Below are positions 1-64,000 of a stretch of 64,000 nt of DNA, one piece after another (position 1 is the stretch's first letter; every line of letters starts with the position of its first letter). The notes under the pieces are model-generated. The model did no database searches. It saw only the letters and a program-made list of their open reading frames with translations, and was not told the DNA's origin. This DNA is from Arenicola marina (lineage: Eukaryota; Annelida; Polychaeta; Arenicolidae). The stretch is taken from positions 25,104,254 through 25,168,253 of the forward strand of contig OZ025260.1 of NCBI GenBank assembly GCA_964019135.1, given 5' to 3'. A program made the translations under genes and the position numbers.

Positions 1-2888
1 GTCTTCAATGTGATCGCTGTCCGCCCCTCCCTGTCCTCAATCTGATCGTTGTCGGCCCCTCCATGTCCTCAATGTGATCGCTGTCCGTCCCACCCTGTCC
101 TCAATGTGATCGATGTCCACCCCTCCAGTCCTCAATGTGATCGCTGTCGGCCCCTCCATGTCCTCAATGTGATCGCTGTCCGCCCCTCCCTGTCCTCAAT
201 GGCTCGCTGTCCATCCCTCCCTGTCCTCAATGTGATCGCCGTCCGCCCCTCTCTGTCCTCAATGTGATCGCTGTCCACCCCTCCCTGTCCCCAATGTGAT
301 CGCTGTCCACCCCTCCCTGTCCTCAATGTGATCGCTGTCCACCCCTCCAGTCCTCAATGTGATCGCTGTCCACCCCTCCCTGTCCTCAATGTGATCGCTG
401 TCCGCCCCTCCCTGTCCTCAATGTGATCGCCGTCCGCCCCTCTCTGTCCTCAATGTGATCGCTGTCCACCCCTCCCTGTCCCCAATGTGATCGCTGTCCG
501 CCCCTCTCTGTACTCAATCTGATCGCTGTCCGCCCGTCCCTGTCCTCAATGTGATCGCTGTCCGCCCCTCCCTGTCCTCAATGTGATCGCTGTCCGCTCC
601 TCCCTGTTCTCAATTTGATCGCTGTCCGCCCCTCCCGGCCCTCAATGTGATCGCTGTCCGCCCCTCCCTGTCCTCAATATGATCGCTGTTCGCCCCTCCA
701 TGTCCTCAATGTGATCGCTGTCCACCCTTCCCTGTCCTCAATGTGATCGCTGTCCGCCCCTCCCTGTCCTCAATGTGATCGCTGTCCGCACATCTCTGTT
801 CTAACTGTGATCGCTGTCCGCCCCTCCCCGTCCTCAATGTGATCGCTGTCCACCCCTCCCTGTCCTCAATGTGATCGCTGTCCGCCCCTCCCCGTCCTCA
901 ATGTGATCGCTGTCCACCCCTCCCTGTCCTCAATGTGATCGCTGTCCGCTCCTCCCTGTTCTCAATGTGATCGCTGTCCGCCCCTCCCGGCCCTCAATGT
1001 GATCGCTGTCCGCCCCTCCCTGTCCTCAATGTGATCGCCGTCCGCCCCTCCATGTCCTCAATGTGATCGCTGTCCGCCCCTCCCTGTCCTCAATGTGATC
1101 GCTGTCCGCCCCTCCCTGTCCTCAATGTGATTGCTGTCCGCCCCTCCCCGTCCTCAATGTGATCGCTGTCCGCCCCTCCCTGTCCTCAATGTGATCGCTG
1201 TCCGCCCCTCCTTGTCCTCAATGTGATGGCTGTCCGCCCCTCCCTGTCCTCAATGTGATCGCTGTCCGCTCCTCCCTGTCCTCAATGTGATCGCTGTCCG
1301 CCCCCCCCGGTCCTCAATGTGATCGCTGTCCGCCCCTCCCTGTCCTCAATGTGATCGCTGTCCGTCCCTCCCTGTCCTCAAAGTGATCGCTGTCCGCCCC
1401 TCCCTGTCCTCAATGTGATCGTTGTCGGCCCCTCCCTGTCCTCAATGTGATCGCTGTCCATCCCTCCCTGGTGTCCTCAATGGGATCGCTGTCCGCCCCT
1501 CCCTGTCCTCAATGTGATCGCTGTCCGCCCCTCCCTGTCCTCAATGTGATCGCTGTCCGCCCCTCCCCGTCCTCAATGTGATCGCTGTCCGTCCCTCCCT
1601 GTCCTCAAAGTGATCGCTGTCCGCCCCTCCCTGTCCTCTATGTGATCGCTGCCGGCCCCTCCCTGTCCTCAATGTGATCGCTGTCCATCCCTCCCTGGTG
1701 TCCTCAATGGGATCGCTGTCCGCCCCTCCCTGTCCTCAATGTGATCGCTGTCCGCCCCTCCCTGTCCTCAATGTGATCGCTGTCCCCCCCTCTCTGTCCT
1801 CAATGTGATCGCTGTCCATCCCTCCCTGGTGTCCTCAATGTGACCGTTGTCCGCCCCTCTCTGTCCTCAATGTGATCGCTGTCCGCCCCTCTCTGTCCTC
1901 AATGTGATCGCTGTCCGCCCCTCCCCGTCCTCAATGTGATCGCTGTCCACCCCTCCCTGTCCTCAATGTGATCGTTGTCCACCCCTCCCTGTCCTCAATG
2001 CGATCGCTGTCGGCCCCTCCCTGTCCTCAATGTGATCGCTGTCGGCCCCTCCCTGTCCTCAATGTGATCGCTGTCCGTCCTACCCTGTCCTCAATGTAAT
2101 CGCTGTCCGCCCCTCCCTGTCCTCAATGTGATCGCTGTCCGCCCCTCCCTGTCCTCAATGTGATCGCTGTCCGCCCCTGCCTGTCCTCAATGCGATCGCT
2201 GTCCGTCCCTCTCTGTCCTCAATGTGATCGCTGTCCATCCCTCCCTGGTGTCCTCAATGTGACCGTTGTCCGCCCCTTCCTGTCTTCAATGCGATCGCTG
2301 TCCGCCGCTCCCTGTCCTCAATGCGATCGCTGTCCGACCCTCCCTGTCCTCAATGTGATCGTTGTCCGCCCCTCCCTGTCCTCAATGTGATCGCTGTCCG
2401 CCCCTCCCTGTCCTCAATGTGATCGCTGTCCGCACCTCTCTGTCCTCAGTGTGATGGCTGTCCGCCCCTCCCCGTCCTCAATGTGATCGCTGTCCGCCCC
2501 TCCCTGTCCTCAATGCGATCGCTGTCCGCCGCTCCCTGTCCTCAATGCGATCGCTGTCCGCCCCTCCCTGTCCTCAATGTGATCGTTGTCCGCCCCTCCC
2601 TGTCCTCAATGTGATCGCTGTCCGCCCCTCCTTGTCCTCAATGTGATCGCTGTCCGCACCTCTCTGTCCTCAATGTGATCGCTGTCCACCCCTCCCCGTC
2701 CTCAATGTGATCGCTGTCCACCCCTCCCTGTCCTCAATGTGATTGCCGTCCGCCCATCCCTGTCCTCAATGTGATCGCTGTCCGTCCCTCCCTGTCCTCA
2801 AAGTGATCGCTGTCCGCCCATCCCTGTCCTCAATGTGATCGCTGTCCGCCCATCCCTGTCCTCAGTGATCGCTGTCCGCCCCTGCCTG
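1..2888. repeat. Minisatellite array A, 32-bp unit, about 90 copies
   Basis: The unit reads as a spacer around the core TCAATGTGATCGCTGTCCGC and is repeated head to tail from the first base of the window, so the true left end lies outside. Most units are 32 bp. A 34-bp variant with an extra GGTG occurs near 1470, 1696, 1829 and 2247. Blocks of several units are themselves duplicated: a run near 1380-1500 recurs about 226 bp later, and a run near 234-300 recurs about 190 bp later. This indicates growth by multi-unit duplication. The array stops at a diverged unit near 2880. The short open frames inside are by-products of the repeat. Confidence 0.97.
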
Positions 2889-3559
2889 ACTTCATTTTCG
2901 GTCTCTTCTTCCTGTCGTCAGCCCCCTCTGTTTCCATCATCCTTCTTATCCCGCTCGTCCCATCGCCCCAACCACACTCTCTGGTGGTACCTTCCTGTGT
3001 TTATGTTCAATGGTAACCAGTGCGTGTGTATCAATTCGAAGTTGAAGTAACGTTAGATCTATAGCTAGCGCTCGTCTATCATGATTTTGCTTAGTATTGT
3101 TGGCGGCCAAATTCGCACATCCATTTTGTCATCGGCGCTAAATATGATTCAGTATCTACCCATCTACCCTAACCCTCATATTATTATTGTATTCTATTTA
3201 TTTATAAAACCCTAGACGCGATAGCGGTGTGGCGTGTCACTGTCAGGTGCGCCCTACATTTCCGGCGACATTGGTCTAGTTGCTGCCCGAGTGCGTTGGT
3301 GTTTTGCATTTTGTCTTGAAAATGCAATATCTAATGTGTCAACTTTCGGGATCAGAAAGTAGAAAATAGATCCCGTTGCGGCAAGAGGTATACTTTGAGT
3401 TAAATTCGCGGTGAATGTCGTGTTTTTGTCGTTATGGCCAGTTGAATCGAGGACCTATATATCTGTGGCTCTGAACGCCAAGAGTGGTACCTTCTTTTTT
3501 AAATTAGTGAAGATGCTTGAGTGGGCGGCGTTATTTCTTGACGAGGCAGGTGAATTGGT
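2889..3559. other. Unique DNA between array A and duplicated block P1
   Basis: About 670 bp of ordinary-composition sequence. I see no convincing open frame, RNA gene or repeat. It carries a scattered AT-rich stretch near 3180-3210. Confidence 0.6.
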
Positions 3560-4239
3560 TCTGAGGGGGCTCTGAAGTAGATGAAATGGCGCTGAGCTAT
3601 ATTAAATGGCGATATATGACCTAGATGACGTCACGTGTACGGCTCATTAAGTACTGCTAACGGGTTCCGTGTGCGCGAAGGTGAGATTAAAAAGGCATCG
3701 GACTTTTGAGATAACGTAATCCTTTCTAACGAAGGTCCATAGTGTGTAAAGGATTTATAGGAAAACGCATAGTAATCGCATGTCTGGATCTTTCTTTATT
3801 GTTTAATTTAGGAAGCGTTATCGACATCGATTGGGACAATAAACAAGGTCAAGGACGTGGCTGGAATCACTGACGCCAAATACGGTTGTCATGGAGGACG
3901 TCAGGCGTTGTCATAGTAACACTGGGCTGGCGCAGTGAACGTCTGTCCTTTCTGGTCCACGTGTTAATTGTGCATGACGACGGGACGATGATGGTGATGA
4001 CGGTAAAGTCCTTCTCTGTCGCATACAACGAATTGGTCCTCAGGTGTATCACCATCAACCTCTCAGCCGCTACATCCACCTTTTGGACAACTGTACATAT
4101 AGCATATATTTATATTGGAAAAATCATCGAAATCAAGCCATGGTTCTTACAGTTGTGCATTCTAAAATTGGTTTCGTTGAAAATATATTCTATCAGAGCG
4201 GCATCGCCAAAGTTGTTCGTGGCAAACACATATCTTCGC

Positions 4240-4268
4240 ACGTTTCCCGGCAGAGGGCGCTCGTTCCT
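4240..4268 (+). promoter_or_regulatory. CTCF-like motif in P1
   Basis: The core CCGGCAGAGGGCGCTCG resembles the vertebrate CTCF consensus core (CCAGNAGNGGGCGCT). A diverged counterpart lies at the same place in P2. The similarity to the site at 31351 continues downstream (TCGTTCC), so the motif may instead be part of an old dispersed repeat. Binding is inferred only from the motif. Confidence 0.3.
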
Positions 4269-4344
4269 TGCATCATCTCTGGCGCTTGAAAGGCAGCTTA
4301 CAATACTTACCTTCGATGACACGTGTCAATGGTATCCTAAGGCC

Positions 4345-4540
4345 ACACGTGACGAGATCTTACCTTAGGCCACACGTGACGAGATCTCACCTTAGGCCAC
4401 ACGTGACGAGATCTTACCTTATGTCACACGTGACGAGATCTTACCTTAGGCCACACGTGACGAGATCTTACCTTAGGCCACACGTGACGAGATCTCACCT
4501 TAGGCCACACGTGACGAGATCTTACCTTATGTCATATACG
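4345..4540. repeat. Minisatellite array B, 27-bp unit, about 7 copies
   Basis: Units are near-identical, alternate between GAGATCTTACC and GAGATCTCACC forms, and carry the palindromic E-box CACGTG within CCACACGTGACGAG. Two or three further diverged units continue at 4805-4855 after an inserted retroposon. The paralogous site in P2 (26930-27005) has only about three decayed units, so this array expanded after the block was duplicated. Confidence 0.95.
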
Positions 4541-4550
4541 TGACGAGACT

Positions 4551-4804
4551 CATTCCGAAAGCCGTAAATTATTTCTGGCGGAATTAAAACAAAAAATTAA
4601 CATATACAGGGTAACCAGGGTAACACAAATTTTAAATATATGTAACTGGCTTGAGAAACTAAATATTGCATTGATGTAAGCAATAAGTCTTATTTTTGTC
4701 GAACATGTTTTATTGCTGTTGTGAATATATCAACTGGACTTAGTTTATGATATACCTATGTACCTCACTTTTATTTGAAATAAATAAAAAAATAAAAAAA
4801 CAAA
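4551..4804 (+). mobile_element. 254-bp A-tailed retroposon inserted in array B
   Basis: An AT-rich segment interrupts the 27-bp array and ends in an A-rich tail with AAATAAATAAA motifs. It is flanked by identical 13-bp direct copies of ACGTGACGAGACT at 4538-4550 and 4805-4817. The flank is itself repeat-unit sequence, so the target duplication could be partly coincidental. The A-rich end and lack of tRNA-like promoter boxes suggest a 5'-truncated LINE tail or a processed transcript. The P2 block lacks it, so it is younger than the duplication. Confidence 0.7.
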
Positions 4805-5060
4805 ACGTGACGAGACTTACCTTATGTCACACGTGACTAGACTTACCGAGACTTGCCGTTAAGATCTGCATCCTCTTAGTTCACATTGAGTTTTGCCGTG
4901 TTAAAAATGCCAGTCATCTAAATTGTCGCGCAAACGGCGTGGCTGAACGGTGTGACCGAACGAATGTACGTTGTACATTGATGTCAATGTACGTTCATTT
5001 GAACGTAATATGAAACCGTGTCATGGAACGGGTTATTTGAACGTATCATCGAAAGACGTG

Positions 5061-5572
5061 ACAGAGGGACAAGTTTCAAGGAACAAGACTAACGTCAATG
5101 ATCAACACTTACTGATGGCATTGGAGCGGCTGAACCTGGTTTAAACGCATGCATTACCTACAATAATCTGAGATTGGTCAACGTTTCTCGTAAGAACAAC
5201 GATATACGAAGATAGCGACAGTTCGCCAGAGCAAACTGTCACATTGCGATCATCTTAATTACTTGAGCATAAAATACAGACCCAAATTTCTTGTCATGTC
5301 ACACCACTACAATATGACTCTCACAATGCCCTATTGTCCTTATAAAATGGCGTTCACATCTGCACGCCTATCAGAAAGGGTGTTACATATAAATATGTGT
5401 TCTTCAATTATACTTTTGTGGAATAGAGTTTTCAACGTAGATTTAAATACTTGCATTACGGAATCCTATTAGGGCGTTCATTTCGGCGTTTAGCATGAGA
5501 TGACAAGACACATAAGACAGCGCTTCAGTGGTCTTAGCTTTAGTTTAGTGACCACTTCGGTTCGAAACTCAC
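5061..5572. other. No recognised feature; probable intron or 3' flank of the NIDO gene
   Basis: The upstream exon ends in phase 1 at 5573, so the transcript should continue through this stretch in the minus direction. I found no exon with fitting acceptor, phase and open frame. The 69-codon plus-strand open frame at 5263-5472 has no recognisable content. Confidence 0.5.
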
Positions 5573-8105
5573 GACAGTAGGTGACATAGTAGTCCGTGAT
5601 ATTCATGGTATCAATTCTGAAGATCCAGACTCCAGCGGAGTAGACGTTGGAGGTGGATTCGATGTTGAGGACGTTAGGGGTGCGGGAGTCCGGATGTTGC
5701 CAGGATCGGATCCCGTCGCCGGCATTGAATCCAACCTGAGGGAGATGCGGGAATCCGGATCATATACATGGGAAGGATCTGCAACTTATATATATCCTCA
5801 AAGGAGTAGTAGTATAAACCATTACAAGCTGCTCATCTTACTATATAGTTCCCTAAACACATTAAAAATATATTTATATAAATTTGTATTTATTTTATTA
5901 AGTGAATCCATACCTTACAAAAGAATTCTTTTCAGGCTAGCGGTGTTCTATTCATAACGACGATGTGTCATGTAACTTACAATCAGAAACAATCTGAAGG
6001 TCTTTATTTAGGAGGAATAGTGATGAGTCGAACATTTAATTGTTTACGTCAAATAATATTGATAGTTGTGCCGGACCTCGTGCACGCAGCAGATGTCACT
6101 CACCATGGCATAATCCCCATAAGTATCAGCCCCATAGGCGTGTGTGATCTCATCGTACTTGAAAATAGCGAAGGTGTGGGAGCCGTCGGTGGCCAAGACC
6201 ACTTGGAAGGTGTTCGTACCCTAGAGAATCGGGGTCAAATGGAATAAAACCATCATGGTAACAAGTTAAATAACGGCAATGGCGCTGTCACCAAAAGTGT
6301 TGTGGGTAAACGCCATGTATGACTGTCAATTAATAAACGTTGAGTGACTTATGTAAGCGTTATGAGTGACTTCGGTGACGGTTAACTTTTACTGTTGTAA
6401 ACGCTATGAATGACTTTTAATTAGCAAGCGATAAAAGAGTGACTTGAGTTTGGTAAACGGTATGAATCACTTTGAACTTGTTGAAGTTAAGGGTGACTTG
6501 GGTAAGCGCCATTAGTGGCTTCAGTAAATGTTGGCATTGACTTCGGTAAACGTTAAGAATTTTTTTTGGTAAACTTTAACAGTGATCTAAGGTAATTAGA
6601 TGACTTTAGAATGAAGTCGGTGACCTGGTGGTATGGTGGCATGTAGTAGGGGTAGTAGTAGCTCGAGCTGTAGTAGTCGTAGTAGTAACCGCCAAACGCC
6701 TCCACGCAAAACCACGTGGCCACAAAGACGTGATTCGGGGTGAAGGACGGACAGTTGATCTCAGCCTTCACATCACTCAGCAGACCGGGATCCGTCGACT
6801 CTCTGGGAAAAAACCAACACCAACGTACGTTAACAAAAGGATCGACGCGTCTTTACCATTCCTTTTACCACCAAACCTATGAACATAGACAAGGAAAACA
6901 ATATTATCAATCAATCAAGAAAAGATCACAGCACAATATTACCTGTAGTAGATGTCGCCCCCGGACCGTATGTCATTGTCCGTTTGGAAGGCTGCGAGGA
7001 GGATATCGCCAGAGCTATAGTCAAAAGGTAGGTTGAGTGGCTCGAAATTGCCCTGCTGACCGTTGAAGCTCAGAGGTCCATTAACATTGACCTGAAATAT
7101 GAATGTTGCACAATCCAATGAAGTTTGCTTACTCAGTAACTAATGTTATTCATGACGTCGCTCATCGTAACTATATGCAGAGTGGACGCGTCTCAATAGG
7201 ATTTACGCTGCTTGAACGCAAACTACTGGTTCCCTGCATTCGTAAGCATGAAACCAGTTACCACGTCCTACCCTGTTGTAATATAATATCTATATAAAGT
7301 TATTCGTTGATTAAGTGAAAGTCACAATTGACAGAACTGTAAGATTTGCTTCCAATGAAATGGTAAACATGTGACAGAAAATGGATGGTTGCTTGACAGC
7401 TAATCATTAGTTTGCTCCATATATTGAATTTCAGTGCCAATATTAATTTATTCTTGCAAAAATCAACTGTCGGAGCCGATAATGTCTCGAGCATTAATTG
7501 TACATACATAGAGGCTGTTGTAGAAGTTGCCGTAGAAACCGTAGAGGCCCCAGAGATTGATGAGAGGGGAGCTTCCATCAAGGCTAGGATTCACGGAGCT
7601 GTCTCCCGCCAACGGGCCGTAGGGGTACAGATGGAAGGCAGTTGACGTGGCGGTGAGCCCTGCAATCATCAGCCGGGGAGAGGTGGAGTAGGGGGCGGCG
7701 GGGGGGGGGGGGGGGTGGCAGTTAGAGCAGGCAAAGGAAGACAAAGCACAATACAGTCACATCAGGCTGGGATATCACTGGGCATCAATTACACCCTCAA
7801 ATCCGAGACACGAGTTGCAAGACACTGGAAACCAGTTTTCAGGATAAGAAAACGTGTTACTAGAAGCTAACACCCAATAACCATAGTTAAACATGATTTT
7901 TTCTGGTTACGTTAAAAGTTATCACGCGATTCGCCCCTGCAATAACTATTGCTAATTCCTATTGCTAATAGCCATTGCTACTACTATTAGCTAGTGCCCC
8001 CGATGGCTATCATTAGTTAATGTTCGTGTTAACTATGTCCAGTACAGCCTTATCCTCACGCTACTCACCTGCCAAGAGGACCAAGCATAAGGCGGGGATG
8101 TCCAT
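5573..8105 (-). CDS. Secreted NIDO (nidogen-like) domain protein, 3' part not found
   Basis: Six coding exons on the minus strand join in phase: 8105-8069, 7659-7508, 7091-6943, 6802-6625, 6220-6104 and 5735-5573. Together they encode about 265 residues. Introns are about 320-890 bp with GT-AG ends. The start is chosen because MDIPALCLVLLAG gives a signal-peptide core directly after a pyrimidine-rich acceptor (exon border at 8114), which implies a non-coding first exon upstream. The rest matches the NIDO domain from end to end: LYPYGPLAGDS, VNVNGPLSFNG, GGDIYYR, FTPNHVFVATW, NTFQVVLATDGSHTFAIFKY, VGFNAGDG and VWIFRID, with an N-glycosylation sequon (NIT) near the end. A tyrosine-rich insert replaces the usual turn after FVATW. 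NIDO domains occur in nidogen, alpha-tectorin, SNED1 and mucin-4-type extracellular proteins, so an extracellular role is inferred. The last exon ends in phase 1 and downstream exons (EGF, sushi or VWD would be usual) were not identified. It may be a short NIDO-only protein, a partial gene, or a longer gene cut by repeats. Confidence 0.85.
6270..6600. repeat. Degenerate short repeats in an intron of the NIDO gene
   Basis: Between exons 4 and 5 the motif GTAAACG(T/C)TATGA...TGACTT recurs loosely about ten times, spaced around 30-35 bp. It looks like an old minisatellite that has decayed. No splice signals of interest fall inside. Confidence 0.6.
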
Positions 8106-8114
8106 CCTGACAAT

Positions 8115-8914
8115 CTGCGAAAGACGAAAGAGAAAAGTGTAATACAAAATAATATGTCATAGGCAAAACCTGAAAGGGCGTGCGGATTTTTGTTGTTGAA
8201 TTGATGAAAAGTTCCGGAGAAAAGTATCCATCCATTACCTGGGCATATCAACAAACGGATGGCAAGTGTTGCTGTTTTCCCCTTCAGCCCATTTATAACA
8301 ATTTCTAATGTATCAACACATAATGCGCATCCATATTAATTATAAAACATACAAAGTTAAAATGTCATTCGCAAACAAATGGAATTGAATTACCATTTAA
8401 CAACATGCGCATGGGCCCCTGATAACTGATATGTGTCATATTTATGGCCCATATGACAAAAATCTAACCATTTTTGGGTGTGAAATAGTTAAAAATCAAA
8501 CTATTGGTTATTAAACAATGTCCAGTCATATATATATGAGATAGAACATGACGATCAATTTGATACGATGTCGCACTAAGTATATTAGGCCCTAAGGTTT
8601 TAATAGGAACACCCATAGTTTTTGAAGAGAAACAAGCCTACTTGGTAAGAGAATTTTATAAACTCTATACAATGTGATGGCAAATTGCTTTTCATAGCAA
8701 CCGTTAGTGCATAAGGCAACTGCCAACCTAAGCATGTCTACACATAACTGCCCAATAGGACAAACATACTGCCGTACCAGTATGACCTAATTAAGCCCAC
8801 CGATCCTTTCCCCATCCTCGCCCCAGTTCAGCTAGATAAAGAGTCGCGATGCAACTCCGAGTATGAAACGACTTTGGGCCTGTTATGCGAATCTGGTAGG
8901 GGGGGGGGGTATCC
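8115..8914. other. Upstream region of the NIDO gene, no recognised exon
   Basis: The non-coding first exon and promoter of the minus-strand NIDO gene should lie here or further right. The sequence is AT-rich without an obvious TATA box or CpG-rich core. A G tract sits near 8899-8909, just before the SINE. Confidence 0.4.
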
Positions 8915-9157
8915 GCGCGTGCCGCATTAAATGCACTGGCCATCTGAGGGCCTAACGACACGTGGATCAATGGTTCGAGCCCTGCTGTGGCCATGTCTGT
9001 GTGGTCGCAAGATAACGATCCCATGTCTTTCTTCGTACCCCCGGAGACATGGCTCCACTCTCCCGTCCTTCTCCCATTGACGCGATATGACCAAAAAATG
9101 GTTAAAGCGTCCTGAATATGCAACCAACCAACCTGAATAACCAATCAACTAACCAAC
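8915..9157 (+). mobile_element. tRNA-derived SINE, family S1, 5'-truncated
   Basis: The sequence matches the fuller copy at 61619-61891 on the other strand. Shared parts are the B-box region TGGTTCGAGCCCTGCTGTGG, the body CCCATGTCTTTCTTCGTA, GACGCGATATGACC and the stretch GGTTAAAGCGTCCTGAATA, ending in a CCAA-type tail. The tRNA 5' half with the A box is missing or unrecognisable. R2 begins directly after its tail. Confidence 0.8.
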
Positions 9158-9475
9158 CGCGGGTGCTCCTTGATGCCTGAGAGAGCGGATATTTTTGATG
9201 AAAACGATACTCCTATAGAGCGGATATTTGAACACTTGCGACCGGGGTGTGGGGGGGGGGGGTGGGGGGGGGGCATGAAATGTGCGTTCCTAGTGCGGGT
9301 TGCCGCGACAAAATACCCCTTCCGAGCGAATTTTGACCGTAGAACGCCCCGACCCGGCAGATTTGGGCGGTAAAACGCCCCGACCGAGCGGATATTGGCG
9401 GCGAAAAGGGGGGGGGGGGGCTTTACCGCGGAGCCCAACGCCCACAACAATGTATTAAGTACCCCCTCTAAGATC
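9157..9475 (+). mobile_element. Dispersed repeat R2, copy 1
   Basis: It starts with CCGCGGGTGC, carries two AGAGCGGATATTT-like motifs, CTTGCGACCGG before a long G tract, the segment AAATACCCCTTCCGAGCG, and ends CAATGTATTAAGTACCCCC. Copies lie at 32655-32785, 33805-34050, 35085-35310 and 39945-40262 (reverse). It has no coding capacity. The clean insertion seen at 33805 shows it moves or moved as a unit, but I cannot assign a superfamily. Confidence 0.75.
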
Positions 9476-9855
9476 ATAGGCGGAGCTGGACTGTGCTGCC
9501 CCCATATGGTTGAGTTTGCAACAATTATTGTACGATGGGGAACATTAGTACATTAGACAAAAGTTCTGAGAAAGCGTTCTGTGCTTCTTACCGCAGAAAG
9601 AGTGACGTCTTCGTGAAGGTTGGTTCCGTTGTCTCTCTGCTCTGTTGTCTCTGCTGTGGGCTGAGGATTCTTTCGGTGAGGATCCCATCCTGGTGCCCGT
9701 GTTTATATGCCACCCCGAGATGACCCCCGCCCCCCCCCCCCCTCACCTTCCCCCTCCCCCCCCCCCTCCCCCCACCATCAAACCGCCCCATCTGCTGACA
9801 TTACAAAGATATCGTTTGAATTTTTTTTGTGGATTATGTGTCATTACGGAATGGA
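9476..9855. other. Unique DNA with C-rich tracts
   Basis: It contains pyrimidine-rich runs at about 9726-9772 (C tracts broken by T and A). The overlapping open frames here derive from these tracts. No gene was recognised. Confidence 0.5.
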
Positions 9856-10235
9856 GAGTGATTTGTAACCACATTGTAACGGCATCAGGGTAGAGAGATA
9901 TACAATAGCTTACGTTTTCTCACATGTCGCATCGTCTGTGCATAATCGTGTGATGTGCAAATGTAAAGTCAATAATGAATTATATCTAAATGCAATTGGA
10001 GCTGGAAGATCACGTGGAGTTGGGAGAACGTAGGCAAGAATGAAGGGTGATTTATACCACATTGTAACGACCTCATGGTAACGGGACCTACAATAGGTCG
10101 CCTTTTCTGACATGTCCCATGTTCTGTACATATTTTTGGGATGTTGGAACTGTAAAGTCAATATTGATTTATGTTAAAATGCAATTGCATATGAAGCAGG
10201 ACTTGGAGCTCGCAAAACGTAGGCAGATGCATGTT
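9856..10235 (+). repeat. Two diverged tandem copies of a ~190-bp segment
   Basis: The first copy (about 9856-10045) and second (about 10046-10235) share ordered landmarks: GTGATTT(G/A)TA, CCACATTGTAACG, CTTTTCT(C/G)ACATGTC, TGTAAAGTCAATA, AAATGCAATTG and AACGTAGGCA. Divergence is substantial, so this duplication is old compared with the arrays. Confidence 0.8.
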
Positions 10236-11215
10236 GGGTGATCGATTTGCGTTTAATGGAATGGGGAACTCGAGAAATTAAGGGTCTTTTTTGGATTCGC
10301 CTGGTGGCGCCACTGTGCTAGCGATCTCACCAGCGTTTTTCTATCATGCTGCCTGCGCAACGGATAAAGGTTTCTTTCATGTTTACAACATCTGGCATTC
10401 AGCGGTTGTCTCGAATTTTCACGCACATGGAAAACAAAGCAACAACGTAATTAATTCAACCTTACTTTTTTTTTTGGGCATTCATTTATTTCTGTAATAT
10501 CCAACGAAATATTGCACATGATGCGGTTCCGCTCACTGCAAATCGTCAGTTATAACGTAAATTAAAAGAAGAACGTCTCGTTTGCATTGATCAGTAACGT
10601 CCAATGACAAGTATTGCTACGCAACATTTAACACACTGCCCTACTTTAGCTTGCTTGATAGCCAGCCTTTACGATGAATAATGTTTCATTGTGTAGTTGA
10701 ATTTAGGAATCGGCAGAAAATGTTTTTACTTAACGCTATATACTTACATGCGCCATCTTAGAATTTTTGCATTTTAGAATCAAGACTAAAAGTATCTCAA
10801 AATTACGATGCGTGGTTTTCCGCGTTTTATTGATGACCCTACCGAATAGCGAACAGGCGCGCAGGGATATAAAGCCGGCCTACAACTGTATTTATTTTAC
10901 ATGGAGAAGAGGTTGGTAATGCAAAAAAATACACAATATATTGCCCTAATCAGAGAACTTGTGTAAATTCTTTCACCTAATTGCGTATGGGAGGACTGGG
11001 GTGGGGACCAGTCGTTCACGTTAGAAAGAGTAGACCTACTTAGTATTGGCTTAAACATAATTTATGTTCTGAGGTTTGCAACATCGAATTCACATGTAAA
11101 TGCTCACCTTAAACGTTCATGCATTGATCGTGGTAATAATTGGATAGTTGTTTACAAACATAATGTGTCCGTATAATGTATACAAAGTATCGATAAAGAA
11201 TACTAATACTTAGTA
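10236..11215. other. No recognised feature
   Basis: About 1 kb of AT-rich unique sequence with a few short open frames and a T tract near 10466. I see no exon, RNA gene or repeat family here. Confidence 0.5.
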
Positions 11216-11217
11216 TT

Positions 11218-11590
11218 ACAGTGGCGGATCCAGAAATTTATAAAAGGGGTGGCACCATTTAAGGGGGGGGGGGGTGGAGCATTTAAGTAATATCCAGGCG
11301 CAGATCCAGTGTCTCCCCGCATACAATGGAAAGGCGGATATATGATACTAAATTGACGATTTTCCGATTCACGGTTATTTATCATGACAATTCTCAGTTC
11401 ACGATTAATGAAAATCCTTGATCACGGCGGTCGGCTAATACCCCATTCCCGGTTCACTAAGAATTATTTTCCTCAATACCAGTTCACGGTAAATTAAAAA
11501 AAGTCCATTCCCGACGAACGAAACTACCATTTGCCCCCCCCCCCCCCCCTGCCCCCACACCGGTGATGTCACCGCCTCTGTTCTAGCAGT
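11218..11590 (+). mobile_element. Dispersed repeat R1, copy 1, with outer inverted ends
   Basis: The R1 body is identified by GTTCACGATTAAT, CTTGATCACGGCGGTCGGCT, AATACCCCATTC and the final C tract. Outside it, ACAGTGGCGG near 11219 and its near reverse complement CCGCCTCTGT near 11572 form candidate short terminal inverted repeats. Other copies are at 30890-31243, 41056-41365 and 44171-44488. It is non-coding and probably a non-autonomous DNA transposon. Confidence 0.6.
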
Positions 11591-11662
11591 TTAGTAAGTG
11601 AGCGGCATTGCGGAAGGACATGAGCTAGCTAGCTAGGCGGTAAGTGTGAACATCAATATAAA

Positions 11663-14600
11663 ATAACCGCCCTGCGGAGTAAGGGACTGAAAGTGACCAC
11701 ACCACCCTGCGGAGCAAGGGGTGACAGTCAGTGAACACATCGCCCTGCGGAGCAATGGGGTGACAGTCAGTGAACACACCGCCCTGTGGAGCAAGGGGGT
11801 GACAGTCAGTGAACACATCGCCCTGCGGAGCAATGGGCTCACAGTCAGTGAACACACCACCCTGCGGAGCAAGGGGGTGACAGTCAGCAAACACACCGCC
11901 CGGCGGAGCAAGGGGGTGACAGTCAGTGAACACACCGCCCTGCGGAGCAAGGGGGTGACAGTCAGTGAACACACCGCCCTGCGGAGCAAGGGGGTGACAG
12001 TCTGTGAACACATCGCCCTGCGGAGCAATGGGCTCACAGTCAGTGAACACACCGCCCTGCGGAGCAAGGGGGTGACAGTCAGTGAACACACCGCCCTGCG
12101 GAGCAAGGGGGTGACAGTCAGTGAACACACCGCCCAGCGGAGCAAGGGGGTGACATTCAGTGAACACACCACCCTGCGGAGCAAGGGGGTGACAGTCAGT
12201 GAACACACCGCCCTGCGCAGCAAGGAGGTGACAGTCAGTGAACACACCGCCCTGCGGAGCAAAGGGGAGACAGTCAGTGAACACACCGTCCTGCGGAGCA
12301 AGGGGGTCACAGTCAGTGAACACACCGCCCTGCGGAGCAAGGGGGTGACAGTCAGTGAACACACCGCCCTGCGGAGCAAGGGGTGACAGTCAGTGAACAC
12401 ACCGCCCTGTGGAGCAAGGCGTGACAGTCAGTAAACACACCGCCCTGTGGAGCAAGGGGGTGACAGTCAGTGAACACACCGCCCTGCGGAACAAGGGGGT
12501 GACAGTCAGTGAACACACCGCCCTGCGGAGCAATGGGCTGACAGTCAGTGAACACACGGCCCTGCGGAGCAAGGGGTGACAGTCAGTGAACACACCGCCC
12601 TGCGGAGCAAGGGGGTGACAGTCAGTGAACACACCGCCCTGTGGAGCAAGGCGTGACAGTCAGTGAACACACCGCCCTGCGGAGCAAGGGGGTGACAGTC
12701 AGTGAACACACCGCCCTGCGGAACAAGGGGGTGACAGTCAGTGCACACACCGCCCTGCGGAGCAATGGGCTGACAGTCAGTGAACACACCGCCCTGCGGA
12801 GCAAGGGGGTGACAGTCAGTGAACACACCGCCCTGCGGAGCAAGGGGGAGACAGTCAGTGAACACACCGCCATGCGGAGCAAGGGGGTGACAGTCAGTGA
12901 ACACACCGCCCTGCGGAGCAAGGGGGTGACAATCAGTGAACACACCGCCCTGCAGAGCAATGGGCTCACAGTCAGTGAACACACCGCCCTGCAGAGCAAT
13001 GGGGTCACAGTCAGTGAACACACCGCCCTGCGGAGCAAGGGGGTGACAATCAGTGGACACACCGCCCTGTGGAGCAAGGCGTGACAGTCAGTGAACACAC
13101 CGCCCTGCAGAGCAATGGGGTCACAGTCAGTGAACACACCGCCCTGTGGAGCAAGGGGGTGACAGTCAGTGAACACACCGCCCTGCGGAGCAAGGGGGTG
13201 ACAGTCAGTGAACACACCGCCCTGCGGAGCAAGGGGTGACAGTCAGTGAACACACCGCCCTGTGGAGCAAGGGGGTGACAGTCAGTGAACACACCGCCCT
13301 GCGGAACAAGGGGGTGACAGTCAGTGAACACACCGCCCTGCGGAGCAAGGGGGAGACAGTCAGTGAACACACCGCCCTGCGGAGCAAGGGGGTGACAGTC
13401 AGTGAACACACCGCCCTGCGGAGCAAGGGGGTGACAGTCAGTGAACACACCGCCCTGCGGAGCAAGGGGGTGACAGTCAGTGAACACACCGCCCTGCGGA
13501 ACAAGGGGGTGACAGTCAGTGAGCACACCGCCCTGCGGAGCAAGGGGGTGACAGTCAGTGAACACACCGCCCTGCGGAGCAATGGGCTCACAGTCAGTGA
13601 ACACACCGCCCTGCGGAGCAAGGGGGTGACAGTCAGTGAACACACCGCCCTGCGGAGCAAGGTGTGACAGTCAGTGAACACACCGCCCTGCGGAGCAAGG
13701 GGGTGACAGTCAGTGAACACACCGCCCTGCGGAGCAAGGTGTGACAGTCAGTGAACACACCGCCCTGCGGAGCAAGGGGGTGACAGTCAGTGAACACACC
13801 GCCCTGCGGAGCAAGGTGTGACAGTCAGTGAACACACCGCCCTGTGGAGCAAGGGGGTGACAGTCAGTGAACACACCGCCCTGCGGAGCAAGGTGTGACA
13901 GTCAGTGAACACACCGCCCTGCGGAGCAAGGGGGTGACAGTCAGTGAACACACCGCCCTGCGGAGCAAGGGGGTGACAGTCAGTGAACACACCGCCCTGC
14001 GGAGCAAGGGGGTGACAGTCAGTGAACACACCGCCCTGCGGAGCAAGGGGGTGACAGTCAGTGAACACACCGCCCTGCGGAGCAAGGGGGTGACAGTCAG
14101 TGAACACACCGCCCTGCGGAGCAAGGCGTGACAGTCAGTGAACACACCGCCCTGCGGAGCAAGGGGGTGACAGTCAGTGAACACACCGCCCTGCGGAGCA
14201 AGGTGTGACAGTCAGTGAACACACCGCCCCGCGGAGCAAGGCGTGACAGTCAGTGAACACACCGCCCTGCGGAGCAAAGGGCTGACAGTGAGTGAACACA
14301 CCGCCCTGCAGAGCAATGGGCTCACAGTCAGTGAACACCCCGCCCTGCGAAGCAAGCGGATAACAGTGAACACACCGCCCTGCGGAGCAAGGGGTGACAG
14401 TCAGTGAACACACCGCCCTGCGGAGCAAGGGGTGACAGTCAGTGAACACACTGCCCAGCGGAGTAAGGAACTGACACTGAACACACAGTCCTGCGGAACA
14501 AGGGGGTGGCAGTCAGTGAACACACCGCCCTGCAGAGCAATGGACTCAGTCAGTGAACACCCCGCCCTGCGAAGCAAGCGGATAACAGTGAACACACTGC

Positions 14601-17600
14601 CCTGCGGAGCAAGAGGTGACAGTCAGTGAACACACCGCCCTGTGGAGCAAGGGGTTGACAGTCCGTGAACACACCGCCCTGCGGAGCAAGGGGGTGACAG
14701 TCAGTAAACACACCGCCCTGCGGAGCAATGGGTGACAGTCAGTGAACAAACCGCCCTGCGGAGCAAGGGGGTGACAGTCAGTGAAAACACCGCCCTGCGG
14801 AGCAAGGGGTGACAGTCAGTGAACACACCGCCCTGCGGAGTAAGGAACTGACACTGAACACACCGTCCTGCGGAACAAGGGGGTGGCAGTCAGTGAAAAC
14901 AGCGCCCTGCGGAGCAAGGGGATGACAATCAGTGGACACGCCGCCCTGTGGAGCAAGGGGGTGGCAGTCAGTGAACACACCGCCCTGCGGAGCAAGGGGA
15001 TGACAATCAGTGGACACGCCGCCCTGTGGAGCAAGGGGGTGGCAGTCAGTGAACACACTGCCCTGCGGAGCAGGGGGGTGACAGTCAGTGAACACACTGC
15101 CCTGCGGAGCAAGGGGTGACAGTCAGTGAACACACGGCCCTGCGGAGCAATGGGGTCACAGTCAGTGAACACACCGCCCTGCGGAACAAGGGGGTGACAG
15201 GCAGTGAACACACCGCCCTGCAGAGCAAGGAGGTGACAGTCAGTGAACAGACTGCCCTGCGTAGCAAGGGGGTGACAGGCAGTGAACACACCGCCCTGCG
15301 GAGCAAGGAGGTGACAGTCAGTGAACACACCGCCCTGCGGAGCAAGGGGATGACAATCAGTGGACACACCGCCCTGTGGAGCAAGGGGGTGGCAGTCAGT
15401 GAACACACCGCCCTGCGGAGCAAGGGGGTGACAGTCAGTGAACACACCGCCCTGCGGAGCAAGGGGGTGACAGTCAGTGAACACACCGCCCTGTGGAGCA
15501 AGGTGTGACAGTCAGTGAACACACCGCCCTGCGGAGCAAGGGGGTGACAGTCAGTGAACACACCGCCCTGTGGAGCAAGGCGTGACAGTCAGTGAACACA
15601 CCGCCCTGTGGAGCAAGGCGTGACAGTCAGTGAACACACCACCCTGTGGAGCAAGGCGTGACAGTCAGTGAACACACCGCCCTGCGGAGCAAGGGGGTGA
15701 CAGTCCGTGAACACACCGCCCTGTAGAGCAAGGGAGTGACAGTCAGTGAACACACCGCCCTGCGGAGCAAGGCGTGACAGTCAGTGAACACACCGCCCTG
15801 TGGAGCAAGGGGGTGACAGTCAGTGAACACACCGCCCTGCGGAGCAAGGCGTGACAGTCAGTGAACACACCGCCCTGCGGAGCAAGGGGGTGACAGTCAG
15901 TGAACACACCGCCCTGCGGAGCAAGGCGTGACAGTCAGTGAACACACCGCCCTGCGGAGCAAGGTGTGACAGTCAGTGAACACACCACCCCGCGGAGCAA
16001 GGCGTGACAGTCAGTGAACACACCGCCCTGCGGAGCAAAGGGCTGACAGTGAGTGAACACACCGCCCTGCAGAGCAATGGGCTCACAGTCAGTGAACACC
16101 CGCCCTGCGAAGCAAGCGGATAACAGTGAACACACCGCCCTGCGGAGCAAGGGGTGACAGTCAGTGAACACACCGCCCTGCGGAGCAAGGGGTGACAGTC
16201 AGTGAACACACTGCCCAGCGGAGTAAGGAACTGACACTGAACACACCGTCCTGCGGAACAAGGGGGTGGCAGTCAGTGAACACACCGCCCTGCAGAGCAA
16301 TGGACTCAGTCAGTGAACACCCCGCCCTGCGAAGCAAGCGGATAACAGTGAACACACTGCCCTGCGGAGCAAGAGGTGACAGTCAGTGAACACACCGCCC
16401 TGCGGAGCAAGGGGGTGACAGTCCGTGAAAACACCGCCCTGCGGAGCAATGGGGTGACAGTCAGTGAACACACCGCCCTGCGGAGTAAGGAACTGACACT
16501 GAACACACCGTCCTGCGGAACAAGGGGTTGACAGTCCGTGAACACACCGCCCTGCGGAGCAAGGGGGTGACAGTCAGTAAACACACCGCCCTGCGGAGCA
16601 ATGGGTGACAGTCAGTGAACACACCGCCCTGCGGAGCAAGGGGTGACAGTCAGTGAACACACCGCCCTGCGGAGCAAGGGGGTGACAGTCAGTGAAAACA
16701 CCGCCCTGCGGAGCAAGGGGTGACAGTCAGTGAACACACCGCCCTGCGGAGTAAGGAACTGACACTGAACACACCGTCCTGCGGAACAAGGGGGTGGCAG
16801 TCAGTGAAAACAGCGCCCTGCGGAGCAAGGGGATGACAATCAGTGGACACGCCGCCCTGTGGAGCAAGGGGGTGGCAGTCAGTGAACACACCGCCCTGCG
16901 GAGCAAGGGGATGACAATCAGTGGACACGCCGCCCTGTGGAGCAAGGGGGTGGCAGTCAGTGAACACACTGCCCCACGGAGCAGGGGGGTGACAGTCAGT
17001 GAACACACTGCCCTGCGGAGCAAGGGGTGACAGTCAGTGAACACACGGCCCTGCGGAGCAATGGGGTCACAGTCAGTGAACACACCGCCCTGCGGAACAA
17101 GGGGGTGACAGGCAGTGAACACACCGCCCTGCGGAGCAAGGAGGCGACAGTCAGTGAACACACCGCCCTGCGTAGCAAGGGGTTGACAGGCAGTGAACAC
17201 ACCGCCCTGCGGAGCAAGGAGGTGACAGTCAGTGAACACACCGCCTTGCGGAGCAAGGGGATGACAATCAGTGGACACACCGCCCTGTGGAGCAAGGGGG
17301 TGGCAGTCAGGGAACACACCGCCCTGCGGAGCAAGGGGGTGGCAGTCAGTGAACACACCGCCCTGCGGAGCAAGAGGTGGCAGTCAGTGAACACACCGCC
17401 CTGCGGAGCAAGGGGTTGACAGTCAGTGAACACACCGCCCTGCGGAGCAAGGGGTGACAGTCAGTGAACACACCGCCCTGCGGAGCAAGGGGGTGACAGT
17501 CAGTGAAAACACCGCCCTGCGGAGCAAGGGGTGACAGTCAGTGAACACACCACCCAGCGGAGTAAGGAACTGACACTGAACACACCGTCCTGCGGCACAA

Positions 17601-20600
17601 GGGGGTGGCAGTCAGTGAACACACCGCCCTGCGGAGCAAGGGGGTGACAGTCCGTGAACACACCGCCCTGCGGAGCAAGGGGGTGACAGTCAGTGAACAC
17701 ACCGCCCTGCGGAGCAAGGGGGTGACAGTCAGTGAACACACCACCCTGCAGAGCAATGGACTCAGTCAGTGAACACCCCGCCCTGCGGAGCAAGGGGGTG
17801 ACAGTGAGTGAACACACCGCCCTGCGGAGTAAGGAACTGACACTGAACACACCGTCCTGCGGAACAACGGGGTGGCAGTCAGTGAACACACCGCCCTGCG
17901 GAGCAAGGGGATGACAATCAGTGGACACACCGCCCTGTGGAGCAAGGGGGTGACAGTCCGTGAACACACCGCCCTGCGGAGCAAGGGGGTGACAGTCAGT
18001 AAACACACCGCCCTGCGGAGCAATGGGTGACAGTCAGTGAACACACCGCCCTGCGGAGCAAGGGGTGACAGTCAGTGAACACACCGCCCTGCGGAGCAAG
18101 GGGGTGACAGTCAGTGAAAACACCGCCCTGCGGAGCAAGGGGTGACAGTCAGTGAACACACCGCCCTGCGGAGTAAGGAACTGACACTGAACACACCGTC
18201 CTGCGGAGCAATGGGTGACAGTCAGTGAACACACCGCCCTGCGGAGCAAGGGGTGACAGTCAGTGAACACACCGCCCTGCGGAGCAAGGGGTGACAGTCA
18301 GTGAAAACACCGCCCTGCGGAGCAAGGGGTGACAGTCAGTGAACACACCGCCCTGCGGAGTAAGGAACTGACACTGAACACACCGTCCTGCGGAACAAGG
18401 GGGTGGCAGTCAGTGAACACACCGCCCTGCGGAGCAAGGGGATGACAATCAGTGGACACACCGCCCTGTGGAGCAAGGGGGTGGCAGTCAGTGAACACAC
18501 TGCCCTGCGGAGCAGGGGGGTGACAGTCAGTGAACACACTGCCCTGCGGAGCAAGGCGTGACAGTCAGTGAACACACGGCCCTGCGGAGCAAGGGGGTGA
18601 CAGTCAGTGAACACACCGCCCTGCGGAACAAGGGGGTGACAGGCAGTGAACACACCGCCTTGCGGAGCAAGGAGGTGACAGTCAGTGAACACACCGCCCT
18701 GCGTAGCAAGGGGGTGACAGGCAGTGAACACACCACCCTGCGGAGCAAGGAGGTGACAGTCAGTGAACACACCGCCCTGCGGAGCAAGGGGATGACAATC
18801 AGTGGACACACCGCCCTGTGGAGCAAGGGGGTGGCACTCAGTGAACACACCGCCCTGCGGAGCAAGGGGGTGGCAGTCAGTGAACACACCGCCCTGCGGA
18901 GCAAGAGGTGGCAGTCAGTGAACACACCGCCCTGCGGAGCAAGAGGTGGCAGTCAGTGAACACACCGCCCTGCGTAGCAAGGGGGTGACAGGCAGTGAAC
19001 ACACCGCCCTGCGGAGCAAGGAGGTGACAGTTAGTGAACACACCGCCCGCGGTGTAAGGAACTGACACTGAACACACCGCCCTGCGGAGCAGGGGGGTGA
19101 CAGTCAGTGAACACACTGCCCTGCGGAGCAAGGGGTGACAGTCAGTGACCACACCGCCCTGCGGAGCCAGAGGTGACAGTCAGTGAACACACCGCCCTGC
19201 GGAGCAAGGGGATGACAATCAGTGGACACACCGCCCTGTGGAGCAAGGGGGTGGCAGTCAGTGAACACACTGCCCTGCGGAGCAGGGGGGTGACAGTCAG
19301 TGAACACACTGCCCTGCGGAGCAAGGCGTGACAGTCAGTGAACACACGGCCCTGCGGAGCAAGGGGGTGACAGTCAGTGAACACACCGCCCTGCGGAACA
19401 AGGGGGTGACAGGCAGTGAACACACCGCCTTGCGGAGCAAGGAGGTGACAGTCAGTGAACACACCGCCCTGCGTAGCAAGGGGGTGACAGGCAGTGAACA
19501 CACCACCCTGCGGAGCAAGGAGGTGACAGTCAGTGAACACACCGCCCTGCGGAGCAAGGGGATGACAATCAGTGGACACACCGCCCTGTGGAGCAAGGGG
19601 GTGGCACTCAGTGAACACACCGCCCTGCGGAGCAAGGGGGTGGCAGTCAGTGAACACACCGCCCTGCGGAGCAAGAGGTGGCAGTCAGTGAACACACCGC
19701 CCTGCGGAGCAAGGGCTTGACAGTCAGTGAACACACCGCCCTGCGTAGCAAGGGGGTGACAGGCAGTGAACACACCGCCCTGCGGAGCAAGGAGGTGACA
19801 GTTAGTGAACACACCGCCCGCGGTGTAAGGAACTGACACTGAACACACCGCCCTGCGGAGCAGGGGGGTGACAGTCAGTGAACACACTGCCCTGCGGAGC
19901 AAGGGGTGACAGTCAGTGACCACACCGCCCTGCGGAGCCAGAGGTGACAGTCAGTGAACACACCGCCCTGCGGAGTAAGGGGAGACAGTCAGTGAACACA
20001 TTGCCCTGCGGAGCAAGGGGGTGACAGTCAGTGAACACACTGCCCTGCGGAGCAAGGGGGTGGCAGTCAGTGAACACACCGCCCTGCGGAGCAAGGGGGT
20101 GACAGTCAGTGAACACACCGCCCGGCGGAGCAAGGGGGTGACAGTCAGTGAACACACCGCCCTGCGGAGCAAGGGGGTGACAGTCAGTGAACACACCGCC
20201 CTGCGGAGCAAGGGGGTGACAGTCAGTGAACACACCGCCCTGCGGAGCAAGGGGGTGACAGTCAGTGAACACACCGCCCTGCGGAGCAAGGGGGTGACAG
20301 TCAGTGAACACGCCGCCCTGCGGAGCAAGGGGGTGACAGTCAGTGAACACACCGCCCTGCGGAGCAAAGGGATGACAATAAGTGGACACACCGCCCTGCG
20401 GAGCAAGGAGGTGACAGTCCGCGAACACACCGCCCTGCGGACCAATGGGCTCACAGTCAGTGAACACACCGCCCTGCGGAGCAAGGGGGTGACAGTCAGT
20501 GAACACACCGCCCTGCGGAGCAAGGGGGTGACAGTCAGTGACCACACCGCCCTGCGGAGCCAGAGGTGACAGTCAGTGAACACACCGCCCTGCGGAGCAA

Positions 20601-22670
20601 GGGGAGACAGTCAGTGAACACACCGCCCTGCGGAGCAAGGGGGTGACAGTCAGTGAACACACTGCCCTGCGGAGCAAGTGGGTAGCAGTCAGTGAACACA
20701 CCGCCCTGCGGAGCAAGGGGGTGACAGTCAGTGAACACACCGCCCGGCGGAGCAAGGGGGTGACAGTCAGTGAACACACCGCCCTGCAGAGCAAGGGGGT
20801 GACAGTCAGTGAACACACCGCCCTGCGGAGCAAGGGGGTGACAGTCAGTGAACACACCGCCCTGCGGAGCAAGGGGGTGACAGTCAGTGAACACGCCGCC
20901 CTGCGGAGCAAGGGGGTGACAGTCAGTGAACACACCGCCCTGCGGAGCAAGGAGGTGACAGTTAGTGAACACACCGCCCTGCGGAGCAAGGGCGTGACAG
21001 TCAGTGAACACATCGCCCTGCGGAGTAAGGAACTGACACTGAACACACCGCCCTACGGAGCAGGGGGGTGACAGTCAGTGAACACACCGCCCTGCGGAGC
21101 AAGGTGTGACAGTCAGTGAACACACGGCCCTGCGGAGCAAGAGGGTGACAGTCAGTGAACACACGGCCCTGCGGAACAAGGGGGTGACAGTCAGTGAACA
21201 CACCGCCCTGCGGAGCAAGGGGGTGACAGTCCGTGAACACACCGCCCTGCGGAGCACGGGGGTGACAGTCAGTGGACACACCGCCCTGCGGAGCAAGGGG
21301 GTGACAGTTAGTGAACATACCGCCCTGCGGAGCAAGGGGGTGACAGTCAGTGAACACACCGCCCTGCGGAGGAAGGGGTGACAGTCAGTGAACACACCGC
21401 CCTGCGGAGTAAGGAACTGACACTGAACACACCGCCCTGCGGAACAAAGGGGTAGCAGTCAGTGAACACACCGCCCTGCGGAGTAAGGGGGTGACAGTCC
21501 GTGAACACACCACCCTGCGGAGCAAGGAGGTGACAGTCCGTGAACACACCGCCCTGCGGAGCAATGGGGTCACAGTCAGTGAACACACCACCCTGCGGAG
21601 CAAGGCGTGACAGTCAGTGAACACACCGCCCTGTGGAGCAAGGGGGTGACAGTCAGTGAACACACCGCCCTGCGGAGCAAGGGGGTGACAGTCAGTGAAC
21701 ACACCACCCTGCGGAGCAAGGGGGTGACAGTCTGTGAACACACCACCCTGCGGAGCAAGGCGTGACAGTCAGTGCACACACTGCCCTGCGGAGCAAGGCG
21801 TGACAGTCTGTGAACGCACCACCCTGCGGAGCAAGGCGTGACAGTCAGTGAACACACCGCCCTGCGGAGCAAGGGGATGACAATAAGTGGACACACCGCC
21901 CTGTGCAGCAAGAGGATGACAATCAGTGAACACACCGCCCTGCGGAGCAAGGGGGTGACAGTCAGTGAACACACCGCCCTGCGGAGCAAGGGGGTGACAG
22001 TCAGTGAACACACCGCCCTGCGGAGCAAGGGGGTGACAATCAGTGAACACACCGCCCTGCGGAGCCAGAGGTGACAGTCGGTGAACACACCGCCCTGCGG
22101 AGCAAGGGGAGACAGTCAGTGAACACACCGCCCTGCGGAGCAAGGGGGTGACAGTCCGTGAACACACCGCCTGGGCGGAGCAAGGGGGTGACAGTTAGTG
22201 AACACACCGCCCTGCGGAGCAAGGGCGTGACAGTCAGTGAACACATCGCCCTGCGGAGTAAGGAACTCACACTGAACACACCGCCCTGCGGAGCAAGGGG
22301 GTGACAGTTAGTGAACACACTGCCCTGCGGAGCAAGGGGTGACAGTCAGTGAACACACGGCCCTGCGTAGCAAGGGGGTGACAGTCAGTGAACACACCGC
22401 CCTGCGGAGCAAGGGGGTGACAGTCAGTGAACACACCGCCCAGCGGAGCAAGGGGGTGACAGTCAGTGAACACACCGCCCTGCGGAGCAAGGGGGTGACA
22501 GTCAGTGAACACACCGCCCTGCGGAGCAAGGGGTGACAGTCAGTGAACACACCGCCCTGCGGAGCAAGGGGGTGACAGTCAGTGAACACACCGCCCTGCG
22601 GAGCAAGGGGGTGACAGTCAGTGGACACACCGCCCTGCGGAGCAAGGGGGTGACAGTCCGTGAACACACC
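11663..22670. repeat. Large minisatellite array C, 39/38-bp unit, about 280 copies
   Basis: Each unit contains GTGACAGTCAGTGAACACAC followed by CGCCCTGCGGAGCAAGG. Loss of one G from the G run makes a 38-bp unit and shifts the frame. The 39-bp unit is stop-free in one plus frame (VTVSEHTALRSKG) and two minus frames (VFTDCHPLAPQGG and LLRRAVCSLTVTP), which produces many long but artefactual open frames. The unit holds two small palindromes, TGACAGTCA and CCGC-CCT-GCGG. Multi-unit blocks are duplicated: about 14400-14640 with 16150-16390, 14883-15500 with 16794-17420, and 18390-19150 with 19160-19920. A shorter variant with GTAAGGAACTGACACTGAAC marks the block repeats. Confidence 0.98.
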
Positions 22671-23558
22671 CTGGCTTTCTTAGCCCCAAACTAATAACTT
22701 ATATATCACTCACTCGGTGGAGCCACTGCTCACCCGGAGTTCTGAGAATGGGGCTTGCGGAATTGGATGTGAGCAACAGACCGACAGATGAGCAAACGAC
22801 CGGCTATACTAGCAAGCGACCGGCTGTACTAGCAAGCGACCGGTTATAATAGCAAGCGACCGGCTATAATAGCAAGCGACCGGCTATAATAGCAAGTGAC
22901 CCGACTATTTAAACCAGAAGTACAGCGCGTAGTAAGTGGCGGAAGTTTCATTTGAATGTTAAGTTTACGTTACCGTAACAAACGATCACACTATCTGGCA
23001 ATACGTGTATCATCCCTGCTTGTAAATAAGACAATACTGTTACACTACCGTAGAGACATTTATAACATTTAAGGTTTGCGTGGAATCAGTCAGTCCAATT
23101 CTATGGGGCCTCCATCTGGGGTTCTCGATTAGTGAAGTGCTGCCACCTAGTGAGGTATCTTGGTGACAGAAATACACCGCGTTCACAGCCACATCGACAA
23201 AATCACCAGCAGGCAAGTACAGAAGAGATAATTTTGGGCATACTATTGTGCTTCCTCGTCACATATAGGCTACCAAATCACTTACACGCGATGCCAGCAT
23301 TCATGAACAATTTACTACTTTTGTAAGCATTGTTGTAAGCACATAACAAAGTAGGCCTACTCCGTGCTCAAAAATAAGGATGCTGACTATATTGTTTTTT
23401 TTTTATAACCAAAAGTAAGTGGGAATACCCTAAAATGACCAGCAATAGGCCGCCATGTAAAAATGTATAAGCAGGGTGGGCGGCTTCCACGTCACTTTTT
23501 AGAAAAAGGAGCCTGAAGATACCTGTTTTTTAATCAGGCGAACTACGTCAGTTAGTGT
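22671..23558. other. Unique DNA between arrays C and D, apart from the 20-bp array
   Basis: It holds the short array at 22772-22912 and otherwise no recognised feature. The 64-codon open frame at 23132-23326 shows no family signal. A T tract lies near 23395. Confidence 0.5.
22772..22912. repeat. 20-bp tandem repeat, about 7 copies
   Basis: Unit AGCAAGCGACCGGCTATAAT in head-to-tail copies. The first two copies are diverged and the middle ones nearly identical. Confidence 0.9.
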
Positions 23559-25811
23559 CAAAGAGCCTCCAGGTGACGTCACAGGGGATGAACATCCAGA
23601 CACAAAGAGCCTCCAGGTGACGTCACAGGGGATGGCCATCCAGACACAAAGAGCGTCCAGGTGACGTCACAGGGAATGACCATCCAGGCACAAAGAGCCT
23701 CCAGGTGACGTCACAGGGGATGACCATCCAGACACAAAGAGCCTCCAGGTGACGTCACAGGGGATGGCCATCCAGACACAAAGAGCATCCAGGTGACGTC
23801 GCAGGGAATGACCATCCAGGCACAAAGAGCCTCCAGGTGACGTCACAGGGGATGACCATCCAGACACAAAGAGCCTCCAGGTGACGTCACAGGGGATGAC
23901 CATCCAGACACAAAGAGCCTCCAGGTGACGTCACAGGGGATGACCATCCAAACACAAAGAGCCTCCAAGTCACGTCACAGGGGATGACCATCCAGACACA
24001 AAGAGCCTCCAGGTGACGTCACAGGGGATGACCATCCAGACACAAAGAGCCTCCAGGTGACGTCACAGGGGATGGCCATCCAGACACAAAGAGCATCCAG
24101 GTGACGTCACAGGGAATGACCATCCAGACACAAAGAGCCTCCAGGTGACGTGACAGGGGATGACCATCCAAACACAAAGAGCCTCCAGGTGACGTCACAG
24201 GGGATGACCATCCAGACACAAAGAGCCTCCAGGTGACGTCACAGGGGATGACCATCCAGACACAAAGAGCCTCCAGGTGACGTCACATGGGATGACCATC
24301 CAGACACAAAGAGCCTCCAGGTGACGTCACAGGGGATGACCATCCAAACACAAAGAGCCTCCAAGTGACGTCACAGGGGATGACCATCCAGACACAAAGA
24401 GCCTCCAGGTGACGTCACAGGGGATGACCATCCAGACACAAAGAGCCTCCAAGTGACGTCACAGGGGATGACCATCCAGACACAAAGAGCTTCCAGGTGA
24501 CGTCACAGGGGATGACCATCCAGACACAAAGAGCCTCCAGGTGACGTCACAGGGGATGGCCATCCAGACACAAAGAGCCTCCAGTTGACGTCACATGGGA
24601 CGACCATCCAGACACAAAGAGCCTCCAGGTGACGTCACAGGGGATGACCATCCAGACACAAAGAGCCTCCAGGTGACGTCACAGGGGATGACCATCCAGA
24701 CACAAAGAGCCTCCAAGTGACGTCACAGGGGATGACCATCCAGACACAATAAGCCTCCAGGTGACGTCACAGGCGATGACCATCCAGACACAAAGAGCCT
24801 CCAGGTGACGTCACAGGGGATGACCATCCAGACACAAAGAGCCTTCAGGTGACGTCACAGAGGATGACCATCCAGACACAAAGAGCCTCCAGGTGACGTC
24901 ACATGGGATGACCATCCAGACACAAAGAGCCTCCAGGTGACGTGACAGGGGATGACCATCCAAACACAAAGAGCCTCCAGGTGACGTCACAGGGGATGAC
25001 CATCCAGACACAAAGAGCCTCTAGGTGACGTCACAGGGGATGACCATCCAGACACAAAGAGCCTCCAGGTGACGTCACAGGGGATGACCATCCAGACACA
25101 AAGAGCCTCCAAGTGACGTCACAGGGGATGACCATCCAAACACAAAGAGCCTCCAGGTGACGTCACAGGGGATGACCATCCAGACACAAAGAGCCTCCAG
25201 GTGACGTCACAGGGGATGACCATCCAGACACAAAGAGCCTCCAGGTGACGTCACAGGGGATGACCATCCAGACACAAAGAGCCTCCAGGTGACGTCACAG
25301 GGGATGACCATCCAGACACAAAGAGCCTCCAAGTGACGTCACAGGGGATGACCATCCAGACACAAAGAGCCTCCAAGTGACGTCACAGGGGATGACCATC
25401 CAGACACAAAGAGCCTCCAGGTGACGTCACAGGGGATGACCATCCAGACACAAAGAGCCTCTAGGTGATGTCACAGGGGATGACCATCCAAACACAAAGA
25501 GCCTCCAGGTGACGTCATAGGGGATGACCATCCAGACACAAAGAGCCTCCAGGTGACGTCACAGGGGAAGACCAGCCAAACACAAAGAGCCTCCAGGTGA
25601 CGTCACAGGGGATGACCATCCAGACAGCTACAGCCTCCAGGTGACGTCACAGGGGATGACCATCCAGACAGCTACAGCCTCCAGGTGACGTCACAGGGGA
25701 TGATCATCCAGACAGCTACAGCCTCCAGGTGACGTCACAGGGGATGACCATCCAGACAGCTACAGCCTCCAGGTGACGTCACAGGGGATGACCATCCAGA
25801 CAGCTACAGCC
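23559..25811. repeat. Minisatellite array D, 44-bp unit, about 51 copies, each with a CRE palindrome
   Basis: Each unit runs AAAGAGCCTCCAGG, then TGACGTCAC, then AGGGGATGACCATCCAGACA. The 10-bp palindrome GTGACGTCAC contains the full consensus cAMP response element TGACGTCA and is intact in most units. A few units have single changes (TGACGTGA, TCACGTCA, TGATGTCA, TGACGTCG). The last five units at the right edge replace ACAAAGAGCC by GCTACAGCC while keeping the 44-bp length and the palindrome. CRE content is seen directly; binding by CREB/ATF proteins is inference. Confidence 0.97.
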
Positions 25812-25924
25812 GTCATTGCCATTCTTCTCTTTTCCAAAACTCATTGGCAGGATAATCTGGGTCCCATAGAGACTTTACTTCATCTAAGCATTTGATTTGG
25901 AAACTTAACTGTGTTCATGGCTGA

Positions 25925-26175
25925 TGTAGATTAATGGCCCTGATGTATATAAAATGGCTCTGATGTAGATGAAATGGCGGTGATGTACATTAAATGGCTC
26001 TGATGTAGATGAAATGGCTTTGATGTAGATTATATGGCTCAGATGTAGATTATATGGCTCTGGTGTAGATTAAATGACTGTAATGTAGATTATATGCTCT
26101 GATGTAGATTGAACGGTTCAGTTGTAGATTACATATCTCTGATATAGATTAAATAGTTCTGAGATGAGATGAAGC
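25925..26175. repeat. 20-bp tandem repeat in P2, about 12 copies
   Basis: Unit GGCTCTGATGTAGATTAAAT with variation at several positions. P1 has only about two recognisable units at 3575-3615, so this array grew in P2 only. Confidence 0.9.
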
Positions 26176-26565
26176 CATTGTTAACTAAATGACACAATGT
26201 TTAGGCTAATTACGTACTATTAACATGCCTAATATATGCAAAGATGAGATTATAAAAAAACATTAGATGGTCACTGTCGAGATACCGTAGTCCTTTCTAA
26301 CGAAGTATAATGCTTTCTTTATAAGACCATTGCGCACACTTTCTCACAGAAAAATCCCCAAAACAATCGCACATCTGGATCTTTGTTTGTTGTTTAAATA
26401 CTAAAGGATGAGTTGTCGACATCGATGGGGTCAATGAATAAGGTCAAGGAGGTGACTCGAATCACTGGCGTCATTTTCGGTTGTCATGGAGGACATCCAT
26501 CGTTGTCATGGTAACAGTGAGCTGGCACAGTGAACGTCTCTCTCTTCTGGTCCTCAATTCTGCAT

Positions 26566-26622
26566 TACGACGACGACGACGCTGATGACGATGATACTGA
26601 TGATGGTGATGATGGTGAGGTC
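26566..26622 (+). repeat. GAC/GAT trinucleotide tract
   Basis: An imperfect run of GAC and GAT codon-like triplets, read as poly-aspartate in one plus frame. The equivalent position in P1 has only a short GAC/GAT run, so the tract expanded in P2. Confidence 0.8.
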
Positions 26623-26857
26623 GTTCTACCAGTTGCGCCACGCAGGCGTCACCATCAACGTCTCAGCCGGGACAGCCACATTTTGAACAGTTGTATAGAT
26701 TGTGTATATTTGTATGGGACAAATTCTCTAAATTAGGCCATCTTTCTACAGTTGTGCCTATTAAAATTGCTCTCATTGAATATCAAATTACAACTTATCT
26801 TATTAATAAAGCGGCATTGCCGAATTTAAAAGAATATATGATCCCTCGAGGTTAGGC

Positions 26858-26885
26858 ACTCGCGCGGAAGAGGGCGCTCGTTCCG
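26858..26885 (+). promoter_or_regulatory. CTCF-like motif in P2
   Basis: GCGGAAGAGGGCGCTCG is the diverged counterpart of the site at 4240 and keeps the AGAGGGCGCTC core. Confidence 0.25.
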
Positions 26886-27115
26886 TACATCGTCAATGCC
26901 ATAGGAAACGAAATTGACCTGACTTGCCTTTGATCACACATGACTAGACTTACTATACATCACGCATGACGCGACTTACCTTTATGTCACACGTATCGAG
27001 ACTTGTTTGTCTGAAGTATCCTGTAGGTTCATTGCGCAGTTCGTCTTGCTAAACATGCCAGTCATGGAAAATGTCGCCAAAACGATGTGACAGAAACGTA
27101 CCACCGAAAGTATTT

Positions 27116-27617
27116 GTATGTGGTATCAATTCTTGATCAGAAATAGGCGTCATAAAATATTGTCCATAGGGCTGTACAGTCACTTCGAGACCCCACGAGA
27201 CAGGGATACCTATGCTCTGCGTCAATGCCTAGCATCAACGGCCTGTACGTGTTGCCTACCTTCCGGTTGTTTGCATTCCCCCGCCTCGCACACAAGATCG
27301 GCTAAAACTGTCCTTGGAAGCACAACTAACCACTGAAGTTATGTGCATATCCGAATTATAACCATCCGAGTAGATTTATGTAATGTATGCGCGGTTAGGC
27401 AGTTGATAAACCAGAATGCGGTTGTCTCATGAGTGACTGTCAGTGTCAGGCGATCTAATGTGCTGCGCGGGGTTTTCCATGTCGTATGACGTAATAATCA
27501 TCATGACGCGCGTTTCTGCGCGCGGTGTCTATGGTTACGTAACAACGCTCCTTTATATGGACTGAGCAGGTGAGGACAATGGTGCTCCGTTTTTCGTAGA
27601 ACTGTAAACATCGAGGC
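27116..27617. other. Unique DNA right of P2
   Basis: No recognised gene; the 72-codon open frame at 27118-27336 shows no family signal. A GGTTACGTAAC palindrome lies near 27532. Confidence 0.5.
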
Positions 27618-28145
27618 CATGTCTACTCAGTCCCGAGGCATGCCTACTCAGTCCCAGGGCATGTCTACTAAGCTCAACTCCATGTCTATTTTGTTGATTT
27701 GGGAGCAGATCATTAGTGATTGATTACTGGGTAACTCTTCACAAAAGCTGTAAAGCAAATGGACAATGAAATGAAATAAAAGTTTCGGTTGTATGCCTCG
27801 TCTGTACGCATGAAGCCTAGACTGGGCCAAGAAACCTCATGAAACAATGAACTTGGGGGTTGGATGACACTTGATCCAGATCCAGATACCACGGTTCGAA
27901 CCTACAACCTGTCGGTCTGCTGAGCTCTGAGTCTACTCTGCCCCAGGCCGTGTCTACTGTCCCAGGCTATGTCTACCCAGTCCCAGGTACTGTCTACTCA
28001 GACCCAGGGCCAGGCCATGTCTACTCTGCCCCAGGCCGTGCCTAATCAATCCCAGGCTGTGTCTGATCAGGCCAAGGCCATGTCTACTCAGTCCCAAACC
28101 ATGTCTACTCAGTCCCGGGCCAGGTCTACTCAGTCCCCATTCGCG
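27618..28145 (+). repeat. Degenerate 21-bp array, split by a SINE-like insert
   Basis: Units resemble ATGTCTACTCAGTCCCAGGC and lie at 27618-27690 and again at 27935-28145. About 240 bp of other sequence between them includes a SINE S2 copy. Because 21 is a multiple of three, one plus frame reads MSTQSQA-like heptads with a stop only at the end. The absence of splice context and presence of stops in the first part argue against a gene. Confidence 0.8.
27850..27937 (-). mobile_element. tRNA-like SINE, family S2, copy 1
   Basis: On the minus strand GAGCTCAGCAGACCG precedes AGGTTGTAGGTTCGAACC, resembling pol III A- and B-box regions, followed by a body ending TCATCCAACCCC. A second copy at 49085-49180 shares the B-box region and that end. 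Confidence 0.5.
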
Positions 28146-28157
28146 CCGGCAGTGTAA

Positions 28158-28884
28158 GTGCTGACGCCCACTGGACGCGTTCGCGGCGCGGTGACGGAAC
28201 TGACGCGGCAGCGGAACCGAGGCGGCGCGGTTCGGTCGCGGTGGCTATAGCCCACTGCACGCGGTGGTCGCGCGGTGAGTGACCGTATAACAGCTGTCTG
28301 AATTAACGGCTTAGGCTATTTTAACATATTAGCGGCATTTTAAATAAAGGAAAGATAGATTTTTCTGATGAGGACGCACTCATGCTATTAGCAACGTAAA
28401 GACGTCGCATAAGGAAGAGGTATTTGATTTATCGCACTCTTCAAAGAAGACTGGCGCTGGTAGAATACACAGGCTCATACAGGAGCTAAAAATTGCAAAC
28501 GATAAGAGGTTTCGGACCAAAATTTACTTCAGATTAACACCAGTGCAGTTTCAGGAGTTGCTGGATCACGTCTCCACCAACTTTCGCGCGTCTTTGTGCC
28601 AGAAACAGAGGCTTTTGCCGCCAGGTTGGAGAATGTGCATCGCGCTGAATTTCATTCCTTTTTCTGATTGGCTGAAATGTCGACGGCGCGCCGACCGACG
28701 GCCGAAAAATAGAACATGTCCTATCTCACCGCGGAGCCTCGACGGTACCGCGACGGCACCGCGCCGGTGCCGTCCCGCTGACGCGTGCAGTGGGCGTTAG
28801 CGAAGCGCAACTCAACTGTCCTATTTTCCCGCGCCGCGTCCGTTCCGTCGCCGCGCCGCGAACGCGTCCAGTGGGCGTTAGCAC
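28158..28884 (+). mobile_element. Decayed PIF/Harbinger DNA transposon, 727 bp
   Basis: The ends are long inverted repeats. The left begins GTGCTGACGCCCACTGGACG and the right is the reverse complement with one change near the tip. TAA lies directly outside both ends (28155-28157 and 28885-28887), as expected for PIF/Harbinger target duplication. Inside, RFRTKIYFRLTPVQFQELL is recognisable as the N-terminal part of a Harbinger transposase, preceded in another frame by RKRYLIYRTL; most of the catalytic region is gone. A second, similar end sequence (GCCCACTGCACGCG) lies about 90 bp inside each terminus, so the ends are doubled or one element is nested in another. The ends are very CpG-rich compared with the flanks. 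Confidence 0.85.
28410..28640 (+). pseudogene. Harbinger transposase N-terminal fragment
   Basis: Two adjacent frames together cover the N-terminal region typical of PIF/Harbinger transposases, ending near LLDHVSTNF. A frame change falls near 28460. No DDE catalytic motifs remain before the right terminal repeat, so it cannot encode an active enzyme. Confidence 0.6.
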
Positions 28885-28938
28885 TAACACACTCATAATA
28901 GGGCTATGCAGTTCTCGCGATCGGGCCGCGAGACTTCG

Positions 28939-29403
28939 ATTTTGGGGACAAACAAACACACGTGCTCCATGTTGAACTATAGGCAGCTATAGGTCAATTT
29001 CTGTCCAGGTTTATTCTAAAGACTATGAGTACCATTTCACTAAACATGGCTATGGGAGATAGACGTTAAAATATTTGGAGGCGATGGAGCGCAGAACTTT
29101 GGGAATATACAAGGAAAAATCCGTCTTCACAACACTCGAAAGCTAAAAATAGGGTTGTAACTTTAGTTCTCCAAACTGCGAGTGACGTCACAGAGTTTCA
29201 CGTGCCTCCGCGGTAACAAAAATGGCGAGAGCAAGTGATCGACTTAACCATTCCGCGGTCAAAATGAATGAAAAATATATCGTCTATCAGTTTTGGGCAG
29301 CCATATTTTTTAAATATTCTTAATTATATCGCCAGGCCTTCCGCTATGCGCAGAGATTCTAAGCTCGTTCCGAACACGTGCTTCGTTTGTTTGTCCCCAA
29401 AAT
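28939..29403. repeat. Inverted repeat pair of about 30 bp, 465 bp apart
   Basis: ATTTTGGGGACAAACAAAC followed by a CACGTG-containing end (28939-28968) is repeated in reverse complement at 29372-29403. It could mark the ends of a small transposon or be part of a hairpin. No clear target duplication was found. Confidence 0.6.
29181..29323 (+). promoter_or_regulatory. Promoter-like cluster with short ORF
   Basis: A CRE (TGACGTCA, 29183-29190), an E-box (CACGTG, 29199-29204) and CCGCGG precede AAAAATGGCGAGAGC, which has the YY1-like ATGGCG context often found at animal translation starts. The ATG at 29222 opens a 33-codon frame ending at 29323. It has no recognisable homology and could be a first exon, a transposon promoter or chance. 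Confidence 0.2.
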
Positions 29404-30264
29404 GAGTAAACCGGAATTCTAGGCGAACGAGACTTTATAGACTTATGGTTGGCGTATAATCTTCAGTAAGCGTGAATCATGTTGCCTTGTCGAAGTCAGT
29501 TGAAGCAATGTGGGGAGATGGCGGGGAAGGTGGAAAGGGTGCAAAGAGAGAGGTAATTTGTCATAACGCCACCCACCAGTTTGATCAATAAGAAAGAATA
29601 TACACGCAAGATATTTGTCGGTATCCACCTGTAGGTTTCCGCTATGATGCTTTGTCTGCAAGCTTTGACCATTGGGAGGCATGGGCGTTGGGGGAGAGGG
29701 GTGGTGGGGGGGGGGGGGAGATGCTTTTTTTCAAAACGTCGGCGGATGTCGGAATATGTCATGTCGAGCGTCTCCTGGGTTCGACTCCAGGTGAGGGCAC
29801 CTAAGCTGGGGCATTTATCGTCATGGATGCTTTCTTGGCCAAGTCTATCAGTTAGGCCTATATGCACAACAGCGCCCCAAAAAAACACCGATTCATTTCC
29901 GGTCTGCAGGGAAAAACTCGTTGTGGTTCTTAAATAACTAAATTCTGTGCCTGCAACGCATTGTTGTCACACTTAACTTAAAAGATCCTAAATTAATGGC
30001 CAGAATTCATATTTTTTGGGACAATTTATAAATTAAGGCTGATCAAAGGAATGGTAACAAAACCGGTAACCCCGTTGAGAAGAAATAGAAAAAAAGGGGG
30101 GCCGGGGCCGGATCCGCCCCTGCACTTTAGCAATGAATTGCCGTCCTGAATACCAACGGGGCTTTAATCTTACCATATAATAGCTCGCTGGGTGGCGGTA
30201 CGATTCGTCTTCAACGGAATCTATATTCGCACCGGCCCGGATTATCACAGGCATCGTGTGATTA
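29404..30264. other. Mostly unremarkable DNA with a tRNA-like remnant
   Basis: CTGGGTTCGACTCCAG near 29777-29792 forms a T-arm-like hairpin with a B-box match, but no A box was found; it is probably a SINE fragment. The 130-codon minus frame at 29496-29888 and the plus frames nearby are not recognisable. Confidence 0.4.
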
Positions 30265-30786
30265 ATGATGACAACAGGTAACGGGGTTACTTATCTGCTG
30301 ACGGAAATAATGCTGCAGGAAGTCTGCAATACTCTAGAGATCATGAGGCAGTCAGGTGAAGTGGGCGGCACCCAGATAGAGACAGAGGTGGAGGCAGATG
30401 AGTTGTGCTGCACCCTGGTGGAGGCAGGCGAGGCGTGGCGTGTTACGTTGCAAATGTCGGCCCAAGAATCGGACAGTTTGCAACGTAACATGGCGCATAC
30501 AGATGAAGGCAGACGAGTTGTGCTGCACCCTGGTGGCGGGAAGCGAGTTTGGCCGCATTATCCACGGTTAGTACGGTTAGCAGGTGTAGGCCTACCCACC
30601 TATTACATCCCTACCTACTTCATCACCGCATTAGAGCGACGAGGAACCGAGAAGTGGCTTGCTGAAAGGAGGAAGGAAAAAATACCAATAGCACGCAACT
30701 TTCTGGCGGTTCGCCTTTCCAAGTGCCCCAGTTTAGACAACGCAGCGTCTGTTTCCACCATGTATCGCGAACACCGAAGACGATGA
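30265..30786 (+). other. 173-codon open frame of unknown nature with internal duplication
   Basis: The frame is longer than most outside the arrays but matches no family I recognise. Within it GAGTTGTGCTGCACCCTGGT occurs twice, about 115 bp apart, and a strong hairpin lies between the copies. These features suggest duplicated non-coding sequence rather than a gene. Confidence 0.15.
30440..30491. repeat. Hairpin with ~17-bp arms
   Basis: GTTACGTTGCAAATGTC is followed after a loop of about 15 bases by GACAGTTTGCAACGTAAC, its reverse complement with one extra base. Confidence 0.75.
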
Positions 30787-30889
30787 AACGATGCGACAGC
30801 GTTTCGTGCCCTCCCTATTTAACCAAGCTTGGCAAGCAATTGAGACAACTGCGGCCTGACGGCTGTAACTTGTCCAGTGTAGAGTGTAA

Positions 30890-31243
30890 TGGGAGGGTGG
30901 GGGGGGGGGGGGGGGGGCAGGGTAGTTCGGGGGGAGGGAGGGGGCGGGCAGGGGCGGTTGTGGTCCCCTAGATCTCGATGAATAAAATGTTTTTATACCC
31001 AGGTCACTTTGAATTAAAAAAGGACGGGGCGGATGCATTCTATAAATTGGCGATTTGCCGATACATGGTTATTTAACATTAAAATTCCCGGTTCACGATT
31101 AATACAAATCTTTGATGTTCGGCTAATACCCGATTCCCAGTTTTCCTCATTCCCAATTCACGATGAAATGTAAAGCCCTTTTTCTGAGTAACGGAAATAC
31201 CCCTTGCCCACCCCCCCCCCCCCCCCACCCCCCACTCGACAGG
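30890..31243 (+). mobile_element. Dispersed repeat R1, copy 2
   Basis: Starts in a long G tract and ends in a long C tract. The body shares ATTCCCGGTTCACGATTAAT, GGCTAATACCCGATTCCC and CGGAAATACCCCTTGCCC with the other copies. Confidence 0.75.
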
Positions 31244-31344
31244 CTAGAAGGTGAGATCCAGAGGCAGGTTTGTGGCGTAATCAGTTTGCTGACCCTCTCA
31301 TCCTCGTCATATTACGTCAGCAAGATACCAGGCTGGACGTGAAG

Positions 31345-31378
31345 TAGCAGTCTCCCAGCAGAGGGCGCTCGTTCCTCT
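31345..31378 (+). promoter_or_regulatory. Strong CTCF-like motif
   Basis: TCCCAGCAGAGGGCGCTCG matches the vertebrate CTCF core CCAGCAGAGGGCGCT closely. It lies just left of the tandem 2-kb duplication and outside it. Function is inferred from the motif only. Confidence 0.4.
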
Positions 31379-31589
31379 TACAGGAGATCGTCAGTCGGTG
31401 AAAGACGTGTCCGGAGGTACACCGATGGGTAATGTGCGTATTCGGTCTCCCTTGGGGGTGCACCCTTACCAAAGCAATGCGCCCAAGATAAGGTGCATGT
31501 GTACATTTGTGTACTCAGGAAGATGTGCACCATGCAAGCTCTGTACACACACCCAGGAGCCACGTCCCCAAGCGAAATGGGGTTTGTGT

Positions 31590-31756
31590 CTGCCTATACC
31601 AACTGCTAAGCAGACTGAGATAGCAAATCAAGGTCGTGGGTTGGCACTTTCGCCCGTGCATCTGGGACATGGTTCACCCAACCCCTTGTCATTGTCCCCT
31701 TCGGGTTCTTGGCTCAATTTAGTCAAGATGTTAAGAATAATCATCACTAAAATGCA
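31590..31756 (+). mobile_element. SINE-like element, family S3, copy 1
   Basis: GAGATAGCAAATC precedes GGTCGTGGGTTGGCAC, the degraded form of a B-box region that is better kept in copy 2. The body holds GGGACATGGTTCACCCAACC and a tail AATAATCATCA. The same element in copy 2 shows it predates the segmental duplication. Confidence 0.5.
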
Positions 31757-32654
31757 GTATTCATAAGTATTAGTGGTGGTAGTATTTAGCATTGAACCCG
31801 ACCTGCTATAGTCCCCAGGCGGGGCAGCTTTCAGTACCATAGTCTCTCTGCCTGTTTACATCCTTTCATTGCGACAGACGGCAACCATTAACAACACGAA
31901 GAAAACATGGCTGCCGCAAGTTTTTATCTCAAGAGCCCGGATGATGCCACGTGCCAACGGTTTGACTCACGAGAGTCGGCCTAGCGTTGTCTGTGCTGAT
32001 GATCTAGGGGTCAACCCGATGGCATGGTGGACGCCCGCGGTGTGTCTGGCGCAAAGAGCATGGAATAGCAGTAACCTTGCCGTACCTGATGGCAGCTATA
32101 TAGGTCGGCTGCGAGCTTATGTAAGCCGGGGGTTGTGGGTCCCCAGATGTATCTTCGTCTTCAACACACCTGCCCTAGGGGAGAAAGATACCCCGCCAGG
32201 CAACGTCCCGGGGGTTGCCAGCTCTTCGCAATGAACACGTGGTTACGACATCGTGATCGGGTGGTCAATAACAAGGCATGTATTTATTACCAGAGACTGG
32301 TGGATACGGTTCTTAGAGAAGCTTAGTTCAGTGAAAGAGGCAGGGGTGGAGGGGGTTGATAAGGGGGTAAGAGGAGAGGGGGGTATCAAGGACATGCCCG
32401 TGTGCCCCTGTCGGAATCAATTATCTTTTTATGTACAATTTCAAGGCCGAGACGTGCCAAATGGCTGCTGACGGTTTTTGCCAGAAGGAAATTAACCGCC
32501 GGTAATTCACGACAGGTGGGAAACGGTGTGGAGATGAGCAGGGAGGTAGAAGAGTCATACAGTGCGGATTCGACTCCGACGGATTGCCACGAATTGGCGT
32601 TGGATTTCAACGATTCTGCGTTTATGCTGGCATGATAGGATATTCGAAGCCCAC

Positions 32655-32785
32655 GCTTATATGAAAAATATACCGCTTTGTATCGGATATTTCAAAACTT
32701 GCGACCGGGGGGGTGGGGGCTCTGAAAACGTGCGTTTATAGAGCGGGTTGCCGCCACAAAATACCCCTTCCGAGCGAATTTTTTA
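32655..32785 (+). mobile_element. R2 fragment, copy 2
   Basis: Carries CTTGCGACCGG, a G tract and AAATACCCCTTCCGAGCG. The 5' part is diverged and the 3' end is replaced by unrelated sequence, while the corresponding R2 at 35085-35310 is longer. Confidence 0.7.
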
Positions 32786-33624
32786 AATTGAAATATGTTA
32801 TGCGCAATAAAATGTTTTGTTAAGTACATTTGTGCACACATATGGCCAGCTGGATTATTTTATGTAGGAACGGGTGGCTTACATCTGTTCCGACTTTCAA
32901 CAAGAAGATAGATAGATTATTGCATACATTTGATAACGCTAGGAGTTAACGTTATCAAGATTGTCCAGGGTATTTTTAATAAAACATATGTTATCACTCG
33001 ATACAATTCTGTATAAAAAGCCTTAACCCTACCAGCTCACGACAGGTCTCAGAACGGCTTGATCCTTCCTCCCGTTAATGGCGTTAGTGGTTACTTAGCG
33101 TTAATCACCCCAGCAGCTGCCATGTTTTCCGGATTTTAGCTTGGGCTTGTCCTGCTCCATGCTTGCCCAGCCCTTACGAGCGGTGCCTAAAGCTATCTTT
33201 AGTGGCTGTCAGTTGATCTGGGTTCACGGTAGTCACTCAGCCAGAGAGAAGAGGCCGGGGGTGTTCAGGCACTCTATACGCGGCGGGAGCTCGTTCCTCA
33301 TATCACCTCTGCCCCACGCAACTGCCAACCGCACGGTTGACTTTATAGGTGCTGGGGTCTTGTGGGGCTTTCGAAAGTTGGTTAGGTTGAATTTAGCATT
33401 TCCGCAGAATTTGAAAAAAGTAGTTAATAAGAGAAAAAGATATATTCTAAAACAACATGGGGCCGAATCTCAAAGCTTGTCACGCCTTTGACCTCGATAG
33501 AAACAAATAGTGCATGTGTACATTTGTACACTCTGGTACATGTGCACATTGCAAACTAGTTAGGGTACAACACACAAACCACAGTACCAACTCAAGCAAA
33601 ATGGGGTTTGTGTCTGCCTAACAA

Positions 33625-33790
33625 CTGTTAAGCACACTTAGATAGCAAATCAAGGTCGTGGGTTCGCACCTTGGCCCGTGCGTCTGGGACATGGTTCACC
33701 CAACCCCTTGTCATTGGCCCCTTCGGGTTCTTGGCTCAATTTAGTCAAGACGTTAAGAATAATCATCAATAAAATGCAGTATTGAATACG
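33625..33790 (+). mobile_element. SINE-like element, family S3, copy 2
   Basis: Retains AGATAGCAAATC and GGTCGTGGGTTCGCACC, a good B-box match, followed by the same body and AATAATCATCA tail as copy 1. Confidence 0.55.
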
Positions 33791-33804
33791 TATTTGTAGT
33801 AGTT

Positions 33805-34050
33805 CCGCGGGTGCCCTATTGATGCCTGAGGGAGCGGACATTTGGGCTGATAAAGATACCTCTATAAAGCGGATATTTGAAAGCTTGCGACCGGGGGATG
33901 GAGCTATGAAAATGTGCATTCAAAAAGCGGGTTGCCGCGAAAAAATACCCCTTCCGAGCGGATTTTGGCTGTGAAAAAGGGGGGCTTCATCGCGGACCCC
34001 CCCCCCCCGCTCCCAGCAATGTATTAATTACCCCCCTCCCCGAGAGTAGC
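33805..34050 (+). mobile_element. R2, copy 3, inserted after the segmental duplication
   Basis: The element begins CCGCGGGTGCC and ends AATGTATTAATTACCCCCC. The matching position in the first block (near 31770-31780) is empty, so the pair gives an occupied and an empty site. GTAGTAG-like sequence flanks both sides and may be the target duplication. Confidence 0.8.
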
Positions 34051-35084
34051 AGTAGTTAGCATTGATCCCGAACTGCTATAGTCCCCAGGCGGGGGAGCTT
34101 TCAGCGCCACGGGCTCTCTGCCTGTTTACATCCTCTCATTGCGACAGACGGCAACCATTAACAACACCAAAACATGGCTGCCGCAAGTTTTTATTTCCAT
34201 AGCCCGGATGATGCCACGTGTCCACCGCGCCGGATTTTTTTTTGTCGGGGGTGGGTTTTAGCGTTTTTTGGGGTTTTGTGTTTGTTTGGCTCACGAGAGT
34301 CGGGCTAGCGTTGTCTGTGTTGATGATCCAGGGGTCAACCGATGGCATGGTGGGCGGCCACGGTGTGTCTGGAACATGGAATAGCAGCAGTAACCTTGCC
34401 GTACCTGACAGCAGCTATATAGGTCGGCTGCGAGCTTATGAAGGCCGGGGGTTGTGCGTCTCCAGATGTATCTTCGTATTCAACACACTCTGCTCTGGGG
34501 GAGAAAGATACCCCGCCAGGCAACGTCCCGGGGGTTGCCAGTCCTTCGCAATGAACACGTGGTTACGACATCGTGATCGGGCATCGATAACAAGACATGT
34601 ATTTCTTGCCAGAGACTGGTGGATACGGTTCTTAGGGAAGCATAGTTGGGTGAAGGAGGCAGGGGTGCAGGGGAGTTGATAAGGGGGGTAGGAAGATAGG
34701 GGGGTATTAAGGACATGCCCAAGTGCCCCTGTCGGAATCAATTATTTTTTTATGTACAATGTCAAGGCCGAGACGTGCCAAATGGCTGCTGACGGTTTTT
34801 GCCAGAAGGAAATTAACCGCCGGTAATTCACGACAGGTGGGAAACGGTGTGGAGATAAGCAGAGAGGTAGGAGGGTCATACAATGCGGATTTGACTCTGA
34901 CTCCGACGGATTTCCACGAATTGCCTTTGCATTTCAAAGATATGGCGTTTATACTGGCATGATGGGATATTTATAGCACACCTTTACAAACATCTGGATA
35001 GATTACGGGGTTACCCGGAGACGTAGCCTCCGTAGGGGGTGGGGGAGGGGGCACTATGACACAAATCTGGTGGGGGTCTTCTGC

Positions 35085-35310
35085 GGCTGCCTTGATGCCT
35101 GGGAGAGCGGATAGATCTATAAGGTACCCCTATAGAGCGGATATTTTAAAGCTTGCGACCCGGGGGAGGGGAGAGGCTCTGAAAATGTGCGTTCATAGAG
35201 CCGGTTGCCGCCCAAACATACCCCCTCCGAGGTCCGAGATTTTGACGGTAAAACGCCCCGACCGAACGGCTTTTGATGGTGAAACAGAGGGGGGGGGGGG
35301 CTGTAATTAC
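35085..35310 (+). mobile_element. R2, copy 4
   Basis: Carries CTTGATGCCTGGGAGAGCGG, CTATAGAGCGGATATTT, GCTTGCGACC and AAACGCCCCGACCGA, then a G tract. It is the duplicate of the fragment at 32655-32785. Confidence 0.75.
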
Positions 35311-35969
35311 TTAGCGGTATTCACCCCAGGGTTCAGGACCCAAGATTACGTCATATAGCAGCTGCCAGGTCAATGTAATCCTGATTTGAGCTTGAGCTTG
35401 ACCTGTTCCATGCTTGGCCATCCCTAGTGGCGCCTAAACCTTGCCTGAGTGGCTAGCAGTCTGGTTTACGGTAGTCACTCATCGAGTGGGCCGGGGTGTG
35501 GGGCACCCTGTAAGCGGCGGGAGCTCGTTTCTCATATCACCTCTGCCCCACGCAAATGCCAACCTCACGGTTGACCTCAGCGGGGCTGGGACTGAGTTTT
35601 CGGAGGTTGGTCAAGTTGAATTTTGCTTTTCCACAAAATTTGAAAAAAAATATTGGACGATCGCAATGGAGGAGTTATGAGAAAAAGATATATATGTCTT
35701 CTAAAACAGCACTGGCCCAAATCTCAAAGCTCGTCACACCTTTGACCTCGACAGAACTCAAAACTTAGTTGCCAAATGATGCCAAAGTTCGAATATTTCT
35801 TCGATTACGTTCATTTCTCAATTCGCGGGTCTGAAGGATAACTTGACGGTTAAATTTTACGTTGGGCAGATGGACTATAACCTAAACGGAGAACCCTATG
35901 ACGGTAGGTCGGGTGTGGGGTTCTCGGGAGTTAATCTTACTATTTAGCTACATTTGTAAGAAATACAGG

Positions 35970-36345
35970 CTGTACACTAGTGGGGCATGATGGCAGAACT
36001 TGATGACGCTTCCAGCAGCTTGGCTCTATACTAATAGGACATGATGGCAGAACTCGATGGCGCTTCCAGCAGCTTGGCTTTACACTAATAGGGCATGATG
36101 GCGGAATTCGATGGCGCTTCCAGCAGCTTGGCTCTGCACTAATAGGACATGATGGCAGAACTCGATGGCGCTTCCAGCAACTTGGCTCTACACTAATAGG
36201 GCATGATGGCAGAACTCGATGGCGCTTCCAGCAGCTTGGCTCTACACTTATAGGGCATGATGGCAGAACTCGATGGCGCTTCCAGCAGTTTGGTTCTACA
36301 CTAATAGGGCATGTTGGCAGAACTCGATGGCGATTCCACGCTACT
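35970..36345. repeat. 54-bp tandem repeat, about 6.5 copies
   Basis: Units contain GGGCATGATGGCAGAACTCG and GCTTCCAGCAGCTTGGCTCT, with few differences between copies. The unit is a multiple of three, but stops occur in the unit and I see no coding role. Confidence 0.95.
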
Positions 36346-37440
36346 ATAAACTAGTGGGGCTTGCCTGCCTGGTAGGGTCACTGTACACTCACGTATTACG
36401 GGAGATTCCTCAATTAAAATGTTTCAATGGAGATTGCTCAATTTTTGGTTTAGACCATCTAGACCATATTACGCTTTTACTGAAACTAACGGACCAGAAA
36501 CTCCCCGCTCCCCGCCACCTTTTACACCCTTAAAAATATGACTAGATAATTTTTAGAAAATGCTGTTTGTTACCAATGGTGGTCAATTGATTAACGTTTT
36601 CGACATGATGATTTTTGTTCACTTCTATCCATGTTATTCACATGGTGATCATATAAATGATACGGGAGGCCTTTTGTGTCTTTGGGGAAGTTAGCCGGCG
36701 CTCCCGTACGTAAAAGTATCAGCAGTATAAAAACGCAGAGTCCGCTCGCTTGGCTGTGCTTCGTTTATTTCCCGTACAGAGAGAGTATGGCTGGTATACA
36801 ATAGTGGCAGTCCTGGTCGGCGGCATCGGCAGAAGGTCGGCGGGCAGCGTGGTGGTCCCCGGGGTGTCCTCGTATTCTCGTCCTTCCTTGACCACCGACC
36901 AGTGCCTCTTTTATATCGGGGGTGCGGACGTTATGGTGAGCGCCCCTCATGCATACATTATAAGACACTTTAGATGCAGATCATCAGTTGTGCTAGTGCA
37001 CTAACTAGATGCGATATTACGACCAAATTACAGAACATATGAGTAACGTAAAATTATGCCAATACACCTCAATGATTTCCCTGTCAAGGGCCATAAAGTA
37101 AAACCTAATTATGGTGAGACAATAACGCATAAACCTTGATTAACTTCTCATGAAGATAAATTTGGCACGCAATGTGCTACTAAATCGAAACATAACACTT
37201 TCCATTAAGTTCCGTTAGACATAGTATTTATACAAACAGACAGAGCGTGACGCGAGCTTTAATTTGATGTAGCTCACGTCAGCCGGGGATAAAACATAAG
37301 GCAGTTGTAACCTTTTTACTGGATAAAAAGAAACACAGGGTATACCTACTCAATATTCATGAATTAACCGGCGCTCCCCGAAGGTCACGCCTAAATAAAC
37401 AGAACTGGCCAATTAGAAGTGGTTTTAGAACTAATAATCT
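36346..37440. other. Unassigned region with TATA boxes on both strands
   Basis: GTATAAAAACGC near 36726 (plus) and TATAAAAGAGGC near 36917 (minus) face each other across about 190 bp of CpG-richer DNA. A plus-strand open stretch at about 36771-36933 has a good acceptor (TTTCCCGTACAG) and a donor (ATG|GTGAGC), giving an exon-like piece of about 50 codons without known homology. Nothing in it is recognisable, so no gene is called. The rest is AT-rich unique DNA. Confidence 0.25.
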
Positions 37441-37454
37441 CAAGGTCGGGGCTC

Positions 37455-37735
37455 CCTTCGTAGTTCGGAGATTACCCCGCCAGGTGACGCTGCGACGCGG
37501 TGATTAGTGGCACCGACCAATCGCAGAGGGACACGTCGGTGAAATAGGGAAGGGGTGGTGCACGAAGAATCGGTGAACGACCACCCCTATCCAAGACACA
37601 ATTTGGGGTGGTGCGAGTTTTTAGTTCGCAGAATGCTCCGCCAGGTGACACTGCGACTCGGTCATTAGTGGAGCCGACCAATCACAGAGGGACACGTCGC
37701 ATTTGCGGTGAAATAGGGAAGGGGTGGGGGTAGCT
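37455..37735 (+). repeat. Two direct copies of a ~100-bp CCAAT-containing segment
   Basis: Copies at about 37457-37556 and 37622-37730 share CCGCCAGGTGAC, GACCAATC(G/A)CAGAGGGACA and GGTGAAATAGGGAAGGGGTG. Each holds a CCAAT box. They could be duplicated regulatory DNA, but no adjacent gene was found. Confidence 0.75.
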
Positions 37736-39944
37736 ATGACGTAGCTGTCGCCTGGGTGACGCCAGGGTGGTCCTGCTCTAGGGATGGGGTGGTAATAATT
37801 TAATTGGCTATGCTGTGTTGACCAGCTATGCTTTAAACAACGGCTATGCCTGTGTGTACCCCTAGGGTGGGGGAGGTGGCAGCTCGACTGGGCACGAGGG
37901 CAATAAAAGTGCACTGCTGTACCGTAACATAAACAAGAACTATATAAATGTTCGTGATCAGGCGAACTATTAAACGAATTATATTAATAGAGCAATTAGC
38001 TTATTTCTCTACTTTTAATTACCCATAACAGTGTTTAATCATTCAATTCATTATTACCATCACCATCGCCACTTTAGTCAGGTGGCTTAGCGTCAAAATT
38101 TATCATAATCGTTACCGGTCGGATAAAAGCACCAGATTTGGTATACTGCTTCCTTGTAAAACTACACTTGATATTGGCCGAGGTGCCCCCCTGAAAATTG
38201 CCATAGAAAGAAGTATAGAGCAATTGAAAACTCGTTTTTGCTAATGAAAAGCGACACAGAATAACTACTACATTGGCGTTCCATAGCAAGTGCGTGACGC
38301 TGCGACCTTGACATTGGCCCGAGGAATCCTGTTTATTTTTGAAAGTTGACTAAGTACACATACAGATCAAGATCGATCCTGGGGGTGAAACAGACAGATC
38401 CAACCCATGAAATAGAAGGATATATGCAGAGGATGATGTAGCCAGGTCATTCAAGGTAGCTAACGTGTACCAGAACCAACGATAGCAGCTTTATTCCATT
38501 CGTATCCCTATCACTATTATCACTACCATTCGTATCTCCATCAGCATTACCACTACCATGCCCATCATTGTCATATTCATCATCCCAAAGAGGTGATCCA
38601 GGAATTTGCAGATGATAACCCAGAAGTCTTACGTTGGAAGGATGGGGAAGGGTTAGCTCTGGGAAGAACGCGCCGCCGGCACCAGTAGATGATGTGGGGG
38701 TGGGGGGGTACAAGAAGAGGGGTGATTCACACCTAAGATGGCGTACCTTTTGCGGGGGGGAAACACAGAAAATCCATGCCCCGGACCCCGTGGGCTGCTC
38801 CCCCACTAATCCCCAACCCCTCCGCCCCCAGCCCTACCACCACCCCACCCCACCCCAATGTAAAACTGATATATAATGCGACAGAACCGAAAGAAATGAT
38901 GTATTCTACCTAGGGGTTTAAGCGCAATACAATGAATCTGACCTATCCAATGTGCTCTTCTTGAACCGAAAACGTGAATATGGCAGATAAGAACGGTAAC
39001 TTACCGTATTAGTGTTACAGTTTTAACTGCTGTCATAGCATGCATCGCATTGCACGTTCAGTCTGCAATATCAGAAACACTGCATTTGACACTGCTCACC
39101 TGGCACTATACGTTGGTTATCGGTGGTATCGTGCCAAGCAAATCACAGCGCTTATTGTTAAAGAAAACACACACGACAACAAATGAGGCCTCCGCCGCCG
39201 TGCTTTCTTGGGTAGTGAAACAACAAGTAAATCGCGAATCCCCGCCACGCTTTCTTCGGTTTCAAGACAGTCGGCTAAATCGTCTAGCGCAGGTCTCGGT
39301 GTAACAACAGCGGGTTTTGCCAGCGACTAGACAATTCCGGGCGCCGCCAAGCAGACTAGAGGCTCTGGTTGTTATTAATCCAACCTAGGCTTCAAGGCGG
39401 TTCAGATGAGATGTTTCAGGTTAGAAAGCATTGTTCGAGTGGACCATCAAAGAGAGGTTTCGGGTTTCTGTCGGAAGCTTTCAGGGTAGGCCTACTAAAA
39501 TATTCATCTGCTGGATAAGGGGAGGTGGGGGGGGGGGGGGACACCTTTACCGATCTCGATTGGCATCCAGGAATTCTTGGAGATTTGCGGATTAGCTGTT
39601 GGCATTTTTGGGGGATTGTTATCCCCGCAATTCATGGTTCAACGCGCAGACCCTTTGACTATTGACCGCGATCCGCTATTATAGCAATATTAAATGCCTC
39701 GATATTGGCGATATGACCTGTAATGCGTTATTTTGTCGCGCCCGGCCTTGAACGGTGCTCGTTTTAGAGACTCGATGTTACTCTCCCTAATTCCTGGGGA
39801 TTGTCGATTCAGAAAAGGGGATCCAACAGCGAGCTAGCCGTAATGTAGAACACAACTCCAGTGTCGTAGATAGCATTGACGCAGAATACGCAGTGCGTCC
39901 ATTGTCAGGGGCAATGTTAGACGTCAAAGGCCCGAGGGGTGTTA
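37736..39944. other. No recognised gene
   Basis: About 2.2 kb of mixed unique DNA. It has a loose (CCATCA/TATCAC)-type trinucleotide stretch at 38510-38580, C-rich runs near 38800-38870 and a G tract near 39528. The open frames at 38447-38806 and 39050-39304 show no family signal. Confidence 0.5.
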
Positions 39945-40262
39945 TTTAATACTTTGCTGTGGGCGGGGGCGGGGGTCCGCGGTAACCGCCCCCCCCCCCC
40001 CTCTTTTTCACCGCCGAAATCCGCTCAGAAGGGGTGTTTTGCCTCCATTATCCGCGTGAAAGGGGTATTTTTGTATTTTTCGCGGAAGCCCGCTCTCTGA
40101 AGGCAGTTACAGAGCGCCGCTCCCCCCCCACCCGCAAGTTTTCAAATATCCGCTCTATAGGGGCGACTTTTTTTATCATAAATGTCCGCTCTACAGGGGT
40201 ATCTTTTTTATACCAAATGTCCGCTCTCTCCGGCATCAAGGGGCACCCGCGGAACCCCCTCC
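39945..40262 (-). mobile_element. R2, copy 5, reverse orientation
   Basis: The fullest R2 copy. Read on the minus strand it begins CCGCGGGTGCCCCTTGATGCC-like, has three GAGCGGACATTT/GAGCGGATATTT motifs, CTTGCGGG, and ends near AAAGTATTAAATAACACCCC. Confidence 0.75.
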
Positions 40263-40467
40263 CTCAACCTGATTCGTATAACAGTGCCCCCTCGTAGTCA
40301 AAAGCCAGCCGCTCCCCCCCCCCACCCGCCCCCCCGCCACCTCCACCACCATGCCCAGACCCTCCTCTTCACTTTATTTTGACGCTGGCTACGATACAGA
40401 TCCCCATAGCATGATTGTATCCGTGAAATGGATATCCTTGTGCGCTCGCCATGTCGACAGTTTGCCG

Positions 40468-40579
40468 CTAAATATGTCTGGCCCATGTCTCTGCACGGGC
40501 GATAAACGTAGACCTGCCCGGTGGTGGGGTGAAGTCGCTGATCAACTCTGCCTTCAATCCAAGGTCTGCTGCTGCTAGT
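40468..40579 (-). pseudogene. Possible stray NIDO exon-4 relative
   Basis: On the minus strand an acceptor (CATTGTAG) is followed, in the same phase as exon 4 of the NIDO gene, by a frame reading R-LAAADLGLKAELISDF and then FIARAETW, ending in a stop. The aligned exon 4 reads R-ESTDPGLLSDVKAEI then FVATW. No other NIDO exons were found on either side, so if the match is real it is an isolated fragment of a duplicated gene. The similarity is short and could be chance. Confidence 0.25.
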
Positions 40580-41048
40580 CTACAATGGGCATACCTGTGG
40601 GCATACTCGTGACCAATGTGACGCCCCCCCTCCCCCCCCCGCTCAGCCCTCACACCCCCGACCCTTGGGCCAGGCGACAGCGCCGTAACCCCATTGTCAG
40701 ACGGAGTAAATATGGCAGTTTTATTTTTCATTTTTGTTTTAATCTATCAAACTATTGAACGCGTGTATATTTATGCCGGCCGAATTCGAGATAACAGCGT
40801 GAGAGTAGCTACTTATCAATTTAAGAATCCACATGGATGAGAGAAACTAGTAATTCGCCTACATGATTATAAGTGGCGTCCTCGGGACGATGAAGTATTT
40901 GGAAAAAGAGGAGGTGCGAAGTTCCAGTTGCATTGACAACGTGCCTCGTTGTTCAATAAAAAAGGCGGTGGGGTGGAATTGATACCAAGTTGTTGGGGTA
41001 GGCCTGATCAAACATGTGCTATGATTTGTGTGGGTTGCTCGGGAAACG
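40580..41048. other. No recognised feature
   Basis: AT-rich unique DNA between the NIDO-like fragment and R1, with two C tracts at 40623-40640. Confidence 0.5.
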
Positions 41049-41055
41049 ATAATAA

Positions 41056-41365
41056 GGGGGGGGGGGCAAGGGGGGTTCGTGTTCCCAGATCACGAAGAAC
41101 ACATTTCTTTATTCCCAGGTCACGATGAATTAAAAGCAGAGCTCGCCGCATGCAATGGAAGAGCTGATACACGATATTAAATTGACGATTGCCCGATTCC
41201 CGGCTATTTGATATAAAAATTCCCAGTTCACGACTAATAAAAATCCTTGATCACGGCGGTCGGCTAATACCCCATTCTCAGTTCACGAAGAATTCACGGT
41301 GAGATGAAAAGTCCAATCCCGAGGAACGAAAATATCCCTTGCCCCCTCGCCCCCCCCCCCCCCCT
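41056..41365 (+). mobile_element. Dispersed repeat R1, copy 3, with target duplication
   Basis: The 310-bp element starts in a G tract followed by CAAGGGGGG and ends CCCTTGCCCC plus a C tract, so the two ends are inverted repeats. ATAATAA lies directly outside both ends (41049-41055 and 41366-41372). The interior contains several loose copies of TTCCCAGTTCACGA. No coding sequence is present. Confidence 0.8.
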
Positions 41366-41530
41366 ATAATAACGTCTTCAACCTTATCAGGAATTCGTGA
41401 CGTAAATCTGGTATTCACCTTTCGTGCGATAGCCACAGTACGCCAACGCCGGAAACACTAAGCAGACTACAAAGAGTACCAGAACAATAAAACAATACAA
41501 GCTTTTTAATGGCCTTCGGAGATAAGCAAC

Positions 41531-41802
41531 ATGAAGGCACTTATCACTGCTCTATTGGCCACAATTGTGGTCCATGATGCGTTAGGCTAAAATACAACTT
41601 TCTGTGTTTCTGGTGGACGTGTGTGACAGCCGAAAACGTCCGACTGCCCCAAACGGGCCAGGATCAGGACTTTGACACCTACAACATAATGCACAGTTCG
41701 ATACAACTCGAGCATCAACGAATATGTTCTTCGGATAAATGCCGAATTATATCTTTGGTGTTGGGAAAGTGTTATTGCGAAACATTCTTTGAAGACAATT
41801 AA
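41531..41802 (+). other. Signal-peptide-like ORF followed by a cysteine-rich open stretch
   Basis: ATG at 41531 opens MKALITALLATIVVHDALG, a textbook signal-peptide composition, ending in a stop at 41590. A second frame, open to a stop at about 41802, reads through QDFDTYNIMHSSIQLEHQ and then ICSSDKC and GKCYC; a GTGTGTGACAG acceptor-like site precedes it at about 41631. The cysteine pattern loosely recalls PAN/apple domains. No donor joins the two pieces convincingly, so this may be a decayed secreted-protein gene or chance. Confidence 0.2.
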
Positions 41803-42059
41803 TGATGCTCTGGATACAAGGCAACTCATCCACACACTCACAGGTGTGTTTTAATTGTTTAATCATGAGTTAAATGTGTTTAGGTGTGCTATGGGCCCAG
41901 GGCCTCGTAAGTACGGAATAATATATAAATGTATATAACATTTAATTAAATGTTTAATTATGAAAAATAACATAATCATAACACAAGAACGCTTATTCCA
42001 AGCACAACATAAAAAAGGGCGAACGCTGGCGTTTGATTTCAACGCTCAGGGATTGAAAT

Positions 42060-42612
42060 TCATCGGCGCGCTGACTTGAAACAGATAGCTCCTTTGAAAT
42101 ATACCCATGGCCTTACCCTTGGAGGCGGTGTGGTACGGCAGATATGGGCGATAACAGGATAAGGGGATAGAGGTTTTAGGATACCTGGAAACCATTCGTT
42201 CCCGTCGCTGTCATGGAATGAGATCCTCTCGAACAGAACCGTTGCCATGATGTGCAAGCCAGTGTGGCTTATGCCAATGTACTTTATAGTATTTCTGCTT
42301 TTTTGGTTACATTTTGTGGAACTTTCTTGGAAAAGCAGGATGACGTGTATTAGTTTCAGACCCGCGCATAGGGCATCAAAACAATGTGCAAAACCTAAAC
42401 ATGGCATCATAAAGGGTACCATAAAATCCGCTGCAATTTGTTTCGAGATTACCCCACAAATTATTGGTGTCATAAAAGTGTCCCGGTTCTTTAGTAACAG
42501 TGTTTCTTTACTGTCTCTTCCCCCTCGTATAAAGGATAAAACGTCATGGGTCATGGGTCCAGAGATCGTTTTCACGTCACCATGCACTTACTGCGGTGGC
42601 CAATCGGTGTAG
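42060..42612. other. Unusually long non-repeat open frames on both strands
   Basis: A 175-codon minus frame (42587-42060) and a 121-codon plus frame (42247-42612) overlap in DNA without tandem repeats. Neither shows a domain I recognise. One of them may be an exon; the length alone is suggestive at this base composition. Confidence 0.15.
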
Positions 42613-42944
42613 ACACAGGACATCCTCAAGGTATGGATCGTATCATGGCGGCCGTAGGTTCGGGCGTTGAGGGGTCCTGTCCGGTTCTCAGTTCGTATGT
42701 TAATTGGCTATTCGCGTTTATAGTTTCGGTTGTCGTTCCCGCTGATAGTTAGCTTCGCATGCTTATTGGCCCCTCGAGTCCCTTTGTCTATTGTCGCAAG
42801 TGTCAGTTTCCATTTCATGATTATACTGACGGTGTCCGGGGGCTCGTCCAGGAATTTGAAAAGGGCGGGGTTCAAGCTTGCGACCGGGGCAGGGGGGGGG
42901 GGGGGAGGGGGGTACTCTGAACAAAATAGCGAAATAAATTTTTT

Positions 42945-43395
42945 TGACGACCGTGGGATCCACCAATTTTTGAAGACCGTGGGATCCACCAAGTTTTTGT
43001 CGACCGGGGGATCCACCAATATTTTGACGACCGTGGGATCCACCAATTTTTTGACGATCGGGGAATCCACCAATTTTTCTACGACCGGGGGATCTACCAA
43101 TTTTTTGACGACCGGGAGATCCACCAATTTTTCTACGACCGGGGGATCTACCAATTTTTTGACGACTGGGAGATCCACCAATTTTTTGACGACCGGGGGA
43201 TCCACCAATTTTTTGACGACCGTGGGATCCACCAATTTTTTGACGACCGTGGGATCCACCAATTTTTTGTCGCCCGGGGGATCCACCAATATTTTGACGA
43301 CCGTGGGATCCACCGATTTTTTGACGACCGGGGGATCCACCAATTTTTTGACGACCGGGGGGGAGATCCACCAATTTTTGGCCGACCGGTGGGGG
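42945..43395. repeat. 27-bp tandem repeat, about 17 copies
   Basis: Unit GACGACCGTGGGATCCACCA plus a T run. Nine codons per unit give long open frames on both strands (STNFLTTGG on the plus strand). CTTGCGACCGGG and G tracts just outside both ends resemble the G-rich part of R2, so the array probably grew inside such a copy. A CGTCCAGGAATTTGAAAAGG motif lies at its left. Confidence 0.9.
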
Positions 43396-44164
43396 GGTGG
43401 ATCCACTGAAAACTTGCGACCGGGAGGGAGGGGGTCCACGCCGCCTCAGATAGCGTTCTTCCTCAAAAAGTCCAGGGGCTCCGGACCCCCCCCCTCCCTC
43501 CCCCTGGAGCAGCCCTTGCCCGGTGTTACAGAACAACGACATGGATACAAAGATTCTTCCTTCTGCCGTGAAGAAAGCGAATCCACTGAAAGCATCAGCT
43601 GACATGTTGCAGTCATACATTGACTGGCAATGTCTGTGCTGCAGATTCGAGTGGTTGATTTATGTCATAAGTGTGGATTCGGTCATTAATAGGGATAATG
43701 CGGTATCTTTGTTCTGGGGAATGTTTCACGCCGTGAAGCTATCAGGGATCCAAGGGAGTGTCCTGCTGTACTGACGACCTCGCCAGCTGGGTTGTTTCTT
43801 CGCTGTACCTTTTTGATTGGTTTCCTGGGTGACTTCTGAGCCACTTCCTGCCTTAAGTTACCCGATTCCGTAATCACACGCCTCGTTACAGTGCTATACA
43901 AAAAAGATGGATTATCTGCCGCACGTGTCAGTGGCGGGTCCATGGAAGTGGGGGAGGGGATCGGTAGCTGCTAAAGCACCTCCCGTCTTTGTAGTAACAC
44001 CCCCCTCGCCTTCCCCACACACACATATAATCTCTTTATCTGGCCGTCCGGCCCACTAAGCTGAAGACCCTTTTTTTCCTGGGCGTAGTTTTTTTTGCAT
44101 CCGTTTTCGGATGTACTCCCCCCCCCCCCTCCCAAAACTTTGGGGGCTTGTCCCAGTGTGTGTT
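43396..44164. other. Unique DNA between the 27-bp array and R1
   Basis: No gene recognised; G/C runs at 43485-43505 and 44118-44130. Confidence 0.5.
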
Positions 44165-44170
44165 AATAAA

Positions 44171-44488
44171 GGGAGGGGTCGTGTTCCCAGATCATGAAGA
44201 ATAAATTGCTTTATTCCCAGGTCACGATGAATTAAAAATGATAACTCCCAGTATACATAGGAAGGGCGGATACATGATATAAACTAGCGATTTTCCGATT
44301 CACGATTATGTCATATAAAAATTCCCAGTTCACGATTAATGAAAATCTTTGAAAATCACGACGGTCAGCTAATACCCCATTCCGAGTTCACGAAGAATTA
44401 TTTGCCTCCTTCCCAGTTAACGGTGAAATGAAAACCCCATTCCCGAGGAACGGAAATACCCCTTGCCCCCCCCCCCCCCCCCCACCCC
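44171..44488 (+). mobile_element. Dispersed repeat R1, copy 4, with AATAAA flanks
   Basis: Closest to copy 3. It starts GGGAGGGGTCGTGTTCCCAG and ends CCCTTG plus a C tract. AATAAA lies directly outside both ends (44165-44170 and 44489-44494), consistent with a short AT-rich target duplication. Confidence 0.8.
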
Positions 44489-44904
44489 AATAAATCCCAG
44501 ACACAACACACAAGAGTAGCATCCGCTTTAGATCGTGCGATCAGTAAGGGCGGAGGGTGTGCGGACGCGGTGGGGGGGGGGCGGTGGTGATAAGCGCAAT
44601 CACGGTGCATATTCATGTGGCGTTTCATGTTATGTGTACTCTTGTCCTAATCGTTTATCAGTGTTCTTATTTTCTTCGCTAATGACACATGCGAATCGTC
44701 CACGGAGCTTATAAACACGTGCTATAATAGTACAGTTAATAGTGAAAGCTGCGATCCAGACTGAATGCAATCGCAGGCGGGAAGAAAGAACTTCTTCCAG
44801 CCAGTCCTATATAAGAAAGAAAACGTTGGCGTGTTGAACCCAGGCGCTCGTAGTCGAGTAGGCGAAAGAAGATGCAAGCTAGCTTGAAATAATAATAATA
44901 AAAA
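44489..44904. other. No recognised feature
   Basis: Unique DNA with a G tract near 44572 and an AAT run near 44886-44898 at the left edge of the next array. Confidence 0.5.
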
Positions 44905-45515
44905 AATAATTGTTCCGTCGAATAGGGTATTGTTCCGTCGAATACTTTGTTGTTTCGTCGAATAAGGTGTTTTTCCGTCAAATATGTTGTTTTTCCGTCG
45001 AATATGTTGTTGTTCCGTCGAATACTTTGTTGTTCGGCCGAATAAGGTGTTTTTCCGTCGAATAGGTTGTTCCATCGAACCCTTTGTTCTTCCGTCGAGT
45101 AGGCTGTTGTTCCGTCGAATACTTTTTTTCCCGTCCAGTAGGTTGTTGATCCACCGAATAGGGTGTTGCTCTGTCGAATAGAGCGTTGTTCTGTCGAATA
45201 TGGGTTGTTTCATTCAAATAGGGCGTTGTTCCATCGAATATGGCGTTGTTCCGTCGAATAGGACGTGGTTTCATCGAATAGGGCGTTGTTACGTCGAATA
45301 TGGCGTTGTTCTGTCGAATATGGCGTTGTTCTGTCGAATATGGCGTTGTTCTGTCGAATAGGGTGTTGTTCCATCGAAAAGGGTGTTGCTCTGTCGAATA
45401 GGGCGTTGTTTCGTTGAATAGAGTGTTGTTCCATCGAAAAGGGTGTTGCTCTGTCGAATAGGGCGTTGTTTCGTCGAATATGGCGTTGTGCTGTCGAATA
45501 GGGCGTTGTTCCAAC
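44905..45515. repeat. 20-bp tandem repeat, about 30 copies
   Basis: Unit GTTGTTCCGTCGAATAGGGC, with frequent C/T exchange in TTCCGTCG and TTCTGTCG. A stray unit lies at 45585-45605. Minus-strand frames rich in T, P, Y, S, Q and N come from the unit and are not genes. Confidence 0.95.
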
Positions 45516-45605
45516 GTAAACAAAATAGCGACAATGGGTAGATGATACGGCTTATAACAAACAGTCGACGAAACATGATCAAACGTTGTACCGTCGGATA
45601 GAGGC

Positions 45606-46308
45606 TTTTGAAGAAGCAATGTGGATAGTAGTTAGCCAGAAGCCAGAAGCCGAAGTTGGAAGAGGAGATACCGGCTTTGAAGAAGCAACGTTTTTTCCAA
45701 CGTTTAATAATGGAACTATTTGCTATAGGTAGATTATGAAACAAAAACATATGGCGATTTTGACAAGATTCGACGCTGTTCGTCGGTTTCCCTCGTTTTA
45801 TCCCTCATAGGACCTAGCCAGGTTATATTTGCTGACGTCACGACAATGTAGGACTTTCTCCCGATCTCATAGTTCTGCTGTTTTAAGAAACTAGAGACTG
45901 AGAGAGAGCGGATTCTTAACTGGTGCGCAAACCCTCAGTCCCAATACCGGACTCGAGATATGCAGTCGCAGTAGTTTTCGCCGACGTACCACTCTCTGGC
46001 GCTCGGTTTTTCTTGTTCTGGGCAAGCTGTTACGGCTTCAGTGTTAGGTGTCGGGCTAACGCCTGTAGTTTTAGAAGTAGGAACCACTTTATAGGTGCCT
46101 GGTAACACCGCTTTGGTACTCTCATCGACAAAACGACAATCAGAGTAAGGCCGATCCATCTGGCGCTATCGTCAATGGTTTTGTGAAGTGGTCACACGAT
46201 CTCATTCTTTGTGTTGGGTATATACGCGATATAGGCAACCGCTCAGCTCCTTCTTTTCTATGTTTTTTTACGGTAATTTGTCTCGTTGTTCGACTGGAAT
46301 CGAGACAT
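45606..46308. other. Unique DNA
   Basis: A short direct repeat (GGCTTTTGAAGAAGCAA / GGCTTTGAAGAAGCAA) occurs at 45603 and 45673. No gene recognised. Confidence 0.5.
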
Positions 46309-46492
46309 GGTTGAGCAGTTAGTTTTTCCACTGGTTGACATCAAGGGATAGTTAGGCAATTAGCTTCTTCGCGGTCTGCAATCGAGGGGGAGTTAGGCAA
46401 TTAGCTTTTTCACTATTTGCCATCGAGGGAAAGTTAGGCAATTAGCTTCGTCGAAGTCTGCGATCGAAGGGGAGTTAGGCAATTAGTTTTCC
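46309..46492. repeat. 41-bp tandem repeat, about 4.5 copies
   Basis: Units share GTTAGGCAATTAGCTT and ATCGAGGGG, with the first unit diverged. Confidence 0.9.
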
Positions 46493-46957
46493 TTGCTTAT
46501 TTTGCTATGATGTGGAACTTTCTAAACAAGTTAACTTTTTAGATAAAAGACAGCTTCCGAAAACCTCGAAAACAAAATCGAGATATTGCGTTTGTTACGC
46601 GTAAGATGCAGTTTTATCAGAAACGCGGAAAAGGTCACGACCTTTAGGCGACTGGGCGGCCACCATTATTGAGATGTGAGCGCCTCACACGGCAACCGTT
46701 AAGACTATCCCATGAGAGTGGATGAAAGCTTAAGCGTCACACACGTGGTTTCTCACAACTAGCCCCCCATCCAGTCTCACGGGGAAAACTTCAAAGGATG
46801 ATTAATGACCGCACATGCTTAACTTAGGGAGGGGTGGGTGGGCGAGAGTCGGGGAGGGGGTGGCGGTATTAACCGGTCTAACTATCGTCCTGTGGTAAAT
46901 AATCCATTGGCGGTTTGCCAATTTGGCGTTTATAAATCGGACGAATTTTCCAGTATG
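46493..46957. other. Unique DNA
   Basis: No recognised feature. Confidence 0.5.
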
Positions 46958-47050
46958 TTGTCCATTGAATGAATTATCCAGTGGATATGTTGTCCATTGG
47001 ATGAATTGTCCAGTGGATATGTTGTCCATTGGATGAATTATCCATCACGT
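46958..47050. repeat. 32-bp tandem repeat, about 3 copies
   Basis: CCATTGGATGAATTGTCCAG followed by TGGATATGTTGT, repeated with small changes; flanking stretches look like older decayed units. Confidence 0.85.
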
Positions 47051-47359
47051 ATACATCGTCCATTAGGCACTCTGTCTATTAGGTGAGCTTTGTTTTAATT
47101 GATAACCGGAGGCGGATCTATGAGTTAGGCTAATTTATTACGAAGATCAACGGGGTCGAATCAATTGTTAATGCTCGAAATACGGATTGAAACCTTTAAC
47201 GTAACGATCCTGGCGTAGTGGGTGCAGCAACACCTACTCAATGTGCAATGTTAAAATAGCGACAAGTCATATCGGAACTCGTTGTGTGATTGTGTGTTAT
47301 AATTAAACCGTAATCTGGGTTCCCGGAAGTACTTTACACTTCCGGGGACCCAGATTCCT

Positions 47360-47545
47360 GCTTGGAGTTAATCAGCTGATGCATCTGGATGCAGCCAGCC
47401 TCTGTGTATGGTAGTGTATTAAGACCGTGACTTCCTATGGCAGCACATGGAGACCGTGGCTTCCTATGGCAGCGTACCAAGACCATGACTTTCCATGTCA
47501 GCGTATGAAGACCATGACTTTCCATGCCAGCGTATGAAGATCATG
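47360..47545. repeat. Decayed short version of the 29-bp array
   Basis: AGCTGATGCATCTGGATGCA and the following 30 bases are shared with 47972-48010. About five diverged units of the 29-bp repeat follow. This is the unexpanded partner of the array at 48008. Confidence 0.85.
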
Positions 47546-47971
47546 GCTCCCTGGCAACCTCGGTCCGCGGTGCATGTGTGCAATAGATTTGCGAATGCAT
47601 TAAGGAAGTAGCTCGGTGTGACGAAGGCAGGGAGTGATCTGAGGGGTGAAGACGGTTTCTCGCCTATGAAACTCATGGTTCTGGCTATAGGTGATGGTTT
47701 TATAATTGCGATAAATTCCATTCATGCTCATCGCCCATGTAGACAGGAGAGTGATGGTGGAAGAGGAATAGGTAACAGGTAACGCCAGGTGCGAGATACG
47801 GCCAGCCCCCTCCCCCTCCTCCTTTTCCTCCACCCTGCACACTTAAGAGCCAGCTGCCCGATGCCTAGGCGCTTGACACATGAACACCATTGACTGACCG
47901 GCGAGATGCTCGTAGACAGAAGACAGATAACTTGGGCGAGCGATAAGAGGATCTCAGCTGCTTGGGGTTAA
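47546..47971. other. Unique DNA between the two related 29-bp loci
   Basis: Contains a C/T-rich run near 47805-47835. No gene recognised. Confidence 0.5.
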
Positions 47972-48007
47972 TCAGCTGATGCATCTGGATGCAGCCAGCC
48001 TCTGTCT

Positions 48008-48870
48008 ATGGTAGCGTGTGAAGACCACGACTTTCCATGTTAGCGTATGAAGACCACGACTTCCCATGCCAGCGTATGAAGACCACGACCGCCCATGCCA
48101 GCGTATGAAGACCACGACCGCCCATGCCAGCGTATGAAGACCACGACCGCCCATGCCAGCGTATGAAGACCACGACCGCCCATGCCAGCGTATGAAGACC
48201 ACGACCGCCCATGCCAGCGTATGAAGACCACGACCGCCCATGCCAGCGTATGAAGACCACGACCGCCCATGCCAGCGTATGAAGACCACGACCGCCCATG
48301 CCAGCGTATGAAGACCACGACCGCCCATGCCAGCATATGAAGACCACGACCGCCCATGCCAGCGTATGAAGACCACGACCGCCCATGCCAGCGTATGAAG
48401 ACCACGACCGCCCATGCCAGCGTATGAAGACCACGACCGCCCATGCCAGCGTATGAAGACCACGACCGCCCATGCCAGCGTATGAAGACCACGACCGCCC
48501 ATGCCAGCGTATGAAGACCACGACCGCCCATGCCAGCGTATGAAGACCACGACCGCCCATGCCAGCGTATGAAGACCACGACCGCCCATGCCAGCGTATG
48601 AAGACCACGACCGCCCATGCCAGCGTATGAAGACCACGACCGCCCATGCCAGCGTATGAAGACCACGACCGCCCATGCCAGCGTATGAAGACCACGACCG
48701 CCCATGCCAGCGTATGAAGACCACGACCGCCCATGCCAGCGTATGAAGACCACGACCGCCCATGCCAGCGTATGAAGACCACGACCGCCCATGCCAGCGT
48801 ATGAAGACCACGACCGCCCATGTCAGCGTATTAAGACCGTGGCTTCCTATGGCAGCGGGTTGAAGATCAT
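48008..48870. repeat. 29-bp tandem repeat, about 29 copies, highly uniform
   Basis: Unit GCGTATGAAGACCACGACCG plus CCCATGCCA. The inner ~25 units are nearly identical and the outer ones diverged. The unit has no stop in any minus-strand frame, so three minus frames of 250-300 codons overlap. This is an artefact of the unit. Confidence 0.97.
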
Positions 48871-49084
48871 AACTTTCCATTGCAGCGTTTGAAGAGGGGT
48901 AGTGACGATGACGTCATAAACGCTTAGGACGTGGTTGAGGGATGGGACTGCAGGCTGGATAACCCACCTACACTCTTATTATCCTTACTAAAAGGAGGAA
49001 TCTCAGTAGTTCTGCAGTTGGCTTTGCACTGTATATCTACGAAACGAAATGTGGACGTTTTAGACCTCTTGGGTGCAATTGAAG
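48871..49084. other. Unique DNA
   Basis: No recognised feature. Confidence 0.5.
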
Positions 49085-49180
49085 GCTAAACCGTGCGGGG
49101 TTGGATGAAGCATACCTAAGATGTATCTGGCAAGGCATGAACCCGTGACCTGTTGATCAGCGCGTCAGCCTGTGTCTTCG
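49085..49180 (-). mobile_element. tRNA-like SINE, family S2, copy 2
   Basis: On the minus strand GACGCGCTGATCAACAGG precedes TCACGGGTTCATGCC, with a body ending TCATCCAACCCC shared with 27850-27937. Confidence 0.45.
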
Positions 49181-50770
49181 TCCTACATCCTCGGCATCGG
49201 AATCTGTTGAGTAACACAGGGTAATCCTAATCCTGGTTCACTCTATATGTAGACACAGGTGACCTAAGACGCAAATTGGTTAACGAATTCACTTCGTACA
49301 GAAAAAAACCTGAATTAGTATTCATGAAACAGAAGAATCGATAAGGCTGGGAAGATCCTGGCTGAATATATAATGTGTCGTAATGTTGGGGGGGGGTGGG
49401 TGTATACGAATTCGGTTTGTTTAGGTAACATGCTGCAGTCTGTAACATCATGTGGTCTATAAGTCTGCTGCGAGCAAGTGAAGGAATCAAGGTATGTATG
49501 GATGGTCTTATTGAAGAAAGACACGGCGTCTATTTACACTGGCGGATCCAGCGGAGAGCGCACGGTGCCCCCCCACCCCCCCCCCCCCCCGCCCCTGAGC
49601 ATGTGTCCCGTCGGTTCGTTGTAGTGCCAATTGTATCAACAATTAGGTCCGAAGCGATTCTGGTATCAGAGTTTTGGTATAGCTGAGGTGCCCAAGCGGA
49701 CGTGGGTCCGCACCAGCCGAACACAGCCTGAAGGTAAGATAAAGAGAAGGAAATGTAATCTATACATTTAGAGCAGCACAGATTTTTAAGATAGGCAATA
49801 CTATATTTTACATGTTATTCATTTCCGTCATAAGGGAATATTCTAAGTCAGGCGAATCGAGCTATTCCCATAAAACTATATAAATTACCTGTCATATGGT
49901 ACCTGCTATATTACCTGACACAGTGTTGCTACCGTGCAGGGTGAGTGACCAATTGTTGGCTGGATTTGGGGGGTGGGTCAGGGGTAGGTCTGCTCGTGTC
50001 CCCCATCTCGGTTTTCCGCCTTTGGGTTTAACAGAGTATTAAAACGTCACGTCGTGGGTGGTAACTACACGAAAGGGCGAGCTGAGGCAGTTGGGGGGGG
50101 GGGGTGCAAGAGATGGGGGCAGGGGAGGGGAGGGGCTAGGGTGTGTAGGTGAAGTACTTTTTCAGGTATACCAGACGTGCCTCACCACCATCTGGAGTGT
50201 TAAGGAGCTGTTTCATTAGTTGCTGTAAGGTCGAAACCGGATCAATTATCCTGGCCGAGAATGTCAGGATGGCGACCTCTGGTGTACAGAGAGTGCGACG
50301 GAGACTGCTCGTCGTAACCACCCTCGCACCCAATACGTACCGCCGCCATCTTTGTTTATGCCGGCCTACATCACGTGACGACTGACGGCGTCATTAACTG
50401 GACAATAAAAGACTACAGGGAGTGTATGTTTTTATATTCCCACTCGATCGCCATATTACGCATCCCACACGGACTGCGCATAAAGTTCTGCACGGACAGA
50501 ATCTCGCCTGCTGGGCCATTCTCTATTTTCGTCTTCTCTCGCTAGGTGGCTGCGCTATTAAAACTAGAGCCGACGGCGTGAGCGATAATGAAGCTTGCGG
50601 AGCGCCACACTGTGGTGGAGATTGGTCCAGAGCGTGGATCGGATTACCGCAACGGTTCAGCAGTTTAAACTACGCTCTGACCTCTGGGCCCCGTGACAGC
50701 AACACACAGCCGCGGTCCCTTCCATAGAATCTGGCATCTGGGTTATTGCGGGTATTGTTTCACCCTGTTC
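49181..50770. other. Unique DNA with a possible promoter at its right
   Basis: G or C tracts occur near 49387, 49570-49592 and 50095. GCACCAGCC-type and TGGCGGATCCAG motifs (49541) recall transposon ends. No gene recognised apart from the promoter-like segment described separately. Confidence 0.4.
50140..50400 (-). promoter_or_regulatory. Promoter-like segment with YY1-type start context and short ORFs
   Basis: On the minus strand TCACGTGATG (E-box) is followed by AAAGATGGCGGCGGTACG, a typical YY1/translation-start context. The ATG opens 36 codons to a stop. Another frame runs open for about 65 codons to 50136, ending in a stretch with LQQLMKQLL and LVYLKKYF, but lacks an ATG. It could be the 5' end of an intron-containing gene. 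No homology recognised. Confidence 0.2.
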
Positions 50771-53700
50771 ACAGGTCTCTCATCTTATCTCCCACCCCAT
50801 CTTCACAAGTATCTTATCTTATCTCCCACCCCATCTTCACAAGTGTCTTATCTTATCTCCCACCCCAGCTTCGCAAGTCTCTCATCTTATCTCCCACCCC
50901 AGCTTCACAAGTGTCTTATCCCATCTTCACAAGTGTCTTATCTTATCTCCCACCCCAGCTTTACAAGTGTCTTATCTTATCTCCCACCCCAGCTTCACAA
51001 GTGTCTTATCTTATCTCCCACCCCAGCTTTACAAGTGTCTTATCTTATCTCCCACCCCAGCTTCACAAGTGTCTTATCTTATCTCCCACCCCAGCTTCAC
51101 AAGTGTCTTATCTTATCTCCCACCCCAGCTTCACAAGTGTCTTATCTTATCTCCCACCCCTGCTTCACAGGTGTCTTATCTTATCTCCCACCCCAGCTTC
51201 ACAAGTGTCTTATCTTATCTCCCACCCCAGCTTCACAAGTGTCTTATCTTATCTCCCACCCCAGCTTCACAAGTGTCTTATCTTATCTCCCACACCAGCT
51301 TCACAAATGTCTTATCTTATCTCCCACCCCAGCTTCACAAGTGTCTTATCTTATCTCCCACCCCAGCTTCACAAGTGTCTTATCTTATCTCTCACCCCAG
51401 CTTCACAAGTGTCTTATCTTATCTCCCACCCCAGCTTCAGAAGTATCTTATCTTGTCTCCCACCCCAGCGTTACAAGTGTCTTATCTTATCTCCCACCCC
51501 AGCTTCACAGGTGTCTTATCTTATCTCCCACCCCAGCTTCACAAGTGTCTTATCTTATCTCCCACCCCAGCTTCACAAGTGTCTTATCTTATCTCCCACC
51601 CCAGCTTCACAAGTGTCTTATCTTATCTCCCACACCAGCTTTACAAGTGTCTTATCTCCCACCCCAGCTTCACAAGTGTCTTATCTTATCTCCCACCCCA
51701 GCTTCACAAGTGTCTTATCTTATCTCCCACGCCAGCTTTACAAGTGTCTTATCTTATCTCCCACCCCAGCTTCACAAGTGTCTTATCTTATCTCCCACCC
51801 CATCTTCACAAGTGTCTTATCTTATCTCCCACCCCAGCTTCACAAGTCTCTCATCTTATCAACCACCCCAGCTTCACAAGTGTCTTACCTTATCTCCCAC
51901 CCCAGCTTCACAAGTGTCTTATCTTATCAACCACCCCAGCTTCACAAGTGTCTTATCTTATCTCCCACCCCAGCTTCACAAGTCTCATATTATCTCCCAC
52001 CCCAGCTTCACAAGTGTCTTATCCTATCTCCCACCCCAGCTTCACAAGTCTCTCATCTTATCAACCACCCCAGCTTCACAAGTGTCTTATCTTATCTCCC
52101 ACCCCAGTTTCACAAGTGTCTTATCTTATCTCCCACCCCAGCTTCACAAGTGTCTTATCTTATATCTCCCACCCCAGCTTCACAAGTGTCTTATCTTATC
52201 TCCCACCCCAGCTTTACAAGTGTCTTATCTTATCTCCCACCCCAGCTTCACAAGTGTCTTATCTTATCTCCCACCCCAGCTTCACAAGTGTCTTATCTTA
52301 TCTCCCACCCCAGCTTCACAAGTGTCTTATCTTATCTCCCACACCAGCTTCACAAGTGTCTTATCTCATCTCCCACCCCAGCTTCAAGAGTGTCTTATCT
52401 TATCTCCCACCCCAGCTTCACGAGTGTCTTATCTTATCTCCCACCCCAGCTTCACAAGTGTCTTATCTTATCTCCCACACCAGCTTCACAAGTGTCTTAT
52501 CTTATCTCCCACACCAGCTTCACAAGTGTCTTATCTTATCTCCCACCCCAGTTTCACAAGTGTCTTATCTTATCTCCCACCCCAGTTTCACATATGTCTT
52601 ATCTTATCTCCCACCCCAGCTTCACAAGTGTCTTATCTTATCTCCCACACCAGCTTCACAAGTGTCTTATCTTATCTCCCACCCCAGCTTCAAGAGTGTC
52701 TTATCTTATCTCCCACCCCAGCTTCACGAGTGTCTTATCTTATCTCCCACACCAGCTTCACAAGTGTCTTATCTTATCTCCCACCCCAGTTTCACAAATG
52801 TCTTATCTTATCTCCCACCCCAGCTTCACAAGTGTCTTATCTTATCTCCCACCCCAGCTTCACAAGTGTCTTATCTTATCTCCCACACCAGCTTCACAAG
52901 TGTCTTATCTTATCTCCCACCCCAGCTTCAAGAGTGTCTTATCTTATCTCCCACCCCAGCTTCACGAGTGTCTTATCTTATCTCCCACCCCAGCTTCACA
53001 AGCGTCTTATCTTATTTCCCACCCCTGCTTCACAGGTGTTTTATTTTATCTCCCACCCCAGCTTTACAAGTCTCTCATCTTATCTCCCACCCCATCTTCC
53101 CAAGTCTCTCATCTTATCTCCCACCCCAGCTTCACAAGTGTCCTATCTTATCTTTCACCCCAGCTTCACGAGTGTCTTATCTTATCTCCCACCCCAGCTT
53201 CACGAGTGTCTTAACTTATCTCCCACCCCAGCTTCACAAGTGTCTTATCCTATCTCCCACCCCAGCTTCACAAGTCTCTCATCTTATCTCCCACCCCAGC
53301 TTCACAAGTGTCCTATCTTATCTTTCACCCCAGCTTCACGAGTGTCTTATCTTATCTCCCACCCCAGCTTCACGAGTGTCTTATCTTATCTCCCACCCCA
53401 GCTTCACAAGTGTCTTATCTTATCTCCCACCCAGCTTCACAAGTATCTTATCTTATCTCCCACCCCATCTTCACAAGTGTCTTATCTTATCTCCCACCCC
53501 ATCTTCACAAGTCTCTCATCTTATCAACCACCCCAGCTTTACAAGTGTCTTATCTTATCTCCCACCCCAGCTTCACAAGTGTCTTATCTTATCTCCCACC
53601 CAGCTTCACAAGTATCTTATCTTATCTCCCACCCAGCTTCACAAGTATCTTATCTTATCTCCCACCCCATCTTCACAAGTGTCTTATCTTATCTCCCACC

Positions 53701-56700
53701 CCAGCTTCGCAAGTCTCTCATCTTATCAACCACCCCAGCTTTACAAGTGTCTTATCTTATCTCCCACCCCAGCTTCACAAGTGTCTTATCTTATCTCCCA
53801 CCCCAGCGTCACAAGTGTCTTATCTTATCTCCCACCCCAGCTTCACAAGTGTCTTATCTTATCTCCCACCCCAGCTTCACAAGTGTCTTATCCTTTCTCC
53901 CACCCCAGCTTCACAAGTGTCTTATCTTATCTCCCATCCCAGCTTCACAAGTGTCTTATCTTATCTCCCACCCCAGCTTCACAAGTGTCTTATCCTTTCT
54001 CCCACCCCAGCTTCACAAGTGTCTTATCTTATCTCCCACCGCAGCTTCACAAGTGTCTTATCTTATCTCCCACCCCATCTTCACAAGTGTCTTATCATAT
54101 CTCCCACCCCAGCTTCACAAGTCTCTCATCTTATCTCCCACCCCAGCTTCACAAGTGTTTTATCTTATCTCCCACCCCAGCTTCACAAGTGTCTTATCTT
54201 ACCTCCCACCCCAGCTTCACAAGTGTCTTATCTTATCTCCCACCCCAGCTTCACAAGTCTCTCATCTTATCTCCCACCCCAGCTTCACAAGTCTCTCATC
54301 TTATCTCCCACCCCAGCTTCACAAGTGTCTTATCTTATCTCCCACCCCAGCTTCACAAGTGTCTTATCTTATCTCCCACCCCAGCTTCACAAGTGTCTTA
54401 TCTTATCTCCCACCCCAGCTTCACAAGTGTCTTATCTTATCTCCCACCCCAGCTTCACAAGTGTCTTATCTTATCTCCCACCCCAGCTTTACAAGTGTCT
54501 TATCTTATCTCCCACCCAGCTTCACAAGTGTCTTATCTTATCTCCCACCCCATCTTCACAAGTGTCTTATCTTATCTCCCACCCCAGCTTCACAAGTCTC
54601 ATCTTATCTCCCACCCCAGCTTCACAAGTGTCTTATCTTATCTCCCACCCCAGCTTCACAAGTCTCTCATCTTATCTCCCACCCCAGCTTTACAACTGTC
54701 TTATCTTATCTCCCACCCCAGCTTCACAAGTGTCCCATCTTATCTCCCACCCCAGCTTCACAAGTGTCTTATCTTATCTCCCAGCCCAGCTTAACAAGTA
54801 TCTTATCTTATCTCCCACCCCAGCTTCACAAGTGTCTTATCTTATCTCCCACCCCAGCTTCACAAGTCTCATCTTATCTCCCACCCCAGCTTCACAAGTG
54901 TCTTATCTTATCTCCCACCCCAGCTTCACAAGTCTCTCATCTTATCTCCCACCCCAGCTTTACAACTGTCTTATCTTATCTCCCACCCCAGCTTCACAAG
55001 TGTCTTATCTTATCTCCCACCCCAGCTTCACAAGTCTCTTATCTTATCTCCCACCCAAGCTTCACAAGTCTCTCATCTTATCTCCCACCCCAGCTTCACA
55101 AGTGTCTTATCTTATCTCCCACCCCAGCTTCACAAGTGTCTTATCTTATCTCCCACCCCAGCTTCACAAGTGTCTCATCTTATCTCCCACCCCAGCTTCA
55201 CAAGTGTCTTATCTTATCTCCCACCCCAGCTTCACAAGTGTCTTATCTTATCTCCCACCCCAGCTTCACAAGTCTCTCATCTTATCTCCCACCCCAGCTT
55301 TACAAGTGTCTTATCTTATCTCCCACCCCAGCTTCACAAGTCTCATCTTATCTCCCACCCCAGCTTCACAAGTCTCTCATCTTATCTCCCACCCCAGCTT
55401 CACAAGTGTCTTATCTTATCTCCCACCCCAGCTTCACAAGTGTTTCAATCTTATCTCCCACCCCAGCTTCACAAGTGTCTTATCTTATCTCCCACCCCAG
55501 CTTCACAAGTGTCTTATCTTATCTCCCACCCCAGCTTCACAAGTGTCTTATCTTATCTCCCACCCCAGCTTTACAAGTGTCTTATCTTATCTCCCACCCC
55601 AGCTTCACAAGTGTCTCATCTTATCTCCCACCCCAGCTTCACAAGTGTCTCATCTTATCTCCCACCCCAGCTTCACAAGTGTCTTATCTTATCTCCCACC
55701 CCAGCTTCACAAGTGTCTTATCTTATCTCCCACCCCAGCTTCACAAGTCTCTCATCTTATCTCCCACCCCAGCTTTACAAGTGTCTTATCTTATCTCCCA
55801 CCCCAGCTTTACAAGTGTCTTATCTTATCTCCCACCCCAGCTTCACAAGTGTCTTATCTTATCTCCCACCCCAGCTTCACAAGTCTCTCATCTTATCTCC
55901 CATCCCAGCTTCACAAGTGTCTTATCTTATCTCCCACCCCAGCTTCACAAGTCTCTCATCTTATCTCCCACCCCAGCTTCACAAGTGTCTTATCTTATCT
56001 GCCACCCCAGCTTCACAAGTGTCTTATCTTATCTCCCACCCCAGCTTCACAAGTGTCTTATCTTATCTCCCACCCCAGCTTCACAAGTGTCTTATCTTAT
56101 CTCCCACCCCAGCTTCACAAGTGTCTTATCTTATCTCCCACCCCAGCTTCACAAGTGTCTTATCTTATCTCCCACCCCAGCTTCACAAGTCTCTCATCTT
56201 ATCTCCCACCCCAGCTTTACAAGTGTCTTATCTTATCTCCCACCCCAGCTTCACAAGTCTCATCTTATCTCCCACCCCAGCTTCACAAGTCTCTCATCTT
56301 ATCTCCCACCCCAGCTTCACAAGTGTCTTATCTTATCTCCCACCCCAGCTTCACAAGTGTTTCAATCTTATCTCCCACCCCAGCTTCACAAGTGTCTTAT
56401 CTTATCTCCCACCCCAGCTTCACAAGTGTCTTATCTTATCTCCCACCCCAGCTTCACAAGTGTCTTATCTTATCTCCCACCCCAGCTTTACAAGTGTCTT
56501 ATCTTATCTCCCACCCCAGCTTCACAAGTGTCTCATCTTATCTCCCACCCCAGCTTCACAAGTGTCTCATCTTATCTCCCACCCCAGCTTCACAAGTGTC
56601 TTATCTTATCTCCCACCCCAGCTTCACAAGTGTCTTATCTTATCTCCCACCCCAGCTTCACAAGTCTCTCATCTTATCTCCCACCCCAGCTTTACAAGTG

Positions 56701-57050
56701 TCTTATCTTATCTCCCACCCCAGCTTTACAAGTGTCTTATCTTATCTCCCACCCCAGCTTCACAAGTGTCTTATCTTATCTCCCACCCCAGCTTCACAAG
56801 TCTCTCATCTTATCTCCCACCCCAGCTTCACAAGTGTCTTATCTTATCTCCCACCCCAGCTTCACAAGTCTCTCATCTTATCTCCCACCCCAGCTTCACA
56901 AGCGTCTTATCTTATCTGCCACCCCAGCTTCACAAGTGTCTTATCTTATCTCCCACCCCAGCTTCACAAGTGTCTTATCTTATCTCCCACCCCAGCTTCA
57001 CAAGTGTCTTATCTTATCTCCCACCCCAGCTTCACAAGTGTCTTACCTCG
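50771..57050. repeat. Large minisatellite array L, 34-bp unit, about 184 copies
   Basis: Unit CTTATCTTATCTCCCACCCC plus AGCTTCACAAGTGT. Shortened units (29 or 33 bp, for example with CACCCAGC) and a few CTCTCATC variants are scattered. The plus strand of the unit has no stop codon in any frame, and 34 is not a multiple of three, so all three plus frames stay open for kilobases (longest 50693-57178). Read on the minus strand each unit contains AGATAAGATAAG, two overlapping GATA-factor motifs. A block near 55170-55990 recurs about 910 bp later. Confidence 0.98.
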
Positions 57051-57408
57051 CTCCCCAATCCACCGCTCCACACACACCCTCGGCCCCATTCAACACTCAG
57101 TCTATCCAATCGTCTCAAAGGTCTTCGGTAATGTTTTTCTGGTGCGTGTTATTTTACCTTATCTCAGGTCGTGCATGAGTAAGCGATGTCAGGGGCAGCT
57201 TTCCCTTCGATAATGTTGTGGAGGGAAGGGGTGTGCTATGGTGATTTACAGACTAGAAGCACGCACAATGACAGTGAACATCATTAGAATACTTGCATCT
57301 CTCATACATGTATAATTATACAGATTTGCGTATTATTGATATGTAATACGTTTATAGTCCAACGTCATTGGCTTCTAATAATAATATGATAAAAAAACTG
57401 GCTTGATA
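57051..57408. other. Unique DNA right of array L
   Basis: No recognised feature; AT-rich toward the MITE. Confidence 0.5.
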
Positions 57409-57410
57409 TA

Positions 57411-57646
57411 TACTACTCACAATTTGCTAAGGATCGCCTCTATGCAGAGATATCTGAGTGTATAACAGGGGACTGTGTAATTCTACTATAATACAGATAA
57501 ACCTTCCAGATAAATCTGTTACTCGTGTGCCACCATGCATGGTAAAATCAAACGTCTTTTTATTATAGTAGAATTACACACCTGTTACCTGTTATACACT
57601 CAGATATCTCTGCATAGAGGTGATCCTTAGCAAATTGTGAGTAGTA
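57411..57646. mobile_element. Hairpin MITE, Tc1/mariner type, 236 bp
   Basis: Terminal inverted repeats of about 85 bp start TACTACTCACAATTTGCTAA and are nearly perfect; the right arm ends GTGAGTAGTA. TA flanks both sides (57409-57410 and 57647-57648), the target duplication of Tc1/mariner elements. The ~70-bp centre has no coding sequence. The low divergence between arms suggests a fairly recent copy. Confidence 0.9.
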
Positions 57647-57648
57647 TA

Positions 57649-58286
57649 GTTTACGCTATTTCCTTTTTCTTTGTTAATCCCACCTCTTTTCAAAATACGC
57701 TCTCGGTTCTTCTTTCATTTGTCAACTAGCTGTCTGGTATTATACATGCACATGCACTTTAAAATGAAAGCCCCGCCAAAAAAATCTAAACCATTCTAAA
57801 AAAGAATTTCGATTAATAAATGTTCTTTCTGGTTTAGTTTAAAGTATGCTGGGCCAGTTGTGAATGCTATGTATGCGTGATGCTTTGACCAGGCGTCCGT
57901 TTAACCCCTGGCTAGTGGAAATAGCTGCTTAGAGTGACGCCAAGGGACCGGATATAATCCGTACATACAGGGTCTGGAAGGGGCGGGGGGTCCCGTATGC
58001 AGTGTCGAGTTTGCAGAATCCTCAGTGTCGAATGTTGATTTCTTCCGACATTCCGTGTCGCTTTTGGTCAAGTTCAGTGTCGTTTTTTTCTAAAATGCTA
58101 CTATCTGTGTCTATATGTGGCTTTTTCAGATCCACGGTGTCGGAATTTGGGATGTCGGATGTCGATTTTTCAATATGCCTGTATGTGCCGCGTGTCGCCA
58201 TTTATCCCTTCCAGACCCCTATATACCTTCGCGGTATAACAGGCCCCCATCTCTCTCTGTGCAACCGTTCTCTCTCAGTGGTTGCC
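57649..58286. other. Unique DNA left of the 16-bp array
   Basis: Several loose TGTCG-containing motifs at 58000-58170 (AGTGTCG(A/G)(A/T)TTT) suggest a very degenerate repeat. No gene recognised. Confidence 0.4.
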
Positions 58287-59258
58287 GTACTCTCTGTCTC
58301 TGCCGTACTCTGTCTCTGCCGTACTCTGTCTCTGCCGTACTCTGTCTCTGCCGTACTCTGTCTCTGCCGTACTCTGTCTCTGCCGTACTCTGTCTCTGCC
58401 GTACTCTGTCTCTGCCGTACTCTGTCTCTGCCGTACTCTGTCTCTGCCGTACTCTGTCTCTGCCGTACTCTGTCTCTGCCGTACTCTGTCTCTGCCGTAC
58501 TCTGTCTCTGCCGTACTCTGTCTCTGCCGTACTCTGTCTCTGCCGTACTCTGTCTCTGCCGTACTCTGTCTCTGCCGTACTCTGTCTCTGCCGTACTCTG
58601 TCTCTGCCGTACTCTGTCTCTGCCGTACTCTGTCTCTGCCGTACTCTGTCTCTGCCGTACTCTGTCTCTGCCGTACTCTGTCTCTGCCGTACTCTGTCTC
58701 TGCCGTACTCTGTCTCTGCCGTACTCTGTCTCTGCCGTACTCTGTCTCTGCCGTACTCTGTCTCTGCCGTACTCTGTCTCTGCCGTACTCTGTCTCTGCC
58801 GTACTCTGTCTCTGCCGTACTCTGTCTCTGCCGTACTCTGTCTCTGCCGTACTCTGTCTCTGCCATACTCTGTCTCTGCCATACTCTGTCTCTGCCATAC
58901 TCTGTCTCTGCCATACTCTGTCTCTGCCATACTCTGTCTCTGCCATACTCTGTCTCTGCCATACTCTGTCTCTGCCATACTCTGTCTCTGCCATACTCTG
59001 TCTCTGCCATACTCTGTCTCTGCCATACTCTGTCTCTGCCATACTCTGTCACTGCCCTACTCTGTCACTGCCCTACTCTGTCTCTGCCGCACTCTGTTTC
59101 TGCCGTACTCTGTCTCTGCCATACTCTGTCTCTGCCGTACTCTGTCTCTGCCGTACTCTGTCTCTGCCGTACTCTGTCTCTGCCGTACTCTGTCTCTGCC
59201 GTACTCTGTCTCTGCCGTACTCTGTCTCTGCCGTACTCTGTCTCTGCCGTACTCGTTC
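58287..59258. repeat. 16-bp tandem repeat, about 60 copies
   Basis: Unit TACTCTGTCTCTGCCG. Neither strand of the unit has a stop, so all six frames are open across it. A contiguous run of about 12 units (58864-59045) has CCATAC instead of CCGTAC, and two units have CACTGCCC. This shows block amplification of a variant that itself looks like CpG decay. Strand composition is strongly pyrimidine-biased. Confidence 0.97.
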
Positions 59259-59747
59259 TGTCTGGCTCTATCTGCCCGCCCTGGGTTTCGAACCCCCCCT
59301 CCCCCTCCGGATGACCCGCCGGCATGGCATGACCGAACTGTCATAGGCTGTGCCCGCCGAGATTACCCGTGGGGCGTAATGGCACCCTGAGCCACTGATG
59401 TCCCTTGCTCGCGGACATAGCCATCCCGTATCTTGACCAGGGGCGGCCGCCGTGCATTCACGCCCCCGTATACCGGCCGCTCCCCGACACAGCTAGCGCC
59501 GTCCGGCATGACCGGGTCACCTGTCTCTGACCGAGACAGACTGGTCGGTGTGACGTCTGCAATACCGCCAGTTGACACCTAAATGCCACGCTTATTGTGT
59601 GTGTGGCGGATGAGGGCATCTTGCCCTCTGTTATAATACCGAAACAATGGTTTAAGCTTGGAACTTAAATATGAGTAGTCTCTGGATTCATCACGGTATT
59701 GCCTGGACGGACCGATGGCCCGGGGTCGGGAGGGGTCCGGGGATGCG

Positions 59748-59797
59748 GGTAGGGGGTAGGGGGTAGGGGGTAGGGGGTAGGAGGTTGGGGGTGATCT
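59748..59797. repeat. GGGGGTA short tandem repeat
   Basis: About six units of GGGGGTA (7 bp), a potential G-quadruplex-forming run. Confidence 0.85.
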
Positions 59798-60004
59798 GAG
59801 CATCGCTTCACTAACCCATACGAGCTCGTAACCGTATCTTTAACACGGTGATTTGACGGCGGTTACGAGTTTTTAAGTCAAATGACTCCCTGAATCCTTT
59901 CTAGATATCTTCCAACTTCCGCCAGAGAGACGACTATTGTAGATGAATTGAAATTGGCGGTTAGAACAGTTTGATAGAATTTGGTGCTGGTTTGCGTGTG
60001 TTTA

Positions 60005-60200
60005 GGAGGCAGTTTTCGGGTGGTGCGGAAGGGTTAGGGTGGTGCGAAACGGTTGAGTGGTGAGAACGAGTTTGGGGTGGTGCGGAAGCGGTTGGGTTGA
60101 GCGGAAGAGTTGGGTGGTACGGAAGGGTTGGGATGGTGTGAACGGGTGGTGCGCTTGGGCGTTTGGAGGGTGGTGCTGATGGTCGTTTGGCTAGGGTGGT
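60005..60200. repeat. Degenerate G-rich repeat
   Basis: GGTGGTGCGGAAGGGTTGGG-like motifs recur about eight times with irregular spacing, strongly G over C on the plus strand. Confidence 0.6.
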
Positions 60201-61618
60201 ACGGTGGATTCTCCGGCTCGGGTGTCGTGATTCGGCCGTTCATCTTGATCAAGTCGATCCCACACAAAAAACAGAGAGAAGAAAACAGAAACACTTTTGA
60301 CATAACTTTTGCCTGTCTTCCTGGTTGGTAATAATATCCCCGTGTTAGTGGCCCTCCCACCAGGTCCATTATCCCCGGGTTTGCTTGCGGCTGATTGATT
60401 TGCTTACTGAGTGCTTGTGATAAAAGATAAGGCGAGAGTTTTGTTTTCTCTGGAATTATCGGCTGTGAATACGGGCCGGCATCCCATGCTCACCCCATCG
60501 TAGTTTTGTAGGATCGTAGTTTTGTGCCATTCCCACAACGTTAACGACGTATGAACGTTAGATATTTAAACCGCTGGCATTAGATGTGCGGAATAGGTTC
60601 GGTGCGAGGTTAAAAACAAGCAGTCACGCTCACTGGCCATTTGTGTGAGCAATAACTTCCCAGCAACGGGAATGTAGATTAGATTAGATTTTATTATTTA
60701 TGGTTCTTCTTCTGAGCTGGCGGATGAGCAACTCTCGGGGCTAAATTGTTTCAATCAGCCAAATTAACAGCTCACTGTTGTCTTTATACATTAATGGGAT
60801 AAGCTAATGGATTAATCTAACAATGGATACATAGACCCATCCGGCAGACAACATATCAGTGAAACAGCCCTTTCCCGCTACCAGCCCTACCAGCCCTACC
60901 AGCCCTTCCAGCCCTAGTTCGCCTCCACCAGACCCAGCCGTCCTCCCCCTTTCTCCTCATCCCCCCCCACCCTCCTCGTCCAGCTCCCCCTCCCGCTCCC
61001 TCGGCCCCTGTCACCCCGACCAATGTAATAACCCCTGATCGATATGTGGGGGTGCGGGGGTCAGGTTGCCGAGGGTGACATTCCCTGCCTGTTCCATAGG
61101 ATACGTGAGTTCGGTTTTCTCTGGACTGTAAATACCGGCCGGAAACCCATGCGTAGCAATAGAATTCGGACAAACTACGCAGCATCGTATTCCAACGTTT
61201 TTGCAAGTGTACTGCAAGTGTGGACAAGTGCGCGAATTGACTTTCGTTTTCTTTCCGGCGATTGTTCCGATCATAATATAACCACTGGGGTGAACATAGT
61301 GAAAGTAACACCGTCCTTGTGAAAATATCTTCTACAGTAATGCAACCTGTTTTTATTGAGTCAGGATCGATTGAAAGAGTGATTGTATTCTCGCGTCTGA
61401 TCATTTTTTAGTACTCCCCTCGGCCATATTGATATTGTTATAAAAGTTACTAAGATTAACTTCAAGTGCAGAGAGCTCCAACTTTGAAGAAATGATCGCT
61501 TGTGCCGAGGGAGAACCCAGCTTGGTGCGGAGCGGAGGAATCCGTATAACAAAAAAGGGGAAACCTCAACTCGTGACGTCAATGCAGGTAACTTTAGAGC
61601 TGTTCGTGATTATATTGA

Positions 61619-61891
61619 TTGGTTGGTTGGTTGGTTGGTTATTCAGGACGCTTTAACCATTTTTGGTCATATCGCGTCACTGGGAGAAGGAAGGGAGAGT
61701 GGAGCCATGCCCCTGGGGGTAACCCCCTACTCTTTACGAAGAAAGACATGGGATCTTTATCCTGCGACCACAGAGACATGGCCACAGCAGGGCTCGAACC
61801 ACCGATCTACGTGCCGTTAGGCTCTCAGGTGGCCAGAGCACTCAATGCGAGCGCTCTAGCCCACTGAGCTATCGCGCCAACCCCCATGAAT
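61619..61891 (-). mobile_element. tRNA-derived SINE, family S1, full-length with target duplication
   Basis: On the minus strand it starts GGCGCGATAGCTCAGTGGGC with a good A box and has the B box GGTTCGAGCCC about 75 bases on. A 150-bp body follows, then a (CCAA)n tail. ATATTGA flanks both ends (61612-61618 and 61892-61898). The copy at 8915-9157 belongs to the same family. Confidence 0.9.
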
Positions 61892-61898
61892 ATATTGA

Positions 61899-62645
61899 AA
61901 ATGATAATCGCTTTAACTTCTTCTTACTCAAACACTATAGTTTCGTCTACTGCATGGGAGATGCATCACATTGTTGGAACATATTAGGTGTTAATACCTC
62001 GAACTGCTTTATATTAGATGCAACATGAAGTATGTAGGCGTTGCCTGTTTGCCAATTGTGTAAAAGTGATTTCGGTGCATTGTCCGTACCCCCTCCCGAT
62101 CCTAGGAGCATTTTCAGTTTGTTATCAAAACAAAGTAACGCGTATTCCACCCTCTTTGGGAAGAGATAACGTTTGTGTTCTTCAATCCGTATATTAGAAA
62201 TGTCACATAGTTTTATCAGAGCCCAAGCTAAACTGTTCAGTTGCGATTCCAGTGGGTGAAGCCCCCCCCCCCCCACCCCCCGCAGACGAGAAGAAGTAAT
62301 CGTAAACATACGGGGCGCGCATCAGACAGCCTACTTTTAAAATATGTCAGCCCAATCTGTATTCCAGAAAGGTTCGTGTATTCAAACGCGTGTGAAATTG
62401 TCGAAAACTATGTTAGAATATGCATGACAAACTTTGCATAATGTACTTTGCCAGTTGTATGACCATGACGACTGAACTGGGTCAATCAACCTCTGGGACA
62501 ATGAACCGGGGTCAATTAGGGAGCTAAGAACAGGATTAATTGGTCTTTTAGATATTGGTATTATTAGTTAAGGTTACGCATCACATCAGTAGTCATCAGA
62601 AAGCATCTGGCGTTGTTTAATGCAAGTGGAACTTTCTTTGCGTTA
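61899..62645. other. Unique DNA
   Basis: One C tract near 62262. The overlapping 120-codon minus frame (61947-62309) is unrecognised. Confidence 0.5.
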
Positions 62646-63550
62646 CTGGAGGGTTAAGCCCTCGTTAGACCAGACGTGTTAGCCCTCGTTAGACCTGACG
62701 TGTAACCCTTCATCAAAGCTGACGTGTAAACCCTCGTTAGACCTGACGTGTAAGCCAAGGTTAGACATGACGCGAAAGCCCTCGTTAGACCAGACGTCTT
62801 AGCCTTCGTTAGATCTGACGTGTAAGCCATCGTTAGACCTGACGTGTAAGCCTTCGTTAGACCTGACGTGTAAGCCTTCGTTAGACCTGACGTGTAAGCC
62901 TTCGGTAGACCTGACGTGTAAGCCATCGTTAGACCTGACGTGTAAGCCTTCGTTAGACCTGACGTGTAAGCCTTCGGTAGACCTGACGTGTAAGCCTTCG
63001 GTAGACCTGACGTGTAAGCCTTCGGTAGACCTGACGTGTAAGCCTTCGGTAGACCTGACGTGTAAGCCATGGTTAGACCTGACGTGTAAGCCTTCGGTAG
63101 ACCTGACGTGTAAGCCTTCGGTAGACCTGACGTGTAAGCCTTCGGTAGACCTGACGTGTAAGCCATGGTTAGACATGACGTGAAAGCCCTCGTTAGACCT
63201 GACGTGTAACCTTTCATCAAACCTGACGCGAAAGCCTTCGTTAGACCTCATGTGTAAGCCCTTGTTAGACCTGACGTGTAAGCCCTCGTTCGACTTGACG
63301 TGTAAGCCCTCGTTCGACTTGACGTGTAAGCCCTCGTTAGACTTGACGTGTAAGCCCTCGTTAGACTTGACGTGTAAGCCCTCGTTAGACCTGACGTGTA
63401 AGCCCTCGTTAGACCTGACGTGTAAGCTTTCGTTAGACCTGACGTGTAAGCCCTCGTTAGACCTGACGTGTAAGCCATGGTTAGACCTGACGTTTAAGCC
63501 CTCCTTACACCTGACGTGTTAGCCCTCGTTAGACCTGAAGTGTAAGCCAT
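62646..63550. repeat. 24-bp tandem repeat, about 37 copies
   Basis: Unit CGTTAGACCTGACGTGTAAG plus CCTT. Variants CGGTAG and CATGGTTAG recur in the middle third and alternate in a regular order, indicating block duplication. Eight codons per unit give open frames (AYTSGLTK on the minus strand), which I treat as artefacts. Confidence 0.95.
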
Positions 63551-64000
63551 CGTAAGGCGTTTGTAAGCGTCTCAACGAATATTCTATTAAATTCCCGCTC
63601 TTTTGCCTAATGATTTTGAATCAAGGGTCATTGGCGTTTATATCATTGTAATATGGGGGAGGGTGGGGGGTCGCGAATCTCCAAGAATTAGGGAAAGCAA
63701 TATCGAATCTCCAAGATGAGGCCATTTTTTAGCTGGGAAACCCACCTCAATGATGATATCGCGAATATCGAGGAATTCGCATAACGGATATAACGGATTC
63801 CTATACGGATCGCCGTATATATAAACAAAGAGTCTTCGCATTGAACCAGGAATTGTACCCCCCCCCCCTCTCTATAATGTCACTTTAAAGACATGAGTAA
63901 GAGCGTAAATCATGTCTTTTCCACGATAAACAATGATTTGCCTTCTGGCTGTTACGTGACGGCAACAGAAAAGTACATTAGCGAAACAAAACAACAGACG
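63551..64000. other. Right end of window, no recognised gene
   Basis: A C tract lies near 63861. CGAATCTCCAAGA occurs twice (63675 and 63704), and related sequence is found near 39570, suggesting a faint dispersed repeat. Confidence 0.4.

Follow-up and report, generated by a model that had tools for sequence, protein, structure and literature searches.

A 51-copy minisatellite carrying a consensus CRE palindrome in Arenicola marina reflects a genome-wide excess of the palindrome

A tandem array of 51 units of 44 bp, most of which contain an unbroken cAMP response element (CRE) palindrome, is present in a stretch of 64,000 nucleotides of the Arenicola marina genome (contig OZ025260.1; the whole stretch is referred to as the window). 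The array mirrors an excess of the same palindrome across the genome, and this excess is more interesting than the array itself. The array is probably a largely passive, non-coding minisatellite which captured a palindrome that was already abundant.

The array and its surroundings

TRF placed the array at positions 23559-25802 with a period of 44, 51.0 copies, 95% matches and 0% indels. Unit-by-unit alignment showed that the 51 whole units (consensus CAAAGAGCCTCCAGGTGACGTCACAGGGGATGACCATCCAGACA), which are arranged head-to-tail, are followed by a 9-bp stub (25803-25811) still matching the edge-type unit, and that the sequence after it is unrelated, so that the whole feature extends over 23559..25811. 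The earlier note, which described about 50 tandem CRE palindromes with a 44-bp period in this region, was confirmed in this respect. Its statement that the palindrome is intact in most units was also correct: the canonical octamer TGACGTCA is unbroken in 46 of the 51 units and the 10-mer GTGACGTCAC in 44, both according to the unit-by-unit alignment. The first GTGACGTCAC lies at 23573..23582 (with TGACGTCA at 23574) and the octamer position recurs every 44 bp up to 25774. The octamer is preceded by G in 50 of the 51 units and followed by C in the same proportion (50/51). Chance is far too weak to yield such a regular 51-copy array. The palindrome inside the unit is, however, not very surprising because it is about 12-fold over-represented genome-wide.

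In the units at the right edge (25627..25811), the letters CAA.G of unit positions 1-3 and 5 are exchanged for GCT.C, as shown by alignment. Five such changed units had been reported; the change is real, and the palindrome and the unit length are indeed retained in the whole units, but the variants comprise four whole units (starting at 25627, 25671, 25715 and 25759) and the stub, and the number five applies only to the linkers between the palindromes. Altogether, 22 unit types occur within the array. Identical neighbouring units are not commoner than in shuffled arrangements (8 vs 6.9; p=0.36), and the mean number of differences between units is 1.98 at lag 1 and 2.5 at lag 25, a slow climb as the units lie farther apart. 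The 22 unit types and this slow rise fit local duplication. One local 44-bp segment holding the CRE palindrome may have served as the seed, and ordinary unequal exchange or slippage would then have enlarged the array.

With its unit within the range of roughly 10-100 bp and its many copies in the one assembly examined, the array belongs to the minisatellites (VNTRs). It shares with them the head-to-tail units, the mosaic of variants, the distinct edge units and the absence of a long ORF (no ORF of at least 110 aa overlaps the array). It differs from them in having a full CRE palindrome at the centre of its unit.

The array could also have arisen as a tandem region inside a dispersed transposable element and have spread together with it. 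A dispersed repeat of about 245 bp does lie to the left of the array on the forward strand (22924..23169), with copies 77-81% identical at 39 other places among the best 40 of 809 candidates, and the palindrome is also present in other repeat families. This repeat nevertheless ends about 390 bp before the array, and its 39 matches (from the best 40 of 809 candidates) stop by approximately position 23177. Moreover, the array unit was not found at a second locus when two consensus units were compared with the whole genome and the best candidates were scored; all 25 of the 25 matches fell inside the array. An origin within a transposable element is therefore highly improbable. Among the same best 40 of 809 candidates, the rest of the left flank gave no further repeat match, which is a weak negative result, and weaker repeats may lie nearer to the array. 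The right flank was compared with the window and the sampled stretches only. The repeat at 22924-23169 is SINE-like in size, had 809 first-look candidates genome-wide and matched no Rfam family.

A 20-bp array (CTGATGTAGATTAAATGGCT) is located just to the right of the CRE array, at 25921-26162, and relatives of it are found at about 3568-3610, adjoining a single CRE at 3626. Outside the array, the window contains five copies of TGACGTCA, four of them single sites at 3626..3633, 45833..45840, 48909..48916 and 61574..61581, and the fifth at 29183 within a dispersed repeat described below. The search of the window with Rfam gave zero matches, and zero tRNAs were detected. Dense minisatellites occupy the window positions 1-2888, 11666-22670, 50768-57045, 58292-59254 and 62655-63553. 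In the window and 18 sampled stretches taken together (244 kb), 101 distinct arrays with a period of at least 12 occupy 109.5 kb.

Excess of the palindrome in the genome

In the 867,369,267 bases scanned, TGACGTCA is present in 166,947 copies (12.6 times the uniform expectation), and its reversal ACTGCAGT in 14,904. For the palindrome TCACGTGA, whose letters and ACGT core are those of TGACGTCA, the count is 31,167, with two arrays containing most of the 100 listed places. Amplification of TCACGTGA in arrays, often with a spacing of about 56-58 bp, was noted at C1:689520-691580 and C1:1452911-1457181 and shows that arrays capture other palindromes too. With the human genome size of 3.1 Gb, the density of TGACGTCA is approximately 57 times that in human. 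The copy numbers given in the part of the source consulted are 10,389 for human and 14,297 for mouse (PMC3464117). In the literature judged by titles and the beginnings of abstracts, we found no published report of a genome-wide TGACGTCA excess or of CRE minisatellites.

The excess is also evident outside tandem arrays. In the non-tandem sequence of the 18 sampled stretches and the window (about 132-133 kb), 21 TGACGTCA sites were found, compared with 2.0-3.6 expected from Markov models of order 1 to 3, and among the 8-mers seen at least 8 times in this sample TGACGTCA was the most over-represented after poly-C. The half-site TGACG occurs in the same sample 302 times on both strands, 42 of these within full palindromes, and shows little excess alone. 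Decaying repeat copies should leave a surplus of one-mismatch relatives of TGACGTCA; these numbered 66 (46.8-62.7 expected), in comparison with the 21 intact sites (2.0-3.2 expected). These counts hint that the sites are either young or kept, two states which are inseparable at a divergence of about 10%.

CREB/ATF dimers prefer the sequence RTGACGTCAY, with a purine before and a pyrimidine after the octamer. The same preference is apparent in the genome-wide counts of 27,308 for GTGACGTCAC and 21,666 for ATGACGTCAT, in contrast to 1,197 for TTGACGTCAA, the last value being near that of its own reversed control (797). At the 21 non-tandem sites of the sample, the flank on the 5' side is a purine in 35 of 42 cases (binomial p=1.5e-5), although these sites are partly non-independent, four of them being located in two BTB-BACK open frames and two of these four at matching places of paralogous genes. 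Many of the listed ATGACGTCAT sites belong to one repeat family, and a part of the genome-wide flank contrast stems from repeat families with fixed flanks. The dependence on the flanking base goes beyond simple base composition. Judged by its letters, the motif of the array is the full consensus CRE, and the label CRE stands because of this full consensus and of the purine and pyrimidine flanks found genome-wide, as in the CREB/ATF preference. Among the sequences examined, Pfam recognized BTB-BACK genes as well as a reverse transcriptase with zf-RVT. MHC class I and II families gave no match in this genome, a weak negative result since the 14 control genomes likewise had none.

Repeats and arrays that carry the palindrome

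Pairs of GTGACGTCAC sites 20-50 bp apart number 3,366 genome-wide, compared with 292 for the reversed control and about 27 expected by chance. In the listed pairs from 24 Mb of C1, we counted by eye at least 20 separate places, 11 of which have at least two pairs, with unrelated spacers. Related to the number of sites, however, the pairs amount to 3,366 per 27,308 for GTGACGTCAC (12%) and to 292 per 1,775 for the reversed control (16%). The latter fraction is based on 292 pairs, to which a few arrays could have contributed the most. Arrays thus seem to sample the motif and not to favour it, since the number of pairs per site does not exceed that of the control. Among the 101 distinct sampled arrays, two contain TGACGTCA (one of them being the array in the window), compared with 0.6 expected from the dispersed density. 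Both the number of arrays and the number of pairs per site roughly fit passive capture.

The same numbers bear on a meiotic hotspot directed by ATF/CREB, in which a bound site would draw breaks and their repair would expand arrays. There is a precedent in fission yeast, where, in the parts of the two reports at hand, the heptamer ATGACGT creates the M26 meiotic hotspot (PMC9775316) and Atf1 binds CRE-like sites of the M26 kind (PMC2677671). The array resembles M26 in having a CRE-like site of the kind recognized by bZIP proteins, and several unrelated arrays in the genome carry the palindrome. Compared by sequence alone, the array nevertheless has the form GTGACGT and not ATGACGT, the base before TGACG being G in 50 units and T in one, and ATGACGT itself occurs in only one of the 51 units (on the reverse strand of the unit at 25495). 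Together with a fraction of paired sites that does not exceed that of the control palindrome, this makes a hotspot very unlikely.

Some of the sites are carried by dispersed repeats. A repeat about 1.5 kb long recurs on C1 (e.g. C1:360641-362177). It contains six or seven TGACGTCA sites, some of which form abutting pairs, and TGACGTCA sites 0-3 bp apart number 3,940 genome-wide, compared with 30 for the control. This family would account for about 8% of all sites with two pairs per copy or 17% with one pair per copy, figures that form an upper range because they assume seven sites per copy and the origin of all 0-3 bp pairs from this family, and some of the listed pairs clearly have another origin.

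The copy of another dispersed repeat on the forward strand of the window (29051..29266; 79% identical to L002 in an alignment of 239 columns) contains GTGACGTCAC (with TGACGTCA at 29183), followed by CACGTG and then by AAAAATGGCG. This layout is similar to that of a compact promoter. Genome-wide, TGACGTCA is followed by AAATGGCG after 10-40 bp in 880 + 924 cases, compared with 1 + 2. Of the 58 rows shown for this arrangement, 40 belong to the family at 29183 when counted by eye, and three other groups with a similar layout make up 5, 3 and 3 rows, the last group being confined to 26 kb. In some of the dispersed families, AAAATGGCG lies at a fixed distance downstream of the CRE; it resembles a YY1 site, so these repeats could be element promoters. 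Fewer than half of the sites belong to the recognized repeat families. The 16 sites found in 180 kb of the 18 sampled stretches outside the array in L031 (see below) correspond, as a rough estimate, to about 77,000 sites genome-wide.

Variation within the CRE

A functional CREB/ATF sink or an enhancer cluster, in which about 46 intact sites would titrate or concentrate bZIP factors and would be kept for that, was among the possibilities raised for the array, together with the expectation of less variation at the CRE positions than in the other parts of the unit. Both the 46 intact sites among 51 and the counts per cell agree with such a function. In the window array, deviations occur in 5 of the 408 octamer cells (1.2%) compared with 60 of 1836 (3.3%) elsewhere (Fisher p=0.022, uncorrected), in a count in which the cells are non-independent, as the units were copied from each other, and to which the four edge units add 16 linked changes. 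The 8-bp window of the octamer has the joint lowest sum of deviations among the 44 windows. In contrast, constraint is not clear when each distinct variant is counted once (4 over the eight CRE positions vs 26 over the 36 others; p=0.59) or when the four edge units are omitted from the per-cell count (5/376 vs 43/1692; p=0.19). Polymorphic positions make up 4 of 8 in the CRE and 21 of 36 in the rest of the unit.

An independent array was available for comparison, since one of the sampled stretches (L031, 10 kb) consists entirely of a 36-bp CRE array of 278.9 copies, the unit of which contains TGACGTCA and is unrelated to the window unit. In 274 units of L031, distinct variants are fewer in the CRE (7 of 24 possible) than elsewhere (46 of 84; p=0.037), singleton variants number 0 in the CRE and 13 elsewhere, and the half-site GTCA shows zero variation. 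When the deviations are summed, however, the CRE window of this array takes only rank 19 of 36. The deviation rate of the CRE exceeds the median of the other positions and is lower than their mean, which is high because three very variable positions raise it. When the distinct variants of both arrays were pooled, the CRE had 11 of 48 and the other positions 72 of 192 (p=0.063). In the 10-unit array of L020, the CRE rate was not lower, an array of this size being too small to inform. Altogether, the answers are mixed, with a weak lean towards the CRE being somewhat constrained in arrays: the CRE positions are less variable in the per-cell count and the L031 variants, but not clearly so in the distinct variants of the window array, the edge-free count and the L031 rank.

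The flanks RTGACGTCAY, which look like protein recognition genome-wide, also speak for a functional role. As a sink, however, the 46 sites of the array represent 0.03% of the 166,947 octamers in the genome, a negligible share, and no gene was recognized nearby, 13 distinct ORFs of the window that were compared with Pfam having given zero matches. The proportion speaks against the proposed sink, and a function as a sink or enhancer cluster is on the whole unlikely. A switch sensitive to CpG methylation had also been considered, and nothing points to one. The substitution C>T at the single CpG of the unit is found in one of the 51 units, and the observed/expected ratio of CpG in the non-tandem sample is 0.87; there is thus no sign of strong methylation decay.

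Discussion

The reading which best fits the mixed signs of constraint and the abundance of the motif in the genome is that of a passive array, the last of the four options in the earlier note. RTGACGTCAY appears to be scattered so densely by dispersed repeats and other sources that minisatellites would often capture one copy. Each intact site of the array could in principle bind a dimer of the CREB/ATF-type bZIP proteins, and the array as such would have no function. The lower per-cell deviation of the CRE, the variants in L031 and the palindrome retained in the four edge units count against a passive origin, which we still regard as the probable one overall.

There is a conceivable but rather doubtful alternative, according to which RTGACGTCAY itself spreads or is kept. 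Unrelated repeat families and minisatellites would have acquired the palindrome, its copies would tend to stay intact, and the array would be one local product of this process, with a bZIP factor driving the transcription of mobile elements or marking sites of recombination or repair. If this is true, the genome would be saturated with ATF/CREB sites, at the density of about 57 times the human one.

Transposable elements can spread transcription-factor sites. The dispersed families described here similarly copy the CRE, some of them together with AAAATGGCG at a fixed distance downstream, but the families recognized so far explain a minority of the sites. The array shares with known cAMP response elements the exact TGACGTCA in most of its units, and the genome shares with them the purine-pyrimidine flanks. 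The location is different: in the part of the report consulted, vertebrate CREs cluster just upstream of transcription starts, a bias which sea squirt, fly and worm lack (PMC1796609), whereas many of the sites described here are located in arrays and dispersed repeats.

The genome-wide excess is also a caution that tandem consensus CREs are weak evidence of regulation in this genome. The array alone matters little; what matters is that one palindrome recognized by transcription factors is in sharp, measurable surplus throughout the genome of an animal. If the excess is shared by the lineage, it would make it possible to test the spread of CREB/ATF sites by mobile elements, their upkeep by the host, or the guidance of recombination by them.
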